64,000 nucleotides of DNA from a bacterium (GTDB taxonomy: Bacteria; SZUA-182; DTGQ01), in NCBI GenBank assembly GCA_040755755.1, contig JBFLZW010000033.1, forward strand, positions 62,001 through 126,000. Reading direction: 5' to 3'. Below are positions 1 through 64,000 of this stretch, piece after piece. A program made the position numbers and the translations under genes. Each line of letters begins with the position of its first letter. The first letter of the stretch is position 1. Under the pieces are notes generated by a model. It made no database searches. It saw nothing but the letters and a program-made list of their open reading frames with translations, and was not told where the DNA came from.

Positions 1-1788
1 AACGTTGAAACTGCAAACAGCCCGCAGGACAGATTAACCACCAGCAATGTGGACTACCTTTTATCTCAGACTATTCCCAATCTGATTGCCGCGCTGCCGG
101 ATGGGGAGCTGAAAACTAACCTGCTGAAAATCAGGGAAAGGTTTTTCCATGATCTTGGCACCCAGAAAGGGTCCGCCAGACGGTACAGATTTATCCTCAA
201 TCTCGGTAATCTCTCCGGGTGCCGGAAAGATTATCCGGGATCGGCCCTTCTGGAAAAAATAGGCAAATGTCCGATAGATGGCAAGTCGATGCTGAAAATG
301 ATTTCCCAGCACTTTTGGGTATGGGTCAGGGATAGCCGGGGAATTTCCCGGAAAGAGGTTTCCCTGTTTACGGTAAGGATTAATGGAGAGGATATTCGGA
401 AGTTCGGAGACTACACAGCGTATCTTGTGCGGAAAAAACAGGATGATGTGTTTGGTAAAAGCCTGATTTCCGTTTGTCATATCTGCGGACGGCAAGGGCA
501 GGTGTCATCCGATACCACCAGGCTTGGGTTCAGCTATTACATAACGGATAAGATTGGATTTTCTTCGGAGCTGGGAGGGGAAAAGAACTTTTATAAGAAT
601 CTTTCGTTCTGCCGGGATTGCTATCGTTCTCTGATAATCAGTGAAAGTTTTACCAAAAACTTCCTCTCTACCCGCCTGGCCAGTCAAAGCGTCTACCTCA
701 TCCCTGAGTTCATCCTTTCGTTTCAGGGAGATATCCCCAAATGGGCCCGATGGCTGAAGGCCTCTTTTGAGGCCACGCTCAGGACGGATGGCCAGAAAAT
801 ATCCCTTGATCAGTTTGGGGGAAATGGTCATGGAGAGCAGGGTCATTGCGGCCGGGAGGAGCGGAGAAGCTATCTGTTCAACATTCTGTTTTGGCAACAA
901 TCGCAGGCTGAGTTCAAGGTTTTGAAGCTTATCAAGGACATTTCTCTCTGCCGGCTGGATATGATGCGAAAGGTGTCGGGTGAGATTTCCGCAGTGGGTA
1001 AAAGACTGTTCGGCGGGAAAAACAGCCGATGGGAGCTGTGGCTGAACAACATCTATTACCTTTTCCCCGTACGGGCTGATAAAAGAAGAAACCCTTATGA
1101 ATTTAAAAAAGTCCTTGACTTTTATGATGCGCTTTTTACCGGCAGGAAGATAGACTGTACCTTTTTGATTCAGCAGTTCATACGGCTGGCCAGGGTCTGC
1201 CGTCAGGACCAGGGGGAGCAGTTTAACCTTGGAAGGGATGGAAACGGCGATCAGTCCCTGGTTGTTTCGATGTTGAAAGCTAACCTTTTATTACTCTACC
1301 TGGAGAGGCTCGATATGCTGAAGGGGGAATGGAGGAAAATGGATGGCATTCAATTAGAGGATTTTCCCGATGAGATTCGGGTCTTTGTTCAGGAAATGAA
1401 ATATACCGCCGAGCAGGAGGCGCTTTTCGGATTGGGAATCCTGGTGGGGGAGGTAGGAAGTGCTCAGTTTAATGCCAGGATAAAAAACAAGCCGATCCTG
1501 GAAAAGTTGGATTTCCAGGGGATGAAGGCTGAGAGGCTGATCAGGTTCAGTAATGAGATATTTGCCAGGCTGAAGCAGTATAAGAGGTTATCTCCCGAAA
1601 ATGAGCGAATCTTTGCCGGAGTGAAAAGGGTGCTCGATAAACGGATCAATACCTGGACCTTGAATTCTCAGCAGAACGTATTCTACATTCTATCCGGGTA
1701 TGCCTACAGAACGAATAAAATCATATCTTCAGCCAGGAATTTCAAGGGTGATAAGGGAGGCATTTTCGACCATGGACAGGACGAGTGA
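1..1788 (+). CDS. cas8b: Cas8b (TM1802/Csh1 family), 5' end outside the window
   Basis: Large subunit of a subtype I-B Cascade complex; in this family it helps recognise the PAM and binds the crRNA-guided complex. The frame is open to base 1 with no stop, so the N-terminus lies outside the window; 595 residues are visible. A GTG at 49 is available but has no ribosome binding site, so I do not take it as the start. A zinc-finger pair typical of TM1802 proteins is visible: VCHICG near residue 160 and FCRDC about 45 residues later. The C-terminal FYILSGYAY segment also fits the family. The gene overlaps cas7 by 17 bp. Family assignment is secure; the exact start is unknown. Confidence 0.9.
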   Translation, partial: NVETANSPQDRLTTSNVDYLLSQTIPNLIAALPDGELKTNLLKIRERFFHDLGTQKGSARRYRFILNLGNLSGCRKDYPGSALLEKIGKCPIDGKSMLKMISQHFWVWVRDSRGISRKEVSLFTVRINGEDIRKFGDYTAYLVRKKQDDVFGKSLISVCHICGRQGQVSSDTTRLGFSYYITDKIGFSSELGGEKNFYKNLSFCRDCYRSLIISESFTKNFLSTRLASQSVYLIPEFILSFQGDIPKWARWLKASFEATLRTDGQKISLDQFGGNGHGEQGHCGREERRSYLFNILFWQQSQAEFKVLKLIKDISLCRLDMMRKVSGEISAVGKRLFGGKNSRWELWLNNIYYLFPVRADKRRNPYEFKKVLDFYDALFTGRKIDCTFLIQQFIRLARVCRQDQGEQFNLGRDGNGDQSLVVSMLKANLLLLYLERLDMLKGEWRKMDGIQLEDFPDEIRVFVQEMKYTAEQEALFGLGILVGEVGSAQFNARIKNKPILEKLDFQGMKAERLIRFSNEIFARLKQYKRLSPENERIFAGVKRVLDKRINTWTLNSQQNVFYILSGYAYRTNKIISSARNFKGDKGGIFDHGQDE

Positions 1789-2731
1789 GCTGATAACGAA
1801 AAACAGCGATATTTTGTTTATCTATGATGCCAAGGGAGCGAATCCCAACGGTGATCCGGATGATGAAAATAAACCCCGGATGGATTATGAAACCTCTCGA
1901 AATCTGGTAAGTGATGTCAGACTGAAGCGATACATCAGAGATTACTTGCAGGACTATAAGGGCCAGGACATTTTCGTGGCCAAGGTTGACAATAAAGCGC
2001 TCAATGTTACCGAAAGACTGGAGGCGCTTTTTTCGTCATACCGGCAAGATTGCTCCAAGAGCCTGAATCTGACCAGGCTGGAGAGAAATCAGATCGACTG
2101 GCTTCTTTCCCGGCTGATTGATGTTCGCTTTTTCGGGGCCACAATGCCGATAAAAGCCAAGGAAGGGGCTGGAGGCTCGGCAACCTTTACCGGCCCGATC
2201 CAGTTCAACTGGGGATATTCCCTGAACAAGGTGGAACTGATGGAGTCCAGCTCCATCACCTCTCATTTCAGCTCCGAGGCTGAAAAAGTCCAGGGTGCTA
2301 TTGGCAAGGATTGGAGGATCTACTACTCTCTGGTCGCTTTCCACGGGATTGTCAGTGCCAAGAGGGCAGAGAGAACATCCCTGAGCCTGGACGATCTTGC
2401 ACTTTTTGATGAATCGATGATCAAGGCCATTCCTCTGGAGTCAACTACCCGAAGCAAGATAGGCCAGACACCCCGCCTGTATATCAGGGTGGAGTATAAC
2501 GACTGCCGGACATTCCTCGGAGATTTACGGGACCGGGTAAATCTCGATAAAACGGAAGGGTTGAGAGATGTCAGCGCTTTTACGCTCGACCTCAGTCAAC
2601 TCAGTGCCCTTTTGAGCACGAAAATCGACAGGATTTCCCGGATACTCTTCTGGCAGGATGCAGATTTGAAAATTTCCGGCTGGAGAGAGGATGATCGCAT
2701 CCGGGGTAAATTGATTCCCCTTGAGGTTTGA
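1772..2731 (+). CDS. cas7: Cas7 (Csh2/TM1801 family), Cascade backbone subunit
   Basis: Backbone subunit that coats the crRNA in type I-B Cascade. The 319-residue protein begins with the family hallmark SDILFIYDAKGANPNGDPDD, followed by RMDYETSRNLVSDVRLKRYI. The start at ATG 1772 was chosen because AAGGGAGG lies 11 bases upstream and the homologous region starts right after it; the frame is open further upstream but without a good ribosome site. It overlaps the end of cas8b and lies just ahead of cas5, so the three form one translationally coupled operon. Confidence 0.95.
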   Translation: MDRTSELITKNSDILFIYDAKGANPNGDPDDENKPRMDYETSRNLVSDVRLKRYIRDYLQDYKGQDIFVAKVDNKALNVTERLEALFSSYRQDCSKSLNLTRLERNQIDWLLSRLIDVRFFGATMPIKAKEGAGGSATFTGPIQFNWGYSLNKVELMESSSITSHFSSEAEKVQGAIGKDWRIYYSLVAFHGIVSAKRAERTSLSLDDLALFDESMIKAIPLESTTRSKIGQTPRLYIRVEYNDCRTFLGDLRDRVNLDKTEGLRDVSAFTLDLSQLSALLSTKIDRISRILFWQDADLKISGWREDDRIRGKLIPLEV

Positions 2732-2753
2732 GGGTGTTGAGGTGATGCGGGTA

Positions 2754-3530
2754 ATGAAAGAGCGGTTGGTGGTGTTTGATATTCTGGGAAAAATCGCTCA
2801 TTTCAGAAAATTTTACACCAACTCCTCCTCCCTGACTTATGACCTTCCTCCGCCGACTGTTATCCGTGGCATGATCGCGGCTATCCTTGGCATCGAGCGG
2901 GATGGCTATTACGACCTTCTGTCACCTGAGCGGACAAGAATAGCGGCGTCCATTCACCAGCCTGGCCGCAGGTTTATGCAGACCATCAACTATATCAGGA
3001 CAAATAAGAACGATTTTTCCAATCCCCGCCATATACTGGCAAGATTCCTCAGTGGAGCAAGAGTGCCGTATCAGGTGCCAATGGAGGTCTTGCTTCCCTT
3101 GGATCAGGGGAGCAGTCTCAAATACCGCATTTATTTTCAGCATACCGATGGGGCAATCATGAGGATGCTAAAGGATCAGATGGCCTCCGGATTCAGTGTC
3201 TATCCTCTCTATTTTGGAATATCGGAGTTTATCGCTGACTTCCAATACCGGGGAGAGAGGGACTATGAGCTCAGGCAGGGTATTGCTGACCGGATTTCAT
3301 CAATGGTCAATGGAGAAAAGCTCAATGAACGGGGGATCGACCTTTGTGCCTCACAGGGCTGTCAGTTCGTGAAGGAGCGCATGCCAGCCGCTTTCAAACA
3401 GGGCCGGGAGCTTCTGAAAGTGTCGAGTTTCATCTACGAGAGATCCGGCAGGCCGTTTACGGCCGATGTCAGTGAATATGCGGTTGTATCATCAGATGAT
3501 GGTCTGCCTGACCATATTGTTTTTATTTGA
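2754..3530 (+). CDS. cas5: Cas5 (subtype I-B), crRNA 5'-handle binding subunit
   Basis: Cas5 caps the 5' handle of the crRNA in Cascade. The N-terminus LVVFDILGKIAHFRKFY, then PPPTVIRGMIAAILG, is characteristic of the I-B Cas5 family. ATGs at 2745 and 2754 are both possible. I prefer 2754 because GAGGTG is then 9 bases upstream and the protein starts MKERLVVFD, as relatives do. The 258-residue length is normal. The stop codon (3528-3530) lies inside the first degenerate CRISPR repeat, so gene and array are physically fused. No cas3, cas4, cas1 or cas2 follows. Confidence 0.93.
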   Translation: MKERLVVFDILGKIAHFRKFYTNSSSLTYDLPPPTVIRGMIAAILGIERDGYYDLLSPERTRIAASIHQPGRRFMQTINYIRTNKNDFSNPRHILARFLSGARVPYQVPMEVLLPLDQGSSLKYRIYFQHTDGAIMRMLKDQMASGFSVYPLYFGISEFIADFQYRGERDYELRQGIADRISSMVNGEKLNERGIDLCASQGCQFVKERMPAAFKQGRELLKVSSFIYERSGRPFTADVSEYAVVSSDDGLPDHIVFI

Positions 3531-3698
3531 ACCCTATGAGGAATTGAAACCAGGTGATAAACGAGAGACTGGAAGTCTCATGGGAGCCATGCACAGGAGA
3601 TATGAGCATACCTTCGAGGAATTGAAATTAAGGTTGGAAAAGCGCAAGGCACGACAAACGGCCAAGAGCTGATAAGTATACCTATGAGGAATTGAAAC
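3519..3698 (+). CRISPR. Degenerate CRISPR array remnant, three repeats
   Basis: Three copies of a type I-B repeat 3' half end at 3550, 3628 and 3698. Copies 1 and 3 share CCTATGAGGAATTGAAAC; copy 2 reads CCTTCGAGGAATTGAAAT. The 5' halves have diverged; copy 1 still has GTTTTTAT. Taking 30-32 nt repeats (3519-3550, 3599-3628, 3669-3698), the spacers are about 48 and 40 nt. The orientation matches the cas genes. The repeat type (ending GAATTGAAAC) fits I-B systems. The decay suggests either the trailer end of an array or a relic. No leader is visible. Confidence 0.8.
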
Positions 3699-3792
3699 GA
3701 GATTCAGGATTGATCCCTTGAATAGCTGGCTGCCCGTTTGCGAGAAGTCTACCTAGGGAGGAATGGGAAATATGGCAATTCTTCCTGCGGAA

Positions 3793-5685
3793 TCATCCCG
3801 GCCTTGCAGGTTCCTGGATTAATCTGGCCAGGGTCTCGCTCAATTCGTCGAAGTCATAGGGCTTGACGACTACGCCGCTGAAGCCGTAGCGCGCATAGTC
3901 AGACATTACCGGATCGTTGGAATAGCCGCTCGAAACGATTGCTTTGACCTGCGGGTCTATCTCACGCAATTTTTGGATTACTTCCTTGCCTCCTTTGCCC
4001 CCTGGTATCGTCAGATCCAGGATAACAGCATGAAAAGGCTTTTTCGATTCCCGGGCTTTTTTGAAAAGCTCGATCGCTTCATCACCCTCGCTGGCCATTT
4101 CAACTTCATACTTTAAATGAGTCAGCATCCTTCTCACCATATCCCTGATGATCTTCTGGTCATCCATGAACAGGACCTTCCGCCGACCGATGGGGGGCTT
4201 TTCCTCAGCCACGCTGTAAACGGTGAAGATTTCCCTCTCTGAGGCAGGAAGGTAGATTGAGAAGATCGTCCCCACGCCAACTTCGGATTCCACGCTGATA
4301 TAGCCTGCATGTTTTTTGATAATGGCATAGGCAGTGGACAGACCCAGACCGCTTCTGTTTTGCTTGGTGGTAAAATAGGGATCGAATATCTTCTGGAGAT
4401 GCTCATTCCGGATGCCGGTCCCCTGGTCCCTGATGGACAGCTTTACATACCTGCCAGGCTTGAGAGACAGCCGGTTATTATCGCTCATCAGAACGTTTTC
4501 GGCCTGGATGCTGACTATCCCGCCTTCTGACATGGCCTGGTCAGCATTGATCAGCAGGTTGCTGACAGCCTGCCTGACCTGCCCCTTATCGATTTCAGCC
4601 CACCACAGATCATCCGGCAGGGATAACTCAAATCTTACATTGGAACCGCATTGGGCGAGGCTGACAACGTCCTTGATCAGGTCCGAGACGGAAGTGGTTG
4701 CCTTGATCGGTTCTCCTCCCTTGGAAAAGGTGAGTAGATGCTGAGTCAGGTTTTTGGCCTGCTGACAGGCTGCTTCCGCATCAGTAAGAGACTCATAAGC
4801 TTCACCTGCCGTCTTGACATACAATTTGCCGTACGAGAGATTACCGGCAATAGCTGTCAGCAGATTATTGAAGTCGTGAGCAATTCCGCCCGCAAGGATG
4901 CCGATGGATTCAAGTTTCTGAACCCGTTGCAGTTCTTCTTCCACCCGCTTGCGCTCGGTAATATCACGGGCAATGGCCATAATGGCGGGTTTCCCATAAT
5001 ACCGGATCACACTGATGGAAAACTCCACATCCCGCGTAACACCATCCTTACCTTTCAATTTCGCCTCATAGACCGCAGGTACTTTCTCACCTGCCAGATG
5101 GGATGCATGTCTCTGGCTGGCCATCTCCCGGCATTCAGGAGTTAAAAGATCGAGAAACGGCTTGTCACGCAGTTCCTGGACCGTATAACCACTCATACTT
5201 CCGAGGGCATTATTGGCAAACTGAAAAGTGCCATCCTGGATAATGGCGATTCCATCCCTGGCCTGATTCACGAGGGTTGAATATTCCGCCTCCGATTCCC
5301 GCAAAGCCTCCTCTACCTTCTTATATCTGGTAATGTCAGTGAACATGGTGGCAAAGCGTCCGGAACCGGGTGAAAAAACAGAGACAATCAGATGTTTGTC
5401 TATCAGGGGGGAAAACATCTCGAACGTGGTCGGCTGTCCGCTTTTTACTACCTTGTCGTAAATTTCAAGATATGGCAGCCTGCCTGAGCCGTAAATCTCA
5501 GATGCTTTTCTTCCGATTATCTTTTCCCGCTCCATCCTGACCATGGTCTCATAGGCATGGTTAACGTCCATAATAACGAAGTCTACAGCCTGGCCTGTCT
5601 GGTCATAAATGATTTCATAGAGAGCGAATGCTACATTCATTGAGAAATACAAAGAGCGATATCTCTCTTCACTCGCCCGGAGCAT
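3793..5685 (-). CDS. Hybrid sensor histidine kinase, PAS-PAS-HisKA-HATPase-REC
   Basis: A predicted cytoplasmic hybrid kinase of 630 residues with no membrane segment. In order it has two PAS domains (roughly residues 5-125 and 130-245), a dimerisation/phosphoacceptor helix with GGIAHDFNNLLTAI (His about 280), a HATPase domain with NLLINADQA, DQGTGI and SGLGLSTAY, and a C-terminal receiver with acceptor Asp in VILDLTIPG. The start at 5685 was preferred because AGGAGGA lies 9 bases upstream; a longer frame opens at 5769 but has no ribosome site. It converges on the CRISPR remnant and has no linked response regulator, so its output is unknown. Confidence 0.9.
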   Translation of the reverse strand: MLRASEERYRSLYFSMNVAFALYEIIYDQTGQAVDFVIMDVNHAYETMVRMEREKIIGRKASEIYGSGRLPYLEIYDKVVKSGQPTTFEMFSPLIDKHLIVSVFSPGSGRFATMFTDITRYKKVEEALRESEAEYSTLVNQARDGIAIIQDGTFQFANNALGSMSGYTVQELRDKPFLDLLTPECREMASQRHASHLAGEKVPAVYEAKLKGKDGVTRDVEFSISVIRYYGKPAIMAIARDITERKRVEEELQRVQKLESIGILAGGIAHDFNNLLTAIAGNLSYGKLYVKTAGEAYESLTDAEAACQQAKNLTQHLLTFSKGGEPIKATTSVSDLIKDVVSLAQCGSNVRFELSLPDDLWWAEIDKGQVRQAVSNLLINADQAMSEGGIVSIQAENVLMSDNNRLSLKPGRYVKLSIRDQGTGIRNEHLQKIFDPYFTTKQNRSGLGLSTAYAIIKKHAGYISVESEVGVGTIFSIYLPASEREIFTVYSVAEEKPPIGRRKVLFMDDQKIIRDMVRRMLTHLKYEVEMASEGDEAIELFKKARESKKPFHAVILDLTIPGGKGGKEVIQKLREIDPQVKAIVSSGYSNDPVMSDYARYGFSGVVVKPYDFDELSETLARLIQEPARPG

Positions 5686-6308
5686 AATTTTCCGTCCTCC
5701 TACAAGCTGACGTATCCTGGAGTGGCGTCTTTGCTTCTGGCCCTTCTCCTTCACTAAAACAATAGACATTTATATTATTATATACCAAACAAACCAGCCT
5801 TGTCACATTTTTTATAAGGTTGGAAAAACAAAGCCTGGTAGTGTGCTCCTGATTTTTACGAGATGTTTAATTTGTTTGACTTTCAGGTAAGGATCTGTAT
5901 ATTATATATGGTGTATACTCCCAGACAATGACAGAGCTTATAGTCTGCTTCGTTTTAGCCCGTCACAAAGGTACGTGGAAAGCGTTCTGGAGCCAGAGGT
6001 TAAAAGGCGAGAATAAATATCTTTCTTTGGATTTCAAAATTCTGGGTTTCCTCTGGGCATTTATCAATAAGAGTAACCGCTCAGGGTGTTGAGGATTGGG
6101 CTGTTAGGTGAAAAGCCTTTCTTGCTGCGGTCGGGATATATTGTCTTCTCTTCCAGGTTAAGCACTTCCAGCCTATCTGCCTGAGCAGATATCAATACTA
6201 TCGACTAACGAATAATAAAGTGATTGAGTTAAGGAGAGAGATTTTTTTAGCCCGGCTTTTCTTTTTGCCATGAAAGAAGATGCGCCGAATAGTAAGGATG
6301 GTTAATGA
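5686..6308. other. Intergenic region with a candidate promoter
   Basis: No convincing gene. A plus-strand sigma70-like promoter is possible: TTGACT at 5876-5881 and TATATT at 5898-5903, 16 bases apart. It points to a 54-codon frame at 5928-6092 that lacks a ribosome site and any family I recognise, so I do not call it. A TAAGGAGAGAG stretch near 6229 resembles a ribosome site but precedes only very short frames. Confidence 0.4.
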
Positions 6309-6566
6309 GTGATTATGAGAATTATAGCATTAGCACTGAATAATTATATCAGGTATTTGGCAATGAATGGATATCTTACCGCGTTAGCCTGGCTTTTTGC
6401 TCTTGGATCGTTTCTTTTAGGCTACATCAGGGTGGTAAGATCTTTCTACCGTACTCCACTTCAGGATGCAAATGACGCGGTGCGAGGTGCCAGACACAAC
6501 TTCGATATCCTGAAACCGGTAATAGTTTTTATCGTGAGCATGAGCTGGATCGTAACCCACCTGTAG
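6309..6566 (+). CDS. Small hypothetical membrane protein
   Basis: An 85-residue protein of unknown function. Two hydrophobic stretches (about residues 19-40, rich in Leu/Ala/Gly, and 69-84) suggest a hairpin in the inner membrane, with a basic, polar loop between them (RVVRSFYRTPLQ). The start is GTG at 6309 or ATG at 6315; AAGGA lies about 11 bases before the GTG. It stands alone and converges with the phosphoesterase gene. I do not recognise a family, and it may not be expressed. Confidence 0.45.
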   Translation: MIMRIIALALNNYIRYLAMNGYLTALAWLFALGSFLLGYIRVVRSFYRTPLQDANDAVRGARHNFDILKPVIVFIVSMSWIVTHL

Positions 6567-6583
6567 AAATCGGTTGTGAATTA

Positions 6584-7786
6584 TCAGGTATCAGTTTTTT
6601 CTGACCACTGACCCTGACTGCTGCCCCCTTTCTCCTCTTGCCTCTTTATCTCAATAACGGTGATTTTCGGGGGGACCAGGAATCGCATCGGAGGTCCCCA
6701 TGTTCCGGTTCCGGTGCTGGTATAAAGTAAACTGTGGCCAGAGAGCTTATACAACCCGTTCTGCCGCGGGTACAGGAAATGGATGACCCAGGTGAAGGGA
6801 AATAGCTGTCCGCCGTGCGTATGGCCACTCAACTGGAGGTCAAAGAGGCTACAGCTCGCCTCATTAATATCAGGCCGGTGCTTTAATAAAATCGTGAACA
6901 GATTCCGAGGGAGAGCGGCGAGCAGTGCTGTCTCGTTATGAGGTCCTGACGCTGTCCGGCTGAGATGGGATCCGATCTGATCATCGATACCTGCAATGTT
7001 GACGATTCCGGCAACGGTCAGTCCTTCACCCCGCAGGACTTTGAATCCCGCTCGATGGGCAGCCAGGGTCGCCTCGGTAATGCCAGCATAAAAGTCATGG
7101 TTTCCCATGACTGCGAATTTACCGTATCGGGGCTTAATCTGTTGGAATAAATCAGCCAGATCCACGACATGGTTGACTTCCACATCTACAAAATCCCCGG
7201 TTGAGATCAGAAGGTCCGGTTCGGCCTCACGGATAGCTGCCATCACCCTGTTCAGAAAACGACGGCTCATCGTGAGATTCAGGTGGACATCGGATATATG
7301 AACAATGGTAAGGCGGGAAACTCCTGTTGGCAGCTTGGAAGTGGCCAGGGTTATCCTTTCGGTCCTGATCCGTTGAGCATCGAAAAGGCTGTACCACCCA
7401 ATAATCAGAACCAGCATAGCCAGAAGGAAAGATGAGTTTTTCCCCGGCAAGGTAAATCGGCTGACATCTGACCGCGTGATTATCCCGCCAATGCCCATCA
7501 GCAGGTTATAGATATCGGCTGCTGCAAATACCGTACAGAAAAGAAAAAGAAAGCCCATCCAGATATATCCCGTATAAGCTGTCAGCCTGGCTGCAAGCTC
7601 CAGTTCTCTTTTGTTCAGGAAATGGATAAGGAGCGGAGCACATATCATCAGCACCATGATGCTGGCAAGCACTGCCCGGCCACTTGAGGTAAGATGCAGA
7701 ATCGGCTGCACCTTACAATAGGCATAAGCGTGCATGCCGCCGTATACCACCAAAAAGGCAAAGATGAGAAGGAAAGGCGCTGACAA
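6584..7786 (-). CDS. Membrane-anchored calcineurin-like metallophosphoesterase (YkuE/YaeI type)
   Basis: A 400-residue protein. The N-terminal 145 residues hold about four membrane helices. The rest is a calcineurin-like phosphoesterase fold with metal ligands in HISDVHLN, STGDFVD, MGNHDFY, LLKHRPD and SGHTHGGQL. Related proteins hydrolyse phosphoesters of lipid or nucleotide type at the membrane (YaeI acts on UDP-diacylglucosamine-like substrates); the substrate here is unknown. The start is TTG at 7786, supported by AAAGGAGGT 6 bases upstream. The last residues (QWSEKTDT) are encoded by a repeated CTGACCACTGACC sequence that also occurs just upstream of the gene, so the C-terminus may be recently altered. 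Confidence 0.9.
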   Translation of the reverse strand: MSAPFLLIFAFLVVYGGMHAYAYCKVQPILHLTSSGRAVLASIMVLMICAPLLIHFLNKRELELAARLTAYTGYIWMGFLFLFCTVFAAADIYNLLMGIGGIITRSDVSRFTLPGKNSSFLLAMLVLIIGWYSLFDAQRIRTERITLATSKLPTGVSRLTIVHISDVHLNLTMSRRFLNRVMAAIREAEPDLLISTGDFVDVEVNHVVDLADLFQQIKPRYGKFAVMGNHDFYAGITEATLAAHRAGFKVLRGEGLTVAGIVNIAGIDDQIGSHLSRTASGPHNETALLAALPRNLFTILLKHRPDINEASCSLFDLQLSGHTHGGQLFPFTWVIHFLYPRQNGLYKLSGHSLLYTSTGTGTWGPPMRFLVPPKITVIEIKRQEEKGGSSQGQWSEKTDT

Positions 7787-7834
7787 GGGTTACCTCCTTT
7801 ACCTGGTTTTTTACTGACCACTGACCACTGAATA
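6598..7834 (+). repeat. CTGACCACTGACC direct repeats flanking the phosphoesterase gene
   Basis: CTGACCACTGACC occurs at 6601-6613 and, preceded by TTTTTTA, at about 7814-7826, in the same orientation either side of the metallophosphoesterase gene. The left copy forms the 3' end of the gene; the right copy lies upstream of its ribosome site. Only these two short segments are repeated, not the span between them. Confidence 0.6.
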
Positions 7835-8038
7835 ATACCACAAAATTGCACAAGCGGCAGTGCAAAAGCTGCCAATAGACATCGGCTGAAATTTTTTTGT
7901 TTACTATTTGAACGTTTTTCGACTTTTGTTTAAAAATGAATGGATAATAATTGAGTAAAATGCCGATGAGTTATTACCTTCGCAATTTTAGGCCTTATGG
8001 GTATTAACCGGCCATCAAAAAATAAGGAGGACCTGCCA

Positions 8039-8398
8039 ATGTTTGGGAAATTCATTCAGGAATTGAGAATGAAACAGGGGATGGGATTATGCAAATTTTG
8101 TAAAAAAACCGGCCATGATCCCAGTAACTGGAGTAAGCTTGAGCGAGGTATCCTGCCACCTCCGAAAGATGAAAGAAAACTGCAATTATGGGCCTCACAG
8201 CTCGGCCTGAAGCCTGGTACCGGTGACTGGTATACCTTCTTCGATTTGGCCTCGGTTGAGAGTAATCATCCGCTGTTCGGTATTGTCCGGGATGAGGACA
8301 TGGTCAAAGAGCTGCCTCAGCTTTTTAGAATAATACGGGGGCAGAAATCGACCGAGGATGAGATGCGAAACCTGGCTGAGCTTGCCAGAAGGAGCTGA
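8039..8398 (+). CDS. XRE-type helix-turn-helix DNA-binding protein
   Basis: A 119-residue protein whose first 70 residues resemble an XRE/Cro helix-turn-helix: FIQELRMKQGMGLCKFCKKTGHDPSNWSKLERG. A short acidic tail follows. The start ATG 8039 has AAGGAGGA 8 bases upstream; an in-frame start at 7997 has none. Such proteins often act as antitoxins or local regulators, but no toxin gene is adjacent, so the target is unknown. Confidence 0.8.
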   Translation: MFGKFIQELRMKQGMGLCKFCKKTGHDPSNWSKLERGILPPPKDERKLQLWASQLGLKPGTGDWYTFFDLASVESNHPLFGIVRDEDMVKELPQLFRIIRGQKSTEDEMRNLAELARRS

Positions 8399-8773
8399 TC
8401 TCTTCTCAAAATCTACAATGGCATTCTCGCTCTCTGCTGGCCAAAAATTTCCAAGAAAAATTTGATAATCCACTGCTCGAAGGTATAGAATAAAATCAGT
8501 TGCTGGTAAGTCTCAAGATGCCCTCTTGGATAGTGTAACTTCAGCATGAACGGCTTCGTTCAGGCACAGGAAGGCTCTATTTCCGGCTTTCCCGGAATTC
8601 GGGTTTCCTGTTCATGAGAAGAAGCCTGTCCGGTGCAGGAGGATATTTCTCCCTAAGTACACGGTGCGGAAATACCGCGGACGGTTAAATAATAGCCTCC
8701 TCTTTGATTAAAATACCGTATTACCTTTCCAGCTTTTTTAACTCAGGATTACCGATGAAAGGAGTATTTCACT
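8399..8773. other. Intergenic leader ahead of the 8774 gene
   Basis: No gene seen. There is one small perfect hairpin, GCGG-AAATA-CCGC, at about 8666-8678. I compared the region with the cyclic-di-GMP-I riboswitch consensus and did not find the conserved core. Confidence 0.3.
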
Positions 8774-9415
8774 ATGCACAGAAAACATCAGGCAATTCTT
8801 CGGAGCAGGGTTGTATTTCTGGTTGTGGTCATGACCGGCGTTATCCTTGCCACCAGTCTTCCGGCTGCTGCTCAGGTACAAAACTGGGTGGCTCTGCCGC
8901 CCTATGATACGCTGTGGCCTTTGTGGTCACCTGCTCTATCGCCTATCGATCCTGTCAGCGGAGATCCTATTCCCCTGGTGACCAATCTGGAAAAAACCAC
9001 GGTGCTGCCTGCTCAACCCGGGTTGACCTGGGATCCGGCCTGGTCAAATCCCTGGCTCCTCTATAACACTCCGGCAGGCATGCTCTTTTATGATCCTTTA
9101 TACGGCATCAACCCCTGGCCGCCGGATTATCTGATCGACCCGGTAACCGGCCTGCCCCAGCCAATCACCCTGCCTTCCGACTATGATTACCTGCCGCCGA
9201 CTTCATCCAGTTGGATACTGACACAGGTTCCTATTGCCAATACAACCTATCTGTCAGCGTATGCCGCTTATGCGCCGCCAGCACCGCTTCCTGTTCCCCT
9301 GGCGCTTTTACTCTCATTGCTGTCAGCGGGAACAACTCCCACCCTGCCCACTATCCCCGCTCTGCCGCCTGCCTCTACAACCCTGCTGGGACCGGCAGCC
9401 ATTCTGGGTATTTAG
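8774..9415 (+). CDS. Secreted Pro/Trp/Leu-rich protein of unknown function
   Basis: A 213-residue protein with a clear signal peptide (RRSRV-type basic start, hydrophobic VVFLVVVMTGVILATSLP, cleavage near AAAQ about residue 34). The mature part is rich in Pro, Trp, Tyr and Leu, with repeated short motifs such as WDPAWSNPW and LPPYDTLWPLW, and a C-terminus dominated by Pro/Ala/Leu. There are almost no charged residues. GAAAGGAG lies about 9 bases before the ATG. No domain is recognised; composition resembles the aromatic/Ser tails of the giant surface proteins near 43-62 kb, so it may be a cell-envelope component of the same organism-specific class. Confidence 0.7.
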   Translation: MHRKHQAILRSRVVFLVVVMTGVILATSLPAAAQVQNWVALPPYDTLWPLWSPALSPIDPVSGDPIPLVTNLEKTTVLPAQPGLTWDPAWSNPWLLYNTPAGMLFYDPLYGINPWPPDYLIDPVTGLPQPITLPSDYDYLPPTSSSWILTQVPIANTTYLSAYAAYAPPAPLPVPLALLLSLLSAGTTPTLPTIPALPPASTTLLGPAAILGI

Positions 9416-9437
9416 CCACTATCGTGACGTGAGCATC

Positions 9438-9468
9438 GGGGCGGTCATAATAGCATGGGGGCCGCCCC
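9438..9468 (+). terminator. Inverted repeat after the secreted-protein gene
   Basis: GGGGCGG (9438-9444) pairs with CCGCCCC (9462-9468) across a 17-base loop, 23 bases after the stop of the 8774 gene. There is no T-run directly after the stem, so termination is only suggested by position. Confidence 0.4.
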
Positions 9469-9679
9469 AACAGGGGATAGAGGGTGTTTTGATAAGATAG
9501 AGGATTACCCAGCCCTCGCGGTATTATTTACTTTTTTGTCCCATAATGCTATTATCAAAGCTGCATGCTTTGAGTAAATTGTCTATTGGGAAAGATGCGA
9601 GGGGGATAGACCGATTTATTAAGTATCCTTGAAAATATTTAATAGTCGATGTAGTATCCTTCTTAAGAGGTGAAATTAT

Positions 9680-9904
9680 ATGGATATAACCATTGATGAA
9701 CTAGCTGCTCAAGCGATGTCTTTGCCGAGTGAATCAAGGGTTCAGCTTGTTGAAAAGTTGATAGAAAGCCTCGAGCAGGAAACAATTGAAAGACTCTGGA
9801 TATCCGAGGCAAAAAAACGCCGTGATGAAGTACGAAACGGTAAAGTTAAACCGATACCTGGTGAAGAAGCCTTGGAATGTGTAAGAAAATTAGTTATTAG
9901 ATGA
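9680..9904 (+). CDS. Antitoxin of the addiction-module component family
   Basis: A 74-residue acidic/basic helical protein beginning MDITIDELAAQAMSLPSESR, followed by QLVEKLIESLEQE. This matches the small 'putative addiction module component' antitoxins (Unstab_antitox type) paired with RelE/ParE toxins. AAGAGGTG lies 8 bases before the ATG. Its stop overlaps the start of the toxin gene (ATGA), so the two are translationally coupled. It would neutralise the toxin and probably repress the pair. Confidence 0.85.
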   Translation: MDITIDELAAQAMSLPSESRVQLVEKLIESLEQETIERLWISEAKKRRDEVRNGKVKPIPGEEALECVRKLVIR

Positions 9905-10212
9905 ACTATAAATTTCATCCCGAGGCACTCATTGAATTTAGTGAAGCTGCCCTCTATTATTCTGAAAAAAGTCCTGAATTAGGATTGGCATTCTACAATG
10001 AAGTAGAAGATACGATCCAAAGAATTACTGCAAACCCGGCCTTATTTAGAATAATCGAAGAAGATGTGTGCCGATGCCTTACCAAACGCTTTCCTTATGG
10101 AATTCTCTACACGAGAGAAGAAGATTATATTCTGATAGTAGCAGTCATGCATTGCAGTAGAGATCCATCCTTTTGGAAGCATAGGATAAGGAAGGGAAAA
10201 TTAAAAGCCTGA
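9901..10212 (+). CDS. RelE/ParE-superfamily toxin
   Basis: A 103-residue protein of the RelE/ParE fold: FHPEALIEFSEAALYYSEKSPELG at the N-terminus, then the strand/turn FRIIEEDVCRCLTKRFPYGILYTREEDYILIVAVMH typical of ParE-like toxins. Members either cleave mRNA at the ribosome or poison gyrase; the sequence alone does not decide which. It is the second gene of a two-gene operon with the 9680 antitoxin and is followed immediately by a terminator-like hairpin. Confidence 0.87.
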   Translation: MNYKFHPEALIEFSEAALYYSEKSPELGLAFYNEVEDTIQRITANPALFRIIEEDVCRCLTKRFPYGILYTREEDYILIVAVMHCSRDPSFWKHRIRKGKLKA

Positions 10213-10222
10213 CAAGGCTTTT
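10203..10222 (+). terminator. Rho-independent-type hairpin ending the toxin-antitoxin operon
   Basis: AAAAGCCT (10203-10210) pairs with AGGCTTTT (10215-10222) over a four-base loop. The toxin stop codon (10210-10212) overlaps the start of the loop. The 3' arm ends in four T's. Confidence 0.6.
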
Positions 10223-10265
10223 GGCCTGACCGTGCGCCAAAAACCGGCGTAAGCTAAGTCGACTT

Positions 10266-10309
10266 CCACCCTCCCGCTTACAATCGGCAGGGTGGTGCCA
10301 ACACCGCCC
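10266..10309 (+). promoter_or_regulatory. Mutually exclusive hairpins in the leuS leader
   Basis: CCACCCT (10266-10272) can pair with AGGGTGG (10289-10295). Alternatively GGGTGGTG (10290-10297) can pair with CACCGCCC (10302-10309) over the loop CCAA. The two structures share the same GGGTGG bases and cannot coexist, the pattern of an attenuator or antiterminator. AGGGTGG also resembles the T-box sequence, but I see no specifier stem upstream, so I do not call a T-box. Confidence 0.4.
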
Positions 10310-10415
10310 GATAGTCAGCTCTACATCAGGTTAATAAGAATAAAACAAGTAGCTATGGATAATATCTATACCTCTTGCTTCTTTGATGACAAAACCGGAT
10401 TAAGGAGTGAAATGA

Positions 10416-12986
10416 ATGAGTAAAAACAAGGATATTTTATACCAGCCAAATACCTTTGAAGCTCTCTGGAGGGGTAAGTGGGAGGAAGAAAAACTGCACA
10501 CTGTTGATAACCCGGTCTATGCGGACCGGCCTCCATACTATTGTCTGGACATGTTCCCCTATCCATCCGGTTCCGGGCTTCATGTGGGGCATTGGCGCGG
10601 ATATGTGATCAGCGATGTCTGGAGCCGCTACAAGCTGCTCAAGGGATTTAAGGTGCTCCACCCCATGGGCTGGGACAATTTCGGCCTTCCGGCTGAGACC
10701 GATGCCATCAAGAAGGGGATACATCCGACCATCAGCACCCGGAAGAATATCGAGAACATGAAGCGCCAGCTCAAAGAGATAGGCTGCGTCTACGACTGGA
10801 CACGCGAGGTCGCCACCACCGATTTGGATTACTATCGATGGACCCAGTGGATATTCCTGCGGATGTTTAAAAAAGGTCTCGCCTACCAGAAGCAGCAGCC
10901 GGTAAACTGGTGCGATTCCTGCCGTGTTGTCCTGGCCAATGAGGAAACCGAAGGGGGAAAATGCGAGCGGTGCGGGGGGACGAATATCCGAAGGATCGAT
11001 AAAAAGCAGTGGATGCTCAGGATCACTGCCTATGCCGAGCGGCTGCTGAAGGACCTGGATGGCCTGAACTGGCCCGAAAAGGTCAAGGAAATGCAGAGAA
11101 ACTGGATTGGCCGCTCGGAAGGGGCGATAGTTCATTTCAGCGTCACAACAACCGATCAGCAGGAAGCCAGGCTCGATGTTTTTACCACCAGGCCGGATAC
11201 GCTTTTTGGTGCAACCTTTATGGTCCTTGCGCCGGAGCATCCTCTGGTGCCGCGAATAACCACTCCGGACAGACAGGCTGAGGTGAATGACTATATCCGC
11301 AGAGCCCAGACCCTGTCCGCGGTGGATAGACAAAAAGTCACCACGGAAAAAACCGGAAGCTTCACTGGAAGTTATGCCATCAATCCGGTCAATAATCAGC
11401 CCATTCCCGTCTTCATTTCCGACTACGTTCTGATGGATTACGGGACCGGGGCCATCATGTCCGTTCCTGCCCACGACCAGAGGGATTTTGAATTTGCCAG
11501 AAAATTCGGTCTGCCGATTGTCGAAGTCATCTATTCCGCGCAGGCCGAGCGGGATGAGCAGGGCAATCTGGTCAGCGCGTATGCCGGCGACGGCACTCTG
11601 ATCAATTCCAGCTATCTGAATTCCCTGAATGTGGATCAGGCAAAGAAAAGGGTTGTTCAGGAGCTGGCCAAAGAGGGGAAGGGGAAAGCTACCGTTGATT
11701 ATAAATTGCGGGACTGGATCTTTGCCCGGCAGAGATACTGGGGAGAGCCGATTCCGATTGTCCACTGTGAGCGGTGCGGCACGCTGCCGGTACCGGAGGA
11801 CGAGCTGCCGGTCAAATTGCCGGATGTCGAGTCGTATCAGCCTACCGGCGATGCGGAATCCCCCCTGGCCGCCATCAGTGATTTCCGGAATACGACCTGT
11901 CCATCGTGCGGCGGACCAGCCAGGCGGGAAACGGATACCATGCCCCAGTGGGCAGGATCGAGCTGGTATTTCATCCGCTACGCTTCACCCCATTACGAGC
12001 AGGCTATAGCCAGGGAAGCGGATATCAAAACCTGGCTTCCGGTTGACATGTATGTCGGCGGCATCGAGCATGCCGTACTCCATCTTTTATATGCCCGCTT
12101 CTGGACCAAATTCCTCTTTGATGAGGGAGTGGTTCCATTCGAGGAGCCGTTCGAGCAGCTCTTCAACCAGGGCATGATCTGCAGGACCGCTTATCGGTGC
12201 GGCACGTGCAACCGATGGATATTCGAAGACCAGATCGGGGATGCTTTCGGCAGGGATGAGGTATCCTGCCCGGTATGCGGGACCCTGCTGCAAAAGTCTC
12301 TGGAAAAGATGAGTAAATCAAAGGGGAATGGCGTGAATCCGGATGATCTTGTCGAAAAGTACGGCACTGACTCTTTGCGCCTCTATGAGCTTTTTGCCGG
12401 TGATCCGACCGTTGACTCCGAGTGGAACGATGAAGGCATCAAAGGATGCTATGCCTTCCTGAAAAAAACCTGGCAGTTTTTCACCGCCGGTGATTTTGCG
12501 GCTGAGAAACCATCCAGGAAAGCGGAGCAGTTGATCAATCGCCTGATCAAAAAAGTCGAAGAAAGGGTAAACTCCTTCAAGTTGAATACGGCCGTGAGTG
12601 CCTTCATGGAATTTATCAATGAGGCTGCCTCGATCCGTGATTCCTTCACCAGGGAACTGGCCGAGCGGTTTTTAATCACCCTTGCCCCGTTTTCACCGCA
12701 TATTGCCGAAGAGCTGTGGAGAAATTACCTCGGACACGACAAATCCATATTCCTGGCCAGTTACCCCGCTTATGACGAAGATCTGGCGAGGCTGGAGGAA
12801 ATCGAGATCGCGGTGCAGGTGAATGGGAAACTTCGGGGAGTATTTGCCACCGAGCCGGGAACCACCAGGGAAGACCTGGAAAAAACGGCCAGGGGCCTTG
12901 ACCGGGTCCGTGAGATGATCGATGGCCACACGATCAGGAAAGTGATTATCGTGCCGGATAAGATTGTAAACTTCGTTGTCCAGTGA
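10416..12986 (+). CDS. leuS: Leucyl-tRNA synthetase
   Basis: Charges tRNA-Leu with leucine in the cytoplasm. The 856-residue protein has the HIGH motif region PYPSGSGLHVGHWRG (about 47-61) and KMSKSKGNGVNP (about 630). An editing (CP1) domain lies between, including the DYGTGAIMSVPAHDQRDFEFA segment, and an anticodon-binding C-terminus follows. Two zinc-ribbon insertions are visible: CDSC...CERCGG (about 166-188) and CGTC...CPVCG (about 595-623), the second directly before KMSKS. The start ATG 10416 has AAGGAG 8 bases upstream. The gene stands alone, between a leader with alternative hairpins and a strong terminator. Confidence 0.97.
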   Translation: MSKNKDILYQPNTFEALWRGKWEEEKLHTVDNPVYADRPPYYCLDMFPYPSGSGLHVGHWRGYVISDVWSRYKLLKGFKVLHPMGWDNFGLPAETDAIKKGIHPTISTRKNIENMKRQLKEIGCVYDWTREVATTDLDYYRWTQWIFLRMFKKGLAYQKQQPVNWCDSCRVVLANEETEGGKCERCGGTNIRRIDKKQWMLRITAYAERLLKDLDGLNWPEKVKEMQRNWIGRSEGAIVHFSVTTTDQQEARLDVFTTRPDTLFGATFMVLAPEHPLVPRITTPDRQAEVNDYIRRAQTLSAVDRQKVTTEKTGSFTGSYAINPVNNQPIPVFISDYVLMDYGTGAIMSVPAHDQRDFEFARKFGLPIVEVIYSAQAERDEQGNLVSAYAGDGTLINSSYLNSLNVDQAKKRVVQELAKEGKGKATVDYKLRDWIFARQRYWGEPIPIVHCERCGTLPVPEDELPVKLPDVESYQPTGDAESPLAAISDFRNTTCPSCGGPARRETDTMPQWAGSSWYFIRYASPHYEQAIAREADIKTWLPVDMYVGGIEHAVLHLLYARFWTKFLFDEGVVPFEEPFEQLFNQGMICRTAYRCGTCNRWIFEDQIGDAFGRDEVSCPVCGTLLQKSLEKMSKSKGNGVNPDDLVEKYGTDSLRLYELFAGDPTVDSEWNDEGIKGCYAFLKKTWQFFTAGDFAAEKPSRKAEQLINRLIKKVEERVNSFKLNTAVSAFMEFINEAASIRDSFTRELAERFLITLAPFSPHIAEELWRNYLGHDKSIFLASYPAYDEDLARLEEIEIAVQVNGKLRGVFATEPGTTREDLEKTARGLDRVREMIDGHTIRKVIIVPDKIVNFVVQ

Positions 12987-13022
12987 GAGTTACGCTGAAT
13001 CTTCCGATTCTCCAGAAAAACG

Positions 13023-13060
13023 AAGCGGGCAGCCACTCAAAGAGTGGCTGCCCGCTTTTT
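13023..13060. terminator. Strong bidirectional terminator between leuS and the 13113 gene
   Basis: A 16-bp perfect stem, AAGCGGGCAGCCACTC (13023-13038) with its complement at 13042-13057, with loop AAA and a T-run after the stem on the plus strand. On the minus strand the stem is followed by CGTTTTT. It serves two convergent genes. Confidence 0.92.
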
Positions 13061-13112
13061 GTTGTGCATCCCGGTAATTTCGTTCAGGAATTATCCGTGA
13101 GATGATAAATCA

Positions 13113-15110
13113 TCAATAAGACCACCAGGGCTTAACCTGAAGCACGAAGGACTGGGTAACATATGCACCGTGAATATCGTAGGCGGTGATCTGTACCAGG
13201 TACTCGCCGGGGAACTGGCTCTGGAAGGTATAGATACCATCCCTGCCGACAGCACCGACATTGCAGGAGTAGTACAGGATTTCATTGTCAGGATCGACAA
13301 TGTTCAATTCGTTCAGGATAAACATCTGGCCGGCATCGATTACCTGAGGAGACTGGATTATGCTGGTCACGACAGGTGGATGATTGAGCCATGTTCCAGG
13401 ATTTACACAGAAGATAGTGAATGTGCCGACTGCTGACATGCCCCGGGGATCACTCACCGTCACTTCACAGGTCAGAGCACCCTCGAATTGCGGTATGAAG
13501 GAGACGGTACCGGCAACCGGGTGGATGATCTGATCCATCCACGGGCCATACTGATAGCTGGGAATTCCGTTGAGGGTTGCCTTATAGGTAAGCTGGGTGC
13601 AGTCCTGAAGGTCAGGATCCGTAGCGGTAATCTGGCAGACACCCATATCCCCAACGGTGAAGAACTGGTCTTCCAGTTGCTCAATGAGGGGTGGATGGTT
13701 GGTCACATCGAAATTGACCACAGAAACCGGGAAAATTTCCTCATCGGTTAAAAGCCCGTCAGTTACCCGACAGCAAATGACCATATCCTCAAGCACCTGG
13801 CCTGTGGTCGGTGTAAGGACCAGGACTCCCGGCCAGGTAGTATAGCCAGCCGCCTGCAAAGCCTTAGCCAGGACATACAGGGTATTTGTGGCATCCTTGA
13901 CCATAGCGCCATTTGTATCGAATTTATTGGTCACCCACAGGCTGGCGGGAACTCCATAATGGGGAATATACATAAATGGAATATTGTCCGGATCGAGCGG
14001 CATGGGAGCTGCGCCGGTATACACCGGTCCAAGGGGGTCTCCAACGGTCAGTTTGAAGAACAGATTGTCCGTCTGAGGATTTTTGGGCGCTGCAAACCGG
14101 GCGGTATTGGGATTAAAACCAGCCTGGCCGTGGAAGATGCCGTTATTATCCTGGATGCCCTTGAATACGTACTTCTGCTGAGTGGTATCCCATTCGAGAT
14201 TCATGCCAAGATCTTTATCCTCGGCATAGATAATTCTCACATCTGCAGGATTGAACAACTGAGCGTAGATCGTGCCGATCCGGAACAGATACGGGGCCTC
14301 GTTATTCATGACGGACTTGGCGGGTTTGGTGAACATGACATCATCCATCTTGAAGCGGTTTCCACCTAATGATACCGACTTGATCTGTGTTATGTTCTCA
14401 CCCGTAACACGGCTATCCAGAATTTTTTCAAGGTCCTCACAGATCAGGTGCCAGGTGCCGTCCTGGAACTCTCTGCCGACTTGTACGGTGATAGTACTCC
14501 CATCCTTAAGGGGACTGCCTGGTGTTCCTTCAGTTGGAGGATAGATGCCGCGTCCGGTGAGCCTGATGGTGATGTTCTTGAAGTTGGTTGTATCAAAAGT
14601 AATAAAAGGAGAAGGCAGACACCAGGGCTCGATACCGACTGCACCATTCATTTTAACGCTGAATACGCTGTAGGCACCAGGGATGTATTTTTTGGCTCCC
14701 GTGGCATCAATGTATTGAGTGGTCTTGGTCATCTTGTAACCCTGATAGGGGGTGTTGAACAGGAAAACGGAAAATGGCCGCGAGACGTCAAGAACTCTGC
14801 TTCCCTCTTGAAAGTCAACGGTCGTGGTCGCAAACTTTACCTTACCGACATTATAGCCCCACACGGGATAAGCCGGCTCTTTGACTTGCCATCCCATATC
14901 CCGAGGATCTTTCCAGTACTCAAAGTTATCAACCAGATATGCATCTGGATCGGCTGGATTGGCACCGATTCCTACCGAAAATTCATTTGTCAGCATAACC
15001 TGGGTGTCAAGGACCTGAGCCGTACATCTGCTGACAGTAAACCCGATTGCCGTCATAAAAACAAAGGAAAAAATCAAAACCTTTAAAAACCCTAACCTTT
15101 CTTTACTCAT
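13113..15110 (-). CDS. Secreted protein with C-terminal Ig/cadherin-like domains
   Basis: A 665-residue protein with an N-terminal signal peptide (VLIFSFVFMTAIGFTV, cleavage near residue 31). The first 450 residues are not recognised; they include DNFEYWKDPRDMGWQVKEPAYPVWGY, which resembles beta-sandwich binding modules. Two Ig/cadherin-like repeats follow, each opening with NHPP (NHPPLIEQL about 490 and NHPPVVTSI about 590) and carrying DPDLQD or DPDNE calcium-type motifs. The C-terminus is VKPWWSY. Probably exported to the cell surface. The ATG has only a weak ribosome site nearby. Two very short frames with strong ribosome sites precede it. Confidence 0.75.
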   Translation of the reverse strand: MSKERLGFLKVLIFSFVFMTAIGFTVSRCTAQVLDTQVMLTNEFSVGIGANPADPDAYLVDNFEYWKDPRDMGWQVKEPAYPVWGYNVGKVKFATTTVDFQEGSRVLDVSRPFSVFLFNTPYQGYKMTKTTQYIDATGAKKYIPGAYSVFSVKMNGAVGIEPWCLPSPFITFDTTNFKNITIRLTGRGIYPPTEGTPGSPLKDGSTITVQVGREFQDGTWHLICEDLEKILDSRVTGENITQIKSVSLGGNRFKMDDVMFTKPAKSVMNNEAPYLFRIGTIYAQLFNPADVRIIYAEDKDLGMNLEWDTTQQKYVFKGIQDNNGIFHGQAGFNPNTARFAAPKNPQTDNLFFKLTVGDPLGPVYTGAAPMPLDPDNIPFMYIPHYGVPASLWVTNKFDTNGAMVKDATNTLYVLAKALQAAGYTTWPGVLVLTPTTGQVLEDMVICCRVTDGLLTDEEIFPVSVVNFDVTNHPPLIEQLEDQFFTVGDMGVCQITATDPDLQDCTQLTYKATLNGIPSYQYGPWMDQIIHPVAGTVSFIPQFEGALTCEVTVSDPRGMSAVGTFTIFCVNPGTWLNHPPVVTSIIQSPQVIDAGQMFILNELNIVDPDNEILYYSCNVGAVGRDGIYTFQSQFPGEYLVQITAYDIHGAYVTQSFVLQVKPWWSY

Positions 15111-15244
15111 AAAGCCTAACCCTTCTTTATTCAGAGAAAAATTCTACAAACATACAACTTTTCCACCATACGTCCCCCCCTCCAAACGATCCTTTCCATA
15201 TCATAATGATAACGTACGCTATTGCCTCCAATTTCCCTTACTGT

Positions 15245-15307
15245 TTACCTTATTTCTGGCCTTACTACGTTTCGATCTTCACCTCCTCTCCGTTCTTTTT
15301 TCCTCAT
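15245..15307 (-). CDS. Possible 20-residue basic leader peptide
   Basis: ATG at 15307 is preceded 8-9 bases upstream by AGGAGGTGG, one of the best ribosome sites in the window. It encodes MRKKERRGGEDRNVVRPEIR and a TAA. A second tiny frame with a GGAGGGGGG site follows before the 13113 gene. This may be a leader that couples or attenuates that gene, or a chance frame. Confidence 0.35.
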   Translation of the reverse strand: MRKKERRGGEDRNVVRPEIR

Positions 15308-15660
15308 GGTTAACCACCTCCTTAAGTAAAAAGTTCGCTACCGGATGCCCTGAGCCTTGAAATACAAATCCCGATATGTTTTACCTGGACATGCTTCAAA
15401 TGCTTGGGGAATTACAACGATAAGTAAGGAAATCACGCCATGCGTGATAATACGACATCCGGGAATCCTGATCAAAAAAGCAGAGTTTTTTTTCTTCACC
15501 AACACTTCACTCAGATCCTTCACCACTATCACAGTTGATAATTGCGGTCTGTCTGGCCTTTATCCGGGTCGCTTATGAAAAAAAGCACAGTCCTAGATTA
15601 TATTATACCATATTCTTGAATGGAAGGAATTAAAATTGTCCGGCAAAAATGAATAAAACT
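15308..15660. other. Intergenic, no firm gene
   Basis: A 64-codon minus-strand frame opens with GTG at 15532 and ends at 15338, but it has no ribosome site and no recognisable family. Nothing else is seen. Confidence 0.3.
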
Positions 15661-15684
15661 ACCTGCCGGGATTTTCCGGCAGGT
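15661..15684 (-). terminator. Terminator of the pilin gene
   Basis: ACCTGCCGG (15661-15669) pairs with CCGGCAGGT (15676-15684). Read on the minus strand, the stem is followed by AGTTTTA. It lies 41 bases after the pilin stop. Confidence 0.8.
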
Positions 15685-15725
15685 GGTTTTGGGATGGCTG
15701 GACTTCGATTATAGGTATAAGATGC

Positions 15726-16184
15726 TTAGAATATCTCGGCAGCGCTTTCTCGGGTGATATCACCATCGTTGGTGATCGAGTATGTCGAGTTGGGGGCAGT
15801 ATCATCGAGGTTTCCATAGGCCTTGGCTGTGAAGGCCGAGGTGTCAGCCGCAGTTACTTCATAGCTGTAGTATACTTTACCGGAAGGAGCAAAGCCGATG
15901 GCCGAAAATGCAGTAGCCGTGCTTGTCCATGCTACCGAGGTTGCGCCGGGAACAGAGGTTGGATACTGGGCGATAGTGCCGTAATAGGTCTCCTGTTCAG
16001 CCTTGTAAGCCTCTTCGCAGGTTCGGATCGATCCGAGATTGGCCTTGGCTTCCGAGGTCTTTGCTTTCAGCCGGAAAGTCATGAAGTTGGGGATGGCGAT
16101 AGCTGACAGAATACCGATGATGGCCACAACGATCATGAGCTCGATCAGGGTAAAACCTTGTTGGTTCTTCAGATTCCTTACCAT
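15726..16184 (-). CDS. Type IV major pilin-like protein
   Basis: A 152-residue prepilin. A short basic leader ends in QQG, followed by the cleavage/methylation site G|FTLIELMIVVAIIGILSAIAIPNF with Glu at +5, the hallmark of class IVa pilins processed by PilD. The rest is a small globular head. The start ATG 16184 was chosen because GAAAGGAGG lies 9 bases upstream; an ATG at 16202 lies before that site and is not used. No assembly genes are adjacent. It forms a pilus or pseudopilus fibre; which of the two is not certain. Confidence 0.92.
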   Translation of the reverse strand: MVRNLKNQQGFTLIELMIVVAIIGILSAIAIPNFMTFRLKAKTSEAKANLGSIRTCEEAYKAEQETYYGTIAQYPTSVPGATSVAWTSTATAFSAIGFAPSGKVYYSYEVTAADTSAFTAKAYGNLDDTAPNSTYSITNDGDITRESAAEIF

Positions 16185-17061
16185 GGTGGTGCCTCCTTTC
16201 AAGAGGTTGCAAAGTTAGAGTGAAAGAGAAACACAAAGATCAAGCACTCTCTTTTTCCGCAATCACGTTTCCCACGGGAACCCTCAAGCTCCACAACGAC
16301 CTTCTCTCATTCTGTTCCTTATGGATATCCCCCTTCTGATCAGGTGATTTCCCGTTGCTGTTTACGGCTTTATAGAAGAGCAAGAGTAATGCCACCTCTG
16401 TGATTTTGTATAAATACAGGGTTAAATGGAGTAATTATTACATAAAAACGAAAATATTTTAACCATCAAGACACTTTATGGAAAGAGTATAAATCGCCAC
16501 ATCGAAAACCCCTGTGGCAGCGAACATTGCCCCGCTAAAAACCATTTGGTTATCCGATTACTCTTTGGTAGTCAGGCAAGACATTTTTGTAAGTCACCCT
16601 TTTTCTCCTCGAATCAGGGGGATCAATATACCTTCACTTTTACTCTCTTCTAACACCATAATTTATCAATATTTACCCTAACATTACAACGAGACTTTCA
16701 CTTAATGATAGAGGAATGGTCATAATAAATCACCCCTTAACCACTGTGTCAGGCAACACACCTCCACTAACCATGCGCTTTCCCGAAGTTGTCCCCGGGG
16801 TTTCCCGATAAATAGATTGTTATCATAATCGCTCAAATATATTAGCCATTCCATTCATTATTTGGATTGGAGGCTTTTTAAAAAGTGTATTACCGTCTGA
16901 ACACGAGCGGCCATAATCACCTTTATATCGCTGTCGTATTTATATCGCTGTCGTAATTACCTGGAATTTACTAATCCAGCTTGTAGATGTAACTCCCAAT
17001 CTCTCTGTTGGGCAAGTTGAAAACGGATAAACAGATACCTTTGGAAACGGAGAGCTCTCCT
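16185..17061. other. Long AT-rich intergenic region between divergent genes
   Basis: About 880 bases between the divergent pilin and LysRS-like genes. No reading frame, tRNA or riboswitch core was recognised. A 17-bp perfect tandem duplication (16922-16955) is the only clear structure. Promoters for both genes presumably lie here; none is sharp enough to call. Confidence 0.4.
16922..16955 (+). repeat. Perfect 17-bp tandem duplication
   Basis: TTTATATCGCTGTCGTA occurs twice back to back (16922-16938 and 16939-16955), about 105 bases before the LysRS-like start. It could be a tandem operator or a recent slippage product. Confidence 0.85.
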
Positions 17062-18390
17062 ATGCCTGCCATGCTGAATGGCCATTCCCCGCGAAAGAAG
17101 AAAATCCCCTACATAGTAGCTACCGGTTTTACTACGGCCTTTCTGGGAGATGAGCGTTCTCTCCGGGAATTTATTATAGGGGATAAAATACAGAAAGATC
17201 TCGAGCGCACGGGCAGGAATACTGTTCTTTATCTCATCAATGACAGTTATGATCCCCTGAATTACCGTCAACTCAGAGTGGGTGTCAATAAAAATGAAAA
17301 ACTGCTGAGCCGCTTCGAGCACTATTGCGGCCGTCCCATTTCTGAAATTCCCGACCCATTCGACTGTCATGAGAATTATTCGCAGCACTTTACCCAGGCT
17401 CTCGTCAGGAGACTGCATTCCCTTGATATCTTTCCGCTCGTGCTTGACTCGTATCATGCTTACCGCAAAGGGTATTACGCGGATTTTATTTCCATTACTT
17501 TTGAAAACTATGCCAGGATGCAGGAGCTTCTCTCTCAGCGATTTACGAATTTCTCCATGAGAAACCTGTTTCGCATCCAGTGTCCCAAATGTTCCTCCAT
17601 TGACGCTACCCATATCTTTCAGGTAAAAGGCCGCGACATCCGGTTTGGCTGTGAGCGCTGCAATAAATCGGATATGGTTCAGAGTATCGATGAGGTTCGC
17701 GGCAAGCTGAGCTGGAAGCTCGATTGTGCAGCCCGCTGGAACCTGTACGGAATCGACCTTGAGACCTTTTCCAAGGCTCACGTGGCCGAGCTGGGAAGCT
17801 TCGCTATCTCCCGCTTCTTATCTCAGCAGTTTTACGGAGGCAAAGTTCCTGCTATCGTACGGTATGGTGATGTAATGTTAGACCGGGAGCTCTCCTTCAG
17901 GCTTCTGGAGATTCTTCCTCCCCCGGTTTTCAAGGCACTTTTCTCCGTAAACCGCCGGCGGGATCTTCTGCTGACCAGGGCCTCTGTGGAAAATTTCTGC
18001 CGGGAATATCCGGTTCGGCCCGGATTGAGTTATGTCGATTATATACGCAGGGAACTTCCGAAGCAGGCTGTCCATGAGAAGAATTTGAATGGATCAGATC
18101 TTGAGCTGCACACTCTCTGCAATACACCCCGGGGATTGATTGAAGAAAAGTCCCTGGTAGCCTATGGAAACCGCTTTTCCCGGTTTTATTACGGCAGGGA
18201 GTATAAGATTCAACTGCCTGAGGCCGATCTTATCGGCTCTGTAGACCGGGAAACAGCCCGGACGGCCAGGGGAATTATCCTCTATGTTCTGTTTGTGCGG
18301 GAAAGTCAGGGAATTGACGGCCAGCAGGATGTCCATGACCTTATCAGGTCTTATCTTCACTCGGAGAAGCCCTCTCCCAGGCTTCTGTAA
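17062..18390 (+). CDS. Class I lysyl-tRNA synthetase-like protein lacking HIGH and KMSKS, ended by an in-frame TAA
   Basis: Homology to class I (archaeal-type) LysRS is visible in order: IPYIVATGF at the start of the Rossmann fold, GRPISEIPDPFDCHENYSQHF (close to [22 protein letters not shown]-type motifs), a CPKC...CERC zinc ribbon, and KLSWKLDCAARWNLYGIDLE. Where relatives have HIGH (HVGN) this protein has LGDERS, and where they have KMSxSKG it has GDVMLDREL. Aminoacylation is therefore unlikely. ATG 17062 is preferred (GGAGAG 7 bases upstream) over TTG 17008. Translation stops at TAA 18388-18390, but homologous sequence continues in frame for 62 codons. It lies upstream of a sensor/c-di-GMP operon. 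Confidence 0.8.
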   Translation: MPAMLNGHSPRKKKIPYIVATGFTTAFLGDERSLREFIIGDKIQKDLERTGRNTVLYLINDSYDPLNYRQLRVGVNKNEKLLSRFEHYCGRPISEIPDPFDCHENYSQHFTQALVRRLHSLDIFPLVLDSYHAYRKGYYADFISITFENYARMQELLSQRFTNFSMRNLFRIQCPKCSSIDATHIFQVKGRDIRFGCERCNKSDMVQSIDEVRGKLSWKLDCAARWNLYGIDLETFSKAHVAELGSFAISRFLSQQFYGGKVPAIVRYGDVMLDRELSFRLLEILPPPVFKALFSVNRRRDLLLTRASVENFCREYPVRPGLSYVDYIRRELPKQAVHEKNLNGSDLELHTLCNTPRGLIEEKSLVAYGNRFSRFYYGREYKIQLPEADLIGSVDRETARTARGIILYVLFVRESQGIDGQQDVHDLIRSYLHSEKPSPRLL

Positions 18391-18579
18391 TATCTGCGAA
18401 AGATCCTTGGGCAGGCTGACGGCCCCAATATCGCAACTCTGCTGGCCATTCTGCCCAGGGATTATCTCAACGTGGTTCAGACCCTCCTTGGCTATTATGC
18501 AGAGCAGGAGCCGCGAGACAGAAATCAGGGCGCAGAACAAAAGCCTGCCGGCAATATTCCAGTCCTCTTGAGAAACTGA
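18391..18579 (+). pseudogene. In-frame C-terminal remainder of the LysRS-like gene, after the TAA
   Basis: The frame of the preceding gene stays open for 62 more codons and ends with TGA at 18577-18579. The sequence YLRKILGQADGPNIATLLAI followed by LPRDYLNVV matches the extreme C-terminus of class I LysRS (family pattern ...YRLLLGKERGPRLASFLAALDR.FV). Adding it gives about 505 residues, the normal family length. The stop is thus likely a point mutation, a sequencing error, or a readthrough site. No ribosome site would allow independent translation. Confidence 0.7.
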
Positions 18580-18610
18580 CTCAAGGGCAAAACACACGAG
18601 GAGGGAGCTT

Positions 18611-19450
18611 ATGAAGAAACTGATGTATTACTTCTGGCCGGTGCTACTCATCATCCTTATTCTGGGCTGCCAGAAGGAAAGCGAACAGGGTTCATACCCT
18701 GGCCAGAGAGGACAGGATTTCTCTCTCGAAAGGGTGAAGAAGGCCGGTGTCCTGTTGTGGGGGGCTGATGTGATCGGCGGAGTTCCCTACGTTTACCAGG
18801 ATCCTAACAGGCCGGGCATGTATGTCGGCTTTGAAATGGACATAGCCGAGGCCATTGCCCGGCATCTGGGAGTAAGACAGAAATTAGTCATCAAGGCATG
18901 GGATAACCTTATTCCGGAACTGCAAAAGGAGAGCTTCGACATAGCCATGAACGGTATCGAGGATACCGAAGACCGAAGAAAACTGGTTCTTTTTTCAGAA
19001 CCTTACTTTGTCTACTCTCAGCAGATCACTGTTAGACAAGAGACCGAGGGGATCACTACCCTGGAAGATCTGCGGGGGAAAAAGGTAGCCACCCTGTCCG
19101 GCACAGCGGCTGAGGACCTTTTGCGCAGAGAGGCCGGAATCGAAGTGACGATCAATCCGGAAATCATCTACAGCTACCGGGATCTGGAAGATGGCCGGGT
19201 GGATGCGGTTCTCCTTGATAAACCTATTGCCGTAGCCTACGGTGCCACAAACCCGAAATTGAAAAATGTCGGAGAGTCTTTTGAAGAAGGCACCTATGTA
19301 ATTGCCGTGCGCAGGGAGGATAAAGCACTCCTCGATGCTGTTAATGCTGCCTTGAAGAGTATGAAGGAGAGCGGTGAACTGGCAAAGATTTTTCAGCGAT
19401 GGGGTATCATGGATGAGCATCAGAAGCGGATCGGAATCAGTGCAAAATGA
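18611..19450 (+). CDS. Periplasmic amino-acid-binding lipoprotein (SBP_bac_3 family)
   Basis: A 279-residue lipoprotein. The lipobox LILGC places the lipidated Cys at residue 19. The mature domain is a family 3 solute-binding protein: GVLLWGADVIGGVPYVYQD, then GFEMDIAEAIARHLG, FDIAMNGIEDTEDR and LEDLRGKKVATLSGT. Such proteins bind polar amino acids or opines. No permease or ATPase gene is nearby, so a sensory role (handing ligand to the kinase encoded at 20912) is plausible but inferred. GAGGAGGGA lies 6 bases before the ATG. The gene ends in an ATGA overlap with the next. Confidence 0.9.
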   Translation: MKKLMYYFWPVLLIILILGCQKESEQGSYPGQRGQDFSLERVKKAGVLLWGADVIGGVPYVYQDPNRPGMYVGFEMDIAEAIARHLGVRQKLVIKAWDNLIPELQKESFDIAMNGIEDTEDRRKLVLFSEPYFVYSQQITVRQETEGITTLEDLRGKKVATLSGTAAEDLLRREAGIEVTINPEIIYSYRDLEDGRVDAVLLDKPIAVAYGATNPKLKNVGESFEEGTYVIAVRREDKALLDAVNAALKSMKESGELAKIFQRWGIMDEHQKRIGISAK

Positions 19451-20889
19451 GCAGCATATACGGAAACCTGATCAATAATGCCATTTCGAGCCAGGGGATC
19501 CCCCATGAAGTAATCTCGCCGGTGACCGGCACATCTCTTGGCATTGTACCTTTAGCCACACGAGAAATCATTGGTCAGGCACTCTCGACCTTTGCCGGAC
19601 AGCCGCCTGTGCTGCCGAAAAAGGAAGTCTTTGCCTTTCTTCAGCGGCTGAAAGAGCAGCTTCTGCTCAGGCAGGACCTTTTGCTGGAGAAAACCTGCCT
19701 TGAAACCGGCTTTGTGGTCCGGGACAGCAGGGAAATCGTCAACAGTTCGATAGAGTTTTTGCAGGATTTCGAGATTTACGTTCAGGACAAAGCTTTCAGG
19801 GAGCAGATCATCAGGCATTCCTATTCGTGCGTGTCCAAACGGGACATCCGGGTAACCCAGCGCCCTTTTCGCTGCGTGGCGGCAGTTGTTCCGCAAAACG
19901 CATCCCTTTCACTCAGTATTATCATCATCGCCTCGGCCCTGTATGCCGGATCGCGCGTTATCCTGCGGCCTTCACTGCAGAACGGTCCAACCGGCTCACT
20001 TCTGGCCGAAGCGATTGCCATGAGCGATCCGCCGCCGTCACGGATCATTATCGTTAATTGCCTGGCCAGGGATTTTATCGATGCCTGCTGTGCTTCGGAA
20101 TCTGTGGACCTGATTCATTATATCGGAAGCAATCAGTATGCCCAGCCGGTTTTCATGCAGACATTTGAGGCCGGAAAAGTCTGCATCCTTGACGGCCAGG
20201 GCAACGGCCTTCTCTACCTGGATGATACCTATCCCAGGGAAGATGCGGTTCGGATTATCGGCCAGGGAGCTACCCGTTATAATGGAGAGACCTGTACCTC
20301 CATTAATGGTGTTTTAACTAAGGATACGATATACCGGCAGGTCAGAGATGCCCTGGTCGATTATTTCCAGACCTTGCGGATGGGAAATCCTCAGGATCCC
20401 GAGATTCAGATCGGCCCGCTTTTCAGTGAGAAGCAGGCACTGATGCTGCAAAGGGCTATTCGGGAAACACCCGGAGCCAGGATTTTGTGCGGCGGCGATG
20501 TCGAGGGAGCATATTTCAGACCGGCAGTAGTGGAAGGGATCAGTCCTCATGATCCCATCGTTCGTGAGGGAGTGTTCGGGCCGGTCATCTGGATCCGGAG
20601 TGTGACTGAGGACAGCCTGTGGGACTGGCTGGAAGGAAACCAGTTTCCTCTCAGTGATACGATCCTGAGTACTGACGGCGATCTCATCCGCTCTTTTGCC
20701 GTAAATTCCAGGGCAGCCAGGATTTGCGTCAATGAAGATCCATCGGTGGAGTCCATGTTTGAACCCTGGGGCGGATATCCTCCCAGCGGGCTGAATCCCG
20801 TGTCGGTCTGGATAGAAAAGTACCGGCAGACGTTCCAACTGGACGGCAGGCTGAGGGAAATAATGACCATTCCGTTTTCAGGAGAGTAG
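19447..20889 (+). CDS. Aldehyde dehydrogenase-superfamily protein with atypical active site
   Basis: A 480-residue protein of the NAD(P)-dependent aldehyde dehydrogenase fold. The catalytic Cys lies in YNGETCTSING (about residue 284) and the oxyanion Asn in VVPQNASLS. The usual general-base Glu of the LELGGK motif is absent: the aligned segment reads ILDGQGNG. The cofactor-binding KPSE is RPSL. This suggests altered chemistry (such as thioester or acyl transfer) or a non-catalytic binding role. Substrate is unknown. It overlaps the upstream lipoprotein gene by 4 bp and precedes the kinase by 22 bp, so it belongs to this signalling operon. Confidence 0.82.
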   Translation: MSSIYGNLINNAISSQGIPHEVISPVTGTSLGIVPLATREIIGQALSTFAGQPPVLPKKEVFAFLQRLKEQLLLRQDLLLEKTCLETGFVVRDSREIVNSSIEFLQDFEIYVQDKAFREQIIRHSYSCVSKRDIRVTQRPFRCVAAVVPQNASLSLSIIIIASALYAGSRVILRPSLQNGPTGSLLAEAIAMSDPPPSRIIIVNCLARDFIDACCASESVDLIHYIGSNQYAQPVFMQTFEAGKVCILDGQGNGLLYLDDTYPREDAVRIIGQGATRYNGETCTSINGVLTKDTIYRQVRDALVDYFQTLRMGNPQDPEIQIGPLFSEKQALMLQRAIRETPGARILCGGDVEGAYFRPAVVEGISPHDPIVREGVFGPVIWIRSVTEDSLWDWLEGNQFPLSDTILSTDGDLIRSFAVNSRAARICVNEDPSVESMFEPWGGYPPSGLNPVSVWIEKYRQTFQLDGRLREIMTIPFSGE

Positions 20890-20911
20890 CGGTCAGTTCT
20901 GAAAGGCAGCC

Positions 20912-22801
20912 ATGAAAAAAATTACTTCCTTCTCAATAAGAGGCAAGATGATAGCCATGGTGGCCGGATCTCTCCTTCTGGCCATACTGTCTGCCGCTTA
21001 TATGATCAGGGGCCTGGTTTACCAGAATATTGTGGATCAGAAGATGACAACTGCGGAGATCCTCACCGCCTCACTGGTCCACGATATCAAATATGAATAT
21101 GACCTTCGGCTCGGAGACCCGGAAGGTTTCAAGGACATTGTCAGAAAATATATGACCTACCATCGAATTATCAAGTCCATTTCCCTGTATGATAGTAAGT
21201 ATACTAACCGGGCGGATTCTGATCCGGAGAATGAAGGGACAGTCACCCGGGACGAGGATCTGATCAGAGCCATTAACCTGGCCAGACCCAGCCTTAAGAT
21301 TACCCGGTTTGACCGGACGAGGCTTGGCATCCGCTCCATTTTTCCTATCCTTCGGGGTTCCAGGGTTATTGCCGCCATTGAGATGCATATTTCCATCAAG
21401 GACATTGAGGCCATCATGACAGCTATCGACCGGCGGATCATCACCATTTTGGTCTTTACGATCATGGGAGCCAGTATCGCTTTGTATATCCTGTTGCGCA
21501 GGGTAATCCTCCAGCGGCTCAGCCGGTTGATGGAAGTAACCCGGCTGATTGCAGCCGGAAATTATAATATTCAGGTCAGTGATATCCACAGCGATGAGCT
21601 GGGGCAACTGGCCCAGGCATTTAACCATATGACCCTCGAGCTGAAAAAATCGAAGCGGGAAATCGAGGACTACAACCAGCATCTGGAATCCAAGGTGCAG
21701 GAGGCAACTGCTCAACTCAACAAAGCTTACGAGGATCTCAAGAACACCCAGAGCCAGCTTGTTCTGAATGAGAAGATGGCCTCTCTTGGTGTTCTTATTG
21801 CCGGAATAGCACATGAGATCAATACTCCGGTTGGAGCTATCAATAATGTGGCCAGGAATCTCGAACATCGGATTACTTCTCTTCCCCAGGCGCTTGAATC
21901 CTTCAAAAAGGACCAGAACGTACCTGCCGATAACCTGGTTGAGTGCTTTCAGGACCTGATCCGGGTCTCGGCCAATGGCCCGCAGGTTGCCACCTTTCAG
22001 GAGATACGCAGGGTAGAAAACCTCTTGAAGGAACAGGGTATCGCGAACTACCGGGGAACGGCCGGAACCCTGGCCAAGTTCAACTTTATGGACCCGGACA
22101 AGGTCAGGCGGTTTGCTGATCTTTTTAAGAACTCTTCTCTTTTCTCCCTCCTGGAATCCATAGGAAGTATCTCGCAGGCTACCAGGATCGTCCAGACAAG
22201 TTCCCGGAAGATCGAGGAGATTGTTCGGGCGCTCAAGTACTATGCCTATACTGATAAGGACAGAATTGAAATGACCCAATTGAACGAGTCGGTCAATACT
22301 GCCCTGGTCCTGTTGAACAACAGGCTGAAACACAGGGTGACGGTGACTTCGGAATTTGACCCGGATCTGCCGGAGATACCCTGCACCAGCGAGGTCCATC
22401 AGATATGGACCAATCTTCTGAACAATGCCTGTGATGCTATCGATGCCATGGGCGATGGCTGGGAAGGAAAAATTGCCGTTTGCACCCGCAGGATGAATGA
22501 TCGAATTGCAGTTACGGTAACTGACAACGGGATCGGGATTCTGGAAGACAAGATAGGAAGAATATTCGATCCCTTCTTTACCACCAAGGATATTGGCAAG
22601 GGGACCGGCCTTGGATTGTCGATTGTCTCCGGTATCATCAAAAAGCACAAAGGAGCGGTTCGCGTGGAAAGCAGACGTGGTCATACGGTTTTTGAAATCA
22701 CCTTTCCGATCAAGGCTGAATCATCAGTGCCTGAATCCGAGCAGCCTGGAGAGAAACAGGAAGAAACGGTGAAGGAGGAGGCTTTGAGCAATGCCTACTG
22801 A
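20912..22801 (+). CDS. Membrane sensor histidine kinase with HAMP and extended DHp region
   Basis: A 629-residue kinase: TM1 (about 13-32), a periplasmic sensor of about 140 residues, TM2 (about 175-197), HAMP (198-250), coiled coil, phosphoacceptor His 301 in GIAHEINTPVGAI, and a HATPase with NNACDAIDA, DNGIGI, FDPFFTTK and GKGTGLGLSI. The distance from His 301 to the N-box is about 200 residues instead of about 110, indicating an insertion in the DHp helices. The last 11 bp overlap the next gene, whose receiver is the obvious partner. Ligand input could come from the 18611 lipoprotein (inference). Confidence 0.92.
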   Translation: MKKITSFSIRGKMIAMVAGSLLLAILSAAYMIRGLVYQNIVDQKMTTAEILTASLVHDIKYEYDLRLGDPEGFKDIVRKYMTYHRIIKSISLYDSKYTNRADSDPENEGTVTRDEDLIRAINLARPSLKITRFDRTRLGIRSIFPILRGSRVIAAIEMHISIKDIEAIMTAIDRRIITILVFTIMGASIALYILLRRVILQRLSRLMEVTRLIAAGNYNIQVSDIHSDELGQLAQAFNHMTLELKKSKREIEDYNQHLESKVQEATAQLNKAYEDLKNTQSQLVLNEKMASLGVLIAGIAHEINTPVGAINNVARNLEHRITSLPQALESFKKDQNVPADNLVECFQDLIRVSANGPQVATFQEIRRVENLLKEQGIANYRGTAGTLAKFNFMDPDKVRRFADLFKNSSLFSLLESIGSISQATRIVQTSSRKIEEIVRALKYYAYTDKDRIEMTQLNESVNTALVLLNNRLKHRVTVTSEFDPDLPEIPCTSEVHQIWTNLLNNACDAIDAMGDGWEGKIAVCTRRMNDRIAVTVTDNGIGILEDKIGRIFDPFFTTKDIGKGTGLGLSIVSGIIKKHKGAVRVESRRGHTVFEITFPIKAESSVPESEQPGEKQEETVKEEALSNAY

Positions 22802-25118
22802 AAATGGCATGGATATAGATAACGCTCCACAATCTGACCCCGTAGAGCAACTGGTCATCTGTGTGGATGATGACCAGAATTTCCTGAAATCATTGGAGTT
22901 TTTCCTTCCGGAAAGAATCAATCAGGAAACGGATGGGCAGGTCTGGTACCGGTTTCTTTTTTTTGACAATCCCTTCAGTTTTCTCGATACACTCAGGGAA
23001 CTGGTGGAAAACCGGGAAACGGTGGCTATGGTTATCAGTGACCAGAAAATGCCCCTTATGAAAGGAATAGAGCTCCTGGCTGAGGTTAAAAAGATTTCCC
23101 GGCAGAGCATCCGGGTTCTCCTGACCGGCTATGCCGGGATGGAATCAGCCATTATGGCTATCAATGAAAACCTGCTGGATAAGTACCTCACCAAGCCAAT
23201 AGAGGATGAGCATGACTTCATTATCAGCATCAGGCACCTGCTCCAGAAATTCCGGATGCAGGGCACAATTACCGCCCAGGCCAGGATTATTCATGAACTG
23301 TACCAGTTTGCCAACGTCCTGAACGGGATTGAGGATTTTCAAAAGACCCTGGACTACATTGTCTCCTTCACCGAAGAAATGCTGAAATGCCAGCGGATAT
23401 CCATAATGCTTGACGAGGGCGGCCTGCTTCGGATCAAAGCATCACGGGGCGTTCCGGAAGAGGTAGTCAATTCAACCAGCATACCGATCGGAGAGCGGAT
23501 ATCGGGTGAGGTTTTTCGGTCTAAAAAGGCGATTCTGGCCAAAAGCCTCGATCAGGTCCCATATCTCGACGGCATGGTTGAAGTCAATGCCCGGTCCTTC
23601 ATCAGTATACCCATTCTTCTGGTCGGCCTGACTTCGGGAGATCAGCCCCTTGGAGTGATCAACGTTACCTGGAAAGAGGATAATCTCTCCTTTACCGAAA
23701 ATGATCTGGAGATACTGACCTATATCGCCAATACGGCATCCATTGCCATCCATAACCAGATCAACCGCATCCGGCTTCAGAGGGCTTATGTCGAAACCAG
23801 GACCCAGGCAGCAGCGCTTGAATATCAGTCCATGCACAATACCCTGACCGGGCTCCCGAACCGGAACATGCTCAAAGACCGGATGCGGGAGGCTATTGTG
23901 GCCGGACAGGGCGAAGGAAAGCCATTTGGACTGCTTATCATGGATCTGAACCGGTTCAAGGAGATCAACGATACCCTCGGCCATAACAGTGGTGACATTC
24001 TGCTCCAGCAGATCGGACAAAGACTGCGGGAAATACTGCCGGAACAGAACCTTCTGGCCCATCTGGGCGGCGATGAATTCGCCGTGCTGCTGCCGGGCGC
24101 AGATTTGGAGAGAGCAACCCGGGTTGCACACTGTATTCTTCAGAATTTCAGGCAGCCATTTATCCTTGAAGGATTATCGCTGGAAGTCAGTATGGGCATT
24201 GGCCTGACTCTCTATCCCGAACACGGAGAAGATGTCAACCTTCTCATCCAGAGGGCTGATGTAGCCATGTATCTGGCCAAGAATAGCGGGAGCGGCTACT
24301 CTATTTATGACCCCGGACGTGATCAGTACAATCACCGCCGCCTGGCCATGGTCGGCGGACTGCGCCGGGCTATCGACAATAATGAACTGGTTCTGTATTA
24401 TCAGCCCAAAATAGACATCGAGACCGGCCATATTTCCGGTGTGGAGGCGCTGGTACGCTGGCAGCATCCCCAGTATGGTTTTATGCCTCCTGACCAGTTT
24501 ATCCAGTTGGCTGAGCAGACTGACCTGATCGGGCCGCTGACCCTGTGGGTGCTGAATGAAGCACTGCGCCAATGCAGCCGGTTGTGCAGCCAGGGCCTGA
24601 ACCTCACCATGGCAGTCAACCTGTCCGCGCGAAACCTCCAGGACGAGAATTTTCCCGACCAGGTAAAGAGCCTGATCGAAAAATGGGATATAAGGCCGGA
24701 CCTCCTGGAACTCGAAATCACCGAAAGCACTGTCATGGCCAATCCGGAGCTGGCCATGTCCATTCTCAACCGCCTGAGTGACATGGGCATTTGTCTGGCC
24801 ATTGACGATTTTGGCACCGGCCATTCTTCTCTGGCCTATGTCAAGAGATTACCTGTTCATGAGATCAAGATCGATAAATCCTTTGTCATGAGCATGGGAG
24901 TGAACAGCAGCGATGTCATGATCGTGAATACCGCCATCGACCTGGGTCATAATCTTGGGCTTTCCGTGGTGGCCGAGGGAGTTGAAAATAGAGAAACATA
25001 CGATCGCCTGGCCACGCTTGGCTGCAATGTGGCTCAAGGGTATTTTATGAGCCGCCCCCTTTCGGCAGACCATCTTATGAGATGGATAAACGAGTCGCCC
25101 TGGGGCCTGAAAAGTTAA
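22791..25118 (+). CDS. Response regulator REC-GAF-GGDEF-EAL, c-di-GMP turnover
   Basis: A 775-residue protein. It has a receiver domain (about 18-150) with phosphoacceptor Asp 84 in VISDQKMPL and a GAF domain (about 165-330). A GGDEF domain follows with intact HLGGDEFAVLL (about 425) but no RxxD inhibitory site five residues upstream. The EAL domain has intact GVEALVRW, DDFGTGHSSL and KIDKSFV motifs. It should both make and degrade cyclic-di-GMP, gated by phosphorylation from the preceding kinase. The start ATG overlaps the kinase gene by 11 bp with GGAGGAGG just upstream, indicating translational coupling. Confidence 0.95.
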   Translation: MPTENGMDIDNAPQSDPVEQLVICVDDDQNFLKSLEFFLPERINQETDGQVWYRFLFFDNPFSFLDTLRELVENRETVAMVISDQKMPLMKGIELLAEVKKISRQSIRVLLTGYAGMESAIMAINENLLDKYLTKPIEDEHDFIISIRHLLQKFRMQGTITAQARIIHELYQFANVLNGIEDFQKTLDYIVSFTEEMLKCQRISIMLDEGGLLRIKASRGVPEEVVNSTSIPIGERISGEVFRSKKAILAKSLDQVPYLDGMVEVNARSFISIPILLVGLTSGDQPLGVINVTWKEDNLSFTENDLEILTYIANTASIAIHNQINRIRLQRAYVETRTQAAALEYQSMHNTLTGLPNRNMLKDRMREAIVAGQGEGKPFGLLIMDLNRFKEINDTLGHNSGDILLQQIGQRLREILPEQNLLAHLGGDEFAVLLPGADLERATRVAHCILQNFRQPFILEGLSLEVSMGIGLTLYPEHGEDVNLLIQRADVAMYLAKNSGSGYSIYDPGRDQYNHRRLAMVGGLRRAIDNNELVLYYQPKIDIETGHISGVEALVRWQHPQYGFMPPDQFIQLAEQTDLIGPLTLWVLNEALRQCSRLCSQGLNLTMAVNLSARNLQDENFPDQVKSLIEKWDIRPDLLELEITESTVMANPELAMSILNRLSDMGICLAIDDFGTGHSSLAYVKRLPVHEIKIDKSFVMSMGVNSSDVMIVNTAIDLGHNLGLSVVAEGVENRETYDRLATLGCNVAQGYFMSRPLSADHLMRWINESPWGLKS

Positions 25119-25131
25119 GGTATCTTTCACC

Positions 25132-27114
25132 ATGCAGAAGATTTCCCGAAACGAGCTTATTGTCAAAATCAAAGAAGATATTCCTACTTTGCCCATAATT
25201 GTAACCCGCATTCTGAACATCGTTCTGGATGACAAAAGCTCTGTCAAAGACCTTACCGAGGTTGTCCGGGTAGACCAGGCCCTGGTTTCCAAGGTGCTGA
25301 GAGTAGTCAATTCCGCGGCTTATGCATTGCGGGAAAAGGTCAGTACGGTAGATCATGCCATGACCATACTTGGCTACGATGCCCTCAAGAAGCTGTTTTT
25401 ATGCTTCTCGGTATTCGATAACCTGGCCCAGGAGAACAAGGCCGGCTACCTTTTCCCGAAATCCCAGTTCTGGTGCCATTCTCTGGCTGTGGCTACGGTA
25501 GCGAAAAGCATTGCCTCGCTGATCAAATACCCTAATCCTGATGAGGCCTATGTAGCCGGTCTTTTGCACGATGTGGGCAAGATCATCATCGAGCAGATCA
25601 TGGTTGATGAGTATCTTGCCTACATGAAGAATTTGAATATGAACCCGGACATGTCTCTGCACTTCGAGGAAGAAAACCTGTCGGTTAATCATGCTGAAGT
25701 CGGCAAACTGGCTTTTGAAAAGTGGAACCTTCCTCCGGCTTTGCAGAAAGCTGTCGAGCTGCATCATGGCCCGGAAAAAGGCCATGTGGACATCCATGAG
25801 CTGGCAGCTATCGTTTCCGTGGCTGACTTTATCTGCTGGACCCAGGCCCTTGGCTCATTCAACTTCTTTTTTCATCCCACACTCAATCCCGAAGTGGAAA
25901 AGATCGTTAATCTGAATACTTTAAAGATTGAACCGATCCTGGACGAGATGAACAGGGAAGTGGCCCTGAATGCCAAGATATTCAACCTCCAGATAAACGA
26001 CCTGAAGGGATTCAGAGAGGCTCTCCAAAAGGCGAATCTTGAACTGGGAAGAATTAATTCACTGTACGACGATACCAGAAAGAGACTGGAAAAACATATC
26101 CATGAGCTGAACACCCTGAACACGATTACCTATAAAGCGCGGGAGACTCTGAAACCATCCGAAATCATCCAGAATGCTCTTCAGGGGGTAAAAGAAGGTC
26201 TTGGTTTTCCCCGGCTTATCTGGTTTTCCGTGGACCCGCAGAAAAAAATGATCATTCCCCAGGCATCCTGCGGCGAGTTTCCCGACAATACACCTCTTAC
26301 AACCCTGGGCCTGTCTTGGGATGACGAGATCGGGGCTCTCCTGTCCACCTCTATCCGGGATAAAAAAATCCTTCATCTGAAAAATGGTCAGAGTGAATCG
26401 GTGCCTGAGATTAACTTCCTGAAGGCGTTGCAAAGCAGCAACACACTGCTGGTCCCAATCAGGACTGATCAAAAAGTTAACGATCTGCTCCTGATCGATA
26501 ATCATGATAACAGTGTGGCCATCTCCTCCGATACGATCAAAGTAATCGAGATTCTGGCCCTGAATCTGGGAATGGCCCTGGAAAATGCCAAACTGTTTCA
26601 GTGCACCGCTCAGATGGCGGTAATTGATTCCCTGACCGAAGTCTATAACCGGCGTCAACTGGATTCCTCATTGAGCAACGAGGTGAACAGATCGGCCCGC
26701 TTTCAGCAAATATTTTCGATCGCTCTCTTTGATATCGATCACTTCAAAGAGGTTAACGACACCTATGGTCATCCGGTGGGTGATCTTGTCTTGAAGGATG
26801 TATCTGCAATTATTAAAAGCAACTCCAGGAATATCGATATCGTCGGAAGACTCGGGGGCGACGAATTTTTAGTTATTCTGCCCAATACGGAGATACAGGG
26901 GGCTCTCACCTTTGCTGAACGGGTCCGGGTCATCGTGGAAAGATACGGACTACTCAGGCAGAAAAATTTCCCCAAATGCCAGATCACGCTCAGCATTGGA
27001 CTGGCGTCATTCAATAACGCCATGGATACACCTGAAAGGCTTTTGAATAAAGCGGATAAGGCTCTCTATCAGTCCAAGCAGAAAAGAAATAAAGTCACCG
27101 TGTATCGGGAATAG
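25132..27114 (+). CDS. HDOD-GAF-GGDEF protein, probable diguanylate cyclase
   Basis: A 660-residue protein. An HDOD domain (about 10-215) retains the HD signature GLLHDVGK (about 145). A coiled coil (about 265-325) and a GAF domain (about 330-490) follow. The GGDEF domain carries GRLGGDEFLVIL and an intact inhibitory site RNID five residues upstream, so product inhibition is expected. It lies 13 bp after the GGDEF-EAL gene and probably ends the operon. HDOD proteins generally act in signal relay rather than as hydrolases. No terminator is evident in the 90 bp before the convergent DUF499 gene. Confidence 0.94.
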   Translation: MQKISRNELIVKIKEDIPTLPIIVTRILNIVLDDKSSVKDLTEVVRVDQALVSKVLRVVNSAAYALREKVSTVDHAMTILGYDALKKLFLCFSVFDNLAQENKAGYLFPKSQFWCHSLAVATVAKSIASLIKYPNPDEAYVAGLLHDVGKIIIEQIMVDEYLAYMKNLNMNPDMSLHFEEENLSVNHAEVGKLAFEKWNLPPALQKAVELHHGPEKGHVDIHELAAIVSVADFICWTQALGSFNFFFHPTLNPEVEKIVNLNTLKIEPILDEMNREVALNAKIFNLQINDLKGFREALQKANLELGRINSLYDDTRKRLEKHIHELNTLNTITYKARETLKPSEIIQNALQGVKEGLGFPRLIWFSVDPQKKMIIPQASCGEFPDNTPLTTLGLSWDDEIGALLSTSIRDKKILHLKNGQSESVPEINFLKALQSSNTLLVPIRTDQKVNDLLLIDNHDNSVAISSDTIKVIEILALNLGMALENAKLFQCTAQMAVIDSLTEVYNRRQLDSSLSNEVNRSARFQQIFSIALFDIDHFKEVNDTYGHPVGDLVLKDVSAIIKSNSRNIDIVGRLGGDEFLVILPNTEIQGALTFAERVRVIVERYGLLRQKNFPKCQITLSIGLASFNNAMDTPERLLNKADKALYQSKQKRNKVTVYRE

Positions 27115-27205
27115 AAGATAAAATCCAAACAAATTACTTTATTTTAGGTTCAAGGCAGATAATTTTCGGGTTTTGGTCCTCTCCGCCGCGTGTCTTCAGA
27201 GCCCC

Positions 27206-30200
27206 TTACCGCAATTGAATATTCTTTGAAATGCCTGCCAGTATTTCATTGACCTTCTTCACCAGTTCAGCAGAAGGTGGAGGATCGCCGCCAAGCTCGA
27301 TACGGAGCCGGAATTTCAGATCGTATCCGACCGCAGCCTCGACAAGATCACTGATTATTTCGGCAAGGTCCTGTATCTCATGGGATTTCAGTTCAGCTTC
27401 GCCCGCAGCCGCACCTGGCCTCAACGCATCGGGTGGCTGTATTGGTGGCTTTGAGGTTGATACGGTCGATGGAGCGGCTGGTGCCTGTGTCTGCCTGTTG
27501 CCCGGAATTCGCAGCTTTACTTTCTGCGCCTCCGAGTAGCCGCATGGCCAGGGGCCGGAATCCAGGGTAAGCTCCAGCAGCCGCGCCCGGATTGCTCCAT
27601 CAATGGCTTCCCGCACCGTTCGCCAGGGGTAAGGTTTTCCGGCCTTGTCGGCCAGGGCATTAGAGATCGCACAAGCGGTCGAAGTCTGGCAGGCTTGAGC
27701 AGAACCAGCACCAGGCTGGCCAGCCAGGCCAGTCGGGCCGGGCAGAGTACTCCAGGCCTGTGGGAGATTGGCAGGCAGAATCCCCATAGCTGTGATGCTC
27801 GGTGGAGGCCCCTGCAATCTTGCCTCTTCGGTCAAAAGTCCCGGCGGGACTTCTTCGGCCCACAGGCTCGATGGGCCGCAGATCAGCCAGAGGCTGCCGT
27901 TCTGGATGGCTTTACCGATAGCTGCATCGACCACTGCCTTCTCTGCCCCCGGGATGGTTATTGGCTCCTCATAGCCACTTTTCCTGATCTTCACCACATG
28001 GCCGCCGGAGAAATAGCCATAGACATCCCTGATCGTTATTTCAGCATCTTCCCGAACTCCTGCTATCTCTCCCCCGTCCCGAAGCCCGGATGCTCCCGCT
28101 CCGTCCCAGAGCCCTGGAAGCACGCCGGGGGACAGCAGGGCAGGGGAAATCTCGGTAAGCATTGCTGCTTCAGGCAGTACAACCTCAAGGCCAGGGTCCT
28201 TGAGAGATGCCTCGTCCGGCTCCTGCCGCCAGAAGGTCTTGACGGAGCGGTCAGGCCGGGTGGTCTGAAGGACAAAAAAACCCTCTCTGGCTCCCAGGGC
28301 CAGGGTGCCAAGAATCTCTTTCTGGCGCAGCATCTTCGGCAGATGTGGAAATTGTGCAAACGATCCCACCAGGTCTTTTACCCACCGGGAGGTTTCACCC
28401 TCACGCCATAAATTGTACGGGCCATCCGGAAGCAGGGCATCGGCACTGATCAGGGTATCCTGAATCCGTGATCGTTTATCATCCTTGATAATGGTAAAGA
28501 GCGGCCTGTCATCTATTGATACCTTTAAGGCCTGGACTTCGTTCTTGTCAGAGACCGTCACTGCGATGCAGTATGCCTGCCGGATAGCGTCAGGGATTTT
28601 CTTCTGGGCAGCCTCGATATTTGCGCTCAGCACCTCAGAACGGACAGGGTCGATATCCTGACCCTTGAGCTGAGACCGTACCTCTTCCCAGCCGAGATAT
28701 TCCCGGATGGCGTTGCAGGCGATATCAAGACCATCACGGGATGGAACCACAAGTACCAGTGCATTGCGAAATTTTCGCGGATGGCTGGCAGCAGTGGTTT
28801 CTTCAATAAAGCGGACAGCCACCGGGTTGGGTTTTCCGGGATCGGACACAGTTTTTGGTCCCAGGACAGCATAGTGAAACTCTCCATCATCCTCGATTTC
28901 CTTTGGCCTCACCGGCATCATATGGACTTTTGCCCCGGCAGCGGATGCACCCGCGGTCAGGCTCTTGAGCCTGCTGATTTCCTTGAGGAGCCTGTCCTCG
29001 ACCATCTCAGGCGGAACGCGGATGCAGGCATCATGATGCATTTGCTTCAGGTTTGGCCTTGATCCCAGCCGCCATGATTTTGGGAGCTGTTTTTGCCCAT
29101 CAGGTCCAATATCAGCATCATTGACTGCTCCTTCATCCAGGAACCAGGACACCTCGGTCCATCGGTGCAGTGCCTTTTCCAGTTCGATCTTGTCAGGCCG
29201 GGTGGCACCCAGAAGGAGCATCAACTCCCGCCTCAGCGCTCTGTGGCCAATGGGCTGTGAGTGCAAAAACGTAGCCAGCACCGCCTGCTCGACTTCCCGG
29301 AACATCACCCCGGCCACTTCGGTCTGGATCTGGCAGGCCTTGGCCAGTTCCCCTTCGAGAATCCCTGTCCATTCCTGCTTCTTTCCCTCATATTCTTCCG
29401 TGGCTGCAATGGTGGTCAATTCCCTGGCAGCTTCGCCGATCCCTGTGCTTCCGGCTCTGCCACCCAGAAAGACATTGGCTGCAATCAAAGGACACTCGTC
29501 CCATTTTTCAGCATCGCGCAGGGCCAGGGCAAAGGTTCGTAATACTCCCCGGGTGCGCTGAAAACCTTCCATGTTGGTCCACTTGGTGTAAAAAACCTCC
29601 GTCAGATCGGGATGGAACGGATAACTTTTCAAAAACCGCTCTTCGGCCATCTTCCCATCCTTGCGGGTCTGCTCGTCAAAAGCTGCAATACCCTTGAGCG
29701 CTGCAACCACATGAGGCCGGAAAGCCTCCCGGTCCCGGATGGACTCAGGGCTGAAGAAGCGCCGGCGCAAAACCTCGGCCACATCTTCCTTGGCCACAGG
29801 CTGCACGCCCTCCTCCCGCTCCCGGCGGAATATGGCGTAAAGCTCCTGGGTAATCTCTTTTCCCAAGGAATCGCTCTTTCTGGGATCTGTGGCCAAAAGC
29901 GAGGCCACAATTGCGCACCGGTCAACCTTGGTTGCCGCCTGGGTAAGATACTGGAAGAAGTTGATGAGTTTTCCCCTCCAGGCCGGATCAAGACCGATCC
30001 TCTCCCGTGCATACATCAGGGCCTCATCGATAAGGATCAGGGTCGAGCAATCCTCTTTCTCCCCCGGGATTGAAAAAAGGCTTTCCAGAAGGTTTTCGGC
30101 AGGGGCACTGTCCCGCTCATCATCCCTGTCCTCAGCATGAAGCAGCCGCAAGCCCTCTGCTCCCGCAAGCTGAAAGGCAAGCACACTCCAGGGGTTCTTC

Positions 30201-30670
30201 AGCCACCGGATGCTGCCATCGGGGCTTTTGACCTCCATTCCCTTTTCCACATCGAGCTTATCAAAGGCAAGCACAGCTATACGGGCTTTGGGAATCGGCA
30301 ATCCTATGTGCTGTATGAACTCCTGGACAGCGGGCAGGTCCGGCAGCCCTGCCGGATCATTGACCAGATGAAACAAAGTGATCAGGGTATGGGTTTTGCC
30401 CCCGCCATAGGTAAGCTCAAGCTGGCGCACGGCTTTGCTGTTTTTTCCTGCCAGCCGACCGACGACATCTCTGGCCAGTTCGCGAAGATTAAAGGTGGGA
30501 TAGGTAAGCGCAAAAAAATCGTGCGGATTCTGATAGACAGAGCGTGCTTTTCCCATAGTCACGTCATAGAGATCCGCAGCAAAAACAGCCAGGGAAAGCT
30601 CGCCTGATCTCAGGTCATCCCGGATCTGGACAACCCTGTGCCAGGGTGTCCACGGCAGTGGTCTACTCAT
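27206..30670 (-). CDS. DUF499-type P-loop ATPase of a defence island
   Basis: A 1154-residue ATPase. It has the N-terminal segment WHRVVQIRDDLRSGELSLAVFAADL, Walker A LTYGGGKTHT (about 86-95) and Walker B STLILIDEALMYARE (about 208-222), followed by a long alpha-rich body and a C-terminal Pro/Ala-rich linker before a final LRIELGG-type domain. This is the DUF499 family found with DUF1156 methyltransferases and helicases in anti-phage islands. GGAGGA lies about 8 bases before the ATG. An octamer repeat and a large hairpin lie directly upstream. Its core partners here are separated from it by toxin-antitoxin genes. The molecular role is not known. Confidence 0.88.
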   Translation of the reverse strand: MSRPLPWTPWHRVVQIRDDLRSGELSLAVFAADLYDVTMGKARSVYQNPHDFFALTYPTFNLRELARDVVGRLAGKNSKAVRQLELTYGGGKTHTLITLFHLVNDPAGLPDLPAVQEFIQHIGLPIPKARIAVLAFDKLDVEKGMEVKSPDGSIRWLKNPWSVLAFQLAGAEGLRLLHAEDRDDERDSAPAENLLESLFSIPGEKEDCSTLILIDEALMYARERIGLDPAWRGKLINFFQYLTQAATKVDRCAIVASLLATDPRKSDSLGKEITQELYAIFRREREEGVQPVAKEDVAEVLRRRFFSPESIRDREAFRPHVVAALKGIAAFDEQTRKDGKMAEERFLKSYPFHPDLTEVFYTKWTNMEGFQRTRGVLRTFALALRDAEKWDECPLIAANVFLGGRAGSTGIGEAARELTTIAATEEYEGKKQEWTGILEGELAKACQIQTEVAGVMFREVEQAVLATFLHSQPIGHRALRRELMLLLGATRPDKIELEKALHRWTEVSWFLDEGAVNDADIGPDGQKQLPKSWRLGSRPNLKQMHHDACIRVPPEMVEDRLLKEISRLKSLTAGASAAGAKVHMMPVRPKEIEDDGEFHYAVLGPKTVSDPGKPNPVAVRFIEETTAASHPRKFRNALVLVVPSRDGLDIACNAIREYLGWEEVRSQLKGQDIDPVRSEVLSANIEAAQKKIPDAIRQAYCIAVTVSDKNEVQALKVSIDDRPLFTIIKDDKRSRIQDTLISADALLPDGPYNLWREGETSRWVKDLVGSFAQFPHLPKMLRQKEILGTLALGAREGFFVLQTTRPDRSVKTFWRQEPDEASLKDPGLEVVLPEAAMLTEISPALLSPGVLPGLWDGAGASGLRDGGEIAGVREDAEITIRDVYGYFSGGHVVKIRKSGYEEPITIPGAEKAVVDAAIGKAIQNGSLWLICGPSSLWAEEVPPGLLTEEARLQGPPPSITAMGILPANLPQAWSTLPGPTGLAGQPGAGSAQACQTSTACAISNALADKAGKPYPWRTVREAIDGAIRARLLELTLDSGPWPCGYSEAQKVKLRIPGNRQTQAPAAPSTVSTSKPPIQPPDALRPGAAAGEAELKSHEIQDLAEIISDLVEAAVGYDLKFRLRIELGGDPPPSAELVKKVNEILAGISKNIQLR

Positions 30671-30717
30671 CTTGGGAATCCTCCAAAAACAATCGGTGCC
30701 GGATTCGGGAGGTTATG

Positions 30718-30749
30718 ACTCCCTTACTCCCTTACTCCCTTACTCCCTT
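30718..30749 (+). repeat. ACTCCCTT octamer repeated four times
   Basis: Four perfect tandem copies of ACTCCCTT, 48-79 bases upstream of the DUF499 start codon. On the coding (minus) strand the unit reads AAGGGAGT. Its position fits promoter or leader spacing, so changes in copy number could alter expression. Confidence 0.95.
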
Positions 30750-30783
30750 TTAATAACCTCAAAACCTGCGAGAGAAAGGGATA

Positions 30784-30819
30784 TTTTCTCCCTCTCCCCT
30801 TCAGGGGCGAGGGAGAAAA
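30784..30819. repeat. C/G-rich palindrome, dispersed hairpin type
   Basis: TTTTCTCCCTC-T-CCCC (30784-30799) pairs with GGGG-C-GAGGGAGAAAA (30804-30819) over TTCA, with one mismatch. Related purine/pyrimidine palindromes occur near 49496-49516 and 55680-55710. It may end transcription from the toxin-antitoxin genes or be a mobile intergenic repeat. Confidence 0.75.
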
Positions 30820-30891
30820 GCGCTACTCTTTCTCAAGGGTAAGATTCATATTCTGAAACAGTCGATGGGTAAGATAACATTGTCAAGATTG

Positions 30892-31122
30892 TCATTTGCC
30901 ATATATCAACGTATCAACATTGGTTGATGTATCAGTAAAATCAGACTCAACTGCACCTTTAAACTGAAATAACCGTTCCTTTTGACTTTGCGGTCTATTT
31001 TCCTCCCGGCCACCGGTGAGAGGCAGAATAATAACTTCAACCTCTTGGTTATTTAATGCCTCTAATTCCTTCAGTGCAATAGAGCCATTTTTAATAGTTG
31101 TTATTTTTTTTATTGCTTCCAT
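30892..31122 (-). CDS. Small antitoxin-like protein, partner missing
   Basis: A 76-residue protein. MEAIKKITTIKNGSIALKEL followed by EVEVIILPL resembles small DNA-binding antitoxins that precede PIN-domain toxins. No toxin follows; the next sequence is the hairpin and octamer upstream of the DUF499 gene. It starts 3 bp after the HEPN gene. It is AT-rich like its upstream neighbours. Function unproven. Confidence 0.5.
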   Translation of the reverse strand: MEAIKKITTIKNGSIALKELEALNNQEVEVIILPLTGGREENRPQSQKERLFQFKGAVESDFTDTSTNVDTLIYGK

Positions 31123-31125
31123 ACA

Positions 31126-31516
31126 TTATCCTTTCAATTTTCCTAATACCCGTTTAACTTCTGATAATATTTTTTGAGCATCGATAATCTGCAGCTCTGC
31201 TTCTTCTTCGCTGACAACTATGAAATCTCCATAATCTCCCTCTTCACGAATATCCTTTGCTTTGGCTATTATTTTGCCACATTCCTTTCCAACAACACCT
31301 TTACTTACAAAGTGAAGATTAAATAATGAGATTACTCCGGAATGCTTTGGGCTATCCATATTCTTTGTGGCCAGTAAATGCCTTGACAGCAGAAAGCATA
31401 GCATAATAAGATCTGGATACGGAATCTTTATATTTTTTACTTTTTAAAAGAATAATAGCAGATTCTAATTTTTCTTGAGCCTCTTTTAACCGGTACTCGG
31501 ATAGCTCATTATTCAT
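31126..31516 (-). pseudogene. hepT: HEPN-domain protein, frameshifted
   Basis: From ATG 31516 the frame reads MNNELSEYRLKEAQEKLESA and on to SVSRSYYAMLSAVKAF, the start of a HEPN (UPF0332-like) protein, then ends at a premature TAG. The rest of the domain, LATKNMDSPKHSGVISLF to REEGDYGDF and the C-terminus, continues in another frame to 31126. The shift lies near 31375 in GCATTTACTGG; restoring two T's (or removing one base) gives a normal domain of about 130 residues. HEPN proteins paired with MNT are ribonuclease toxins. The start overlaps the MNT stop (ATGA). Either truly broken or a sequencing error in a T-run. Confidence 0.75.
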
Positions 31517-31851
31517 AAGTTGATCCCCTCATGGTCAATGTGTTGAGTAAAGGGGCTTTTCATCTCTTCATTTTTTTTATATTCATACAGGGAAAAGAGA
31601 ATGAGAGAAATCTTATATTCATAATATGGATCAAGTTCAAATAAGATATTATATATTTCATCGCGTACCGCTATGGTTTTCCTATTCACAACGATAAGGA
31701 TATCTATATCTGAATCCTGAGTGAAATCTCCTCTTGCTTTTGAACCAAACATTTTTATAAAGATAAGATTATCACTAAGCTTTTCTCTGAGTTGGCTGGC
31801 AAACTTTTCTAGTATTTTTTTTCTTCTAAAGCTATGGTCATCTTTAATCAT
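31513..31851 (-). CDS. mntA: MNT-type minimal nucleotidyltransferase (antitoxin of an MNT-HEPN pair)
   Basis: A 112-residue minimal nucleotidyltransferase with the motif FGSKARGDFTQDSDIDILIV, including the GS and paired Asp residues. In characterised pairs this enzyme adds AMP to the HEPN toxin and so silences it. The start ATG 31851 has AAAGGAA upstream; the frame is open to 31917 but that part overlaps the upstream PIN gene. It overlaps the downstream HEPN gene by 4 bp. With the HEPN gene frameshifted, the antitoxin has no intact local target. Confidence 0.85.
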   Translation of the reverse strand: MIKDDHSFRRKKILEKFASQLREKLSDNLIFIKMFGSKARGDFTQDSDIDILIVVNRKTIAVRDEIYNILFELDPYYEYKISLILFSLYEYKKNEEMKSPFTQHIDHEGINL

Positions 31852-31910
31852 TATTCCTTTCTTTGTGCAGCCTCTGGTGCTTCTTGTGTGGCCATTGTAG
31901 CTAGCCTTTA

Positions 31911-32309
31911 CTACCATAATAAATGTAATCCAAATTTCTTGTAATTATTCATTTCTTCGTCTTTTGAAATCAAGACTATATTCCTTTTTATTGCCTGCCA
32001 AATTATTAGTCTGTCAAATGGATCTTTATGTTTTATCTTAGGTAATTGATAAAAACTCGATGTTTCTTCTGCTGATATCCCTAATGTCTCAATTCCTATT
32101 TCTTGTGCCTTAATTGGTAACTCATCAGGGCTAATTCCCTCGAGCTCTAATTTGCCGATGGAATATTTTAGCGATATTTCCCAATATGTTATGACACTTA
32201 AATATATTTCATTCTCTGGCTCCCTTACAATTTTTTTTACTTTTTCAGATAGCTTATCATCATCAAACAGCACCCAGAGAAACGAGTGAGTATCGAGCAG
32301 ATATTTCAT
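31911..32309 (-). CDS. PIN-domain toxin (VapC-like)
   Basis: A 132-residue PIN-domain protein. Acidic metal-binding positions are visible in LLDTHSFLW (Asp 6), TYWEISLKYSIGKL and KHKDPFDRLI. These enzymes are Mg-dependent ribonucleases. The gene overlaps its antitoxin by an ATGA junction. This subtype (DTHxFLW) is normally paired with Phd/YefM-type antitoxins, as here. AT-rich relative to the defence-island core genes. Confidence 0.88.
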   Translation of the reverse strand: MKYLLDTHSFLWVLFDDDKLSEKVKKIVREPENEIYLSVITYWEISLKYSIGKLELEGISPDELPIKAQEIGIETLGISAEETSSFYQLPKIKHKDPFDRLIIWQAIKRNIVLISKDEEMNNYKKFGLHLLW

Positions 32310-32545
32310 AAAGATAGCAATTCCTCATCCGTTATTGCAAAATCATCCTTTATTTTATAACTTGCTTTTCCTTTTAAGATGCCAAGAGGTCTTTCCATTC
32401 TTTTTTTATATTTGTTGTAAGGAATTATAACTGCGACTATTTCTTTATCCTTTTCAGTACTTACCTCAACTTCCTCACCGCTTTTTACTATATCTAAAAT
32501 TTTAGAGAAATTATCCTTTACTTCTTTATAGGTGAATATTTTCAT
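32306..32545 (-). CDS. Phd/YefM-family antitoxin
   Basis: A 79-residue protein with the Phd/YefM fold start MKIFTYKEVKDNFSKILDIV and the strand EEVEVSTEKDKEIVAVIIPY. The C-terminal half should wrap the PIN toxin encoded by the overlapping next gene and the N-terminal half should bind the operator. The ribosome site is weak (AAAGGG about 12 bases upstream). Confidence 0.82.
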   Translation of the reverse strand: MKIFTYKEVKDNFSKILDIVKSGEEVEVSTEKDKEIVAVIIPYNKYKKRMERPLGILKGKASYKIKDDFAITDEELLSL

Positions 32546-32608
32546 CTGGTCTTTATCCCTTTAATTATGCTCGCTCATATGCGATAACCATTACACCATC
32601 ACTCGTGG

Positions 32609-32645
32609 ATTCCCGCTGCCACAGAGTGCCCTGCTTCGCGGGAAT
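32609..32645. repeat. ATTCCCGC/GCGGGAAT palindromic repeat
   Basis: ATTCCCGC (32609-32616) pairs with GCGGGAAT (32638-32645). The same arms occur inside the MITE-like element at 49099-49270, so this is a dispersed intergenic repeat family. It separates the toxin-antitoxin cluster from the methyltransferase gene. Confidence 0.7.
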
Positions 32646-32727
32646 GACGGAGTTTGATGCCCTTAAAAGGTGTGTTGTTTTACCTTCTATTATATCGTCT
32701 ATGTCTATTCGCGCTTTTTCCTCATAT

Positions 32728-33936
32728 CTACTTCAGAGCAAAGCCGCTAACAAAAGTATGCCTTTGTTCGCCCTGTGACTCAACAACAGGATAATAGCGA
32801 TCTTTCCTGGCTAGGCCCCTTGTCACTACATGATTACTGATACTCTCAAGTAGAGAGCGCTCCTCGCTGCCAGAGGCCGCAAGCTCAATCAATGCCTGCA
32901 GGAACTGGTGAAAAAGTGCATTCCTGCGAAGCCCCTTCGCATTGAGATATTCATCCACTTTTACCACATCCCCCGCCTTCCAAAGGTACATCAGGTGATG
33001 AACCTGGTCGATGAGCGGAACCGGACGTGCATTGGGGGAGGCTTTGGTAAGTGATGCATGGTCCGGTTTCTTCTGCCTGCGCCTGTTCCAGGGCTTCAGT
33101 TTTACCTTGCTGCCTGAAGATCCTGATGAGTCGGCCTCGTCGATATCTTCATCGGTATCACCGGCTCCATTTCCATCTCCATCTTCATCGCCATCGACTG
33201 ATTCTGCCAATGATTCCGCCTGGTCCTCATCGGAGGATGAGCTTCCTGTCTGGGTAAGAATATCGTAGGTTCCGACGAGATCCCGGTCAGACAGGCCGCA
33301 CGATACGGCATAGAGTATACAGGCACCGGCAGGTGCCTCCTTCATGCCAAAATCGTGACGGTGGAGGAGGTAATAGGTAGTCACATCGTCCAGGCCGCTC
33401 ACTGCCTCAGTCCCGCCATTGCCAGAGAGCACGCGGCCAACCACAAAATCCACCACCATGCGCCGGACATGGCGCAGGAACTCTGACACAGTCATTAGTT
33501 GCCCAGGTTCATTGGCCTTCTTTACCACGGGGTGTTTGCTGTAGGCTTCCAGCGCTGGCCCAGTGGCAGCCCAGACAAAGTCAGGCCCACGGATGCCAGC
33601 ATCCCAGAACTCACGCAGACGGGTGGTGATTTTTGCCTGCATCTCCTCCAGAACCCGGTTGTCCCACCCTGGCCGGGCAGACTCAGACCGTTTCCTGCAA
33701 ACCAGCCAGACGGAGGATGCAAGGGCGGCGGAGGAGAGGGCGCGAGTGCGATTACCCATTTCAGTTTGAATAGGCCAACTTCCATCTACTACAAATCCAG
33801 CTCGAATGATAGCCGAAGCCAGAGTTTCCCATGCGTCTGGCTGCTTATGGGCAAATACGATGACAAGTCTGCCTTCGGATCTCAACGCATGGTGGGTAGC
33901 CTGAAAGGCGCGATACATACCATTCTCATAAGCTGC
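32728..33936 (-). pseudogene. C-terminal part of the DUF1156 methyltransferase, downstream of an in-frame TAG
   Basis: This is the same reading frame as the 33937-35850 gene, separated only by TAG at 33937-33939. It begins AAYENGMYRAFQATHHALRS, then GRLVIVFAHKQPDAWETL, which is the normal continuation of a DUF1156 enzyme after its GDK motif. An internal start at 33918 exists but has no ribosome site. It contains a long acidic low-complexity linker (Ser/Asp/Glu/Gly-rich) followed by a basic segment and a helical C-terminus. It is probably only made if the TAG is lost or read through. Confidence 0.8.
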
Positions 33937-33946
33937 CTAAGCTGCC
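33929..33946 (+). repeat. 9-bp tandem duplication that creates the TAG
   Basis: Two perfect copies of TAAGCTGCC (33929-33937, 33938-33946); on the coding strand, GGCAGCTTA twice. Removing one copy turns GCA GCT TAG GCA GCT TAT into GCA GCT TAT, restoring an open frame. Confidence 0.95.
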
Positions 33947-35850
33947 TTGGATTTTTGCTTGTCCCCTTCAAAACGGCTGGCGTCGTCGATTAATTCGCCA
34001 TCGCTTTGGTTGTGATTCCATTTGGGGGCGAGGGTATCATTGAATACGTTATCAATTTCAGGGGATGATCCAGGTAGTGATCGACGTAGCCAGATATAGA
34101 AGAAGTCCATTAAATCAGAATAAGGAATGGCATCATAGTATGGTGGATCGGTGATAACAATATCAGAATCGCAACCTTTAGCTGTAGTCGCTGATCTATT
34201 GATTATACTTGGAATCTCAGAAGATTGAAGGCTTAGTACCGTGCCAATCGCAAGTGCAATTCGTTCATAGCAGAGAAGATAAGAGCCAGCAAATTTGCTG
34301 ATTGAAATTGCTTCTGAATAATCCCATAGTATTGGAAGAGCAAACCGTGCAAACGCATCAACTACTGCTTCAGCATCAACTTTCCATCGTACATTGGCAC
34401 TATTGAACGACACTAAACGATCTATGGCTAGAGCCAAATACCCCCCCACTGCCTCCACCCACTCCTCCGGATAGCCCTCCCCCCTCATGGCATCGCGTGC
34501 AGCGCGGGTATGCTTGACGAAAGTGCCCAGCGCCAGGAGCTGGCGTGGAGTAAAGAGCTTGTACCACTGATCAAGACCATAAAGAGGCACCCTGAACCCA
34601 AGTGCCTCCTTACCTGGGAGTGGCTCCTTCGGCAACCCATACGGAATCTCGGCAAAAACGCGTTCCACCTCATTTTCCGCCTCCGCTGCCAGGCGAATCT
34701 CTTCCCCGGTTGGTATCCGATACTCTTTGCCTTTTGCCCCGTCCACAACGACAGCGGTCATGATTGCCCCAAGCCGTCCGGCTTTTCCTTCGAGGCGGAT
34801 ATCTTCCATAGTCATGATGGCCGCCTTACAGCACAGGCACCGTGCGCCGGAGCCGGTCATGGTGCCTGCGCCGATCTGCTTGTCGTGCTCACGCTTTTGG
34901 GCTGCGCTGCCTTCCCCTGTTGGCACATCGGTTTCAACACCAAAGACCACCCCTGTCTGGTCGGCATTTGGCTCCATAGTCAGGAGGACCCGCTTCTTTT
35001 CCTTTTTGCACAGCCACCGGGTTTTGAGCAGCGGTACAGTAGCCCGGCAGTTTTTGCATTTCACTGTCCGTGCCCACAGGTAAGCGACAGTGGGCTTTCC
35101 GTCCACCACCGGATAGAATCGCTCAAGATCGGTCTTGGCCCGCTGGAGCACCCAAAAGCCCCAGGCCCGCACATGCCAGGCAAGATCAACCTCCGGTGGA
35201 GGAGACAACACCATCTGCCTTGTGCCCGGCTTCACTTTGGCCGATTTCCCTGCCTCTTTGAAAAAGTTCTCCATGAATTCCACGGAATCCAGGGCAAAAG
35301 ATGGCAGCGGCCTGCATTGCCCGGCAAGTCTTTGGGGGTATTCAAGCGTGCATTTGAGGATGAACCAGGCTACCGGGTTGATATCGATGGCTGTCGCCTC
35401 GCACCCAAGGCGCATGGCCTCCAGCGGAATGGCTCCTCCTCCGGCGAAAGGATCGAGCACCCTGGGTGGCCTGCCTCCATACACTTTCCGGATTTCCTGG
35501 CGGAACCAGTCAAGATCGGGGCCAGACTCCCGGCCCCAGTGAAGGATACCGCCCTCTGTCTCCTCGGCAATGGTCTCTTCGATCTTGCCGCCAGGCAGTT
35601 TTTTCTTTTTGGAAACCTGAATGACCTTACCGGCAAGCTTTTCCAAAAGCTTCCTGCGCTCTTCCTCGTTGCCGGGATCGGGCAGAAGTGTGGCAATGAG
35701 CGCTGCACGGCAGGCAGCCAGCGGCCTGCGTGCAGGCCAGATGTGCAAAGTCGAGATATGCCCATGCCGGACATTTTTCTCGTGGACTGAATCCATCGAG
35801 GTCTGTTTCAGGGGAAAGGCAACTTCAATCAAACGAGGTTTATCAGTCAT
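33937..35850 (-). CDS. DUF1156 adenine-type DNA methyltransferase, truncated by an in-frame TAG
   Basis: A 637-residue N-terminal portion of a large DNA methyltransferase. A DUF1156 segment lies at the start (IEVAFPLKQTSMDSVHEKN, WPARRPLAACRA). The SAM-binding motif DPFAGGGAIPLEAMRLGCEA follows near 150. A zinc-like CKNC...CLCC cluster is visible, and the catalytic motif VITDPPYYDAIPYSDL lies near 580. Such enzymes mark host DNA in DISARM/ARMADA-like defence. TGAGG lies 5 bases before the ATG. The frame ends at TAG 33937-33939 but clearly continues as 32728-33936. The catalytic motifs are retained, but the C-terminal third is lost unless the duplication contracts. Confidence 0.88.
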   Translation of the reverse strand: MTDKPRLIEVAFPLKQTSMDSVHEKNVRHGHISTLHIWPARRPLAACRAALIATLLPDPGNEEERRKLLEKLAGKVIQVSKKKKLPGGKIEETIAEETEGGILHWGRESGPDLDWFRQEIRKVYGGRPPRVLDPFAGGGAIPLEAMRLGCEATAIDINPVAWFILKCTLEYPQRLAGQCRPLPSFALDSVEFMENFFKEAGKSAKVKPGTRQMVLSPPPEVDLAWHVRAWGFWVLQRAKTDLERFYPVVDGKPTVAYLWARTVKCKNCRATVPLLKTRWLCKKEKKRVLLTMEPNADQTGVVFGVETDVPTGEGSAAQKREHDKQIGAGTMTGSGARCLCCKAAIMTMEDIRLEGKAGRLGAIMTAVVVDGAKGKEYRIPTGEEIRLAAEAENEVERVFAEIPYGLPKEPLPGKEALGFRVPLYGLDQWYKLFTPRQLLALGTFVKHTRAARDAMRGEGYPEEWVEAVGGYLALAIDRLVSFNSANVRWKVDAEAVVDAFARFALPILWDYSEAISISKFAGSYLLCYERIALAIGTVLSLQSSEIPSIINRSATTAKGCDSDIVITDPPYYDAIPYSDLMDFFYIWLRRSLPGSSPEIDNVFNDTLAPKWNHNQSDGELIDDASRFEGDKQKSKAA

Positions 35851-35893
35851 GTTACCTCAGCAGGTATGTTTTACCGCCCATACCCATAGTTCT

Positions 35894-36157
35894 CTATTCT
35901 TTAAATACCAGGGGATATTTTTCTGGGTGTTCTATTGAATCGAGCTCTAAATCTATGTCTAATTCTTTCCAATGTAAATGATCCGGTGGTAAGTAGGTTA
36001 TGTTAAAGATCTTTTCTACGGTAACAGCCCTAAACATAGGGAATTCCTTAAATGGAATGAAGTATTCTTTCCCCTCGACAAAGATCCATATTCCATTTTT
36101 ATTAATATCTGTTACTTCACAATTTAAAGTGCTTGTCCCAGAGTTCGTTAAGCTCAT
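35894..36157 (-). CDS. DUF2442-family small protein
   Basis: An 87-residue protein. WIFVEGKEYFIPFKEFPMFR and LHWKELDIDLELDSIEHPEKYP match the DUF2442 family, commonly the second gene of a two-gene cassette with DUF4160. The start ATG 36157 has GGAGAG 7 bases upstream; a TTG at 36172 is less likely. It overlaps the upstream gene by 41 bp. Such pairs are often listed as possible toxin-antitoxin systems; activity is not established. Confidence 0.82.
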   Translation of the reverse strand: MSLTNSGTSTLNCEVTDINKNGIWIFVEGKEYFIPFKEFPMFRAVTVEKIFNITYLPPDHLHWKELDIDLELDSIEHPEKYPLVFKE

Positions 36158-36356
36158 GTTTTTTCTCTCCAACTATAGTGAGTATCTCCTTCAGTTGGCT
36201 CTCTTTTACCCCATAATTCCTGGCTAATTGTATATCAGGTTCCAGCCATACTTTTACTTCTCCATCCGGAGATTGGACATGAATGTGTTTTCGCCTTTCT
36301 TCTCTGCTGTTAACATAAAACCTAAGATTTTTATATCTAAAAAACGTTGGAGACAT
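36117..36356 (-). CDS. DUF4160-family small protein
   Basis: A 79-residue protein. PTFFRYKNLRFYVNSREER, KHIHVQSPDGEVKVWL and the helix IVGEKKHELNELWDKHF are the DUF4160 pattern. First gene of the pair with the DUF2442 gene, inserted between the methyltransferase and the DUF4143-type ATPase. The ribosome site is weak. Function unknown. Confidence 0.82.
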   Translation of the reverse strand: MSPTFFRYKNLRFYVNSREERRKHIHVQSPDGEVKVWLEPDIQLARNYGVKESQLKEILTIVGEKKHELNELWDKHFKL

Positions 36357-36425
36357 AGGGTACTATCCTAATTCAAACACATTAAACCTCAATCAGACAA
36401 GGTTTACCGCATTACCGCACATATT

Positions 36426-37949
36426 TTACCTCATCCAAAGGAGTGATGAAAGCGAAATGGGAATAATGCGCGGGTCAGGCACGGTAACATCATCACAGAG
36501 CGTAACCAATAAGCCGAAAGGCGCATTATTAACGGTCTTCTCCAGGAAGGCACGCAAACCGCGGGTATCTTCATAGGGATCGATGCGTCTTCGGTATTTC
36601 ACTTCTATAGGTATCCGCCGCGTTCCCACGGTGAGGATAAAATCCACCTCCGGATCAGGACCGCGTAGAGGAAAATAAGCGACATCGAGGTTGGGAATAG
36701 AGGCGAAGAAGTAACCGAGGATGCTTTCAGCCAGATGGCCTGCCAGATCAGTCAGGTGCGGATTGGCAGCAAGTCCTCCAGGATCAAGAGGTATTATCTC
36801 CTGGAGCCAGCTTGCACGCAGGGCATGGTCGCAGAGGCAGATCTTGGGCGGCGATTTCTTGCGTTTCAAACGAAGTTCCAGGGGTTGGATAAGCCGTATG
36901 AGCAATGTACCATCAAGGAACCGTAAATAGGTGAGAATCCTGTTCCAGCCAATATTTCCAGCCAGCGCCTGTTGAATTTCGGGGACAAATACCGATTGAC
37001 CAGCAGCCTGCCCTGCATACCGGCAGCAAAGACGAAAGACTTCTTCCAGTAATTTCTCATCCCTTTTTGCACCCCGGGGCCCCATGCGCAAGTCATGCTG
37101 AATAGCCCTTTTGATAACGGTCTCGTTGAGATGGCCAGCCAATTCCGGCCAGGCAGAAACACATTTTTCCTGGGCAATCGGGTATGCTCCCCGCTCCGAA
37201 AATGCTTGAAAAGCCAGGAGACGTATTTGCGCATCCTCTCGGGCAAGGGTTTGTGCCTGCTTCCAGAAATCCGCGCTCATAAGCTTATCAAATCCATTAT
37301 CCTGCCAAAGTGGTTCGATTGAGTAGCCAAAGCGAAGTCCTGCAATTTCCCTGAGCAGCAGGGGGCCTAAATCAAGAGTGGTTACGCGGCCAGCGAGACT
37401 GTCCCTCCCGGCTTCGATGCGAAGCGAGGAACTGCCGGTGACCAGGACACGAACTGCATGGTTGTCGATCAGATTTTTAATCTGCCCTGCCCAGGTATCG
37501 AGATTTTGCACCTCATCAAGGAAGATGAAAGCCGTCTGCCCCGATATTGCTTTGGCATTGAAGGTATCACCGAGGATTTCCTTTTCAAACCAGCGGCTGA
37601 TCGCCAGCACCGGCTCTCGAATACCTGCCAGGGTTGGAAGATCATCAAAGGGAACATACAGGATACGGTTTGGCGATATCCCCTCATGCAGTAAGTGTTT
37701 TATGATCTGCCGCATGAGGATGGTTTTCCCGACACGACGGGGCCCCCGTAAGACGGTGGCCGGGGTCAGTCCTTCAGCCAGTAAATGTTTCAGGCGCTTG
37801 AATGGCCACCGCTGGAATTGGGGTGATGGAAGCCCGGGTTTATCCTTCCACCAGGGATTCATGGTACGCAGGTTTTCTGATAATTCGATCGGCAGAGGAT
37901 CAAATAAAGGCATCTGCTCACTCAAGATGTTGTTTCTTTTTGCAGCCAT
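36426..37949 (-). CDS. AAA_14/DUF4143-type ATPase with nuclease-like C-terminus
   Basis: A 507-residue ATPase. Walker A lies in VLRGPRRVGKTILMRQ (about 67-80), Walker B in AFIFLDEVQNL, and sensor 1 in VLVTGSSSL. The DUF4143 part includes LAGHLAESILGYFFAS. It ends with a restriction-endonuclease-like core, VDFILTVGTRRIPIEVKYRR (the ExK pattern). AGGGTCAGGTG precedes the ATG at 37949. These orphan ATPases are common in archaeal and bacterial islands and their role is unclear. It lies between TA cassettes in the defence island. Confidence 0.88.
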   Translation of the reverse strand: MAAKRNNILSEQMPLFDPLPIELSENLRTMNPWWKDKPGLPSPQFQRWPFKRLKHLLAEGLTPATVLRGPRRVGKTILMRQIIKHLLHEGISPNRILYVPFDDLPTLAGIREPVLAISRWFEKEILGDTFNAKAISGQTAFIFLDEVQNLDTWAGQIKNLIDNHAVRVLVTGSSSLRIEAGRDSLAGRVTTLDLGPLLLREIAGLRFGYSIEPLWQDNGFDKLMSADFWKQAQTLAREDAQIRLLAFQAFSERGAYPIAQEKCVSAWPELAGHLNETVIKRAIQHDLRMGPRGAKRDEKLLEEVFRLCCRYAGQAAGQSVFVPEIQQALAGNIGWNRILTYLRFLDGTLLIRLIQPLELRLKRKKSPPKICLCDHALRASWLQEIIPLDPGGLAANPHLTDLAGHLAESILGYFFASIPNLDVAYFPLRGPDPEVDFILTVGTRRIPIEVKYRRRIDPYEDTRGLRAFLEKTVNNAPFGLLVTLCDDVTVPDPRIIPISLSSLLWMR

Positions 37950-37965
37950 CACCTGACCCTTTTTC

Positions 37966-38367
37966 TCAAGCAGGTGCTCCTATTCTTTCCTGTTGTAAAC
38001 TGACAATAGAACCTATGGTCTCAAAATCATGATCTACGTGCAAGACTATTGCCTGGCCATATGCTGCTGAAGCTATGAGAAGGTCTGTGGTTGGAACTGT
38101 TTTTCCTTTTCTGTCCAGGAGGAAGCCATATTGAGCCGCTCTTTCACTAACGGTATCATCGATAGGAAGTTGAGGGAGTGAGAGAAGCGTCTCCTTGAGC
38201 ACTTGATATGTCTTCTCATCCCTGGCACCTCGTAATATCTCTACAACCACAATACCGCAGGAGACCGCACTTTCTTTCTCAAGAACTTCCCTGACCCTCT
38301 CTTTTACCATTTTCGACCCTTGAGGCCGTAAATACTCAATCCAGGCAGAACTATCTATGAGGAACAT
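37966..38367 (-). CDS. vapC: VapC PIN-domain ribonuclease toxin
   Basis: A 133-residue PIN protein starting MFLIDSSAWIEYLRP, with acidic sites at Asp 5, in VVVEILRGARD, in TTDLLIASAAYG (Asp) and in HVDHDFETIG. GGAGGAAGG lies directly before the ATG at 38367; longer in-frame starts overlap the antitoxin too far. It overlaps vapB by 17 bp. Cleaves RNA, usually tRNA, when not bound by VapB. Confidence 0.93.
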   Translation of the reverse strand: MFLIDSSAWIEYLRPQGSKMVKERVREVLEKESAVSCGIVVVEILRGARDEKTYQVLKETLLSLPQLPIDDTVSERAAQYGFLLDRKGKTVPTTDLLIASAAYGQAIVLHVDHDFETIGSIVSLQQERIGAPA

Positions 38368-38566
38368 CCTTCCTCCTCCCTTCCAGAAACTCATCGAGAG
38401 AGAAAGAAAGTTCCACCTTCCCCTCAAGTTCCAGCAATTTCCTGGCTTTTCTGCGCCGTATGAATTCCTCAAGGGCTATTTCTACAGCCTCTTTCTTGGT
38501 CCTGGCTCCAGACAGCTTCTTGGCCTCATTGAGCAGGTCTTCTTTTATAACAAGTGTCGTTCGCAT
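38351..38566 (-). CDS. vapB: VapB antitoxin
   Basis: A 71-residue antitoxin starting MRTTLVIKEDLLNEAKKLSG, then TKKEAVEIALEEFIRRRKARK, the ribbon-helix-helix pattern of type II VapB. The C-terminal acidic FSLDEFLEGRR segment should occupy the VapC active site. ATG 38566 was chosen over TTG 38578. Coupled to vapC by overlap. Confidence 0.92.
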   Translation of the reverse strand: MRTTLVIKEDLLNEAKKLSGARTKKEAVEIALEEFIRRRKARKLLELEGKVELSFSLDEFLEGRRKDVPHR

Positions 38567-38660
38567 TGGTGCCCCCAATATGCATATATATTAAGCATCA
38601 TATCAGATGCCATCGTGCATTTCAATTTTTTTGAAGGATTATCACATTCGATCCCGGGAA

Positions 38661-41600
38661 TCACTGTTCTCCTTCCGCTGCTTCGAAAATGCTGCGCTCA
38701 TCAACGATTACTCCTCCTTTGGTCCTGGCCACCAATTTCCTGAATGGATCCTGAACACGGATAAGTCGTGGATAAGGGGTCGCACACTCGAAAACTACAT
38801 AAAGCCAATAGCGGTCGCGCAGGTTGCAGGCACTGATCCATTCATTCTCGGTAATCTCGATGTCGCCGGTCCCGGCCCGGCCCTTGACCTCAATAGCCCG
38901 CTCCCGGCCATCAGGATAAGCGGAAAGAAGATCAAAACCGGGCCGGTCAGAAAGACCGGCACAGCGTGCGCCTTCCGGCTTTGAGACATCCTTCACCGTG
39001 GCTCCGCGTGTCTCCTCATAGGACCATGCCACCCTGACCGCTATGGCCTCGATGTCCTCGTCTCTCCGGTGGATATCATCGGGGTCCTGAGAAGGGATAA
39101 CCAGAGCATGGGCCAGAAACATTACCTCACCGGGAGCGATGAGCTCGGGCTCACGGCCAAGCCGGGCAAGAGCCTCATCCCTTCGCTGGATAAGCCTGCG
39201 CTGGCGTTCCCTGATTCTGGTATGTTCACCTTTGGCTCCTGGGTCCCCAAGACGGACGGCAGCGGAAATCCTGGCTCGGATAGCCGCAAGTTCCGCTTCC
39301 TGATAGTCGTATCCTTTGCGGAGGAAGCTTTCTCTCTCGGCGAGAGTTTCCCGCAGGGATTGCCGGTGGCTTTCGGCAAGCGGCCTGGCGATATGCTCAA
39401 TGACATAGGTTCTGGCCATATCTTTGAAATCCCTGATAGCGGCAGCTAACGATGCGCCTAGGGGGAAGTGATGGTCGCACCCGCCTTTGAGCAGCAAAAG
39501 ATGCTCTACCGGACAGGCTTCGATGTGGCCGGTCTCTTCCTGCCGTAATCCTATAAGCCGGTATTGAAGAACTCTGACTGTTTCAAGCCCTCCACCCGAT
39601 GATTGTCCCTTAAGGACATTTGTCTCAGGAGACCGCCTTTCGATGGTGATCAGGAGCAGATGGAACAGGTATGGGCGATGGGCGGTTGGATCTTGAAAAA
39701 TGCCCCCTTTGAGAGCTTCCCGCTTCAGGCGAGAGCAGACATACTCGCGAAAATGATCGAAGAAAAGATCGCCAGGATGGAGAAAGATGGCCTCTGATGT
39801 ATCTTTTGGCCTGTAAACAGTGAAGGAACTGCGATGGGGAGGAGGATAGGTTTCAAGAGCGGGCCACAGCAAATCGAGAGCGGCGGGCTTTTGGGCGGTG
39901 AAATGAAAGCAGCCATCGAGATTTCCTTCCAGACCAAGATCGACAAGCGGTGCAGCCTTTTCGATAAAGTGGCGAACATACCCTGGCAGGAGACGATGGT
40001 AAGTCTCCTGCTCGACATCTTTCTGAAGGCGGGGAAGCTCTCTGCGTACATCACCGCCATCTCCAAACAGGCGCTGCTCACGTTCTCGAAGAGCCTGGAC
40101 CTGCTCTTTGGTCATCGTCCATTCAATCCTCTTTCGAGCCGCATCCGCTCCCTCCTCGGTGACTGCCTCTTCCATATACTCTTTAAGGGATACCCCTTCG
40201 AACATCCGCCCAATAACATCAAAGACCTTATCACTGCCAAGCTCTTTGCGAATACGCTCCAGTTTTTCAAGAAGGGTTTTGAGCACCCGGCCCTCTCTGG
40301 TACTTCCGGCTACAAGATTCATGATGATAACCGGATCATGTTTCTGGCCATACCGATGGATGCGCCCCATTCGCTGCTCCAGCCGGGCTGGATTCCAGGG
40401 GATATCATAATTGACCATCAGCCAGCAAAACTGGAGGTTGATTCCTTCACCGGCTGCATCTGTAGCTATAAGATAAGTCGCACCTCCATCATCCGGGGAT
40501 TTGCGGAAAAACTCAATCTGCTCTTCCCTCTCCTGATATGGCAGACCACCGTGAATCCGGGCAACCTTTCCGGTAAAGCCAAACCGCTCAAAGCTCTGGA
40601 GCAGAAAGTCAAGAGTATCTTTATGTTCAGTAAAAATAATTATTTTTTCATTCTTATACCGAGGATCCTGCACGATCTCATGAAGTTTTTCGAATTTGGA
40701 ATCCTCTCCCGCTTCATGGACCCGCTGAGCAAGGTTGAAAAGACTCTGCACCTCGAGCCGCTCGGCCTCCAATTCGGCCAGAGTGACAGCAGTAACTCCT
40801 CCAAAGGCTCTGTCTTCGGCGATCTCATGTTCTTCACGGCCCTCTATGGTATCCTCTTCATCCGCCGTCCTTTCATCCAGGAGGTCGCGGATATTTTCAA
40901 GCTTTTGCTGAAGGATGGCAAGCTGCTCAGGGGTAATGCGGCCTGAGCGGATATCATCGATCAGACCATCAAGCCTTTTCAGACGGCGTTCGAAGGACTT
41001 CATGAGGGCATAGGTGGAACTGGCCAGCCTGCGCTGAAAGATGCTCATGGCCAGCCGGGCAGCAGATCGATTGAGAATCCGGGCGCGGTTATAAAATACC
41101 TGCAGGTAGCGTGTCGTTTCATCGTAGAGTTTCTGCTCGCTTACATCCCCTTGAGAAAGTTCATAACTCAGGGTATCCGAGGTGCGGGTTGGATAGATGG
41201 GACTTCCATCAAACCGTACCATTTCTTCTTTGGTTCGACGGATGAAATGACGTTTGCGACTTTCAGCCGGACAGGCTTGAAATGCCTTAAAGGTGGAGAA
41301 CACCTCCGGCTCAAGGAGCTTCCACAGGCAGTAATAGGGGAAATCCTTGCCCATGTGAGGAGTAGCAGTCAGTAAGAGGAGATGCTGACAGCTCCAGTCA
41401 AGCCGCCAGCGCGGATCTTCGTTCTGCGCTCCCGCCAGGGCTTCGGCAAGCCGATAGCGGTCTGTCTTGCGGATTCGAAAATCAGGTTCCTGATCGGCAG
41501 AAAGCTTATGAGCTTCATCAAAGATTACCAGATCATACGGCGCAACCAGTGAGTCCTGAAGACAGGAGAACATCCTTTCGCCGCACAGAGTATCCACACT

Positions 41601-42332
41601 GATAATGAGAAGACCGCTGTCAGATCCCACAAAGGGATTATTAGTGGATCTGGCCTGACTCCCGGCAACTACCCGAAACGGCAGGCTGAAGAGGCTGCGC
41701 ATCTCCCTCTCCCAGTTGCCCACAAGCCCTGCCGGAGGGATAATCAGCACCCGGTGAATAAATTGACGGGACAGCATCTCCCGAATATAGAGGCCGGTCA
41801 TAATCGTCTTGCCTGCACCTGCATCATCGGCCAGGAGGAAGCGAAGCCGGGGCTGATGAAGCATGTGTTCATAGACCGCAATCCGCTGATGGGGGAGAGG
41901 ATCGACCAGGGAAATCTCAGTGGCCAGGACAGGGTTGAAAAGATACCCATAGGTGAGACGCTCACCTTCAGCCACAACCCGGACAATTTCAGGGTCAGAG
42001 GAAAAGTCAGTATCAGGGGCCTGTACTTTTTCACTACCACCATCCGCTGTATGTGCTGCTCTGCATGCACCATATGCTCCATGAGGTATTTCAGGCTCTT
42101 TCACCGTATAATGTGCATTATTGTTAATACTTAAGGCCTCAATTCCCATTGCCTCGGATCGAAGAATCCGCTGCCAGGCTAGCGTTGATGGTCGTGATTG
42201 ACCATTTTCCCATCGGCTTACTGAAGCATAGGAAACACACATGAGTTCCGCCAGGTTTTTCTGGGTTAAGCCGAACTCGAGACGAAGCTGCCTGATGCGG
42301 TCGGGAAAGTCTGGGGGTATCTGATACTTCAA
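38661..42332 (-). CDS. SNF2-family helicase with N-terminal XRE domain and C-terminal DUF3883-like domain
   Basis: A 1223-residue protein. Residues about 10-60 are an XRE helix-turn-helix (RIRQLRLEFGLTQKNLAELM, VSYASVSRWENGQSRPS). The helicase has motif I DDAGAGKT (about 169-176), DEAH (about 272), TATPH, ATDAAGEGINLQ and EQRMGRIHRYGQ. Near the C-terminus DRPGFDLLSAYPDG followed by RAIEVKGRA is a DUF3883-type nuclease-like core. This resembles DrmD of DISARM. TTG 42332 is the start, with AAGGTG just upstream and the HTH following at once. The HTH fusion is unusual. With the methyltransferase and DUF499 ATPase it forms the core of the island. Confidence 0.9.
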   Translation of the reverse strand: MKYQIPPDFPDRIRQLRLEFGLTQKNLAELMCVSYASVSRWENGQSRPSTLAWQRILRSEAMGIEALSINNNAHYTVKEPEIPHGAYGACRAAHTADGGSEKVQAPDTDFSSDPEIVRVVAEGERLTYGYLFNPVLATEISLVDPLPHQRIAVYEHMLHQPRLRFLLADDAGAGKTIMTGLYIREMLSRQFIHRVLIIPPAGLVGNWEREMRSLFSLPFRVVAGSQARSTNNPFVGSDSGLLIISVDTLCGERMFSCLQDSLVAPYDLVIFDEAHKLSADQEPDFRIRKTDRYRLAEALAGAQNEDPRWRLDWSCQHLLLLTATPHMGKDFPYYCLWKLLEPEVFSTFKAFQACPAESRKRHFIRRTKEEMVRFDGSPIYPTRTSDTLSYELSQGDVSEQKLYDETTRYLQVFYNRARILNRSAARLAMSIFQRRLASSTYALMKSFERRLKRLDGLIDDIRSGRITPEQLAILQQKLENIRDLLDERTADEEDTIEGREEHEIAEDRAFGGVTAVTLAELEAERLEVQSLFNLAQRVHEAGEDSKFEKLHEIVQDPRYKNEKIIIFTEHKDTLDFLLQSFERFGFTGKVARIHGGLPYQEREEQIEFFRKSPDDGGATYLIATDAAGEGINLQFCWLMVNYDIPWNPARLEQRMGRIHRYGQKHDPVIIMNLVAGSTREGRVLKTLLEKLERIRKELGSDKVFDVIGRMFEGVSLKEYMEEAVTEEGADAARKRIEWTMTKEQVQALREREQRLFGDGGDVRRELPRLQKDVEQETYHRLLPGYVRHFIEKAAPLVDLGLEGNLDGCFHFTAQKPAALDLLWPALETYPPPHRSSFTVYRPKDTSEAIFLHPGDLFFDHFREYVCSRLKREALKGGIFQDPTAHRPYLFHLLLITIERRSPETNVLKGQSSGGGLETVRVLQYRLIGLRQEETGHIEACPVEHLLLLKGGCDHHFPLGASLAAAIRDFKDMARTYVIEHIARPLAESHRQSLRETLAERESFLRKGYDYQEAELAAIRARISAAVRLGDPGAKGEHTRIRERQRRLIQRRDEALARLGREPELIAPGEVMFLAHALVIPSQDPDDIHRRDEDIEAIAVRVAWSYEETRGATVKDVSKPEGARCAGLSDRPGFDLLSAYPDGRERAIEVKGRAGTGDIEITENEWISACNLRDRYWLYVVFECATPYPRLIRVQDPFRKLVARTKGGVIVDERSIFEAAEGEQ

Positions 42333-42415
42333 GGTAGCACCTTATCTTCAAGTCTCTTTGAGAAAAGCAGAGGTGTTGTACAAAGTTATTGTAACGAACT
42401 TCTGCTTTACACTCC

Positions 42416-42822
42416 TTGGTTTGGAAACCTGCAAAATACTGGTGTTTAAGTTTCGATTTTACTCAAGGGATCAATAGTTTTAAAATCTCCTTTACCTGCT
42501 TGATTGATTAGATAATCTCCGCAGGAACCATGTCAAACCGCCCCTCAAGAAATTCAATAATTGACTGCTGCGTGGCCTCTTTGACACCTTGCCGGATTCC
42601 CTGCTGAATTCCCTTCTCGATTTCCTCATCGATCCATTCCTGGATAAAATCGGCTGTTTTAATCATCCGCATCTCCTCTTTGAAATACCCTTTCACCCAG
42701 CTTTCCTGAAAGTGGTGGAAAGCCAGAGTCATGGCTATTGACAGAAGATCGGCTCTCTCCTTTTTGGGCATTGCTTCCTCATAACCTTCCTCCCTTTGGT
42801 GGGAACCTGCAAAATATGGTGG
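42416..42822 (+). repeat. Imperfect direct repeats around the Rpn fragment
   Basis: AACCTGCAAAATA is perfect at 42426-42438 and 42804-42816. The match extends on both sides (TTGGT-GG before, TGGTG after) to about 28 bases with small gaps. They bracket the nuclease fragment at 42508-42771. Confidence 0.75.
42508..42771 (-). pseudogene. C-terminal fragment of an Rpn/PD-(D/E)XK recombination-promoting nuclease
   Basis: 87 residues rich in the repeated IEKGIQQGIRQGVKEATQQS pattern and the ending IIEFLEGRFDMVPAEII, typical of the C-terminus of Rpn-family nucleases (about 300 residues in full). The catalytic N-terminal domain is missing, so I treat it as a remnant. Flanked by direct repeats. Confidence 0.65.
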
Positions 42823-42980
42823 ACTGCTGGTAGTACCGGCGGCTTGTTACTGCAATTACATTCTCTGTTGTAATTATATACTACCCCGATTTCATGAGTA
42901 AAGGATTCAATTTTTTGCCTTCAATCCTCTCAGCCGGGGTATATTAATTCACATTCTGCCTTCTGTAGTTAACTCTGCCG

Positions 42981-45900
42981 CTACCAGGAGAAACCGCTCA
43001 CGGTGCTATAGGTATAGATTGATGTCCAGGGGAAGCCCCCGCCGGTCCAGCCGGATTCTTGCCAGGTGGAGCCGGACCAGCCGGAGTAAGAGTAACTGGC
43101 CGGAGCTAGAGCGCTGCTTTCATAATACTGATAACCGCTGCCAAAAAGCCAGGGGGAACTGCTGAATGAATTGAGCGGACTGAAGGCTCCATATATTGTC
43201 CCAAAGGTGGAAGAGGTCCCGAAGGTAAACGCTGGCAGCGGGGAAGAGAACTGGGGCCAGTTCCCTCCGGAGAGGCTGGCGATCCAGGGAGAATATCCCC
43301 AGCCGGTTTGAGAAAATCCTCCGCCGGTTCCGCCGATACCTCCACCGGTGTCTGCTGCCGGTTGGGTTTGTGTGCCCGGCTGCTGGTTCTGGGGGGGGCT
43401 GGCGGTCGAGATAGTGTAGGTTTCTTTTCTGATATCCCCCTGGTTGCCATACGAATCGAGAGCGAAAACTTTCAGGGTGGTTGTGCCTGAAAAGAGCAGC
43501 GGCCCGGTATAGCAATTCGATCCGGTATTCGGGTCAGTGCCGTCGGTAGTGTAATAGATGGTGGCTGCTTCATCGGTGCTGAGGGCTATGGTTTGCGGGG
43601 AAGCAAACGAGCCGCCCACAGGAGAGACAGTGATTTCCGGGGGTCTGGTGTCAAGGGGGAATGGGGCGCTTTGGGCTTCAGCAAAGCCGTTTGCGGACTG
43701 CCCGTCATCAGCTTTGACTTTGATCCGGCAGGCGGCAAGCTCCTGACCCTCAAGCTCCTCGCCGGGCAGCCAGATGGCTGTCAGGTCTGCTCCCGTGGGT
43801 TGAGGGCCGGTTTCGGTTATCGCCCGGCTGTCTCTCCATCGGGATCCGTCCCAGTACTGGAACTGGATGTTTACCAGAGACTGTTCCTGATCGAGGCAGC
43901 GATAGGTTATGGCTATTGCCCCTTTTTCCTGCCGGCTGACTGATAGAATCTGCACCTGGGGCGGAGTATTGGTTGTAGCTTCGAATGTCATATCGATTGG
44001 ATCCGCCACACCGTAGGGAGGATTCGATGCCTTGACCGTATAGGAGCCCGCCGGTATTCTGGCCGGGACAACCGCCGTAATCTGCGTACCGGCAGCATTG
44101 ACCTCCGTGGTCCTGGCAGACCAGAAATGCGGCCTGCTCAGGATAGTCAGACCTGCCGATCCCGCAGCGCCCACAAGATACTCTTCGCTCAAAGACAGTC
44201 CCAGCACGTGGATCCGGTCAGGCAGCTCAACCCCGGTCATGAGAAAAGGATATCGGGGCCGGGTAAGGTCAATGACCTGCAGGCTGGAATAGCCGTCGGC
44301 TACATAGGCGCAGCCTCCCAAAACCGATACGCCCTCGGCATAGCCTGGCGTATCGCATCCAGCCGCCAGAGCAGGGCTTTGGGGCCGGGTGACATCAATG
44401 GCCACCAGACCGGTATACCCGGCAGCTATATAGACATAATTCCCCTGCCCGCAGATACCGTAAGCCCAGTCCGGTGTGGCCAGACTGCTTATCAGGGCTG
44501 GCTTGTCAGGCTGGCTGATATCGATGACCTGAAGACCTGCCCATTCATCGGCCACATAGGCCAGATTCCCTAAAACCCATACTCCGCGGGCATAGCCTGG
44601 AGTGTTGCAGCTCCCTTTCAGCACCGGTCTGTCGGGCTGGCCAAGATCGATGATCGAAAGACCGGAATATCCGGCAGCCACACAGGCATAATTTCCGGCC
44701 ATGCAGATTCCATAGGCACTCTCCACCAGGGGGCAATTTGCCTTTACCACCGGCTGATCGGGCTGGCTGAGATCGATGATGACCAGACCGGAGCTTCCGG
44801 CAGCCACATAAGCATAATTTCCCCGGGTGCATACCCCCAGGGCCTCGCCCTGCGGGATGGCGCACGCTCCCACCCTGACCGGAGGATCATCCCGGAAAAT
44901 GCCAAGCAGGGTGGATGCGGTAAGGTTTTCTCCATCCACGGTCAGCGTGGAAATCCCGTCGGCAGACCATCCGGGCCGGATGGATTTGATAACCGGCCTG
45001 ACCTGATCGTTACCGGCATCAAGAGCACAGGGGGAGAGCTCCCCCTGCGCGTTCCTGCACAGGGTCGGGTGGTTGGGATCAGGTCCGACCTCAAAGCTGT
45101 CAACCCATCCGTCCTGATCCGTGTCCGGGCTGGTGTGACTTGTCTTCAGGGTGAAATATTCCCGGCCATCGGAAAGCCCGTCATTATCGCTGTCAGGATC
45201 AAGGGCATCGATCAGGCCGTCGGTGTCGCTGTCCAGAGGCTGCTGAGCATTTTTGCCCCATTCCAGGCCGTCATCCAGGCCATCCCCGTCCGTGTCCTTC
45301 AGGCAGGGATCAGTGCCCCAGCGAAATTCAGCCAGGTTCCTGATTCCATCGCCGTCCGGATCACCGTAAGGGCCGTGGCTGGACTTGCTGCCTGATCCGG
45401 CACCGGCGTCGCAGGGATCGAGGCAGGAGTGGCTGTACTCATATCCATCCGGCAAACCGTCGCCATCCGAGTCGGAGCTATTGATCTTCAGGCAGCCTGA
45501 AGCCTCGGTCCGGTTCGTCAGACCGTCGCCATCCTCGTCAAGGTCAGGATCAAGGAATTTGATGGCAAGGCCTGCAAGGCCGCTGCCGGGGGAGGCAATC
45601 TCAAGCCCCATCCGTTCCGTATCCCTGACCACAAGATGCACCTCCTCGGCCCGGCTGTTGGTCAGGCTGATGATCACTTTTCCGGCAGCGGTTTCCACCA
45701 GGGCCTGGTTGCGGGCGCTGTTCAGCAGCAGCACCTTGCCGACCGCAGTATCCGGTCCAAAAACCGCCGCTCCATCGACCAACAGGGTAAATCTGACCGC
45801 CTCCTGATCGGCCATGCTGCCGTCCGGCTTCTGGACCTGGCAGGTAACGTTGATACTCGATCCCGGCCATGCCGGGCCGGGAGCCTGGATAACGACTTTT

Positions 45901-48900
45901 TTGGACATCCGGTAATTTTCCACCCTGATCGGCTCCTGATTGCCGAAGCTGTCCACGGCGAAGAATTTCAGGCTCAGCGTGTTCTCAATAGCTATCGGCC
46001 CGCCGCTGAAGCGGGGTGATGAGATCGTGGGATTGGATCCATCGGTGGTGTAGTATATGGCGGCCACTGCCGAATCATCGCTTGCAGTCAGGGTAACGGC
46101 TGTCCGGCTGGCATAGACGCCCCCGGCCGGGGTGGCCGAAGACTTTGGCGGGGCAGTATCGAGGGCAAAGGGCTGGCTTTCTCCTTCGGCCAGATGATCA
46201 ACCGCCTGCCCGTCATCTGCCGTGACCTTGATCCGGCATTGGGGGTAGAACCGGCCTGCAACATCCTCCCTGGCCTTCCAGGTGGCGGACAGCGGCAGTC
46301 CGGCCTGCTGCCTTCCCGCCGTGCTCACGCTGCTGCACGGACGCCATTCGGAGCCATCCCAATACTGAAAGGAGATGGTCAGTGAGGTCTGCTCGGTATC
46401 GAGGCAGCGGCAGTGAATAGCCACCAGGCCATCCGGCTGCTGCTGTGCCGATACATCCAGAACCTGCGGACGGGTATTGCTGTTGGCGATGGAAAAGGAA
46501 GCTTCGGAGACGGCCTGGGAGATGGTTTTCCTCACTCCCTGGTCATCGGCCCTGCAGGTCACCCTGACCAGATAATCATCCCCGTCCGCCATCCGGCTGG
46601 TATCCCAATCGTACTGCCCGTCATTTTTCTCGCCGGTTGCTATGGGTTTCCAGGTTTTTCCCCGGTCAGGGCTATAGTCGAGATCTATGGATACCGCCTC
46701 CGGACTGGCGCTGCCCTGATCAGCCAGCCATTGGATCCGGACCGTCTGTTTGAATATCTCCCCGCCCTGGGGATACAGGATGCGGATCAGGGGATTATCG
46801 GTGGTCATTTCAAAGGCGCTGCTCAGCCAGGTGGACAGGCTGCTGCTCCGGGTGGCCCTGACAGTATAAAAACCCTGCGGCAGACCGGCAGGAATGGTTA
46901 CCTGGGCCTGCCCTCCTCCGGAGCTTATCCGCTCGATCCGGGTGAGCCAGAAAATCGGGCGCGAGAGTGTCTGAAGACCGGATGCTCCTGAAGCGAGATA
47001 AATGCGCTCCTGGTCGAGGCAGAGGCCCGCGGCCTGGCCGGTCAGGTTCGGGCCGAGGTGGGCTATCGGCAGCGGCTGTCCGGGGTTTTTGACATCGACG
47101 ACCGCGAGGCCGGAGGCCTTATCAGCCACATAGGCATAGCCTTCGAGCACAAAGACTCCCTGTGCAGAGCCCTCGGTATTATATTCTCCAGCAAAGACCG
47201 GCTGCTCGGGGTTTTTGATATCGGCGATCTGAAGGCCGGAATCACCATCGGCTATATAGGCATAGCTGCCTGCAATAAAGACCCCGTGAGCGGAGCCCGG
47301 AGTATTATAAACCCCGGTCAGTTTCGGCTGGCCGGGATGGGTGATATCGATGACCGCAAGGCCGGAATCGCCATCGGCCACATAGGCATGGCTGCCTGCA
47401 ACAAAGACCCCCTGGGCAATGCCCGAAGTGTCACAGCTTCCGACAACCTGGGGCTGGTCGGGATGGGTGATATCGATGACCGCAAGGCCGGAATCACCGT
47501 CAGCCACATAGGCATGGTCAGCGGTGATAAACACTTGAGCGGCCTGGCCGGGTGTGTCGCAGGCCCCTTTCAGCACGGGTTTTACCGGCTGGCTGATATC
47601 GATGATCGCAAGACCGCAATCACCGTCCGCCAGATAGAGATAATTGCCCAAAGCCCGGACTCCCTGCGTCCGGCCCGAAGTCTCCAGGCTTGCAGCCTGA
47701 GTTGGCTGGCCGTTATTATCGAAACCTATAACCTGGAGACCGGAATCACCGTCAGCCACATACGCATAACCCTTATGAACAAAGGCTTCATAAGCCCAGC
47801 CCGGAGTATCGTAATTCCTGGGCAGGACAGGGCTGTCGAGATGCGTGATATTGACCATCCGGAGCCCGGAACCGCCATCGGCCAGATAGGCGAAGTTAGC
47901 CAGGACAACGACCCCATAGGGGGAGCCTGGCGTGCGGCACAATGCCTTCAAGGTTGGCCTGGCCGGATTATTGGCATCAATAACCTGGAGGCCGGAATTG
48001 CCGTCAGCCACAAAAGCCATGTTCTCCCGGACAAACACCCCGCAGGCCCAGCCGGAGCCGCTTCGATACCCGTAGCTGCCCCTGAGCACGGGCTTTGCGG
48101 GCTGGCTGATATCAACAATCTGAAGCCCGCATCCGCCATCGGCTATATAAGCGCAGGCACCTGAGACAAAGACCCCCAGGGCATTGCCGGGAGTATCGAA
48201 AGCTCCCGCAAGGACAGGCCGTGCAGGCTGGCTGATATTGATGATCTGAAGGCCGGAATCACCGTCAGCCACATATGCATAATCCGAGGTCACGAAAACG
48301 CCGTGAGCCGAGCCGGGGGTATCGCAGCTTCCTCTGAGGGCTGGCCGGGCAGGCTGGCTGATATCGATGATCTGAAGGCCGCAGCGGTCGTCAGCCACAT
48401 AAGCACAGGTTCCCCGCACAAAGACTCCGTAGGCATAGCCGGGAGTGTCATAGCTCCCCGTCAAAGCGGGCGCATCGGGCCGGCTGATATCGATGACCTG
48501 AAGGCCGGAATATCCATCGGCTATATAGGCAAAGTTACTCTGAACCTGCACCCCGCTGGCCCAGCCCGGAGTGTCGTAGCTTCCCCGGATGGCTGGCTGG
48601 TCAGGCTGGCTGATATCGATAATCTGAAGGCCCAGGGTATCGTCAGCCACGTAAACATAATCCCCCTGAGCATGCACGCCCTGCGCCCATCCCGTAACCC
48701 GGCAGCTTTTGCCCGGCAGAGGATCCTCTTCGTAAATGCTGATTTTGGTATCTATGGTCAGATTTTCTCCAAGGATGGATATCGGAGTGGCAGTATTGGT
48801 ATAGCCCAAAGCCGGAGTTATCGATCTGATGACTGGCGCATCCCCTTCCTGCTGAGCCCAGACCGGAGGCAGAGCCCGCACCATGAGGAAGGGAACAAGG

Positions 48901-48983
48901 AAAATACTCATAAAAATCATGCCTGCAAGAAAATCATGACAGCGGGTAACCCGGTAAATGATACCTCTCATAACCTTATGCAT
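42981..48983 (-). CDS. Giant secreted LVIVD-propeller / TIG / thrombospondin-type-3 protein
   Basis: A 2000-residue exported protein (signal peptide to about VWAQ, residue 44). A TIG start (PVIRSITPALGY...ISILGENLT) is followed by about 14 LVIVD repeats (consensus YAYVADGDSGLQVIDIS) and then the TIG end (VTIPAGLPQGFYTV). Next come an Ig-like part, a chitobiase-C-like domain (IYYTTDGSNPT), and Ca-binding thrombospondin-3 repeats (DSDGDGLPDG, DTDGDGLDDG). A second TIG-nested block has about 6 LVIVD repeats, followed by a second chitobiase-C-like domain. The last 130 residues are Gly/Ser/Trp/Tyr-rich. Probably a cell-surface adhesin or scaffold. AAGGAG lies 10 bases before the ATG. Confidence 0.88.
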   Translation of the reverse strand: MHKVMRGIIYRVTRCHDFLAGMIFMSIFLVPFLMVRALPPVWAQQEGDAPVIRSITPALGYTNTATPISILGENLTIDTKISIYEEDPLPGKSCRVTGWAQGVHAQGDYVYVADDTLGLQIIDISQPDQPAIRGSYDTPGWASGVQVQSNFAYIADGYSGLQVIDISRPDAPALTGSYDTPGYAYGVFVRGTCAYVADDRCGLQIIDISQPARPALRGSCDTPGSAHGVFVTSDYAYVADGDSGLQIINISQPARPVLAGAFDTPGNALGVFVSGACAYIADGGCGLQIVDISQPAKPVLRGSYGYRSGSGWACGVFVRENMAFVADGNSGLQVIDANNPARPTLKALCRTPGSPYGVVVLANFAYLADGGSGLRMVNITHLDSPVLPRNYDTPGWAYEAFVHKGYAYVADGDSGLQVIGFDNNGQPTQAASLETSGRTQGVRALGNYLYLADGDCGLAIIDISQPVKPVLKGACDTPGQAAQVFITADHAYVADGDSGLAVIDITHPDQPQVVGSCDTSGIAQGVFVAGSHAYVADGDSGLAVIDITHPGQPKLTGVYNTPGSAHGVFIAGSYAYIADGDSGLQIADIKNPEQPVFAGEYNTEGSAQGVFVLEGYAYVADKASGLAVVDVKNPGQPLPIAHLGPNLTGQAAGLCLDQERIYLASGASGLQTLSRPIFWLTRIERISSGGGQAQVTIPAGLPQGFYTVRATRSSSLSTWLSSAFEMTTDNPLIRILYPQGGEIFKQTVRIQWLADQGSASPEAVSIDLDYSPDRGKTWKPIATGEKNDGQYDWDTSRMADGDDYLVRVTCRADDQGVRKTISQAVSEASFSIANSNTRPQVLDVSAQQQPDGLVAIHCRCLDTEQTSLTISFQYWDGSEWRPCSSVSTAGRQQAGLPLSATWKAREDVAGRFYPQCRIKVTADDGQAVDHLAEGESQPFALDTAPPKSSATPAGGVYASRTAVTLTASDDSAVAAIYYTTDGSNPTISSPRFSGGPIAIENTLSLKFFAVDSFGNQEPIRVENYRMSKKVVIQAPGPAWPGSSINVTCQVQKPDGSMADQEAVRFTLLVDGAAVFGPDTAVGKVLLLNSARNQALVETAAGKVIISLTNSRAEEVHLVVRDTERMGLEIASPGSGLAGLAIKFLDPDLDEDGDGLTNRTEASGCLKINSSDSDGDGLPDGYEYSHSCLDPCDAGAGSGSKSSHGPYGDPDGDGIRNLAEFRWGTDPCLKDTDGDGLDDGLEWGKNAQQPLDSDTDGLIDALDPDSDNDGLSDGREYFTLKTSHTSPDTDQDGWVDSFEVGPDPNHPTLCRNAQGELSPCALDAGNDQVRPVIKSIRPGWSADGISTLTVDGENLTASTLLGIFRDDPPVRVGACAIPQGEALGVCTRGNYAYVAAGSSGLVIIDLSQPDQPVVKANCPLVESAYGICMAGNYACVAAGYSGLSIIDLGQPDRPVLKGSCNTPGYARGVWVLGNLAYVADEWAGLQVIDISQPDKPALISSLATPDWAYGICGQGNYVYIAAGYTGLVAIDVTRPQSPALAAGCDTPGYAEGVSVLGGCAYVADGYSSLQVIDLTRPRYPFLMTGVELPDRIHVLGLSLSEEYLVGAAGSAGLTILSRPHFWSARTTEVNAAGTQITAVVPARIPAGSYTVKASNPPYGVADPIDMTFEATTNTPPQVQILSVSRQEKGAIAITYRCLDQEQSLVNIQFQYWDGSRWRDSRAITETGPQPTGADLTAIWLPGEELEGQELAACRIKVKADDGQSANGFAEAQSAPFPLDTRPPEITVSPVGGSFASPQTIALSTDEAATIYYTTDGTDPNTGSNCYTGPLLFSGTTTLKVFALDSYGNQGDIRKETYTISTASPPQNQQPGTQTQPAADTGGGIGGTGGGFSQTGWGYSPWIASLSGGNWPQFSSPLPAFTFGTSSTFGTIYGAFSPLNSFSSSPWLFGSGYQYYESSALAPASYSYSGWSGSTWQESGWTGGGFPWTSIYTYSTVSGFSW

Positions 48984-49098
48984 ACCTCATACACTCCTTG
49001 TTTTCTCTATGCCTCGAATTATGCCTTGAATTGTATTCTTTATTTCCTGCAACCCCTCTGATCATGGGGTAAATTTGCATACGGTACACAGAAATCGG
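48984..49098. other. Upstream region of the giant LVIVD gene
   Basis: Contains the AAGGAG ribosome site for the 48983 start. No promoter is sharp enough to call. Confidence 0.3.
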
Positions 49099-49270
49099 GT
49101 AACTATCTCACTACCGGACACTTTTACTGTCATTCCCGCGAAAGCGGGAATCCATGCATGGTTACAGCAAACCCCTGGATTCCCGCCTACGCGGGAATGA
49201 CTTGAAATACTTGCACTTACAGACACATACAGAGTCGGGAATAAAAAGTGTCCGGTAGTGAAGTAACTAT
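49099..49270. mobile_element. MITE-like element with terminal inverted repeats and target duplication
   Basis: Perfect 17-bp inverted repeats CACTACCGGACACTTTT at 49109-49125 and, complemented, at 49244-49260. GTAACTAT occurs on both outer sides (49099-49106 and 49263-49270), 2 bases from each terminus, as expected for a target-site duplication. The interior holds two palindromes with ATTCCCGC/GCGGGAAT arms. No coding capacity, so it would depend on a transposase in trans. Confidence 0.85.
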
Positions 49271-49720
49271 AAGCAATAATGATGCTGTATGGAACTCTTG
49301 AGTGATGGTAATACTATACCCTACTATTTGCTCGAAAACAATATAATGTAAGAGATATTTAATGCCTTTACTTTACCCAAGTCCCGGAAACAGCCATATG
49401 CAGGGTGGGGCTGGGAAGGGATTTTTCCAGGGTTATGTTCCCCATGTTCCTTTTCTCGATGAGGAAGGTGAAAAATAACCATCACCCCCACCCAGCCTCC
49501 CCCCTCAAGGGGGAGGGGAGTTATGGAGGCTTTCATACAAGATGGGGAACATCTGTACCTTATAATATCCATTGCCTTTTGGAGTGGACATTGGGAGCGC
49601 AGCGGAAGCTGCTTTGAAGTGCTCACCGCACAGGTACGACTTCCTGGCATACCGCCACACCACACATCCTGGCATACTGCCCCGTCCTGGCACATCACCT
49701 GCCTGGCATACCCATGCCCA
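49271..49720. other. Intergenic region with a C/G-rich hairpin
   Basis: No gene seen. A hairpin CCTCCCCC (49496-49503) with GGGGGAGG (49509-49516) belongs to the same type as the palindrome at 30784-30819. Confidence 0.3.
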
Positions 49721-49804
49721 GGAAAGCGGTGTCGTGCCACCGCAGTCCAAAGCGGCTACCGCCGCGGTGGATGAGTTCCAACTTGGCTTCTGTAAGTGCC
49801 ATTC
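49721..49804 (+). repeat. Duplicated leader blocks A and B, copy 1
   Basis: Block A (49721-49765) recurs at 55771-55815 with one mismatch; block B (49781-49804) recurs at 55865-55888 with one mismatch. Each copy lies upstream of one of the two giant paralogues. Confidence 0.85.
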
Positions 49805-50029
49805 GATATAGCCCCGATCCATGATATAGAATGAACCTGGTTCTGGAACCAGTTCATCAAGGATATTGACATCATGAACCTTGCCATCAGTAATTTTGAT
49901 AAATGAAGGAATGCTGCCACGCAAGTCCAGCAATGTATGGAGCTTGATGGCGCCTTTCTCTGTGCGGAAGTGTGCCCAGGGGAATAGAGATAAGCATAAA
50001 TCAATGGTTGTAGATAATCTGAAAGTCAT
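49805..50029 (-). mobile_element. IS4-type transposase fragment
   Basis: About 75 codons match the central part of IS4-family transposases: STTIDLCLSLFPWAHFR, KGAIKLHTLLDLRGSIPSFI, ITDGKVHDVNILDELVPEPG and FYIMDRGYI. N- and C-terminal parts are gone, and the first catalytic Asp position reads LSTTI instead of LDSTT. It lies between leader block B and the promoter-proximal leader of the first paralogue; the second paralogue has no such insert. Confidence 0.82.
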
Positions 50030-50467
50030 ACTTGAAAATTTGCAGGCCGCTTGATGCAGGCCGCTTGTGCCTACCTGATATCTGTAGTTCACTCAAGTGA
50101 AAATCCCTAAAAGGAAAAGAGGAAGAGGGGGATGAGCAGCAGCATAGCCGTAATCCCCCCCAATCCTGCCGCGTCTTAATTAGATACTGAAAAATAATTA
50201 AATACCCATATCCTGCTTTTGCAGGAGCATGGCTATTTTTTACCCAAGACATAACGATCATTCCAGGGCAGGGGGAGGGGAGCGGGGGATGCTCGATGAT
50301 CATGCAGGGCTTGAGGCCGCAGGGAAGGAGGGTATAAATTTGATTTAAGCCAGGATGAAGTTTCAAGATATAACTATCCATAAGAAATAAATCTCAGGAT
50401 TGAGTGGTTACTACTATCGTGTATCATGTTTTTCATGAGACCTGATTACAGAATGGAGGTAAGGTCA
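50030..50467 (+). promoter_or_regulatory. Leader of paralogue 1
   Basis: The last 147 bases (about 50321-50467) closely match the leader of paralogue 2 (about 56007-56148), including the GGAGGTAAGGTC ribosome-site region. No riboswitch core was recognised. The start of the segment is unassigned sequence. Confidence 0.5.
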
Positions 50468-53400
50468 ATGAGTACGTATGAATCCGAGGACTTTGTACGT
50501 TTTTCCCTGAGAACCGCCGCTTGCCGGTTAGGCTGCATTTGGTTGATGGTCGTGCTGATCATCATGGGACGTAGCCTCGCTCAAGCTGGAAGCCTGACCG
50601 CAAGCGCAGCCACAGGTGCAATCCAGGGGCAGATTATTGATCAGAGTGGTCGGCCTCTGGCCAATATTCAGGTTCTGGCCGTGAAGCAGCCGGATACCGC
50701 TTCCATTTACGGGTATTACGGATATACCCCTTTCCCTTATGATCTGAGCGCCTTTCCCCCCTGGATGCCTGAAGAATTAAGCAATGATCCTGATCCCTAC
50801 CTGTATCCGTATGGTCCATACAGCCCCTATGGCCCTGCCGCTGATTCATCACCCCCCCAGGTTTACAGGACAGTGAGCAAGGCGGATGGAACCTTTCTCC
50901 TCGGCAGTCTGCCGGAAGGAAGGTACCGGCTCTGGGCCTACGATCTCAAGGACCAGGGATATGCGCCTTCGATCTATGGGCTTGATGCCCCTCAGTCAGC
51001 GGGCAGCCTGCTCTATGCTTATCCATCCTTCACTTCCGCCATTCAGATCCGGGTGCATACCGGGCAAACCGCCGGGCCTTTTACCCTGTCCATGACTCCG
51101 GGAGGGAAGCTGTCCGGGAAGGTTATCGATGCAGCCACCGGCCTGCCGATCAGCGGGGCACGGGTCCAGACATCGAGTCAGTATAATTATCCTGCCTTTC
51201 TCGTCCTTTCCGATTCCAGCGGGAATTTCTCTTTCCCCGCTCTGCCGGAGGGGGAATACTGGCTGAGCGCAATGGCCGAAGGATACACCAGCGGATATAG
51301 CGGCTACATCCTTCAGGAAGACCAGTATCAGGTATCAGCCGGTCAGACAACAGGAGGCTGCAACCTGAGCTTGAAGCGCGGCGGGACGGTTTCCGGTAAG
51401 ATCACCAGCCAGGCAGATGGGAAACCGGTTGCCGGTGCCGAAGTCACCTGCTTCATGACCGGAGACAATCCGGCTTATGTTATATCCTCTCCGGCTGTCA
51501 GCAAGGCTGATGGCACTTACCGCATCAGCGGCCTTGAGCCGGGCACCTATGTTCCCCTGGTCCAGTATGCCCCGGGCTTTCAGGGTGCCTATTGTCCGAA
51601 TACCCAGGACAGAGAGCAGGCCAGGGAGGTTCAGGTGGAATCGGGAAAGGAGACCGGCTCTGCCAATATCCAGCTTGCTCCCATTATCGGCAGGGGAATC
51701 ATCCGGGGACGGGTCATCGACAAGGCCAGCGGCCTTCCGGTGGCCGGAATTCAGGTCAGTCTGAGTAAATTTTATGATCCTTACGATTACGAAGCGTATC
51801 CTGTCATGCTCCCGGCCGCAGATGCCATGTCATTGTCATCCTATGCCCCATATGGAACAGTTTCCCATATCTCGCCTCTTTCCTGTCTGCCACCCGTGGA
51901 CTACCTCCGGATTAACCCGGTTCAGACCGATGAGCAGGGGAAATTTGCATTTACCGGCCTGGAAAACGGCAAATATGAATTGACCATGTATGATCCGCAG
52001 GGCAGGTATCTGAGTGGCCGCTATCCGGAATATCCCCTGGGTTACGGGGATGCTCTGGATTATCTTGAACTGTCCGAAAAGAAGACCTCTCTCGAAGGTA
52101 TCGAAATCTCCCTGAAGCGCGGGGGGCGTCTGGAAGGCAAGGTCCTTGCCGGGTCCACTCCCTTGGCCGGTATCTCTGTCAGAGCCACACCCGCAAATTT
52201 GGGATTCAAGGGAGCGTATAGTTACCCGGGTGTCTACTACGTCGGCAGCGGATCGGAAGACGTGACTGATACGGATGGAGAATTCATCATCCGCGGCCTG
52301 CCGGAAGACGACTATATCCTGGTGGCTGTGGATCAGACGGGAACCCGGAACTTCCTGGCCGCCTGGTGCCAGAACGCCGGGGAGGAAAAGCCCCGCACGT
52401 TCAAAGTAACCGAAGGCAGCACCACGGGCGGCATGGTAATCTCCATGAATCCGGGTGCCTCCATCAGCGGAAGGGTTGTGGACAAGGCCGGAAAACCCCT
52501 GGCCGGGATCGTAATGTCCGCAGACCTCGAACGCTATCCTGATTCCGATCCGGCCAGGCCGTGGAATTATTACGCCTTCCCGGTCAACAGGAGTGTCATG
52601 ACCGCTGAGGACGGGACTTACACCCTGGTCGGCCTGTCTGAAGGAACCTACGTTGTGAGGGCCTGGGACCAGAATCAGGAATACCTGGACGGCTGCCGAT
52701 CCGGCCTCGCCGTATCCCCTCCAGCCAGTCTGTCAGCGCCTGATATGGTCTTGACCAAAAGTTTGATTCTCTCCGGGAAAGTAACTTCCAGGGATGGCAA
52801 GCCCCTGGCTGAGATTATGGTTTCCGCTACCCTCGATGACTCTTCGGATCCGGCAGGCAGCAGCGGCAAGATGCCAATCCGCACTGCGGATCAGACAGTG
52901 TCCTCCGACTCCTGCACTGCTTATCCGAGGTATCAGTCGCAAGCCTATACCGGCAAGGACGGCACCTACCGGATAACCGGCCTTGCGGCTGGAATCTACC
53001 GGCTTGAAGCAGTTGATTATCGTAATGAATACTTATCAGCCCAATACGGCACAGGAACTTCGGCCGCACTCGTAGCCGGGGCAGAAGGCGAGGAGAAGAC
53101 CGGCCTTGACTTTTCCCTCGTGAAGGGCGGAATAATCAAGGGTACGGTCCTCGATCTGGCTGCCGGCAAGCCGGTTTCCGGAGCGATAGTTGCAGCCCAG
53201 CCGGAGTCTGGCTATTCGTACGGTGGCGGCCCATCTGATCTTCCTGCCATACTGCCGATCGACTATTATGGGATGAGTGCAACCTCCGGGATGTGGCCGG
53301 GGATGATTTACTCTTCAGCTTCCACTGACAATATGGGGAATTACACTCTGAAAGGGCTTCCGGATGGTAAATACCTGCTGTTTATTTCAACGCCCGATAA

Positions 53401-55429
53401 AAACTACCTGTCTCAGTATTATTCGGGTGCCGATAGTGAGAGCACAGCGACTCCGATCGAGATCAGGAGCGAGCAGGTTGTCGAGAATATCGATTTCAGC
53501 CTGGCTCCGGGCATCATCCTCAAAGGCGTGATCAGGGATGCCGCAACCGGCAAGCCCATAACCACAGGGTGTCTGGTCATATTAGCCACCGGGCAGGGAG
53601 CGGATCTCGATAGCGCCTACACCAATTCATCCGGGGAATATCAGTTCAAGGGACTTCAGCCGGGCACCTATCTGGTCAAGGCTGCTGACTGCCAGTATTA
53701 CTACGGCGGCTTTTATCGGCTGCCAGGTACTGATCCGAAGACATCCAGCCCGATCACCGTCTCCGCCCCCGGTCCGGTGGAAGAGATCGATATCCTGCTT
53801 CAGCTCAAAGCCTCGATCAGCGGACGGGTGGTGGATGAGCTCGATAAGACACCGCTGGCCAGGATAATAGTCACGGCCATTCCACGATCGGGAAAGCCTC
53901 ATGCCACCACCGATTACTATTCCTTTTCTCTATATGCATATTACTCCGCATATCAGGCAATCACCGATGCCGATGGCCGGTACACGATCAGGGGGCTGGA
54001 AGAAGGGGATTACCTGATTATGGCCCGTGATTCTGCACATGTCTATGGTCAGGAGTACTATAAAGATGTCCCTGTCAATCAGCCGGACAAAGCTACAGCC
54101 GTCCATGTGGGCTTCTCGGAAGCCAAAGGAGGTATCGACCTTGAGCTTCAGGTAGGGGAAACCTACAGCGGCGCAGCCGGCAACAGTCAATACCCGACAG
54201 CTACTTCCGCTTCCTATGGGTCTTCGGCAGCTCCCGGCCCGAATTACGGGTATTCTATATCTTACCTCCAGATGATCGGAAAATCCGGCCTGTATGGCGG
54301 CATTGCTGGCTATGGTGCCGGATATACCGGCTCGGATGCAGCCCGGCAGGCTCAATGGAATACACCTCAACCCGGAACAAACCAGTATCCGGCCCAGTAT
54401 CCGATTCTTCCGGAGCGGTTGACGAATGCGGAGCCTCCGGAGATCACTTCATCGAATTCCGTGGACAGGATCAAGGCAGGCCGCACCTTTCGGTATAAGG
54501 TTGAGGTTAAAAACCAGGCAGCCGATACTTCCCTCAAGCACAGCCTGCTGCTCGGACCGGAGGGCATGGATATCGATCCTGATACCGGTCTTGTCCAATG
54601 GACTCCGTCCAACAGCGATGCCGGATGGTGTATCGTTCAGGTAATGGTCGATAACGGCAACGGGCAGGTAGCCTCGCAATCCTTCCGCCTGCGGGTCGAG
54701 GAAGACAGGACCCCGCCGGAGGAAGTCAAAAACCTGACCGCGGTGAAAGGAGATGGACAAGTCATTCTTTCCTGGACACCTCCTTCGGACCGCGATGGCG
54801 ATCTGGCGGATCAGGTCCTGTATGTCAGGGAGGGACAGGAGTATGGCGCGGGGATCAATCTTGGGAAAGGTGCCTCCGGATATACGGTGAAGAATCTGAA
54901 GAATGATCAGCCCTATACTTTCAAGATTGTGACCAGAGACAACCTGGAGAATACCAGCAGCGGAGTGACCGTAGCCGCAACTCCCGCCAAGGAGCGGGTG
55001 GCCGACACCGGAGCTTCTCCGATATCATCCTGGTATTCGGGGCTTGCATCCAACAGCTATCTGTTCTCAGGAAATGCAGGCACAGCAGGCCTGTGGGGGA
55101 ACCCGCCATCCCTGACTTCTTCTTCGGTATACCCGGTCTGGCCTGGCAGTACATACACTGTGTGGGGAACAACCCTGGTTCAGTCTGACAGTCTGTTCGG
55201 CTCATCGAACCCCTGGTCATCTTCGTCCTGGTCATCGCCATCCTGGTCATCCTCACTCTGGACAGGCGGCAATTTGGCAGGTACATCCCTGTATTCCTCC
55301 TCCTTCTCGACGTTCAGTCCCTGGTGGAGCAATTCCCCGACAGGTTCCTGGGGAGGAAATTCCGGTTCTCTCTGGGATTCAGACAATCTGAATCTATGGG
55401 TCCGGGACCCGATGCAGCCACGGTGGTAG
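50468..55429 (+). CDS. Giant secreted carboxypeptidase-regulatory-like repeat protein, paralogue 1
   Basis: A 1653-residue surface protein. The signal peptide is near LGCIWLMVVLIIMGRSLAQA. About nine carboxypeptidase-regulatory-like (Cna-B-like) repeats follow, each with a G.V.D..TGKPISGA start and a DGTYRI.GL..GTY end, separated by Tyr/Pro-rich loops. A putative-Ig domain (PPEITSSNSVDRIKAGRTF, GMDIDPDTGLVQWTPS) and a fibronectin-III domain (PPEEVKNLTAVKGDGQVILSW) come next, then a Trp/Ser/Gly-rich tail of about 130 residues. The start ATG 50468 has GGAGGT 6 bases upstream; earlier in-frame starts are not supported. Tandem duplicate of the 56149 gene. Role: probably surface matrix or adhesion. 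Confidence 0.88.
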   Translation: MSTYESEDFVRFSLRTAACRLGCIWLMVVLIIMGRSLAQAGSLTASAATGAIQGQIIDQSGRPLANIQVLAVKQPDTASIYGYYGYTPFPYDLSAFPPWMPEELSNDPDPYLYPYGPYSPYGPAADSSPPQVYRTVSKADGTFLLGSLPEGRYRLWAYDLKDQGYAPSIYGLDAPQSAGSLLYAYPSFTSAIQIRVHTGQTAGPFTLSMTPGGKLSGKVIDAATGLPISGARVQTSSQYNYPAFLVLSDSSGNFSFPALPEGEYWLSAMAEGYTSGYSGYILQEDQYQVSAGQTTGGCNLSLKRGGTVSGKITSQADGKPVAGAEVTCFMTGDNPAYVISSPAVSKADGTYRISGLEPGTYVPLVQYAPGFQGAYCPNTQDREQAREVQVESGKETGSANIQLAPIIGRGIIRGRVIDKASGLPVAGIQVSLSKFYDPYDYEAYPVMLPAADAMSLSSYAPYGTVSHISPLSCLPPVDYLRINPVQTDEQGKFAFTGLENGKYELTMYDPQGRYLSGRYPEYPLGYGDALDYLELSEKKTSLEGIEISLKRGGRLEGKVLAGSTPLAGISVRATPANLGFKGAYSYPGVYYVGSGSEDVTDTDGEFIIRGLPEDDYILVAVDQTGTRNFLAAWCQNAGEEKPRTFKVTEGSTTGGMVISMNPGASISGRVVDKAGKPLAGIVMSADLERYPDSDPARPWNYYAFPVNRSVMTAEDGTYTLVGLSEGTYVVRAWDQNQEYLDGCRSGLAVSPPASLSAPDMVLTKSLILSGKVTSRDGKPLAEIMVSATLDDSSDPAGSSGKMPIRTADQTVSSDSCTAYPRYQSQAYTGKDGTYRITGLAAGIYRLEAVDYRNEYLSAQYGTGTSAALVAGAEGEEKTGLDFSLVKGGIIKGTVLDLAAGKPVSGAIVAAQPESGYSYGGGPSDLPAILPIDYYGMSATSGMWPGMIYSSASTDNMGNYTLKGLPDGKYLLFISTPDKNYLSQYYSGADSESTATPIEIRSEQVVENIDFSLAPGIILKGVIRDAATGKPITTGCLVILATGQGADLDSAYTNSSGEYQFKGLQPGTYLVKAADCQYYYGGFYRLPGTDPKTSSPITVSAPGPVEEIDILLQLKASISGRVVDELDKTPLARIIVTAIPRSGKPHATTDYYSFSLYAYYSAYQAITDADGRYTIRGLEEGDYLIMARDSAHVYGQEYYKDVPVNQPDKATAVHVGFSEAKGGIDLELQVGETYSGAAGNSQYPTATSASYGSSAAPGPNYGYSISYLQMIGKSGLYGGIAGYGAGYTGSDAARQAQWNTPQPGTNQYPAQYPILPERLTNAEPPEITSSNSVDRIKAGRTFRYKVEVKNQAADTSLKHSLLLGPEGMDIDPDTGLVQWTPSNSDAGWCIVQVMVDNGNGQVASQSFRLRVEEDRTPPEEVKNLTAVKGDGQVILSWTPPSDRDGDLADQVLYVREGQEYGAGINLGKGASGYTVKNLKNDQPYTFKIVTRDNLENTSSGVTVAATPAKERVADTGASPISSWYSGLASNSYLFSGNAGTAGLWGNPPSLTSSSVYPVWPGSTYTVWGTTLVQSDSLFGSSNPWSSSSWSSPSWSSSLWTGGNLAGTSLYSSSFSTFSPWWSNSPTGSWGGNSGSLWDSDNLNLWVRDPMQPRW

Positions 55430-55477
55430 CTGTTCTATTAAAGCTTTTTCTCTGCTGAGAGGTTTTGGTTTGATGCT

Positions 55478-55512
55478 CCCTGCATGGCCCAAGGACCTTG
55501 GGCCATGCAGGG
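55478..55512. terminator. 35-base perfect palindrome after paralogue 1
   Basis: CCCTGCATGGCCCAAGG (55478-55494), a single central A, then its exact complement (55496-55512). It lies 49 bases after the stop. A T-run is lacking, so it is either an unusual terminator or an intergenic repeat. Confidence 0.6.
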
Positions 55513-56148
55513 GAGGCATATTCCCTGGTAATAATAGCTCGATAATGTTAAATCAGCCAGATTCCCGTGATCATACTGAACTACCTGATAATGGAGGCAC
55601 TTCTTTCCCCTCGCCAACCCGGGGGCGTCTCTTCTCCCTCGACCCAAGGGCAATATTATTACCTTATGGCAGCGATTTTCCCCCTCTCCCCTCCGGGTTT
55701 CAGGGGCGGACAGTTTTAATTTATCAGAGGCAGCCTCCTGTTGTTACTACCCCGGCATGCCGCACCCCAAGGAAAGCGGTGTCGTGCCACCGCAGTCCAA
55801 AGCGGCTGCCGCCGCAGTTGACGATAATTAGCCGCGTATTTAAGAAGACCTGCATTGAGTGCAAACTTAGCTTCTGTAAGTGCCATTCCGGATAGACGTG
55901 GTTATTTTTATACAGAAGTCATAGCGATCATACCAAAACAAAAGCAGGGGATGATCAATAATCAGGCAGGGCTTTTGGCCCGGCACCAGGCATGGCTTTT
56001 GACCGCAGGCAAAGGAGGGTATGAATCTTGCTTAAATCAGGATGAGGTTTAAAAGTTTAATCTACCCATAAGTATTAATCTCAGGATTAAGTGGTTATTA
56101 CACTATCATGTTTTCATTAGACCTGGTTGCAGAATGGAGGTAAGGTCG
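55513..56148 (+). promoter_or_regulatory. Leader of paralogue 2 with blocks A, B and C, copy 2
   Basis: Block A 55771-55815, block B 55865-55888 and the promoter-proximal block about 56007-56148 match the leader of paralogue 1, but without the IS4 fragment. The gene duplication therefore included several hundred bases of upstream DNA. A C-rich stretch near 55680-55710 resembles the 30784 palindrome type. No gene seen. Confidence 0.6.
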
Positions 56149-59100
56149 ATGAGTATGTATGAATCCGAGGACTTTGTACGTTTTTCCCTGAGAACAGCCG
56201 CTCGACGGTTAGGCTGTATTTGGTTGATGGTCCTGCTGATCATCGTGGGACGTAGCCTCGCTCAAGCTGCCAGCCTGACCGCAAGCGCAGCCACAGGTGC
56301 AATCCAGGGGAAGATTACTGACCAGAGTGGTCAGCGTCTGACCAATATTCAGGTCCTGGCTGTGCAGCAGCAAAGCGGCACTGCCGCGTATACCCCTTTC
56401 CCCTATGATCTCGGTGCTTTCCCACCCTGGATGCCAGAAGAATTAAGTAACGATCCCGATCTCTATCTTTATCCATATCGCTCGTATGGTGCTCCCGGTT
56501 TGGAATACACTCCTCCTCAGGTTTACAAGACCCTGAGCGAGGCTGATGGAACCTTTCTCCTCGGCAGTCTGCCGGACGGAAGGTACCGGCTCTGGGCTTA
56601 TGATCCCCAGGGCCGGGGATTTGCGCCCGCAATATTTGGCCTTGATGCCGGTCAGGGAGGGGGCAGCCTGTCCTCTTATTCATACCCTGCTGCTTCCAGC
56701 ATCCTGATCAGGGTCCATGCCGGGCAAACTGCCGGGCCGATCTCCCTGACCATGACTTTGGGCGGGAAACTGTCCGGCCAGGTGACCGATGCAGCCACCG
56801 GCAAGCCGATCAGCGGTGCCCGGATCACGGCTTCGAGCCAGAATACCCCCCCCGGCTTTTGTACCCTCTCCGATTCCAGCGGAAAGTTTACCTTTCCCGG
56901 TCTGCCGGTGGGAACCTGCTTGCTGGATGCAGGGGCTGAAGGATATATCGGCAGCAGTACCCTATACAGCCCGTCGATGAGTAATTATTATAGCGTATCA
57001 GCCGGTCAGACAACAGGCGGCTGTACCATCACCCTGAGGCGCGGCGGGAGCGTGTCCGGTAAAATCACCAGCAAGGTTGATGGAAAGCCGGTTGCCAATG
57101 CCGAAGTTGTCTGCTTCAAGGGAACAAGTGGTTATTTCATGTCTACTCCGGCTGTCAGCAAAGCCGATGGCACTTACCGCATCAGCGGTCTTGAGCCGGG
57201 CACCTATATTCCCCTGGTTCAGTATGCTCCCGGCTTTAAGGGTGCCTACTATCCGAATACCCAGGACCAGGAGCAGGCCGGTGAAATCCAGGTGGAAGAG
57301 GGGAAGGAGACAGGCTCCGTCAATCTTCAGCTCACCCCCACAGGAGGCAAGGGAATCATCCGGGGACGGATCATCGATAAGACAAGCGGCCTTCCGGTGG
57401 CAGGAATTCAGGTCAACCTGAATAAATCCTATTACGATTCCGCCAATCCCATTCCGCTTCCGCTCCCGGTGGTGGACCCTGTCCCGTTCCCGGAGCCCGG
57501 AAAAGCGGTTATCATGAGAAACCGGGCTGATGCAGTGTCAGGTGCCGCGCCGGTTAATGCAGTCAGCAGCGCATCCGCTCCTCAGACGGGGTATGCCACC
57601 TCCGGAGCGGCAACCACAACTGCCGGTCCCGAGATTCTATCCAGCGGCATGGCAGTTACGGTCACCGCCTCCGATGAACCTGCAATATCACCATTATCAA
57701 GTACCTCCGCCCTTCTGGGTTACGCCGCACCCTATGGCATGGTATCATCACCCCTCGATTCCCCAGTCTCTTCCCGCTCCTATCTGCCCTCTCTGGACTA
57801 CCCGCGCTTCAAGCCGGTCCTGACCGATGAGCAGGGAAGATTTGAATTTACCGGCCTGGAAAACGGCAGCTATGAATTGAACATCTATGATATGAGCGGC
57901 AAATATCTTGGCACCCGGTATCCGGAATATCCCAGGGGCAACTGGTCAGAGTATACCCCGGATTACCTTGAGCTGTCTGCACAGCAGCCTTCCATCGAAG
58001 GGATTGAGATTGCCCTGCAAAAAGGAGGGACCCTTGAAGGCAAGGTCATGGCCGGGTCCACCCCGTTAGCCGGAATTTCTGTCAGCGTCATAAGCTCAGG
58101 CACCGGGTATAAGGGAGCGTATGGTTATCCCCTCTATGCCAGCAGCTATTATTACGGCGGCGGGTCACAGGATATGACCGATACGGATGGAGAATTCGTC
58201 ATCCGCGGCCTGGCGGAAGACGGGTATATGGTGCTGGCTGTGAGCCAGACAGGAACCCATAACTACCTGCCCACATTCTGCCTGGATCAGAATGCAGGGG
58301 AAGAAACGCCGCGTACGTTCAAAGTTACTCCAGGCAGCACCACCAGCGGCATCGTAATCACCATGAAGCCGGGTGCCTCCATCAGCGGCAGGGTTGTGGA
58401 CAAGGCCGGAAGACCCCTGGCCGGAATCATGATGTCCGCAGACCCTGAAGACTATTCTTCTTATAACCCGGAGAAATGGGGGGATAGTTATTACTATGCA
58501 TCCAGCACAAATGCCGTGACCGCGCAGGATGGAACTTATACCCTGGCCGGTCTGTCCAAAGGAACCTATATCCTGCGGGCCTGGGATCAGAATCAGAAAT
58601 ACCTGGACGGCTGTCAGTCAGGCTTTACCGTCTCTCCTCCGGACCAGGTTTCAGCGCCTGATATGATCCTGGCGAAGAGCCTGATTCTCTCCGGGAAGGT
58701 AACTTCCACAGACGGTACACCTCTGGCTGAGGTCATGGTTTGCGCTACCCTCGATTCCTCTCCGGCAGGCAGCAGCGGCAAGGAACCTGTCCGCACCGCG
58801 AATCAGCAGACCGGGGCCTACGACTCCTGCTCTGCTTATTCTTCTCCGAGGTACCAGGCACAAGGCTACACCGGCAAAGACGGCACCTATCAGATAACCG
58901 GCCTTATGACTGGAACCTACCGGCTTGAGGCTGTCGATCATACGAATGGATACCTGTCAGCCCAATATGGGACCGGTTCTTCGCCCGCGCTCGTAACCGG
59001 GGCAGAGGGCGAGGAGAAGACCGGCCTTGACTTTCGCCTCAGCCGGGGTGGAATAGTGAAGGGTAGGGTTTACGATCAGGCAACCGGTGAGCCGGTTTCC

Positions 59101-62100
59101 GGCCTGACGGTTATGGCCCGGTTGATGCCTTCAGGCGAATATTCCTATCCTGCTGAACAGACGGGCAGTGGCGGCGGATATACCGGATATGCCACCTATG
59201 GAACCTCGTATGTTTCTCCGGCAGGCGATAGCGGATACGGCTATGCTGTTCCAGAGATGACGCCTGAAGCATCGATGGTGCAACAAGAGCCGGATTCAGA
59301 TGACGGCCAGGGGAATCTCTACATTAAGGATTACCGGGCACAGGCAGGTGAAGAGGTAGAAATTCCGGTCGTCCTCCAGACAGGCTCACATGAGGTTTCC
59401 TCCCTTGGCTTTGAAGTTATCTATGATCCGGGTGCTCTGGAATACCTCGGCTTTGAGAAGTCAAAGTTGGCTTCTTCCCTGAGCATGTTCGATGCTTCCC
59501 TGCTCGATCACGGCAGGATCAGGATCGGCGGATATTCTTTCACCGGCTCTATCCCGGAAGGGGCAGATGATTTTCTGGTCCTGTTGAAATTCAGGGTTGG
59601 CGATGGGCTCCTGAACCAATGTTATCCTCTGGAGCTGGAAAACCTCATGGACGATCTGGCTGGTTTTGCCACAAGAAACGGATCTTTCTGTGCCGCCAGT
59701 GCCGAATCCTTCGGGAGTTATCCTGCTTCGATGATATCTGCCACACCCATACTTCCGGTTATACCTGGTGGCCCGGTAATCACACCTGGCGGTACAGTAA
59801 TCGCACCCACGGTAGTTAAGCCCATTGAGCCCCCCATCGTACCCACGACAGAGCCTCCATCCATATCACCGCTCCCACCGCCTCCTCCGGCGACGACCAG
59901 TATAATGCCGACCGACTATGGGCGGTATCCCGGCTATATACCGGGGCAGATTACTTATTATTACTCAACTCCCACTGACAGCCAGGGGAATTACACCCTG
60001 CAAGGGCTTCCGGCTGGTAAATACCTGCTGGTAATTTCAACAACTGAGAAAAATTATCTGGCTCAATACTATCCGGGTGTCAGCAGCGAGAGCGAAGCCA
60101 CCCCGATCGAGATCAGTGCCGACCAGGTTGTCGAGAATATCAACTTTAGCCTGGCTCCGGGCATTATCCTCAAGGGCGTAGTCAAGGATGCCGCAACCGG
60201 CAGACCGATAACCACAGGATGTTTGGTCAGATTAACCACCGGGCAGGGGTTGGATATCGGCAGGAACACCTCTACCAGTTCAACCGGGGAGTACCAGTTC
60301 AAGGGACTTCGTCCGGGTACCTGCCTGGTTCAGGCTACCGGCTGCCAGTATTATCATGACGGCTTTTATCGGCTGCCGGGTACTGATCCGAAGGCATCCA
60401 GCCCCGTCACCATCTCCGCCCCCGGTCCGGTGGAAGGGATCGATATCCTTGTCCAGCCCAAAGCCTCGATCAGCGGACGGGTAGTGGATGAGATCGACCA
60501 TCAGACACCATTGGCCAGGATACTGATTACGGCCATTCCATCGCTGTATTCAAATCTTTCCGCCAGATATTATTACGGGTATCAGGCAATCACCGATGCT
60601 GATGGCCGGTACACCATCAATGGCCTGGAAGAAGGGGATTACCTGATCATGGCCCGTGATCCTGCCCATGTCTACGGCCAGGAATATTACAAAGATGTCC
60701 CCGTCAATCAGCCGGACAAAGCCACAGCCGTTCATGTCGCCCGTTCGGAAGTCAGAGGAGGAATCGACCTTGAGCTTCAGGTAGGGGAAACCTATACCGG
60801 CACCGGCAGCAGTCAGAAGCAATCAACGAGCGGCGCATATTATGGAAGTTCTACGGTTCCAGGCTCGGTCTATGGTTACTCTAACTATTACCTCCAGGCA
60901 ACCGGAAGCTCTGACCTTTATGGCGGCCTGGCTGGCTATGGTGCCGGACTTGGCGGCCTGGATGCAGACCGGCAGGCGCAATGGTATGCGTCTCAAACCG
61001 CGACAGCTCAAAATCCGGCTCAGAGTCCGATCCCACCGGAACAGGCACCCAATACTCAGCCTCCGGAGATCACTTCATCAAATTCCGTGGACAGGGTCAA
61101 GGCAGGCCGCACCTTTACCTATAAGGTTGAGGTGAAAAGCTCAGCAGATAATACCCCCCTAAAGCACAGCCTGCTGCTGGGACCGGAGGGCATGGACATC
61201 GATCCTGATACCGGTCTGGTTCAATGGACTCCGTCCAACAAAGATGCCGGATCGTGCATTGTTCAGGTAATGGTCGATAACGGCAACGGGCAGGTAGCTT
61301 CGCAATCCTTCCGCCTGCGGGTCGAGGAAGACAAGACACCGCCTGAGGAAGTCAAAGGTCTGACTGCTGTGAAAGGAGATAGGAAGGTCATCCTTTCCTG
61401 GATACCCGCTGCGGACCGCGATGGCGATCTGGCAGATCAGATTCTGTATATCAGGGAAGGGCAGAAGGACAGTACGGTGATCAGCCTTGGAAAAAACACT
61501 TCCGGATATACCGTGGAGAATCTGAAGAATGATCAGCAGTATACCTTCAGGATTGCGACAGTGGACAAACTGGAGAATGCCAGCACCGGCGTGACCGTAA
61601 CCGCAACTCCCGGCAGGGAGCAGGCTGCCACTACGGTGGCTTCCCCGTGGTCATCCTGGTATACAGGGCTTACTGCAACGAATTACCTGTTCGCAGGAAA
61701 TACGGGCACAGCAGGTCTGTGGGGAACCCTGCCATCCCTGAATTTTTCTTCAGGATATTCGGTCTGGCCTGGCATCGGCATGTGGGGAACAACCTCACCT
61801 TCCTGGGCATCTTCTTCCTGGACATCTTCTTCATTGGTTCAGTCTAACAACCTTTTCGGTTCGTCGAACCTCTGGTCATCTTCGTCCGTGTCATCGCCAT
61901 TCTGGCCAGGCAACACAAGTGCTCTGGGACTGCTGCTGAATCTTTCGTCAGGTACATCCCTGAATTCCTCAGCGGCCAGTTCCTGGTTGACTAATTCCTC
62001 GACAGGCTCCTGGGGAGGAAATTCCGGAACGAGATATCTCTGGGGTTCAGATAACCAAGATTCGTGGACCCGGAACCTGCAATCATGGTATCTTTTATAC

Positions 62101-62103
62101 TAA
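56149..62103 (+). CDS. Giant secreted carboxypeptidase-regulatory-like repeat protein with cohesin-like insert, paralogue 2
   Basis: A 1984-residue paralogue of the 50468 protein with the same signal peptide, repeats, putative-Ig, fibronectin-III and Trp/Ser/Gly tail. It differs by two insertions. One is a Pro/Ser/Ala linker near residues 440-545. The other is a cohesin-like domain at about residues 1053-1185 (YRAQAGEEVEIPVVLQT, LGFEVIYDPGALEYLGFE, GRIRIGGYSFTG, FLVLLKFRVGDG), followed by a Pro-rich linker. Cohesins bind dockerins; no dockerin is visible in the window. The start ATG 56149 has GGAGGT 6 bases upstream. A strong terminator follows. Confidence 0.88.
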   Translation: MSMYESEDFVRFSLRTAARRLGCIWLMVLLIIVGRSLAQAASLTASAATGAIQGKITDQSGQRLTNIQVLAVQQQSGTAAYTPFPYDLGAFPPWMPEELSNDPDLYLYPYRSYGAPGLEYTPPQVYKTLSEADGTFLLGSLPDGRYRLWAYDPQGRGFAPAIFGLDAGQGGGSLSSYSYPAASSILIRVHAGQTAGPISLTMTLGGKLSGQVTDAATGKPISGARITASSQNTPPGFCTLSDSSGKFTFPGLPVGTCLLDAGAEGYIGSSTLYSPSMSNYYSVSAGQTTGGCTITLRRGGSVSGKITSKVDGKPVANAEVVCFKGTSGYFMSTPAVSKADGTYRISGLEPGTYIPLVQYAPGFKGAYYPNTQDQEQAGEIQVEEGKETGSVNLQLTPTGGKGIIRGRIIDKTSGLPVAGIQVNLNKSYYDSANPIPLPLPVVDPVPFPEPGKAVIMRNRADAVSGAAPVNAVSSASAPQTGYATSGAATTTAGPEILSSGMAVTVTASDEPAISPLSSTSALLGYAAPYGMVSSPLDSPVSSRSYLPSLDYPRFKPVLTDEQGRFEFTGLENGSYELNIYDMSGKYLGTRYPEYPRGNWSEYTPDYLELSAQQPSIEGIEIALQKGGTLEGKVMAGSTPLAGISVSVISSGTGYKGAYGYPLYASSYYYGGGSQDMTDTDGEFVIRGLAEDGYMVLAVSQTGTHNYLPTFCLDQNAGEETPRTFKVTPGSTTSGIVITMKPGASISGRVVDKAGRPLAGIMMSADPEDYSSYNPEKWGDSYYYASSTNAVTAQDGTYTLAGLSKGTYILRAWDQNQKYLDGCQSGFTVSPPDQVSAPDMILAKSLILSGKVTSTDGTPLAEVMVCATLDSSPAGSSGKEPVRTANQQTGAYDSCSAYSSPRYQAQGYTGKDGTYQITGLMTGTYRLEAVDHTNGYLSAQYGTGSSPALVTGAEGEEKTGLDFRLSRGGIVKGRVYDQATGEPVSGLTVMARLMPSGEYSYPAEQTGSGGGYTGYATYGTSYVSPAGDSGYGYAVPEMTPEASMVQQEPDSDDGQGNLYIKDYRAQAGEEVEIPVVLQTGSHEVSSLGFEVIYDPGALEYLGFEKSKLASSLSMFDASLLDHGRIRIGGYSFTGSIPEGADDFLVLLKFRVGDGLLNQCYPLELENLMDDLAGFATRNGSFCAASAESFGSYPASMISATPILPVIPGGPVITPGGTVIAPTVVKPIEPPIVPTTEPPSISPLPPPPPATTSIMPTDYGRYPGYIPGQITYYYSTPTDSQGNYTLQGLPAGKYLLVISTTEKNYLAQYYPGVSSESEATPIEISADQVVENINFSLAPGIILKGVVKDAATGRPITTGCLVRLTTGQGLDIGRNTSTSSTGEYQFKGLRPGTCLVQATGCQYYHDGFYRLPGTDPKASSPVTISAPGPVEGIDILVQPKASISGRVVDEIDHQTPLARILITAIPSLYSNLSARYYYGYQAITDADGRYTINGLEEGDYLIMARDPAHVYGQEYYKDVPVNQPDKATAVHVARSEVRGGIDLELQVGETYTGTGSSQKQSTSGAYYGSSTVPGSVYGYSNYYLQATGSSDLYGGLAGYGAGLGGLDADRQAQWYASQTATAQNPAQSPIPPEQAPNTQPPEITSSNSVDRVKAGRTFTYKVEVKSSADNTPLKHSLLLGPEGMDIDPDTGLVQWTPSNKDAGSCIVQVMVDNGNGQVASQSFRLRVEEDKTPPEEVKGLTAVKGDRKVILSWIPAADRDGDLADQILYIREGQKDSTVISLGKNTSGYTVENLKNDQQYTFRIATVDKLENASTGVTVTATPGREQAATTVASPWSSWYTGLTATNYLFAGNTGTAGLWGTLPSLNFSSGYSVWPGIGMWGTTSPSWASSSWTSSSLVQSNNLFGSSNLWSSSSVSSPFWPGNTSALGLLLNLSSGTSLNSSAASSWLTNSSTGSWGGNSGTRYLWGSDNQDSWTRNLQSWYLLY

Positions 62104-62168
62104 ATACTCAGTAGCGGTAAGTACTGACAGAGGGAATTAACCCGGCCAGTCAGTCATACTCTTACCAT

Positions 62169-62206
62169 GATAGGCGGGGCCTTTCAACCCCGCCTATCGA
62201 TTTTTT
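62169..62206 (+). terminator. Rho-independent terminator after paralogue 2
   Basis: GATAGGCGGGG (62169-62179) pairs perfectly with CCCCGCCTATC (62188-62198), followed by GA and six T's. Confidence 0.93.
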
Positions 62207-62250
62207 GTCTGGAAAAGGTAGAAGGCGATTCAGGTGATGAGGAAATGGGA

Positions 62251-62919
62251 ATGAGATGGCAAAGCAGGATTCAATCATGGTCCGGATTAATTCTTACGAA
62301 GTTGTCCCAGAGCTTGATTTCATCTGTACAGGCCGCCTGCTGCGAAGGTTTTGAGATATGCTCTCCGGCAGGCTGCCTCCTGTTGTTCACCCTGCTCATC
62401 CTGCTTCCCGTGAGCCGGATAGCGGAAGCATCCCACTTTCAGGAGGTAACACCTACACCGACCTGGATGTATCTTTCCGGGCTTTTTACCATTGACGGCC
62501 AGGATGCAGTTACCGGCGACGAGGTCGGTGTATTCGATGAACGGGGGCTCCTTGTAGGCCGCACTACCGTTACGGTCAGGGGAAGATATGGCGTGATGAA
62601 AGTCTATGGGGATGACCCCGCCACTTCCAGGCACGATGGAGCAATTATCAACAGCAAGCTGACCCTTAAATTCTGGAAGGCAAGCTCAAGGACTGAGACC
62701 ATCATTACCCGGGATGATATATCTTTAATAATCCGGGGACCTTTTGGCCCATCAGACTTTCCTCTGCGATGGACGGGGCACAGGGATAAGTATGTCGTCC
62801 ATGTAGCGGCAAAGGAGAAAGCAACTCATGTCCCCCTTCTTTCAGGGTGGGGAGGGATTGCAGCCGCAGCCTTTCTGCTTCTCGTCCTGACTGTGTATGT
62901 GGAGAGAAAGATCGGTTAG
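62251..62919 (+). CDS. Exported protein with IPTL-CTERM-like sorting tail
   Basis: A 222-residue protein with an N-terminal export segment (LLLFTLLILLPVSRIAEA). The middle holds a beta-rich domain, WMYLSGLFTIDGQDAVTGDEVGVFDERGLLVGRTTV, common in secreted proteins of unknown role. The C-terminus VPLLSGWGGIAAAAFLLLVLT followed by VYVERK has the layout of IPTL-CTERM sorting signals: a VPxLSxWG motif, a hydrophobic helix and a basic end. It is probably processed and anchored at the envelope. ATG 62251 has GAGGA 7 bases upstream; the earlier in-frame ATG at 62167 is inside the preceding terminator. It converges with the next gene fragment by 4 bp. Confidence 0.75.
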   Translation: MRWQSRIQSWSGLILTKLSQSLISSVQAACCEGFEICSPAGCLLLFTLLILLPVSRIAEASHFQEVTPTPTWMYLSGLFTIDGQDAVTGDEVGVFDERGLLVGRTTVTVRGRYGVMKVYGDDPATSRHDGAIINSKLTLKFWKASSRTETIITRDDISLIIRGPFGPSDFPLRWTGHRDKYVVHVAAKEKATHVPLLSGWGGIAAAAFLLLVLTVYVERKIG

Positions 62920-63299
62920 TCTCCCGGCACAGGGCTCAGGAAGCGATGCACATCGACCAGGTTGGTGGACAAGTCCCACCAGCCATTTTTCAGGGAAGCG
63001 TAATCCGGCCCCTGCATGGCTGAAGCAAACCGCACGGAGTTAGCGAAGAAAAGCCATTGCCTTGTCCACCTTTGCTCGATTGCCTCGTCGAACGGATTGG
63101 TCCGGTCGGCTAACCCTCTCTGCCAGGCTCTGGAAAGGAGGACCGTAGCGGTCCTGGTCATTTTGTTGGTTTCCGAAACAGTGGAATCAAACCTGGCAAA
63201 GTGTCCATCTGTCCAGACAGAACCATGAACCCCATGATCCTCACCCATAACCGTATTCGTTCTGGGGGCAACACATTCATCACCAATAGCGGAGGAGAA
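62916..63299 (-). pseudogene. C-terminal fragment of a DUF1559-like pseudopilin (H-X9-DG type)
   Basis: The open stretch reads AIGDECVAPRTNTVMGEDHG then VHGSVWTDGHFARFDS. This resembles the His...DGH motif near the end of DUF1559/type II pseudopilin-like proteins. A TGA at 63300-63302 cuts it off upstream and no pilin N-terminus is visible, so I read it as a remnant. The start codon usually assignable (63246-63248) has no convincing ribosome site. A conserved function is not expected. Confidence 0.45.
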
Positions 63300-63366
63300 T
63301 CAATTTATCCTGGGTCCTGATTGCTAACCATTGACACAAGAAATGGAATATGTTAAAAGATATTGT

Positions 63367-64000
63367 TTAGTTTATGCGCCCGTAGCTCAGTAATGGATAG
63401 AGCAAGGGATTCCTAATCCCTGTGCCGGAGGTTCGAGTCCTCTCGGGCGCACTCAAATAATTCAGAGGGTTCAGGAAAATCATCTTTTCATGGCTCAGGA
63501 TTTTCTGAATAGCCCCAGTCGGCACTCCTTTGTGTTTCATAATTGAGGCACCGAAATGCCGGAGAGCATGAAACCGAAAATAGGTAACCCCTGCCTTCCT
63601 ACATAAAGTACGTAAGATCCTCTTGCGATCTATGTATGGCCCTTCTATCATTGCCCCTGTCTTGGAGCTCCGGCATCTTTGCCAGAATACCCAGGATTTG
63701 GTTTTATCCCTGGCCTTATACCTTTGGGAAAGGATGTCGTATACTCTTTTAGTCATTACCACCTTACGGCCGGTTAAGTGGCCTCCCTTTTTCTTCCTGG
63801 TATACAGGGTAATGGCCTTTTCCTCGAAATGAACATCGTCCCACGTCAGTTTGTTGATCTCTCCCACTCTTGCCACAGTATCCAGAATCATATACAGGTA
63901 ATCACGGGTATCTGAATCCGCGGCCATGACTACTTTCAATACATCTTCTTTGGATGGGATATACTTCCTTCTTTTTTCGATAGGGAGTTTTTTAATTTTA
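63367..64000 (-). pseudogene. Tyrosine recombinase (integrase), 3' end fused into the tRNA, 5' end outside the window
   Basis: The frame runs off the right edge. Catalytic-domain motifs are visible: ARVGEINKLTW (first Arg), HALRHFGASIM (HxxR) and ILSHEK. No Tyr lies at the usual spacing (about nine residues) after that His. The last 30 residues, from SAPERTRTSGTG onward, are simply the antisense of the tRNA-Arg gene. The native C-terminus is therefore missing, presumably replaced when recombination occurred at the tRNA attachment site. Likely an inactive relic marking one end of an integrated element that continues beyond the window. Confidence 0.8.
63376..63451 (+). tRNA. tRNA-Arg (anticodon CCT)
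   Basis: A complete 76-base cloverleaf: acceptor GCGCCCG/CGGGCGC, D-arm with GCTC/GAGC, anticodon stem AGGGA/TCCCT with loop TTCCTAA (anticodon CCT), T-arm loop TTCGAGT, discriminator A. CCA is not encoded. It serves as the attachment site next to the recombinase gene. Confidence 0.95.

Follow-up and report, generated by a model that had tools for sequence, protein, structure and literature searches.

LuxP-LuxQ is a sensory pair in which a binding protein works through a histidine kinase. A binding protein working through a histidine kinase is likewise found in XylFII-LytS, as cited in PMC9602780. In ScrABC of Vibrio parahaemolyticus, an aminotransferase, a binding protein and a GGDEF-EAL enzyme are encoded in one operon, with the aminotransferase making the ligand (PMC11315295). 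The binding protein of the NspS-MbaA systems of Vibrio and Sinorhizobium acts on a membrane receptor and alters c-di-GMP (PMC8967002, PMC9993111), and in Salmonella the arginine-binding protein ArtI and the Cache-domain receptor STM1987 are needed for a change in c-di-GMP (PMC8846402).

The gene cluster described here, found in a stretch of bacterial DNA of 64,000 nucleotides (hereafter the window), is closest in logic to ScrABC, NspS-MbaA and ArtI-STM1987, but is not a member of these types because a kinase and a receiver (REC) protein intervene: its receptor is a histidine kinase, and the GGDEF-EAL module sits on a separate REC protein. With ScrABC it shares the single operon, a cytosolic enzyme, a transporter-free periplasmic binding protein and a GGDEF-EAL output, while it differs in the kinase and REC placed between receptor and output, in an output that can be swapped, and in the presence of an aldehyde dehydrogenase (ALDH) and a lysyl-tRNA synthetase (LysRS)-like protein where ScrABC has an aminotransferase. 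The route from binding protein via membrane receptor to a change in c-di-GMP recalls NspS-MbaA. MbaA is, however, itself a c-di-GMP enzyme, NspS senses polyamines, and no kinase, ALDH or LysRS-like gene takes part. Similarly, ArtI-STM1987 combines an amino-acid binding protein with a Cache-domain receptor and alters c-di-GMP, but STM1987, with its dCache domain, acts directly as a c-di-GMP enzyme, and ArtI is a transporter-type protein.

As in binding protein (SBP)-dependent two-component systems, a binding-protein gene occurs together with a kinase and a REC regulator, an association that is conserved here. We rate the cluster as a form of SBP-dependent two-component system with two added partners, the LysRS-like protein (g0) and the ALDH (g2). 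LuxP-LuxQ and XylFII-LytS have binding proteins of other families and are not known to have a conserved ALDH or synthetase-like partner, and we know of no other SBP-dependent two-component system with partners of the g0 or ALDH type. The earlier note on this DNA was aware of no described system with this gene set; none was found in the limited open-access literature searched, which also yielded no paper on a LysRS-like protein in signal transduction.

Organization of the locus

The cluster is encoded on the forward strand of the window and comprises the following features:

17008..18390, + strand: g0, class I lysyl-tRNA-synthetase-like protein (Pfam PF01921 tRNA-synt_1f, 3e-43; motif alignment; conserved position)
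18391..18579, + strand: remainder of the g0 frame past a TAA codon, 62 codons and a TGA (homologous to the C-terminal region in relatives of g0)
18611..19450, + strand: g1, SBP_bac_3 lipoprotein (PF00497 SBP_bac_3, 2.9e-34)
19447..20889, + strand: g2, divergent aldehyde dehydrogenase family protein (PF00171 Aldedh, 6e-59, well above the cut-off)
20912..22801, + strand: g3, sensor histidine kinase, TM - single Cache (WalK-like) - TM - HAMP - H-box His301 - HATPase (Pfam, predicted fold)
22791..25118, + strand: g4, response regulator REC-GAF-GGDEF-EAL (Pfam Response_reg-GAF-GGDEF-EAL)
25132..27114, + strand: g5, HDOD-(GAF)-GGDEF protein (Pfam HDOD-GGDEF, GAF weak)

The five open reading frames g1 to g5 lie on the strand and with the overlaps and gaps at which the earlier note had placed them: g1 and g2 overlap by 4 bp and g3 and g4 by 11 bp, while gaps of 22 bp and 13 bp separate g2 from g3 and g4 from g5, respectively. 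Its domain calls for these genes are also borne out by Pfam, the HisKA match of g3 and the GAF match of g5 being weak, and its picture of a transcription-unit-like array with a binding protein, a kinase and a response regulator agrees with both the packing and the conserved gene order. The five-gene boundary that it drew, however, has to be moved, as g0 is located directly upstream on the same strand and belongs to the unit; only 31 bp lie between the end of the g0 frame (TGA 18577-18579) and the g1 start.

Several other gene sets surround the cluster. A type IV pilin-like open reading frame (GFTLIELMIVVAIIGIL; 15726-16202, - strand) is found about 800 bp upstream on the opposite strand, and CRISPR genes for Cas_TM1802 (Cas8-type), Cas7 and Cas5 are present at 49-3530 on the + strand. 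Directly downstream, an Hma-type defence set occupies 27206-42332 on the - strand and includes an HmaC-like ATPase (27206-30670, - strand; DUF499), an HmaB-like DUF1156 methylase (33937-35850) whose match is limited to roughly the first 614 of the 973 model positions and which is followed by a further 396-aa open reading frame, an HmaA-like helicase (38661-42332, - strand) and an internal AAA_14/DUF4143 open reading frame. Three giant repeat proteins are encoded at 42981-62103, namely a 2000-aa LVIVD-repeat protein and proteins of 1667 and 1989 aa with CarboxypepD_reg/fn3-like repeats.

Conservation and distribution of the cluster

A scan of contigs based on the ALDH identified seven loci (54-67% identity), three of them in Nitrospirae, one in a member of the Chromatiaceae (a gammaproteobacterium), two in Eisenbacteria and one in an unassigned bacterium. 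The cluster is present in nine genomes, belonging to the genus of the window genome, the Nitrospirota, the Eisenbacteria, a gammaproteobacterium and another phylum, with identities of 44-83%. The earlier note had let its proposal stand or fall by the conservation of gene order in relatives, and comparison by tblastn with the six proteins showed that the order g0 - SBP - ALDH - HK - REC is kept in distant relatives as far as their contigs reach. Where enough contig is available, the histidine kinase follows the ALDH in 9/9 loci, the SBP lies ahead of the ALDH in 8/8 and g0 ahead of the SBP in 6/6. Behind the kinase, an orthologous REC gene comes next in all seven loci that have an ordinary kinase and contig left, the contig of L004 ending within the kinase gene. 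In G001, a relative from the same genus, g0 to g4 are complete and are followed by the start of g5 and the contig end.

The outputs are more variable than this sensory half. In the gammaproteobacterial locus L002 (1223-5368), the Cache-HAMP sensor is kept in a hybrid kinase that carries two REC domains and an Hpt domain, and an unrelated REC protein follows, making this locus a clean example of output swapping. Six loci have a REC domain with 49-84% identity to that of the window, but its fused outputs differ: a GAF-GGDEF-EAL module follows in the window, G001, L005 and L001 (cut within the EAL domain in the latter), whereas L007 has GAF-HD-GYP and L003 a kinase module, of which L006 shows a weaker, partly masked version. 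Furthermore, g5 was seen only in the genus of the window genome. Because the same REC carries different outputs, c-di-GMP is a frequent output and not a constant part of the cluster, and an operon tied solely to c-di-GMP was rejected. The emphasis that had been laid on c-di-GMP thus shifts to the sensory half as the conserved module.

The identities of g0, SBP, ALDH, HK and REC covary across ten genome pairs (r 0.85-0.98), which together with the conserved order rules out chance neighbours. Between two species of the genus, dN/dS is 0.08-0.12 for g0 to g4, with dS near saturation. The ALDH family is rare, being found in 3/296 Nitrospirota, 2/47 genomes of the Eisenbacteria phylum, 1/7 of the phylum of L003 and 1/369 of a gammaproteobacterial sample, as well as in two of the 386 genomes sampled around the window genome, both from its own genus; it is missing from two other genera of the same family. 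The matches in these prevalence samples correspond to loci already recovered by the contig scan and include no further members. This patchy distribution, combined with high identity, suggests that the whole unit may have spread by horizontal transfer, and the correlated identities are as would be expected if the five parts move together. A plasmid-borne cluster was discarded, the ALDH having no match among 72,556 plasmid records at a threshold of 1e-40, as was a defence system, g0 and the ALDH having no match in PADLOC.

The binding lipoprotein, sensor kinase and c-di-GMP proteins

The N-terminus of g1 (MKKLMYYFWPVLLIILILGCQ) is a plain lipobox (LILGC), and among solved structures it comes closest to binding proteins of the glutamine and arginine type and to ancestors reconstructed for that family. 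Arg122 (the Arg of TEDRR) is invariant among the g1 proteins, and the Asp of VDAVLLD is kept wherever the sequence is unmasked. Both align with the anchor positions which, in the SBP_bac_3 family, we take to hold the alpha-carboxylate and alpha-amino groups, respectively. Our guess from these anchor residues is that the ligand is of the amino-acid type.

The earlier note had described g1 as a lipoprotein without a transporter, a view that a co-occurring transporter elsewhere in the genome would have contradicted, and a HisM/HisQ-type polar-amino-acid permease scoring over the TIGR01726 cut-off is indeed found in 0/9 cluster genomes, which are drafts with two sub-threshold matches, as against 11/14 control genomes. 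The case for absence of the permease from these nine draft genomes is strong but not absolute, and an ordinary ABC importer whose permease is encoded apart from g1 is left unsupported.

The first 260 residues of g3 have a confidently predicted fold (pLDDT 82) consisting of TM - single Cache - TM - HAMP, with the sensor being closest to the extracellular domain of WalK (Foldseek, 5e-7). The H-box HEINTP is located at His301, and HAMP and HATPase_c domains are recognized by Pfam. In g4, the phospho-acceptor motif SDQKMP and the GGDEF, EALVR and DDFG motifs are intact, with no RxxD I-site before GGDEF, and g5 combines an intact GGDEF motif with an RxxD inhibitory site. By their motifs, both proteins look competent as c-di-GMP enzymes.

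The lysyl-tRNA synthetase-like protein

The called start of g0 is a TTG codon, with a probable ATG at 17062. An in-frame TAA at 18388-18390 interrupts the frame, beyond which another 62 codons lead up to the TGA. The same-genus relative G001 (locus L053) has a Gln at the position of this TAA and an intact g0 of 510 residues, and the stretch YLRKILGQADGPNIATLLAILPRDYLN in the frame past the TAA is nearly identical in this relative. The window copy has therefore either undergone a nonsense change recently or been misassembled at this codon, and recoding of the stop is unsupported. Given the stop, the last 63 residues may be dispensable, at least in the window genome.

Homology of the catalytic fold and a zinc ribbon are evident from the PF01921 match, alignment with residues 19-274 of the class I LysRS of PDB 1irx (E 1.1e-23) and four invariant Cys residues. 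A large part of the class I LysRS core is retained in g0 (GxT, WxxD....RW, KxH and the zinc-type Cys pairs), including parts of the amino-acid pocket, but the protein differs from 1irx in lacking HIGH and KMSKS, in a new conserved insertion and in a diverged C-terminal part. The HxGN (HIGH-type) motif, which all 11 true class I LysRS have, is replaced by DERS, DERT or DERL in 5/5 members of the g0 family, and the KMSKS-type motif, which reads MSSSKG or MSSSTG in 11/11 true enzymes, is missing from the same five. In a tree with the eleven true class I LysRS, the five usable g0 members form one clade (support 100/100). The true class I LysRS of the window genome is encoded on a separate contig, and g0 was rejected as a second working copy on the basis of its missing synthetase motifs.

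The motifs specific to g0, VATGFTTAFLGDER (GDERxLREF) and RQLRxGVNKDE, are kept between phyla, and the comparison within the genus gives g0 a dN/dS of 0.086 at a nearly saturated dS. With these values, and with the stop confined to the window copy, g0 was rejected as a decaying pseudogene. We consider g0 a repurposed synthetase for which, judging from its motifs, tRNA charging is very unlikely. As several motifs of the pocket region survive, the protein may nevertheless still bind an amino acid.

The divergent aldehyde dehydrogenase and alternative roles for g0 and g2

The g2 family forms one clade (support 100/100), and its branch measures 3.2 changes per site. Cys283 and Asn151 are invariant in all alignment rows and align with the catalytic residues of 8hap. 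The general-base Glu column is occupied by an invariant Asp249, and the cofactor Glu column of EIFGP by Gly. Since the usual catalytic Glu is an Asp and the second conserved Glu a Gly, g2 may not be an ordinary enzyme, although it is plausibly active, on an unusual substrate or through unusual chemistry.

As the family-level matches of g2 are aldehyde dehydrogenases from many catabolic pathways, the locus could be read as ordinary two-component control of amino-acid or aldehyde breakdown, with a catabolic g2 and g0 as a bystander. Such a regulon is highly improbable, given that other catabolic genes occur in none of the clusters, that the outputs are c-di-GMP enzymes or kinases and not transcription factors, that g2 forms a separate clade on its long branch, and that g0 is found wherever a cluster has room for it.

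The occurrence of enzyme-like genes and a receptor in one conserved unit would also be consistent with self-signalling of a quorum-sensing-like kind, comparable to ScrABC and LuxS-LuxPQ. Here g0 and g2 would make a secreted amino-acid-derived signal, such as an amino aldehyde or a cyclised product, to be read by the lipoprotein-kinase pair. Invariance of the nucleophile Cys283, Asn151 and Asp249 favours this possibility, and ScrABC provides a precedent in which a binding protein and a c-di-GMP enzyme occur together with an enzyme that makes the signal. Furthermore, an outer-membrane-barrel-like gene (a weak Gcw_chp match, below the cut-off) is located directly upstream of g0 in L003 (2012-2725) and L001 (2-334), two loci from different phyla whose barrel-like products are 58% identical over 103 residues. 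However, this gene is missing beside the window and G001 clusters, a distant copy being found on another contig of the window genome, and the unit has no exporter. In addition, both ATP-handling motifs are lost in 5/5 g0 members, which makes amino-acid activation by known chemistry unlikely. We regard self-signalling as rather unlikely. A broader proposal is also unlikely, namely that of a chemical-communication module, self-contained and horizontally spread, whose amino-acid-derived extracellular signal is made by a repurposed class I LysRS and an ALDH and read by a dedicated lipoprotein-kinase pair, the outputs being interchangeable.

The same two proteins could instead be sensory pseudoenzymes that inform the kinase or the REC protein of the amino-acid or redox/aldehyde state of the cytosol, with g1 reporting the outside level, so that inside and outside are compared. 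The LysRS core of g0, without catalytic motifs yet with conserved motifs of its own, and the deviation of g2 from the normal catalytic residues would fit such a role. A pure sensor, however, would not need the invariant Cys and Asn of the ALDH, no fused sensory link to the kinase is present, and the predicted structure of g0 is too poor for use (AlphaFold, pLDDT 58). This comparison of inside and outside levels we judge improbable.

A proposed transporter-free sensory module

Our preferred reading, to which we assign roughly even odds (a probability of about 0.5), is that the cluster is a dedicated two-component module which, without a transporter, senses a ligand of the amino-acid type outside the cytoplasm, with g2 and g0 as regular members. 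In this module, g1 would bind its ligand outside the cytoplasm and, in its ligand-loaded or empty form, would contact the single-Cache domain of g3. Adjoining sbp and kinase genes may be functionally unlinked, as for AgtS and AruS, which showed no binding to their neighbours (PMC11113362), but the conservation of the cluster across phyla argues for a lipoprotein-kinase link, which is plausible. We infer a phosphotransfer from g3 to the REC domain of g4, and the phosphorylated REC would in turn alter the output fused to it, which in the window would be c-di-GMP synthesis or breakdown by the GGDEF-EAL module, with g5 as a putative second diguanylate cyclase alongside g4. For g2 and g0, as predicted regular cytosolic members, two readings are live, namely the making or conversion of the ligand, as in ScrABC, and cytosolic sensing. 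We favour the former and infer that g2 would make or convert the ligand class, as ScrA does in ScrABC, while g0 would be an amino-acid-binding protein and not a synthetase.

The cluster provides a small set of proteins open to direct expression and testing. In it, a descendant of a tRNA synthetase and an ALDH are fixed as parts of a signalling unit, of which the sensory half stays the same across phyla while the output is exchanged. If g2 or g0 makes the ligand, the cluster would represent a new bacterial signalling system; if these proteins sense, it would represent a new use of pseudoenzymes.

Follow-up and report, generated by a model that had tools for sequence, protein, structure and literature searches.

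A type-I-like cohesin in a loop of a tandem repeat protein, most likely lost from the neighbouring paralogue

Non-cellulosomal cohesin-dockerin systems are already known; Peer et al. 2009 reportedly dealt with such proteins in bacteria and archaea. ANME archaea have a non-cellulosomal cohesin-dockerin system in which a dockerin is reported to occur with up to five cohesins in one protein (PMC9012536). A second report attributes non-cellulosomal cohesin-dockerin proteins to the sulfate-reducing bacterial partners of ANME as well (PMC10553843). These systems comprise many cohesins and dockerins outside cellulose degradation, often with adhesion domains, and include proteins bearing both modules. 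A cellulosome-like complex is described for Ca. Stygibacter (Cloacimonadota), with a 3,755-residue scaffoldin of tandem cohesins and carbohydrate-binding modules (CBMs) and with dockerin-bearing glycoside hydrolases (PMC8542988). A literature search that combined cohesin, dockerin and "carboxypeptidase regulatory-like" matched a single paper, on Fibrobacter.

How does the present locus compare? We analysed a window of 64,000 nucleotides from a bacterial contig that holds two adjoining genes, P1 (1667 residues) and, downstream, P2 (1989 residues); the genome to which they belong is called G000. G000 shares with ANME and their partners the many cohesins and dockerins outside cellulose degradation, the frequent company of adhesion domains and the proteins bearing both modules. 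Set against those systems, P2 carries a lone cohesin nested in a loop of a transthyretin-like (TTR-like) repeat, has no dockerin, and belongs to a system with other clients. G000 resembles Ca. Stygibacter in having dockerin-bearing gingipain-like C25 peptidases (L142:357-4031 and L129:5205-8309, one with a dockerin and one with cohesin and dockerin), whereas the scaffoldin, CBMs and dockerin-bearing glycoside hydrolases of that organism (PMC8542988) were not seen in G000. The probable direction of change is the reverse of the one suggested by comparing the two copies with each other. The features are listed in Table 1.

Table 1. Features of the P1-P2 locus, in window coordinates
Feature	Coordinates	Strand	Basis or remark
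P2: TTR-like repeats with one putatively nested cohesin, Ig-like (He_PIG), fn3, aromatic-rich tail	56134..62103	+	
Cohesin core, P2 residues 1060-1187	59311..59694	+	Pfam PF00963, pLDDT 90.7, Foldseek/VIA cohesins
Upstream linker, P2 residues 996-1059, Gly/Tyr/Ser-rich then acidic	59119..59310	+	in G001 orthologue, fast-changing
Downstream Pro-rich linker, P2 residues 1188-1274	59695..59955	+	also in G001 orthologue
First part of putatively split TTR-like repeat, about P2 residues 966-995	59029..59118	+	alignment to P1
Second part of putatively split repeat, with CarboxypepD_reg match	59956..60162	+	Pfam
P1, tandem paralogue without cohesin	50426..55429	+	alignment, Pfam
P1 residues 923-961, loop at cohesin site	53192..53308	+	alignment to P2
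Second P2 insert, about residues 440-526	57451..57711	+	largely in G001 orthologue, absent from P1
P2 tail, last 100 residues: 14 F/W/Y, 4 D/E/K/R	61801..62100	+	
P1 tail, last 100 residues: 18 F/W/Y, 6 D/E/K/R	55127..55426	+	

P1 and P2 are tandem paralogues, as the original prediction held, with 70% identity over 1626 aligned residues. Pfam finds in both a run of CarboxypepD_reg (transthyretin-like) repeats and, after it, an Ig-like domain and an fn3 domain; in P2 the repeat profile (PF13620) reaches 248.5 bits over 11 stretches against a cut-off of 32.3, which places it among the repeat proteins. The prediction had further claimed a cohesin-like domain of about 130 residues at 59308-59703 (in frame, P2 residues 1059-1190), and all three motifs quoted in its favour, VEIPVVLQT and two more, are found in that segment. 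The span is correct, and the Pro-rich linker said to follow the domain is there.

Is the domain a genuine cohesin? Only P2 of the pair matches the Pfam Cohesin profile, with 28.1 bits in the full protein (residues 1063-1155) and 29.8 bits (E = 7.8e-7) in the segment alone, over the cut-off of 24.1; the profile search by which the prediction was to be checked thus bears it out. An AlphaFold2 model of the domain built from four sequences has a mean pLDDT of 90.7 and a pTM of 0.85, and its predicted fold is the cohesin beta-sandwich, with solved cohesins at the head of both lists of structure matches: 4ums (E 7.3e-11) and 2xdh from Archaeoglobus (4.4e-10) in a Foldseek search of the PDB, and 6kgd, with a Z of 18.6 over 132 residues, by VIA-align. 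The Z values are higher for type I cohesins (about 15-18) than for those of type II (about 11), and sequence identity to the type I structures is about 15-24%. When the segment was compared with PDB sequences by phmmer, plant LRR receptors came first and cohesins were matched weakly (4dh2, E = 0.015); with a profile of 14 cohesins from the two genomes of the genus, the 16 best PDB matches were all cohesins (E 4e-8 to 7e-4). The resemblance is above chance, and the domain is a true type-I-like cohesin. It shares the fold (Z 15-18) and a detectable profile similarity with the clostridial type I cohesins (4ums, 5nrk, 1ohz), but identity to them is about 20%, and neither a CBM-bearing scaffoldin nor cellulases are in evidence here. 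The cohesin of Archaeoglobus fulgidus (2xdh; Z 17.3, 24% identity) is likewise non-cellulosomal, but it is archaeal and stands in another protein context.

The cohesin has no counterpart in the P1-P2 alignment. Where P2 has residues 996-1274 (279 residues), P1 has a loop of 39, the short loop that had been predicted at this place. The sequences GGIVKGRVYDQATGEPVSG before the P2 insert and TDSQGNYTLQGLPAGKYLL after it are two parts of one repeat, the second of which is matched by Pfam in both paralogues, and ILPIDYYG in the P1 loop resembles SIMPTDYG at the end of the P2 linker. A model covering both the repeat and the insert (384 residues, from three sequences) has a mean pLDDT of 29.9, so that the case for nesting comes from the alignment and the Pfam matches, by which the cohesin and its linkers appear to split a single TTR-like repeat of P2.

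Does the cell contain partners for this cohesin? The original prediction had held that a genome devoid of dockerins would refute it; G000 has 29 dockerin and 25 cohesin matches, each above the cut-off. These are spread over 36 proteins, of which 15 have dockerin only, 14 have both modules (11 with one cohesin, three with two) and seven, P2 included, have cohesin only. The dockerin that lies closest is about 25 kb past the end of the window, still on this contig. In 23 of the 29 dockerins, proline stands at one fixed position in each of the two calcium loops, where Clostridium thermocellum dockerins have serine, and 28 of the 29 have at least four cysteines (L121, L124 and L131 are examples); from the fixed proline and the cysteines, most look like one binding class. 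Many also show PSCLD at the C-terminus. Pfam scans covered 28 of the 29 dockerin proteins, a 262-residue protein of L139 being left out, and these 28 include C25 peptidases, CotH kinases, beta-propellers, VWA, polysaccharide deacetylase and prismane/CO dehydrogenase families. No glycoside hydrolase family, and hence no dockerin-bearing cellulase, was found by Pfam in the 28 scanned. GH9 was absent from G000 and from a second genome of the same genus (G001), and the GH48 exoglucanase profile matched nothing in either of them, nor in any control genome. P2 itself has a single cohesin and, as far as Pfam shows, no CBM, and does not qualify as a cellulosome scaffoldin. The modules are common among the relatives: across eight genomes, from the same genus to the same class, seven have cohesins and seven have dockerins, and G001 is the richest (21 cohesins, 19 dockerins). 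Among the dockerin proteins, the prismane/CO dehydrogenase protein of the hybrid-cluster type (L143:2656-4965, C55) has a C-terminal dockerin and an N-terminus that looks twin-arginine-like by eye; a literature search found no paper on a hybrid cluster protein in which dockerin and cohesin also appear.

Possession of the fold need not entail binding. At the contact positions that are Asn and Asp in clostridial cohesins, P2 has Ser and Gly, as do many other cohesins of the genus, and the domain might therefore have kept its fold and lost its dockerin, serving as a spacer or binding another ligand. We regard this as unlikely, though not far-fetched, given the many dockerins in the genome and the purifying selection on the domain relative to its linkers. 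Between P2 and its G001 orthologue, dN/dS is 0.20 in the cohesin and 0.27 over the columns common to P1, P2 and G001; dN is 0.19 in the cohesin and 0.55 and 0.62 in the two linkers. Some function keeps the domain conserved. A tree built from 46 cohesins unites P2 with the G001 orthologue in a clade of 100/100 support, which falls within a group of 29 entries, mostly cohesins that stand beside a dockerin (support of this group only 88/92), and apart from an eight-member group in proteins without dockerin.

Was the cohesin gained by P2 or lost by P1? The original prediction chose gain by one of the two paralogues, and here the evidence points the other way. G001 has a single orthologue (L056/L150), the only high-scoring copy in its assembly, and it carries a cohesin at the same place, both linkers and an equivalent of P2's second insert; the two cohesins agree in 95 of 128 residues (74%). 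Over 1559 shared codons, dS is 0.53 between P1 and P2, 1.19 between P1 and G001, and 1.08 between P2 and G001; the P1-P2 value is the lowest in 11 of 12 windows along the gene and tied in the twelfth. With the outgroup G002, of the same family, 35 site patterns unite P1 with P2, 14 unite P2 with G001, and 12 unite P1 with G001. Since the distance between P1 and P2 is smaller than either distance to G001, the duplication would postdate the split within the genus. A gain by P2 after the duplication would accord with the absence of the cohesin from P1 and from the G002 orthologue, but it would require that the same type of cohesin was inserted twice, independently, at a single site, in a pair younger than the split from G001, and we consider it very improbable. 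As G001 has the cohesin and the paralogues are nearer to each other than to G001, the economical reading is that P1 most likely lost it. It seems that P1 was shortened on two occasions, losing the cohesin insert and the second insert.

One caveat attaches to this reading: gene conversion between P1 and P2, if nearly complete, could imitate the dS pattern. The duplication might then predate the genus, with P1 descending from a cohesin-less lineage, P2 and G001 sharing the gain, conversion later homogenizing the pair, and G001 losing its own P1. Gene conversion comes easily to tandem copies, and by protein identity P1 is slightly nearer to G001 than to P2 in four of 16 windows (each at most 100 columns long). 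Yet low dS extends over the entire gene, so conversion would have had to run nearly full length and spare only the inserts, and G001 has just one copy, although about 400 bases separate the start of its gene from a contig end and an upstream copy may lie unassembled. We think this course of events quite unlikely. Loss from P1 remains the preferred reading. Further back, the G002 orthologue without a cohesin implies either gain in the stem of the genus or loss in G002, and the cohesin-less form is possibly the older state. A search for relatives returned none among viral contigs and, among genome contigs, two loci only, both in assembly JAILZY01 (bacterium isolate HOT.CON.50).

What, then, would P2 do? 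The account that we consider probable as a whole is that P2 is a secreted multi-repeat protein whose single type-I-like cohesin, held out on flexible linkers, projects from a loop inside one transthyretin-like repeat. It would most likely bind dockerin-bearing proteins of the same cell, outside any cellulosome, and keep them in the extracellular layer, in a matrix or at the surface; the recruitment of a dockerin partner to the cell surface, which the original prediction suggested, may be part of this. The cohesin would already have been present in the ancestor of the genus; a later tandem duplication would have produced P1 and P2, after which P1 would have lost the cohesin together with most of the linkers and, separately, the second insert. 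P2 is most likely secreted, as its N-terminus has a stretch that by eye looks hydrophobic. Its Pfam and NCBIfam matches include no anchor of the sortase, S-layer or membrane type, and other anchors are possible. Directly downstream of P2, the C-terminus of a 250-residue ORF (62167-62919) combines VPLLSGWGG with a hydrophobic stretch and a basic end, resembling an IPTL-CTERM sorting signal; the ORF has no match in Pfam or NCBIfam. P1 and P2 form a natural experiment with and without a docking domain, in young duplicates that are still similar and in a genome with many dockerins. If binding is confirmed, comparing them would show what a cohesin contributes to a repeat protein of the surface type where no cellulose breakdown is involved.

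Both paralogues end in an aromatic-rich, charge-poor tail, as does the G001 orthologue (21 F/W/Y and 2 D/E/K/R in its last 100 residues). Similar tails occur in two further G000 proteins with cohesin only (C67 and C13) and in their G001 counterparts (C122 and C153). The tail is present in three of seven cohesin-only against none of 29 dockerin proteins of G000 (one-sided Fisher, 0.005) and in three of five cohesin-only proteins of G001 against none of its 12 cohesin proteins that also have a dockerin (0.015); the thresholds were set once the tails had been inspected, and G000 and G001 are not independent of each other. These data would fit a non-cellulosomal network anchored by P2 and the two dockerin-less cohesin proteins through a new kind of tail ending in an aromatic residue, in which proteins with both cohesin and dockerin would serve as links of a chain, while the clients would be peptidases, CotH-like proteins and redox proteins. 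Three orthologous pairs in two genomes agree with it, as do the examined dockerin-bearing proteins, which have no tail; we nevertheless hold it to be doubtful. Nine of 347 distinct ORF tails (spurious reading frames included) have at least 14 F/W/Y and at most eight D/E/K/R/H in the last 100 residues, and three of the nine (L060, L110 and L132) fall outside the pattern. The cohesin-less G002 orthologue has an aromatic tail with 29 aromatic and 10 charged residues, which exceeds the charge limit, and a 2000-residue LVIVD/beta-propeller protein that adjoins P1 on the minus strand (42981-48983) has one with 24 F/W/Y and two charged residues; from these two cases, the tail is not tied to cohesin. 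A similarity search of the genome with the P1 tail matched only P1 and P2, and one with the tail of the LVIVD protein returned nothing that links the tails, so the class is one of composition.

Elsewhere in the window, genes for DUF499, DUF1156 methyltransferase-like, AAA/DUF4143 and SNF2/NOV_C helicase proteins lie together at 27206-42332, perhaps as a defence island, and the CRISPR genes Cas_TM1802, Cas7 and Cas5 occupy the window start (49-3530).
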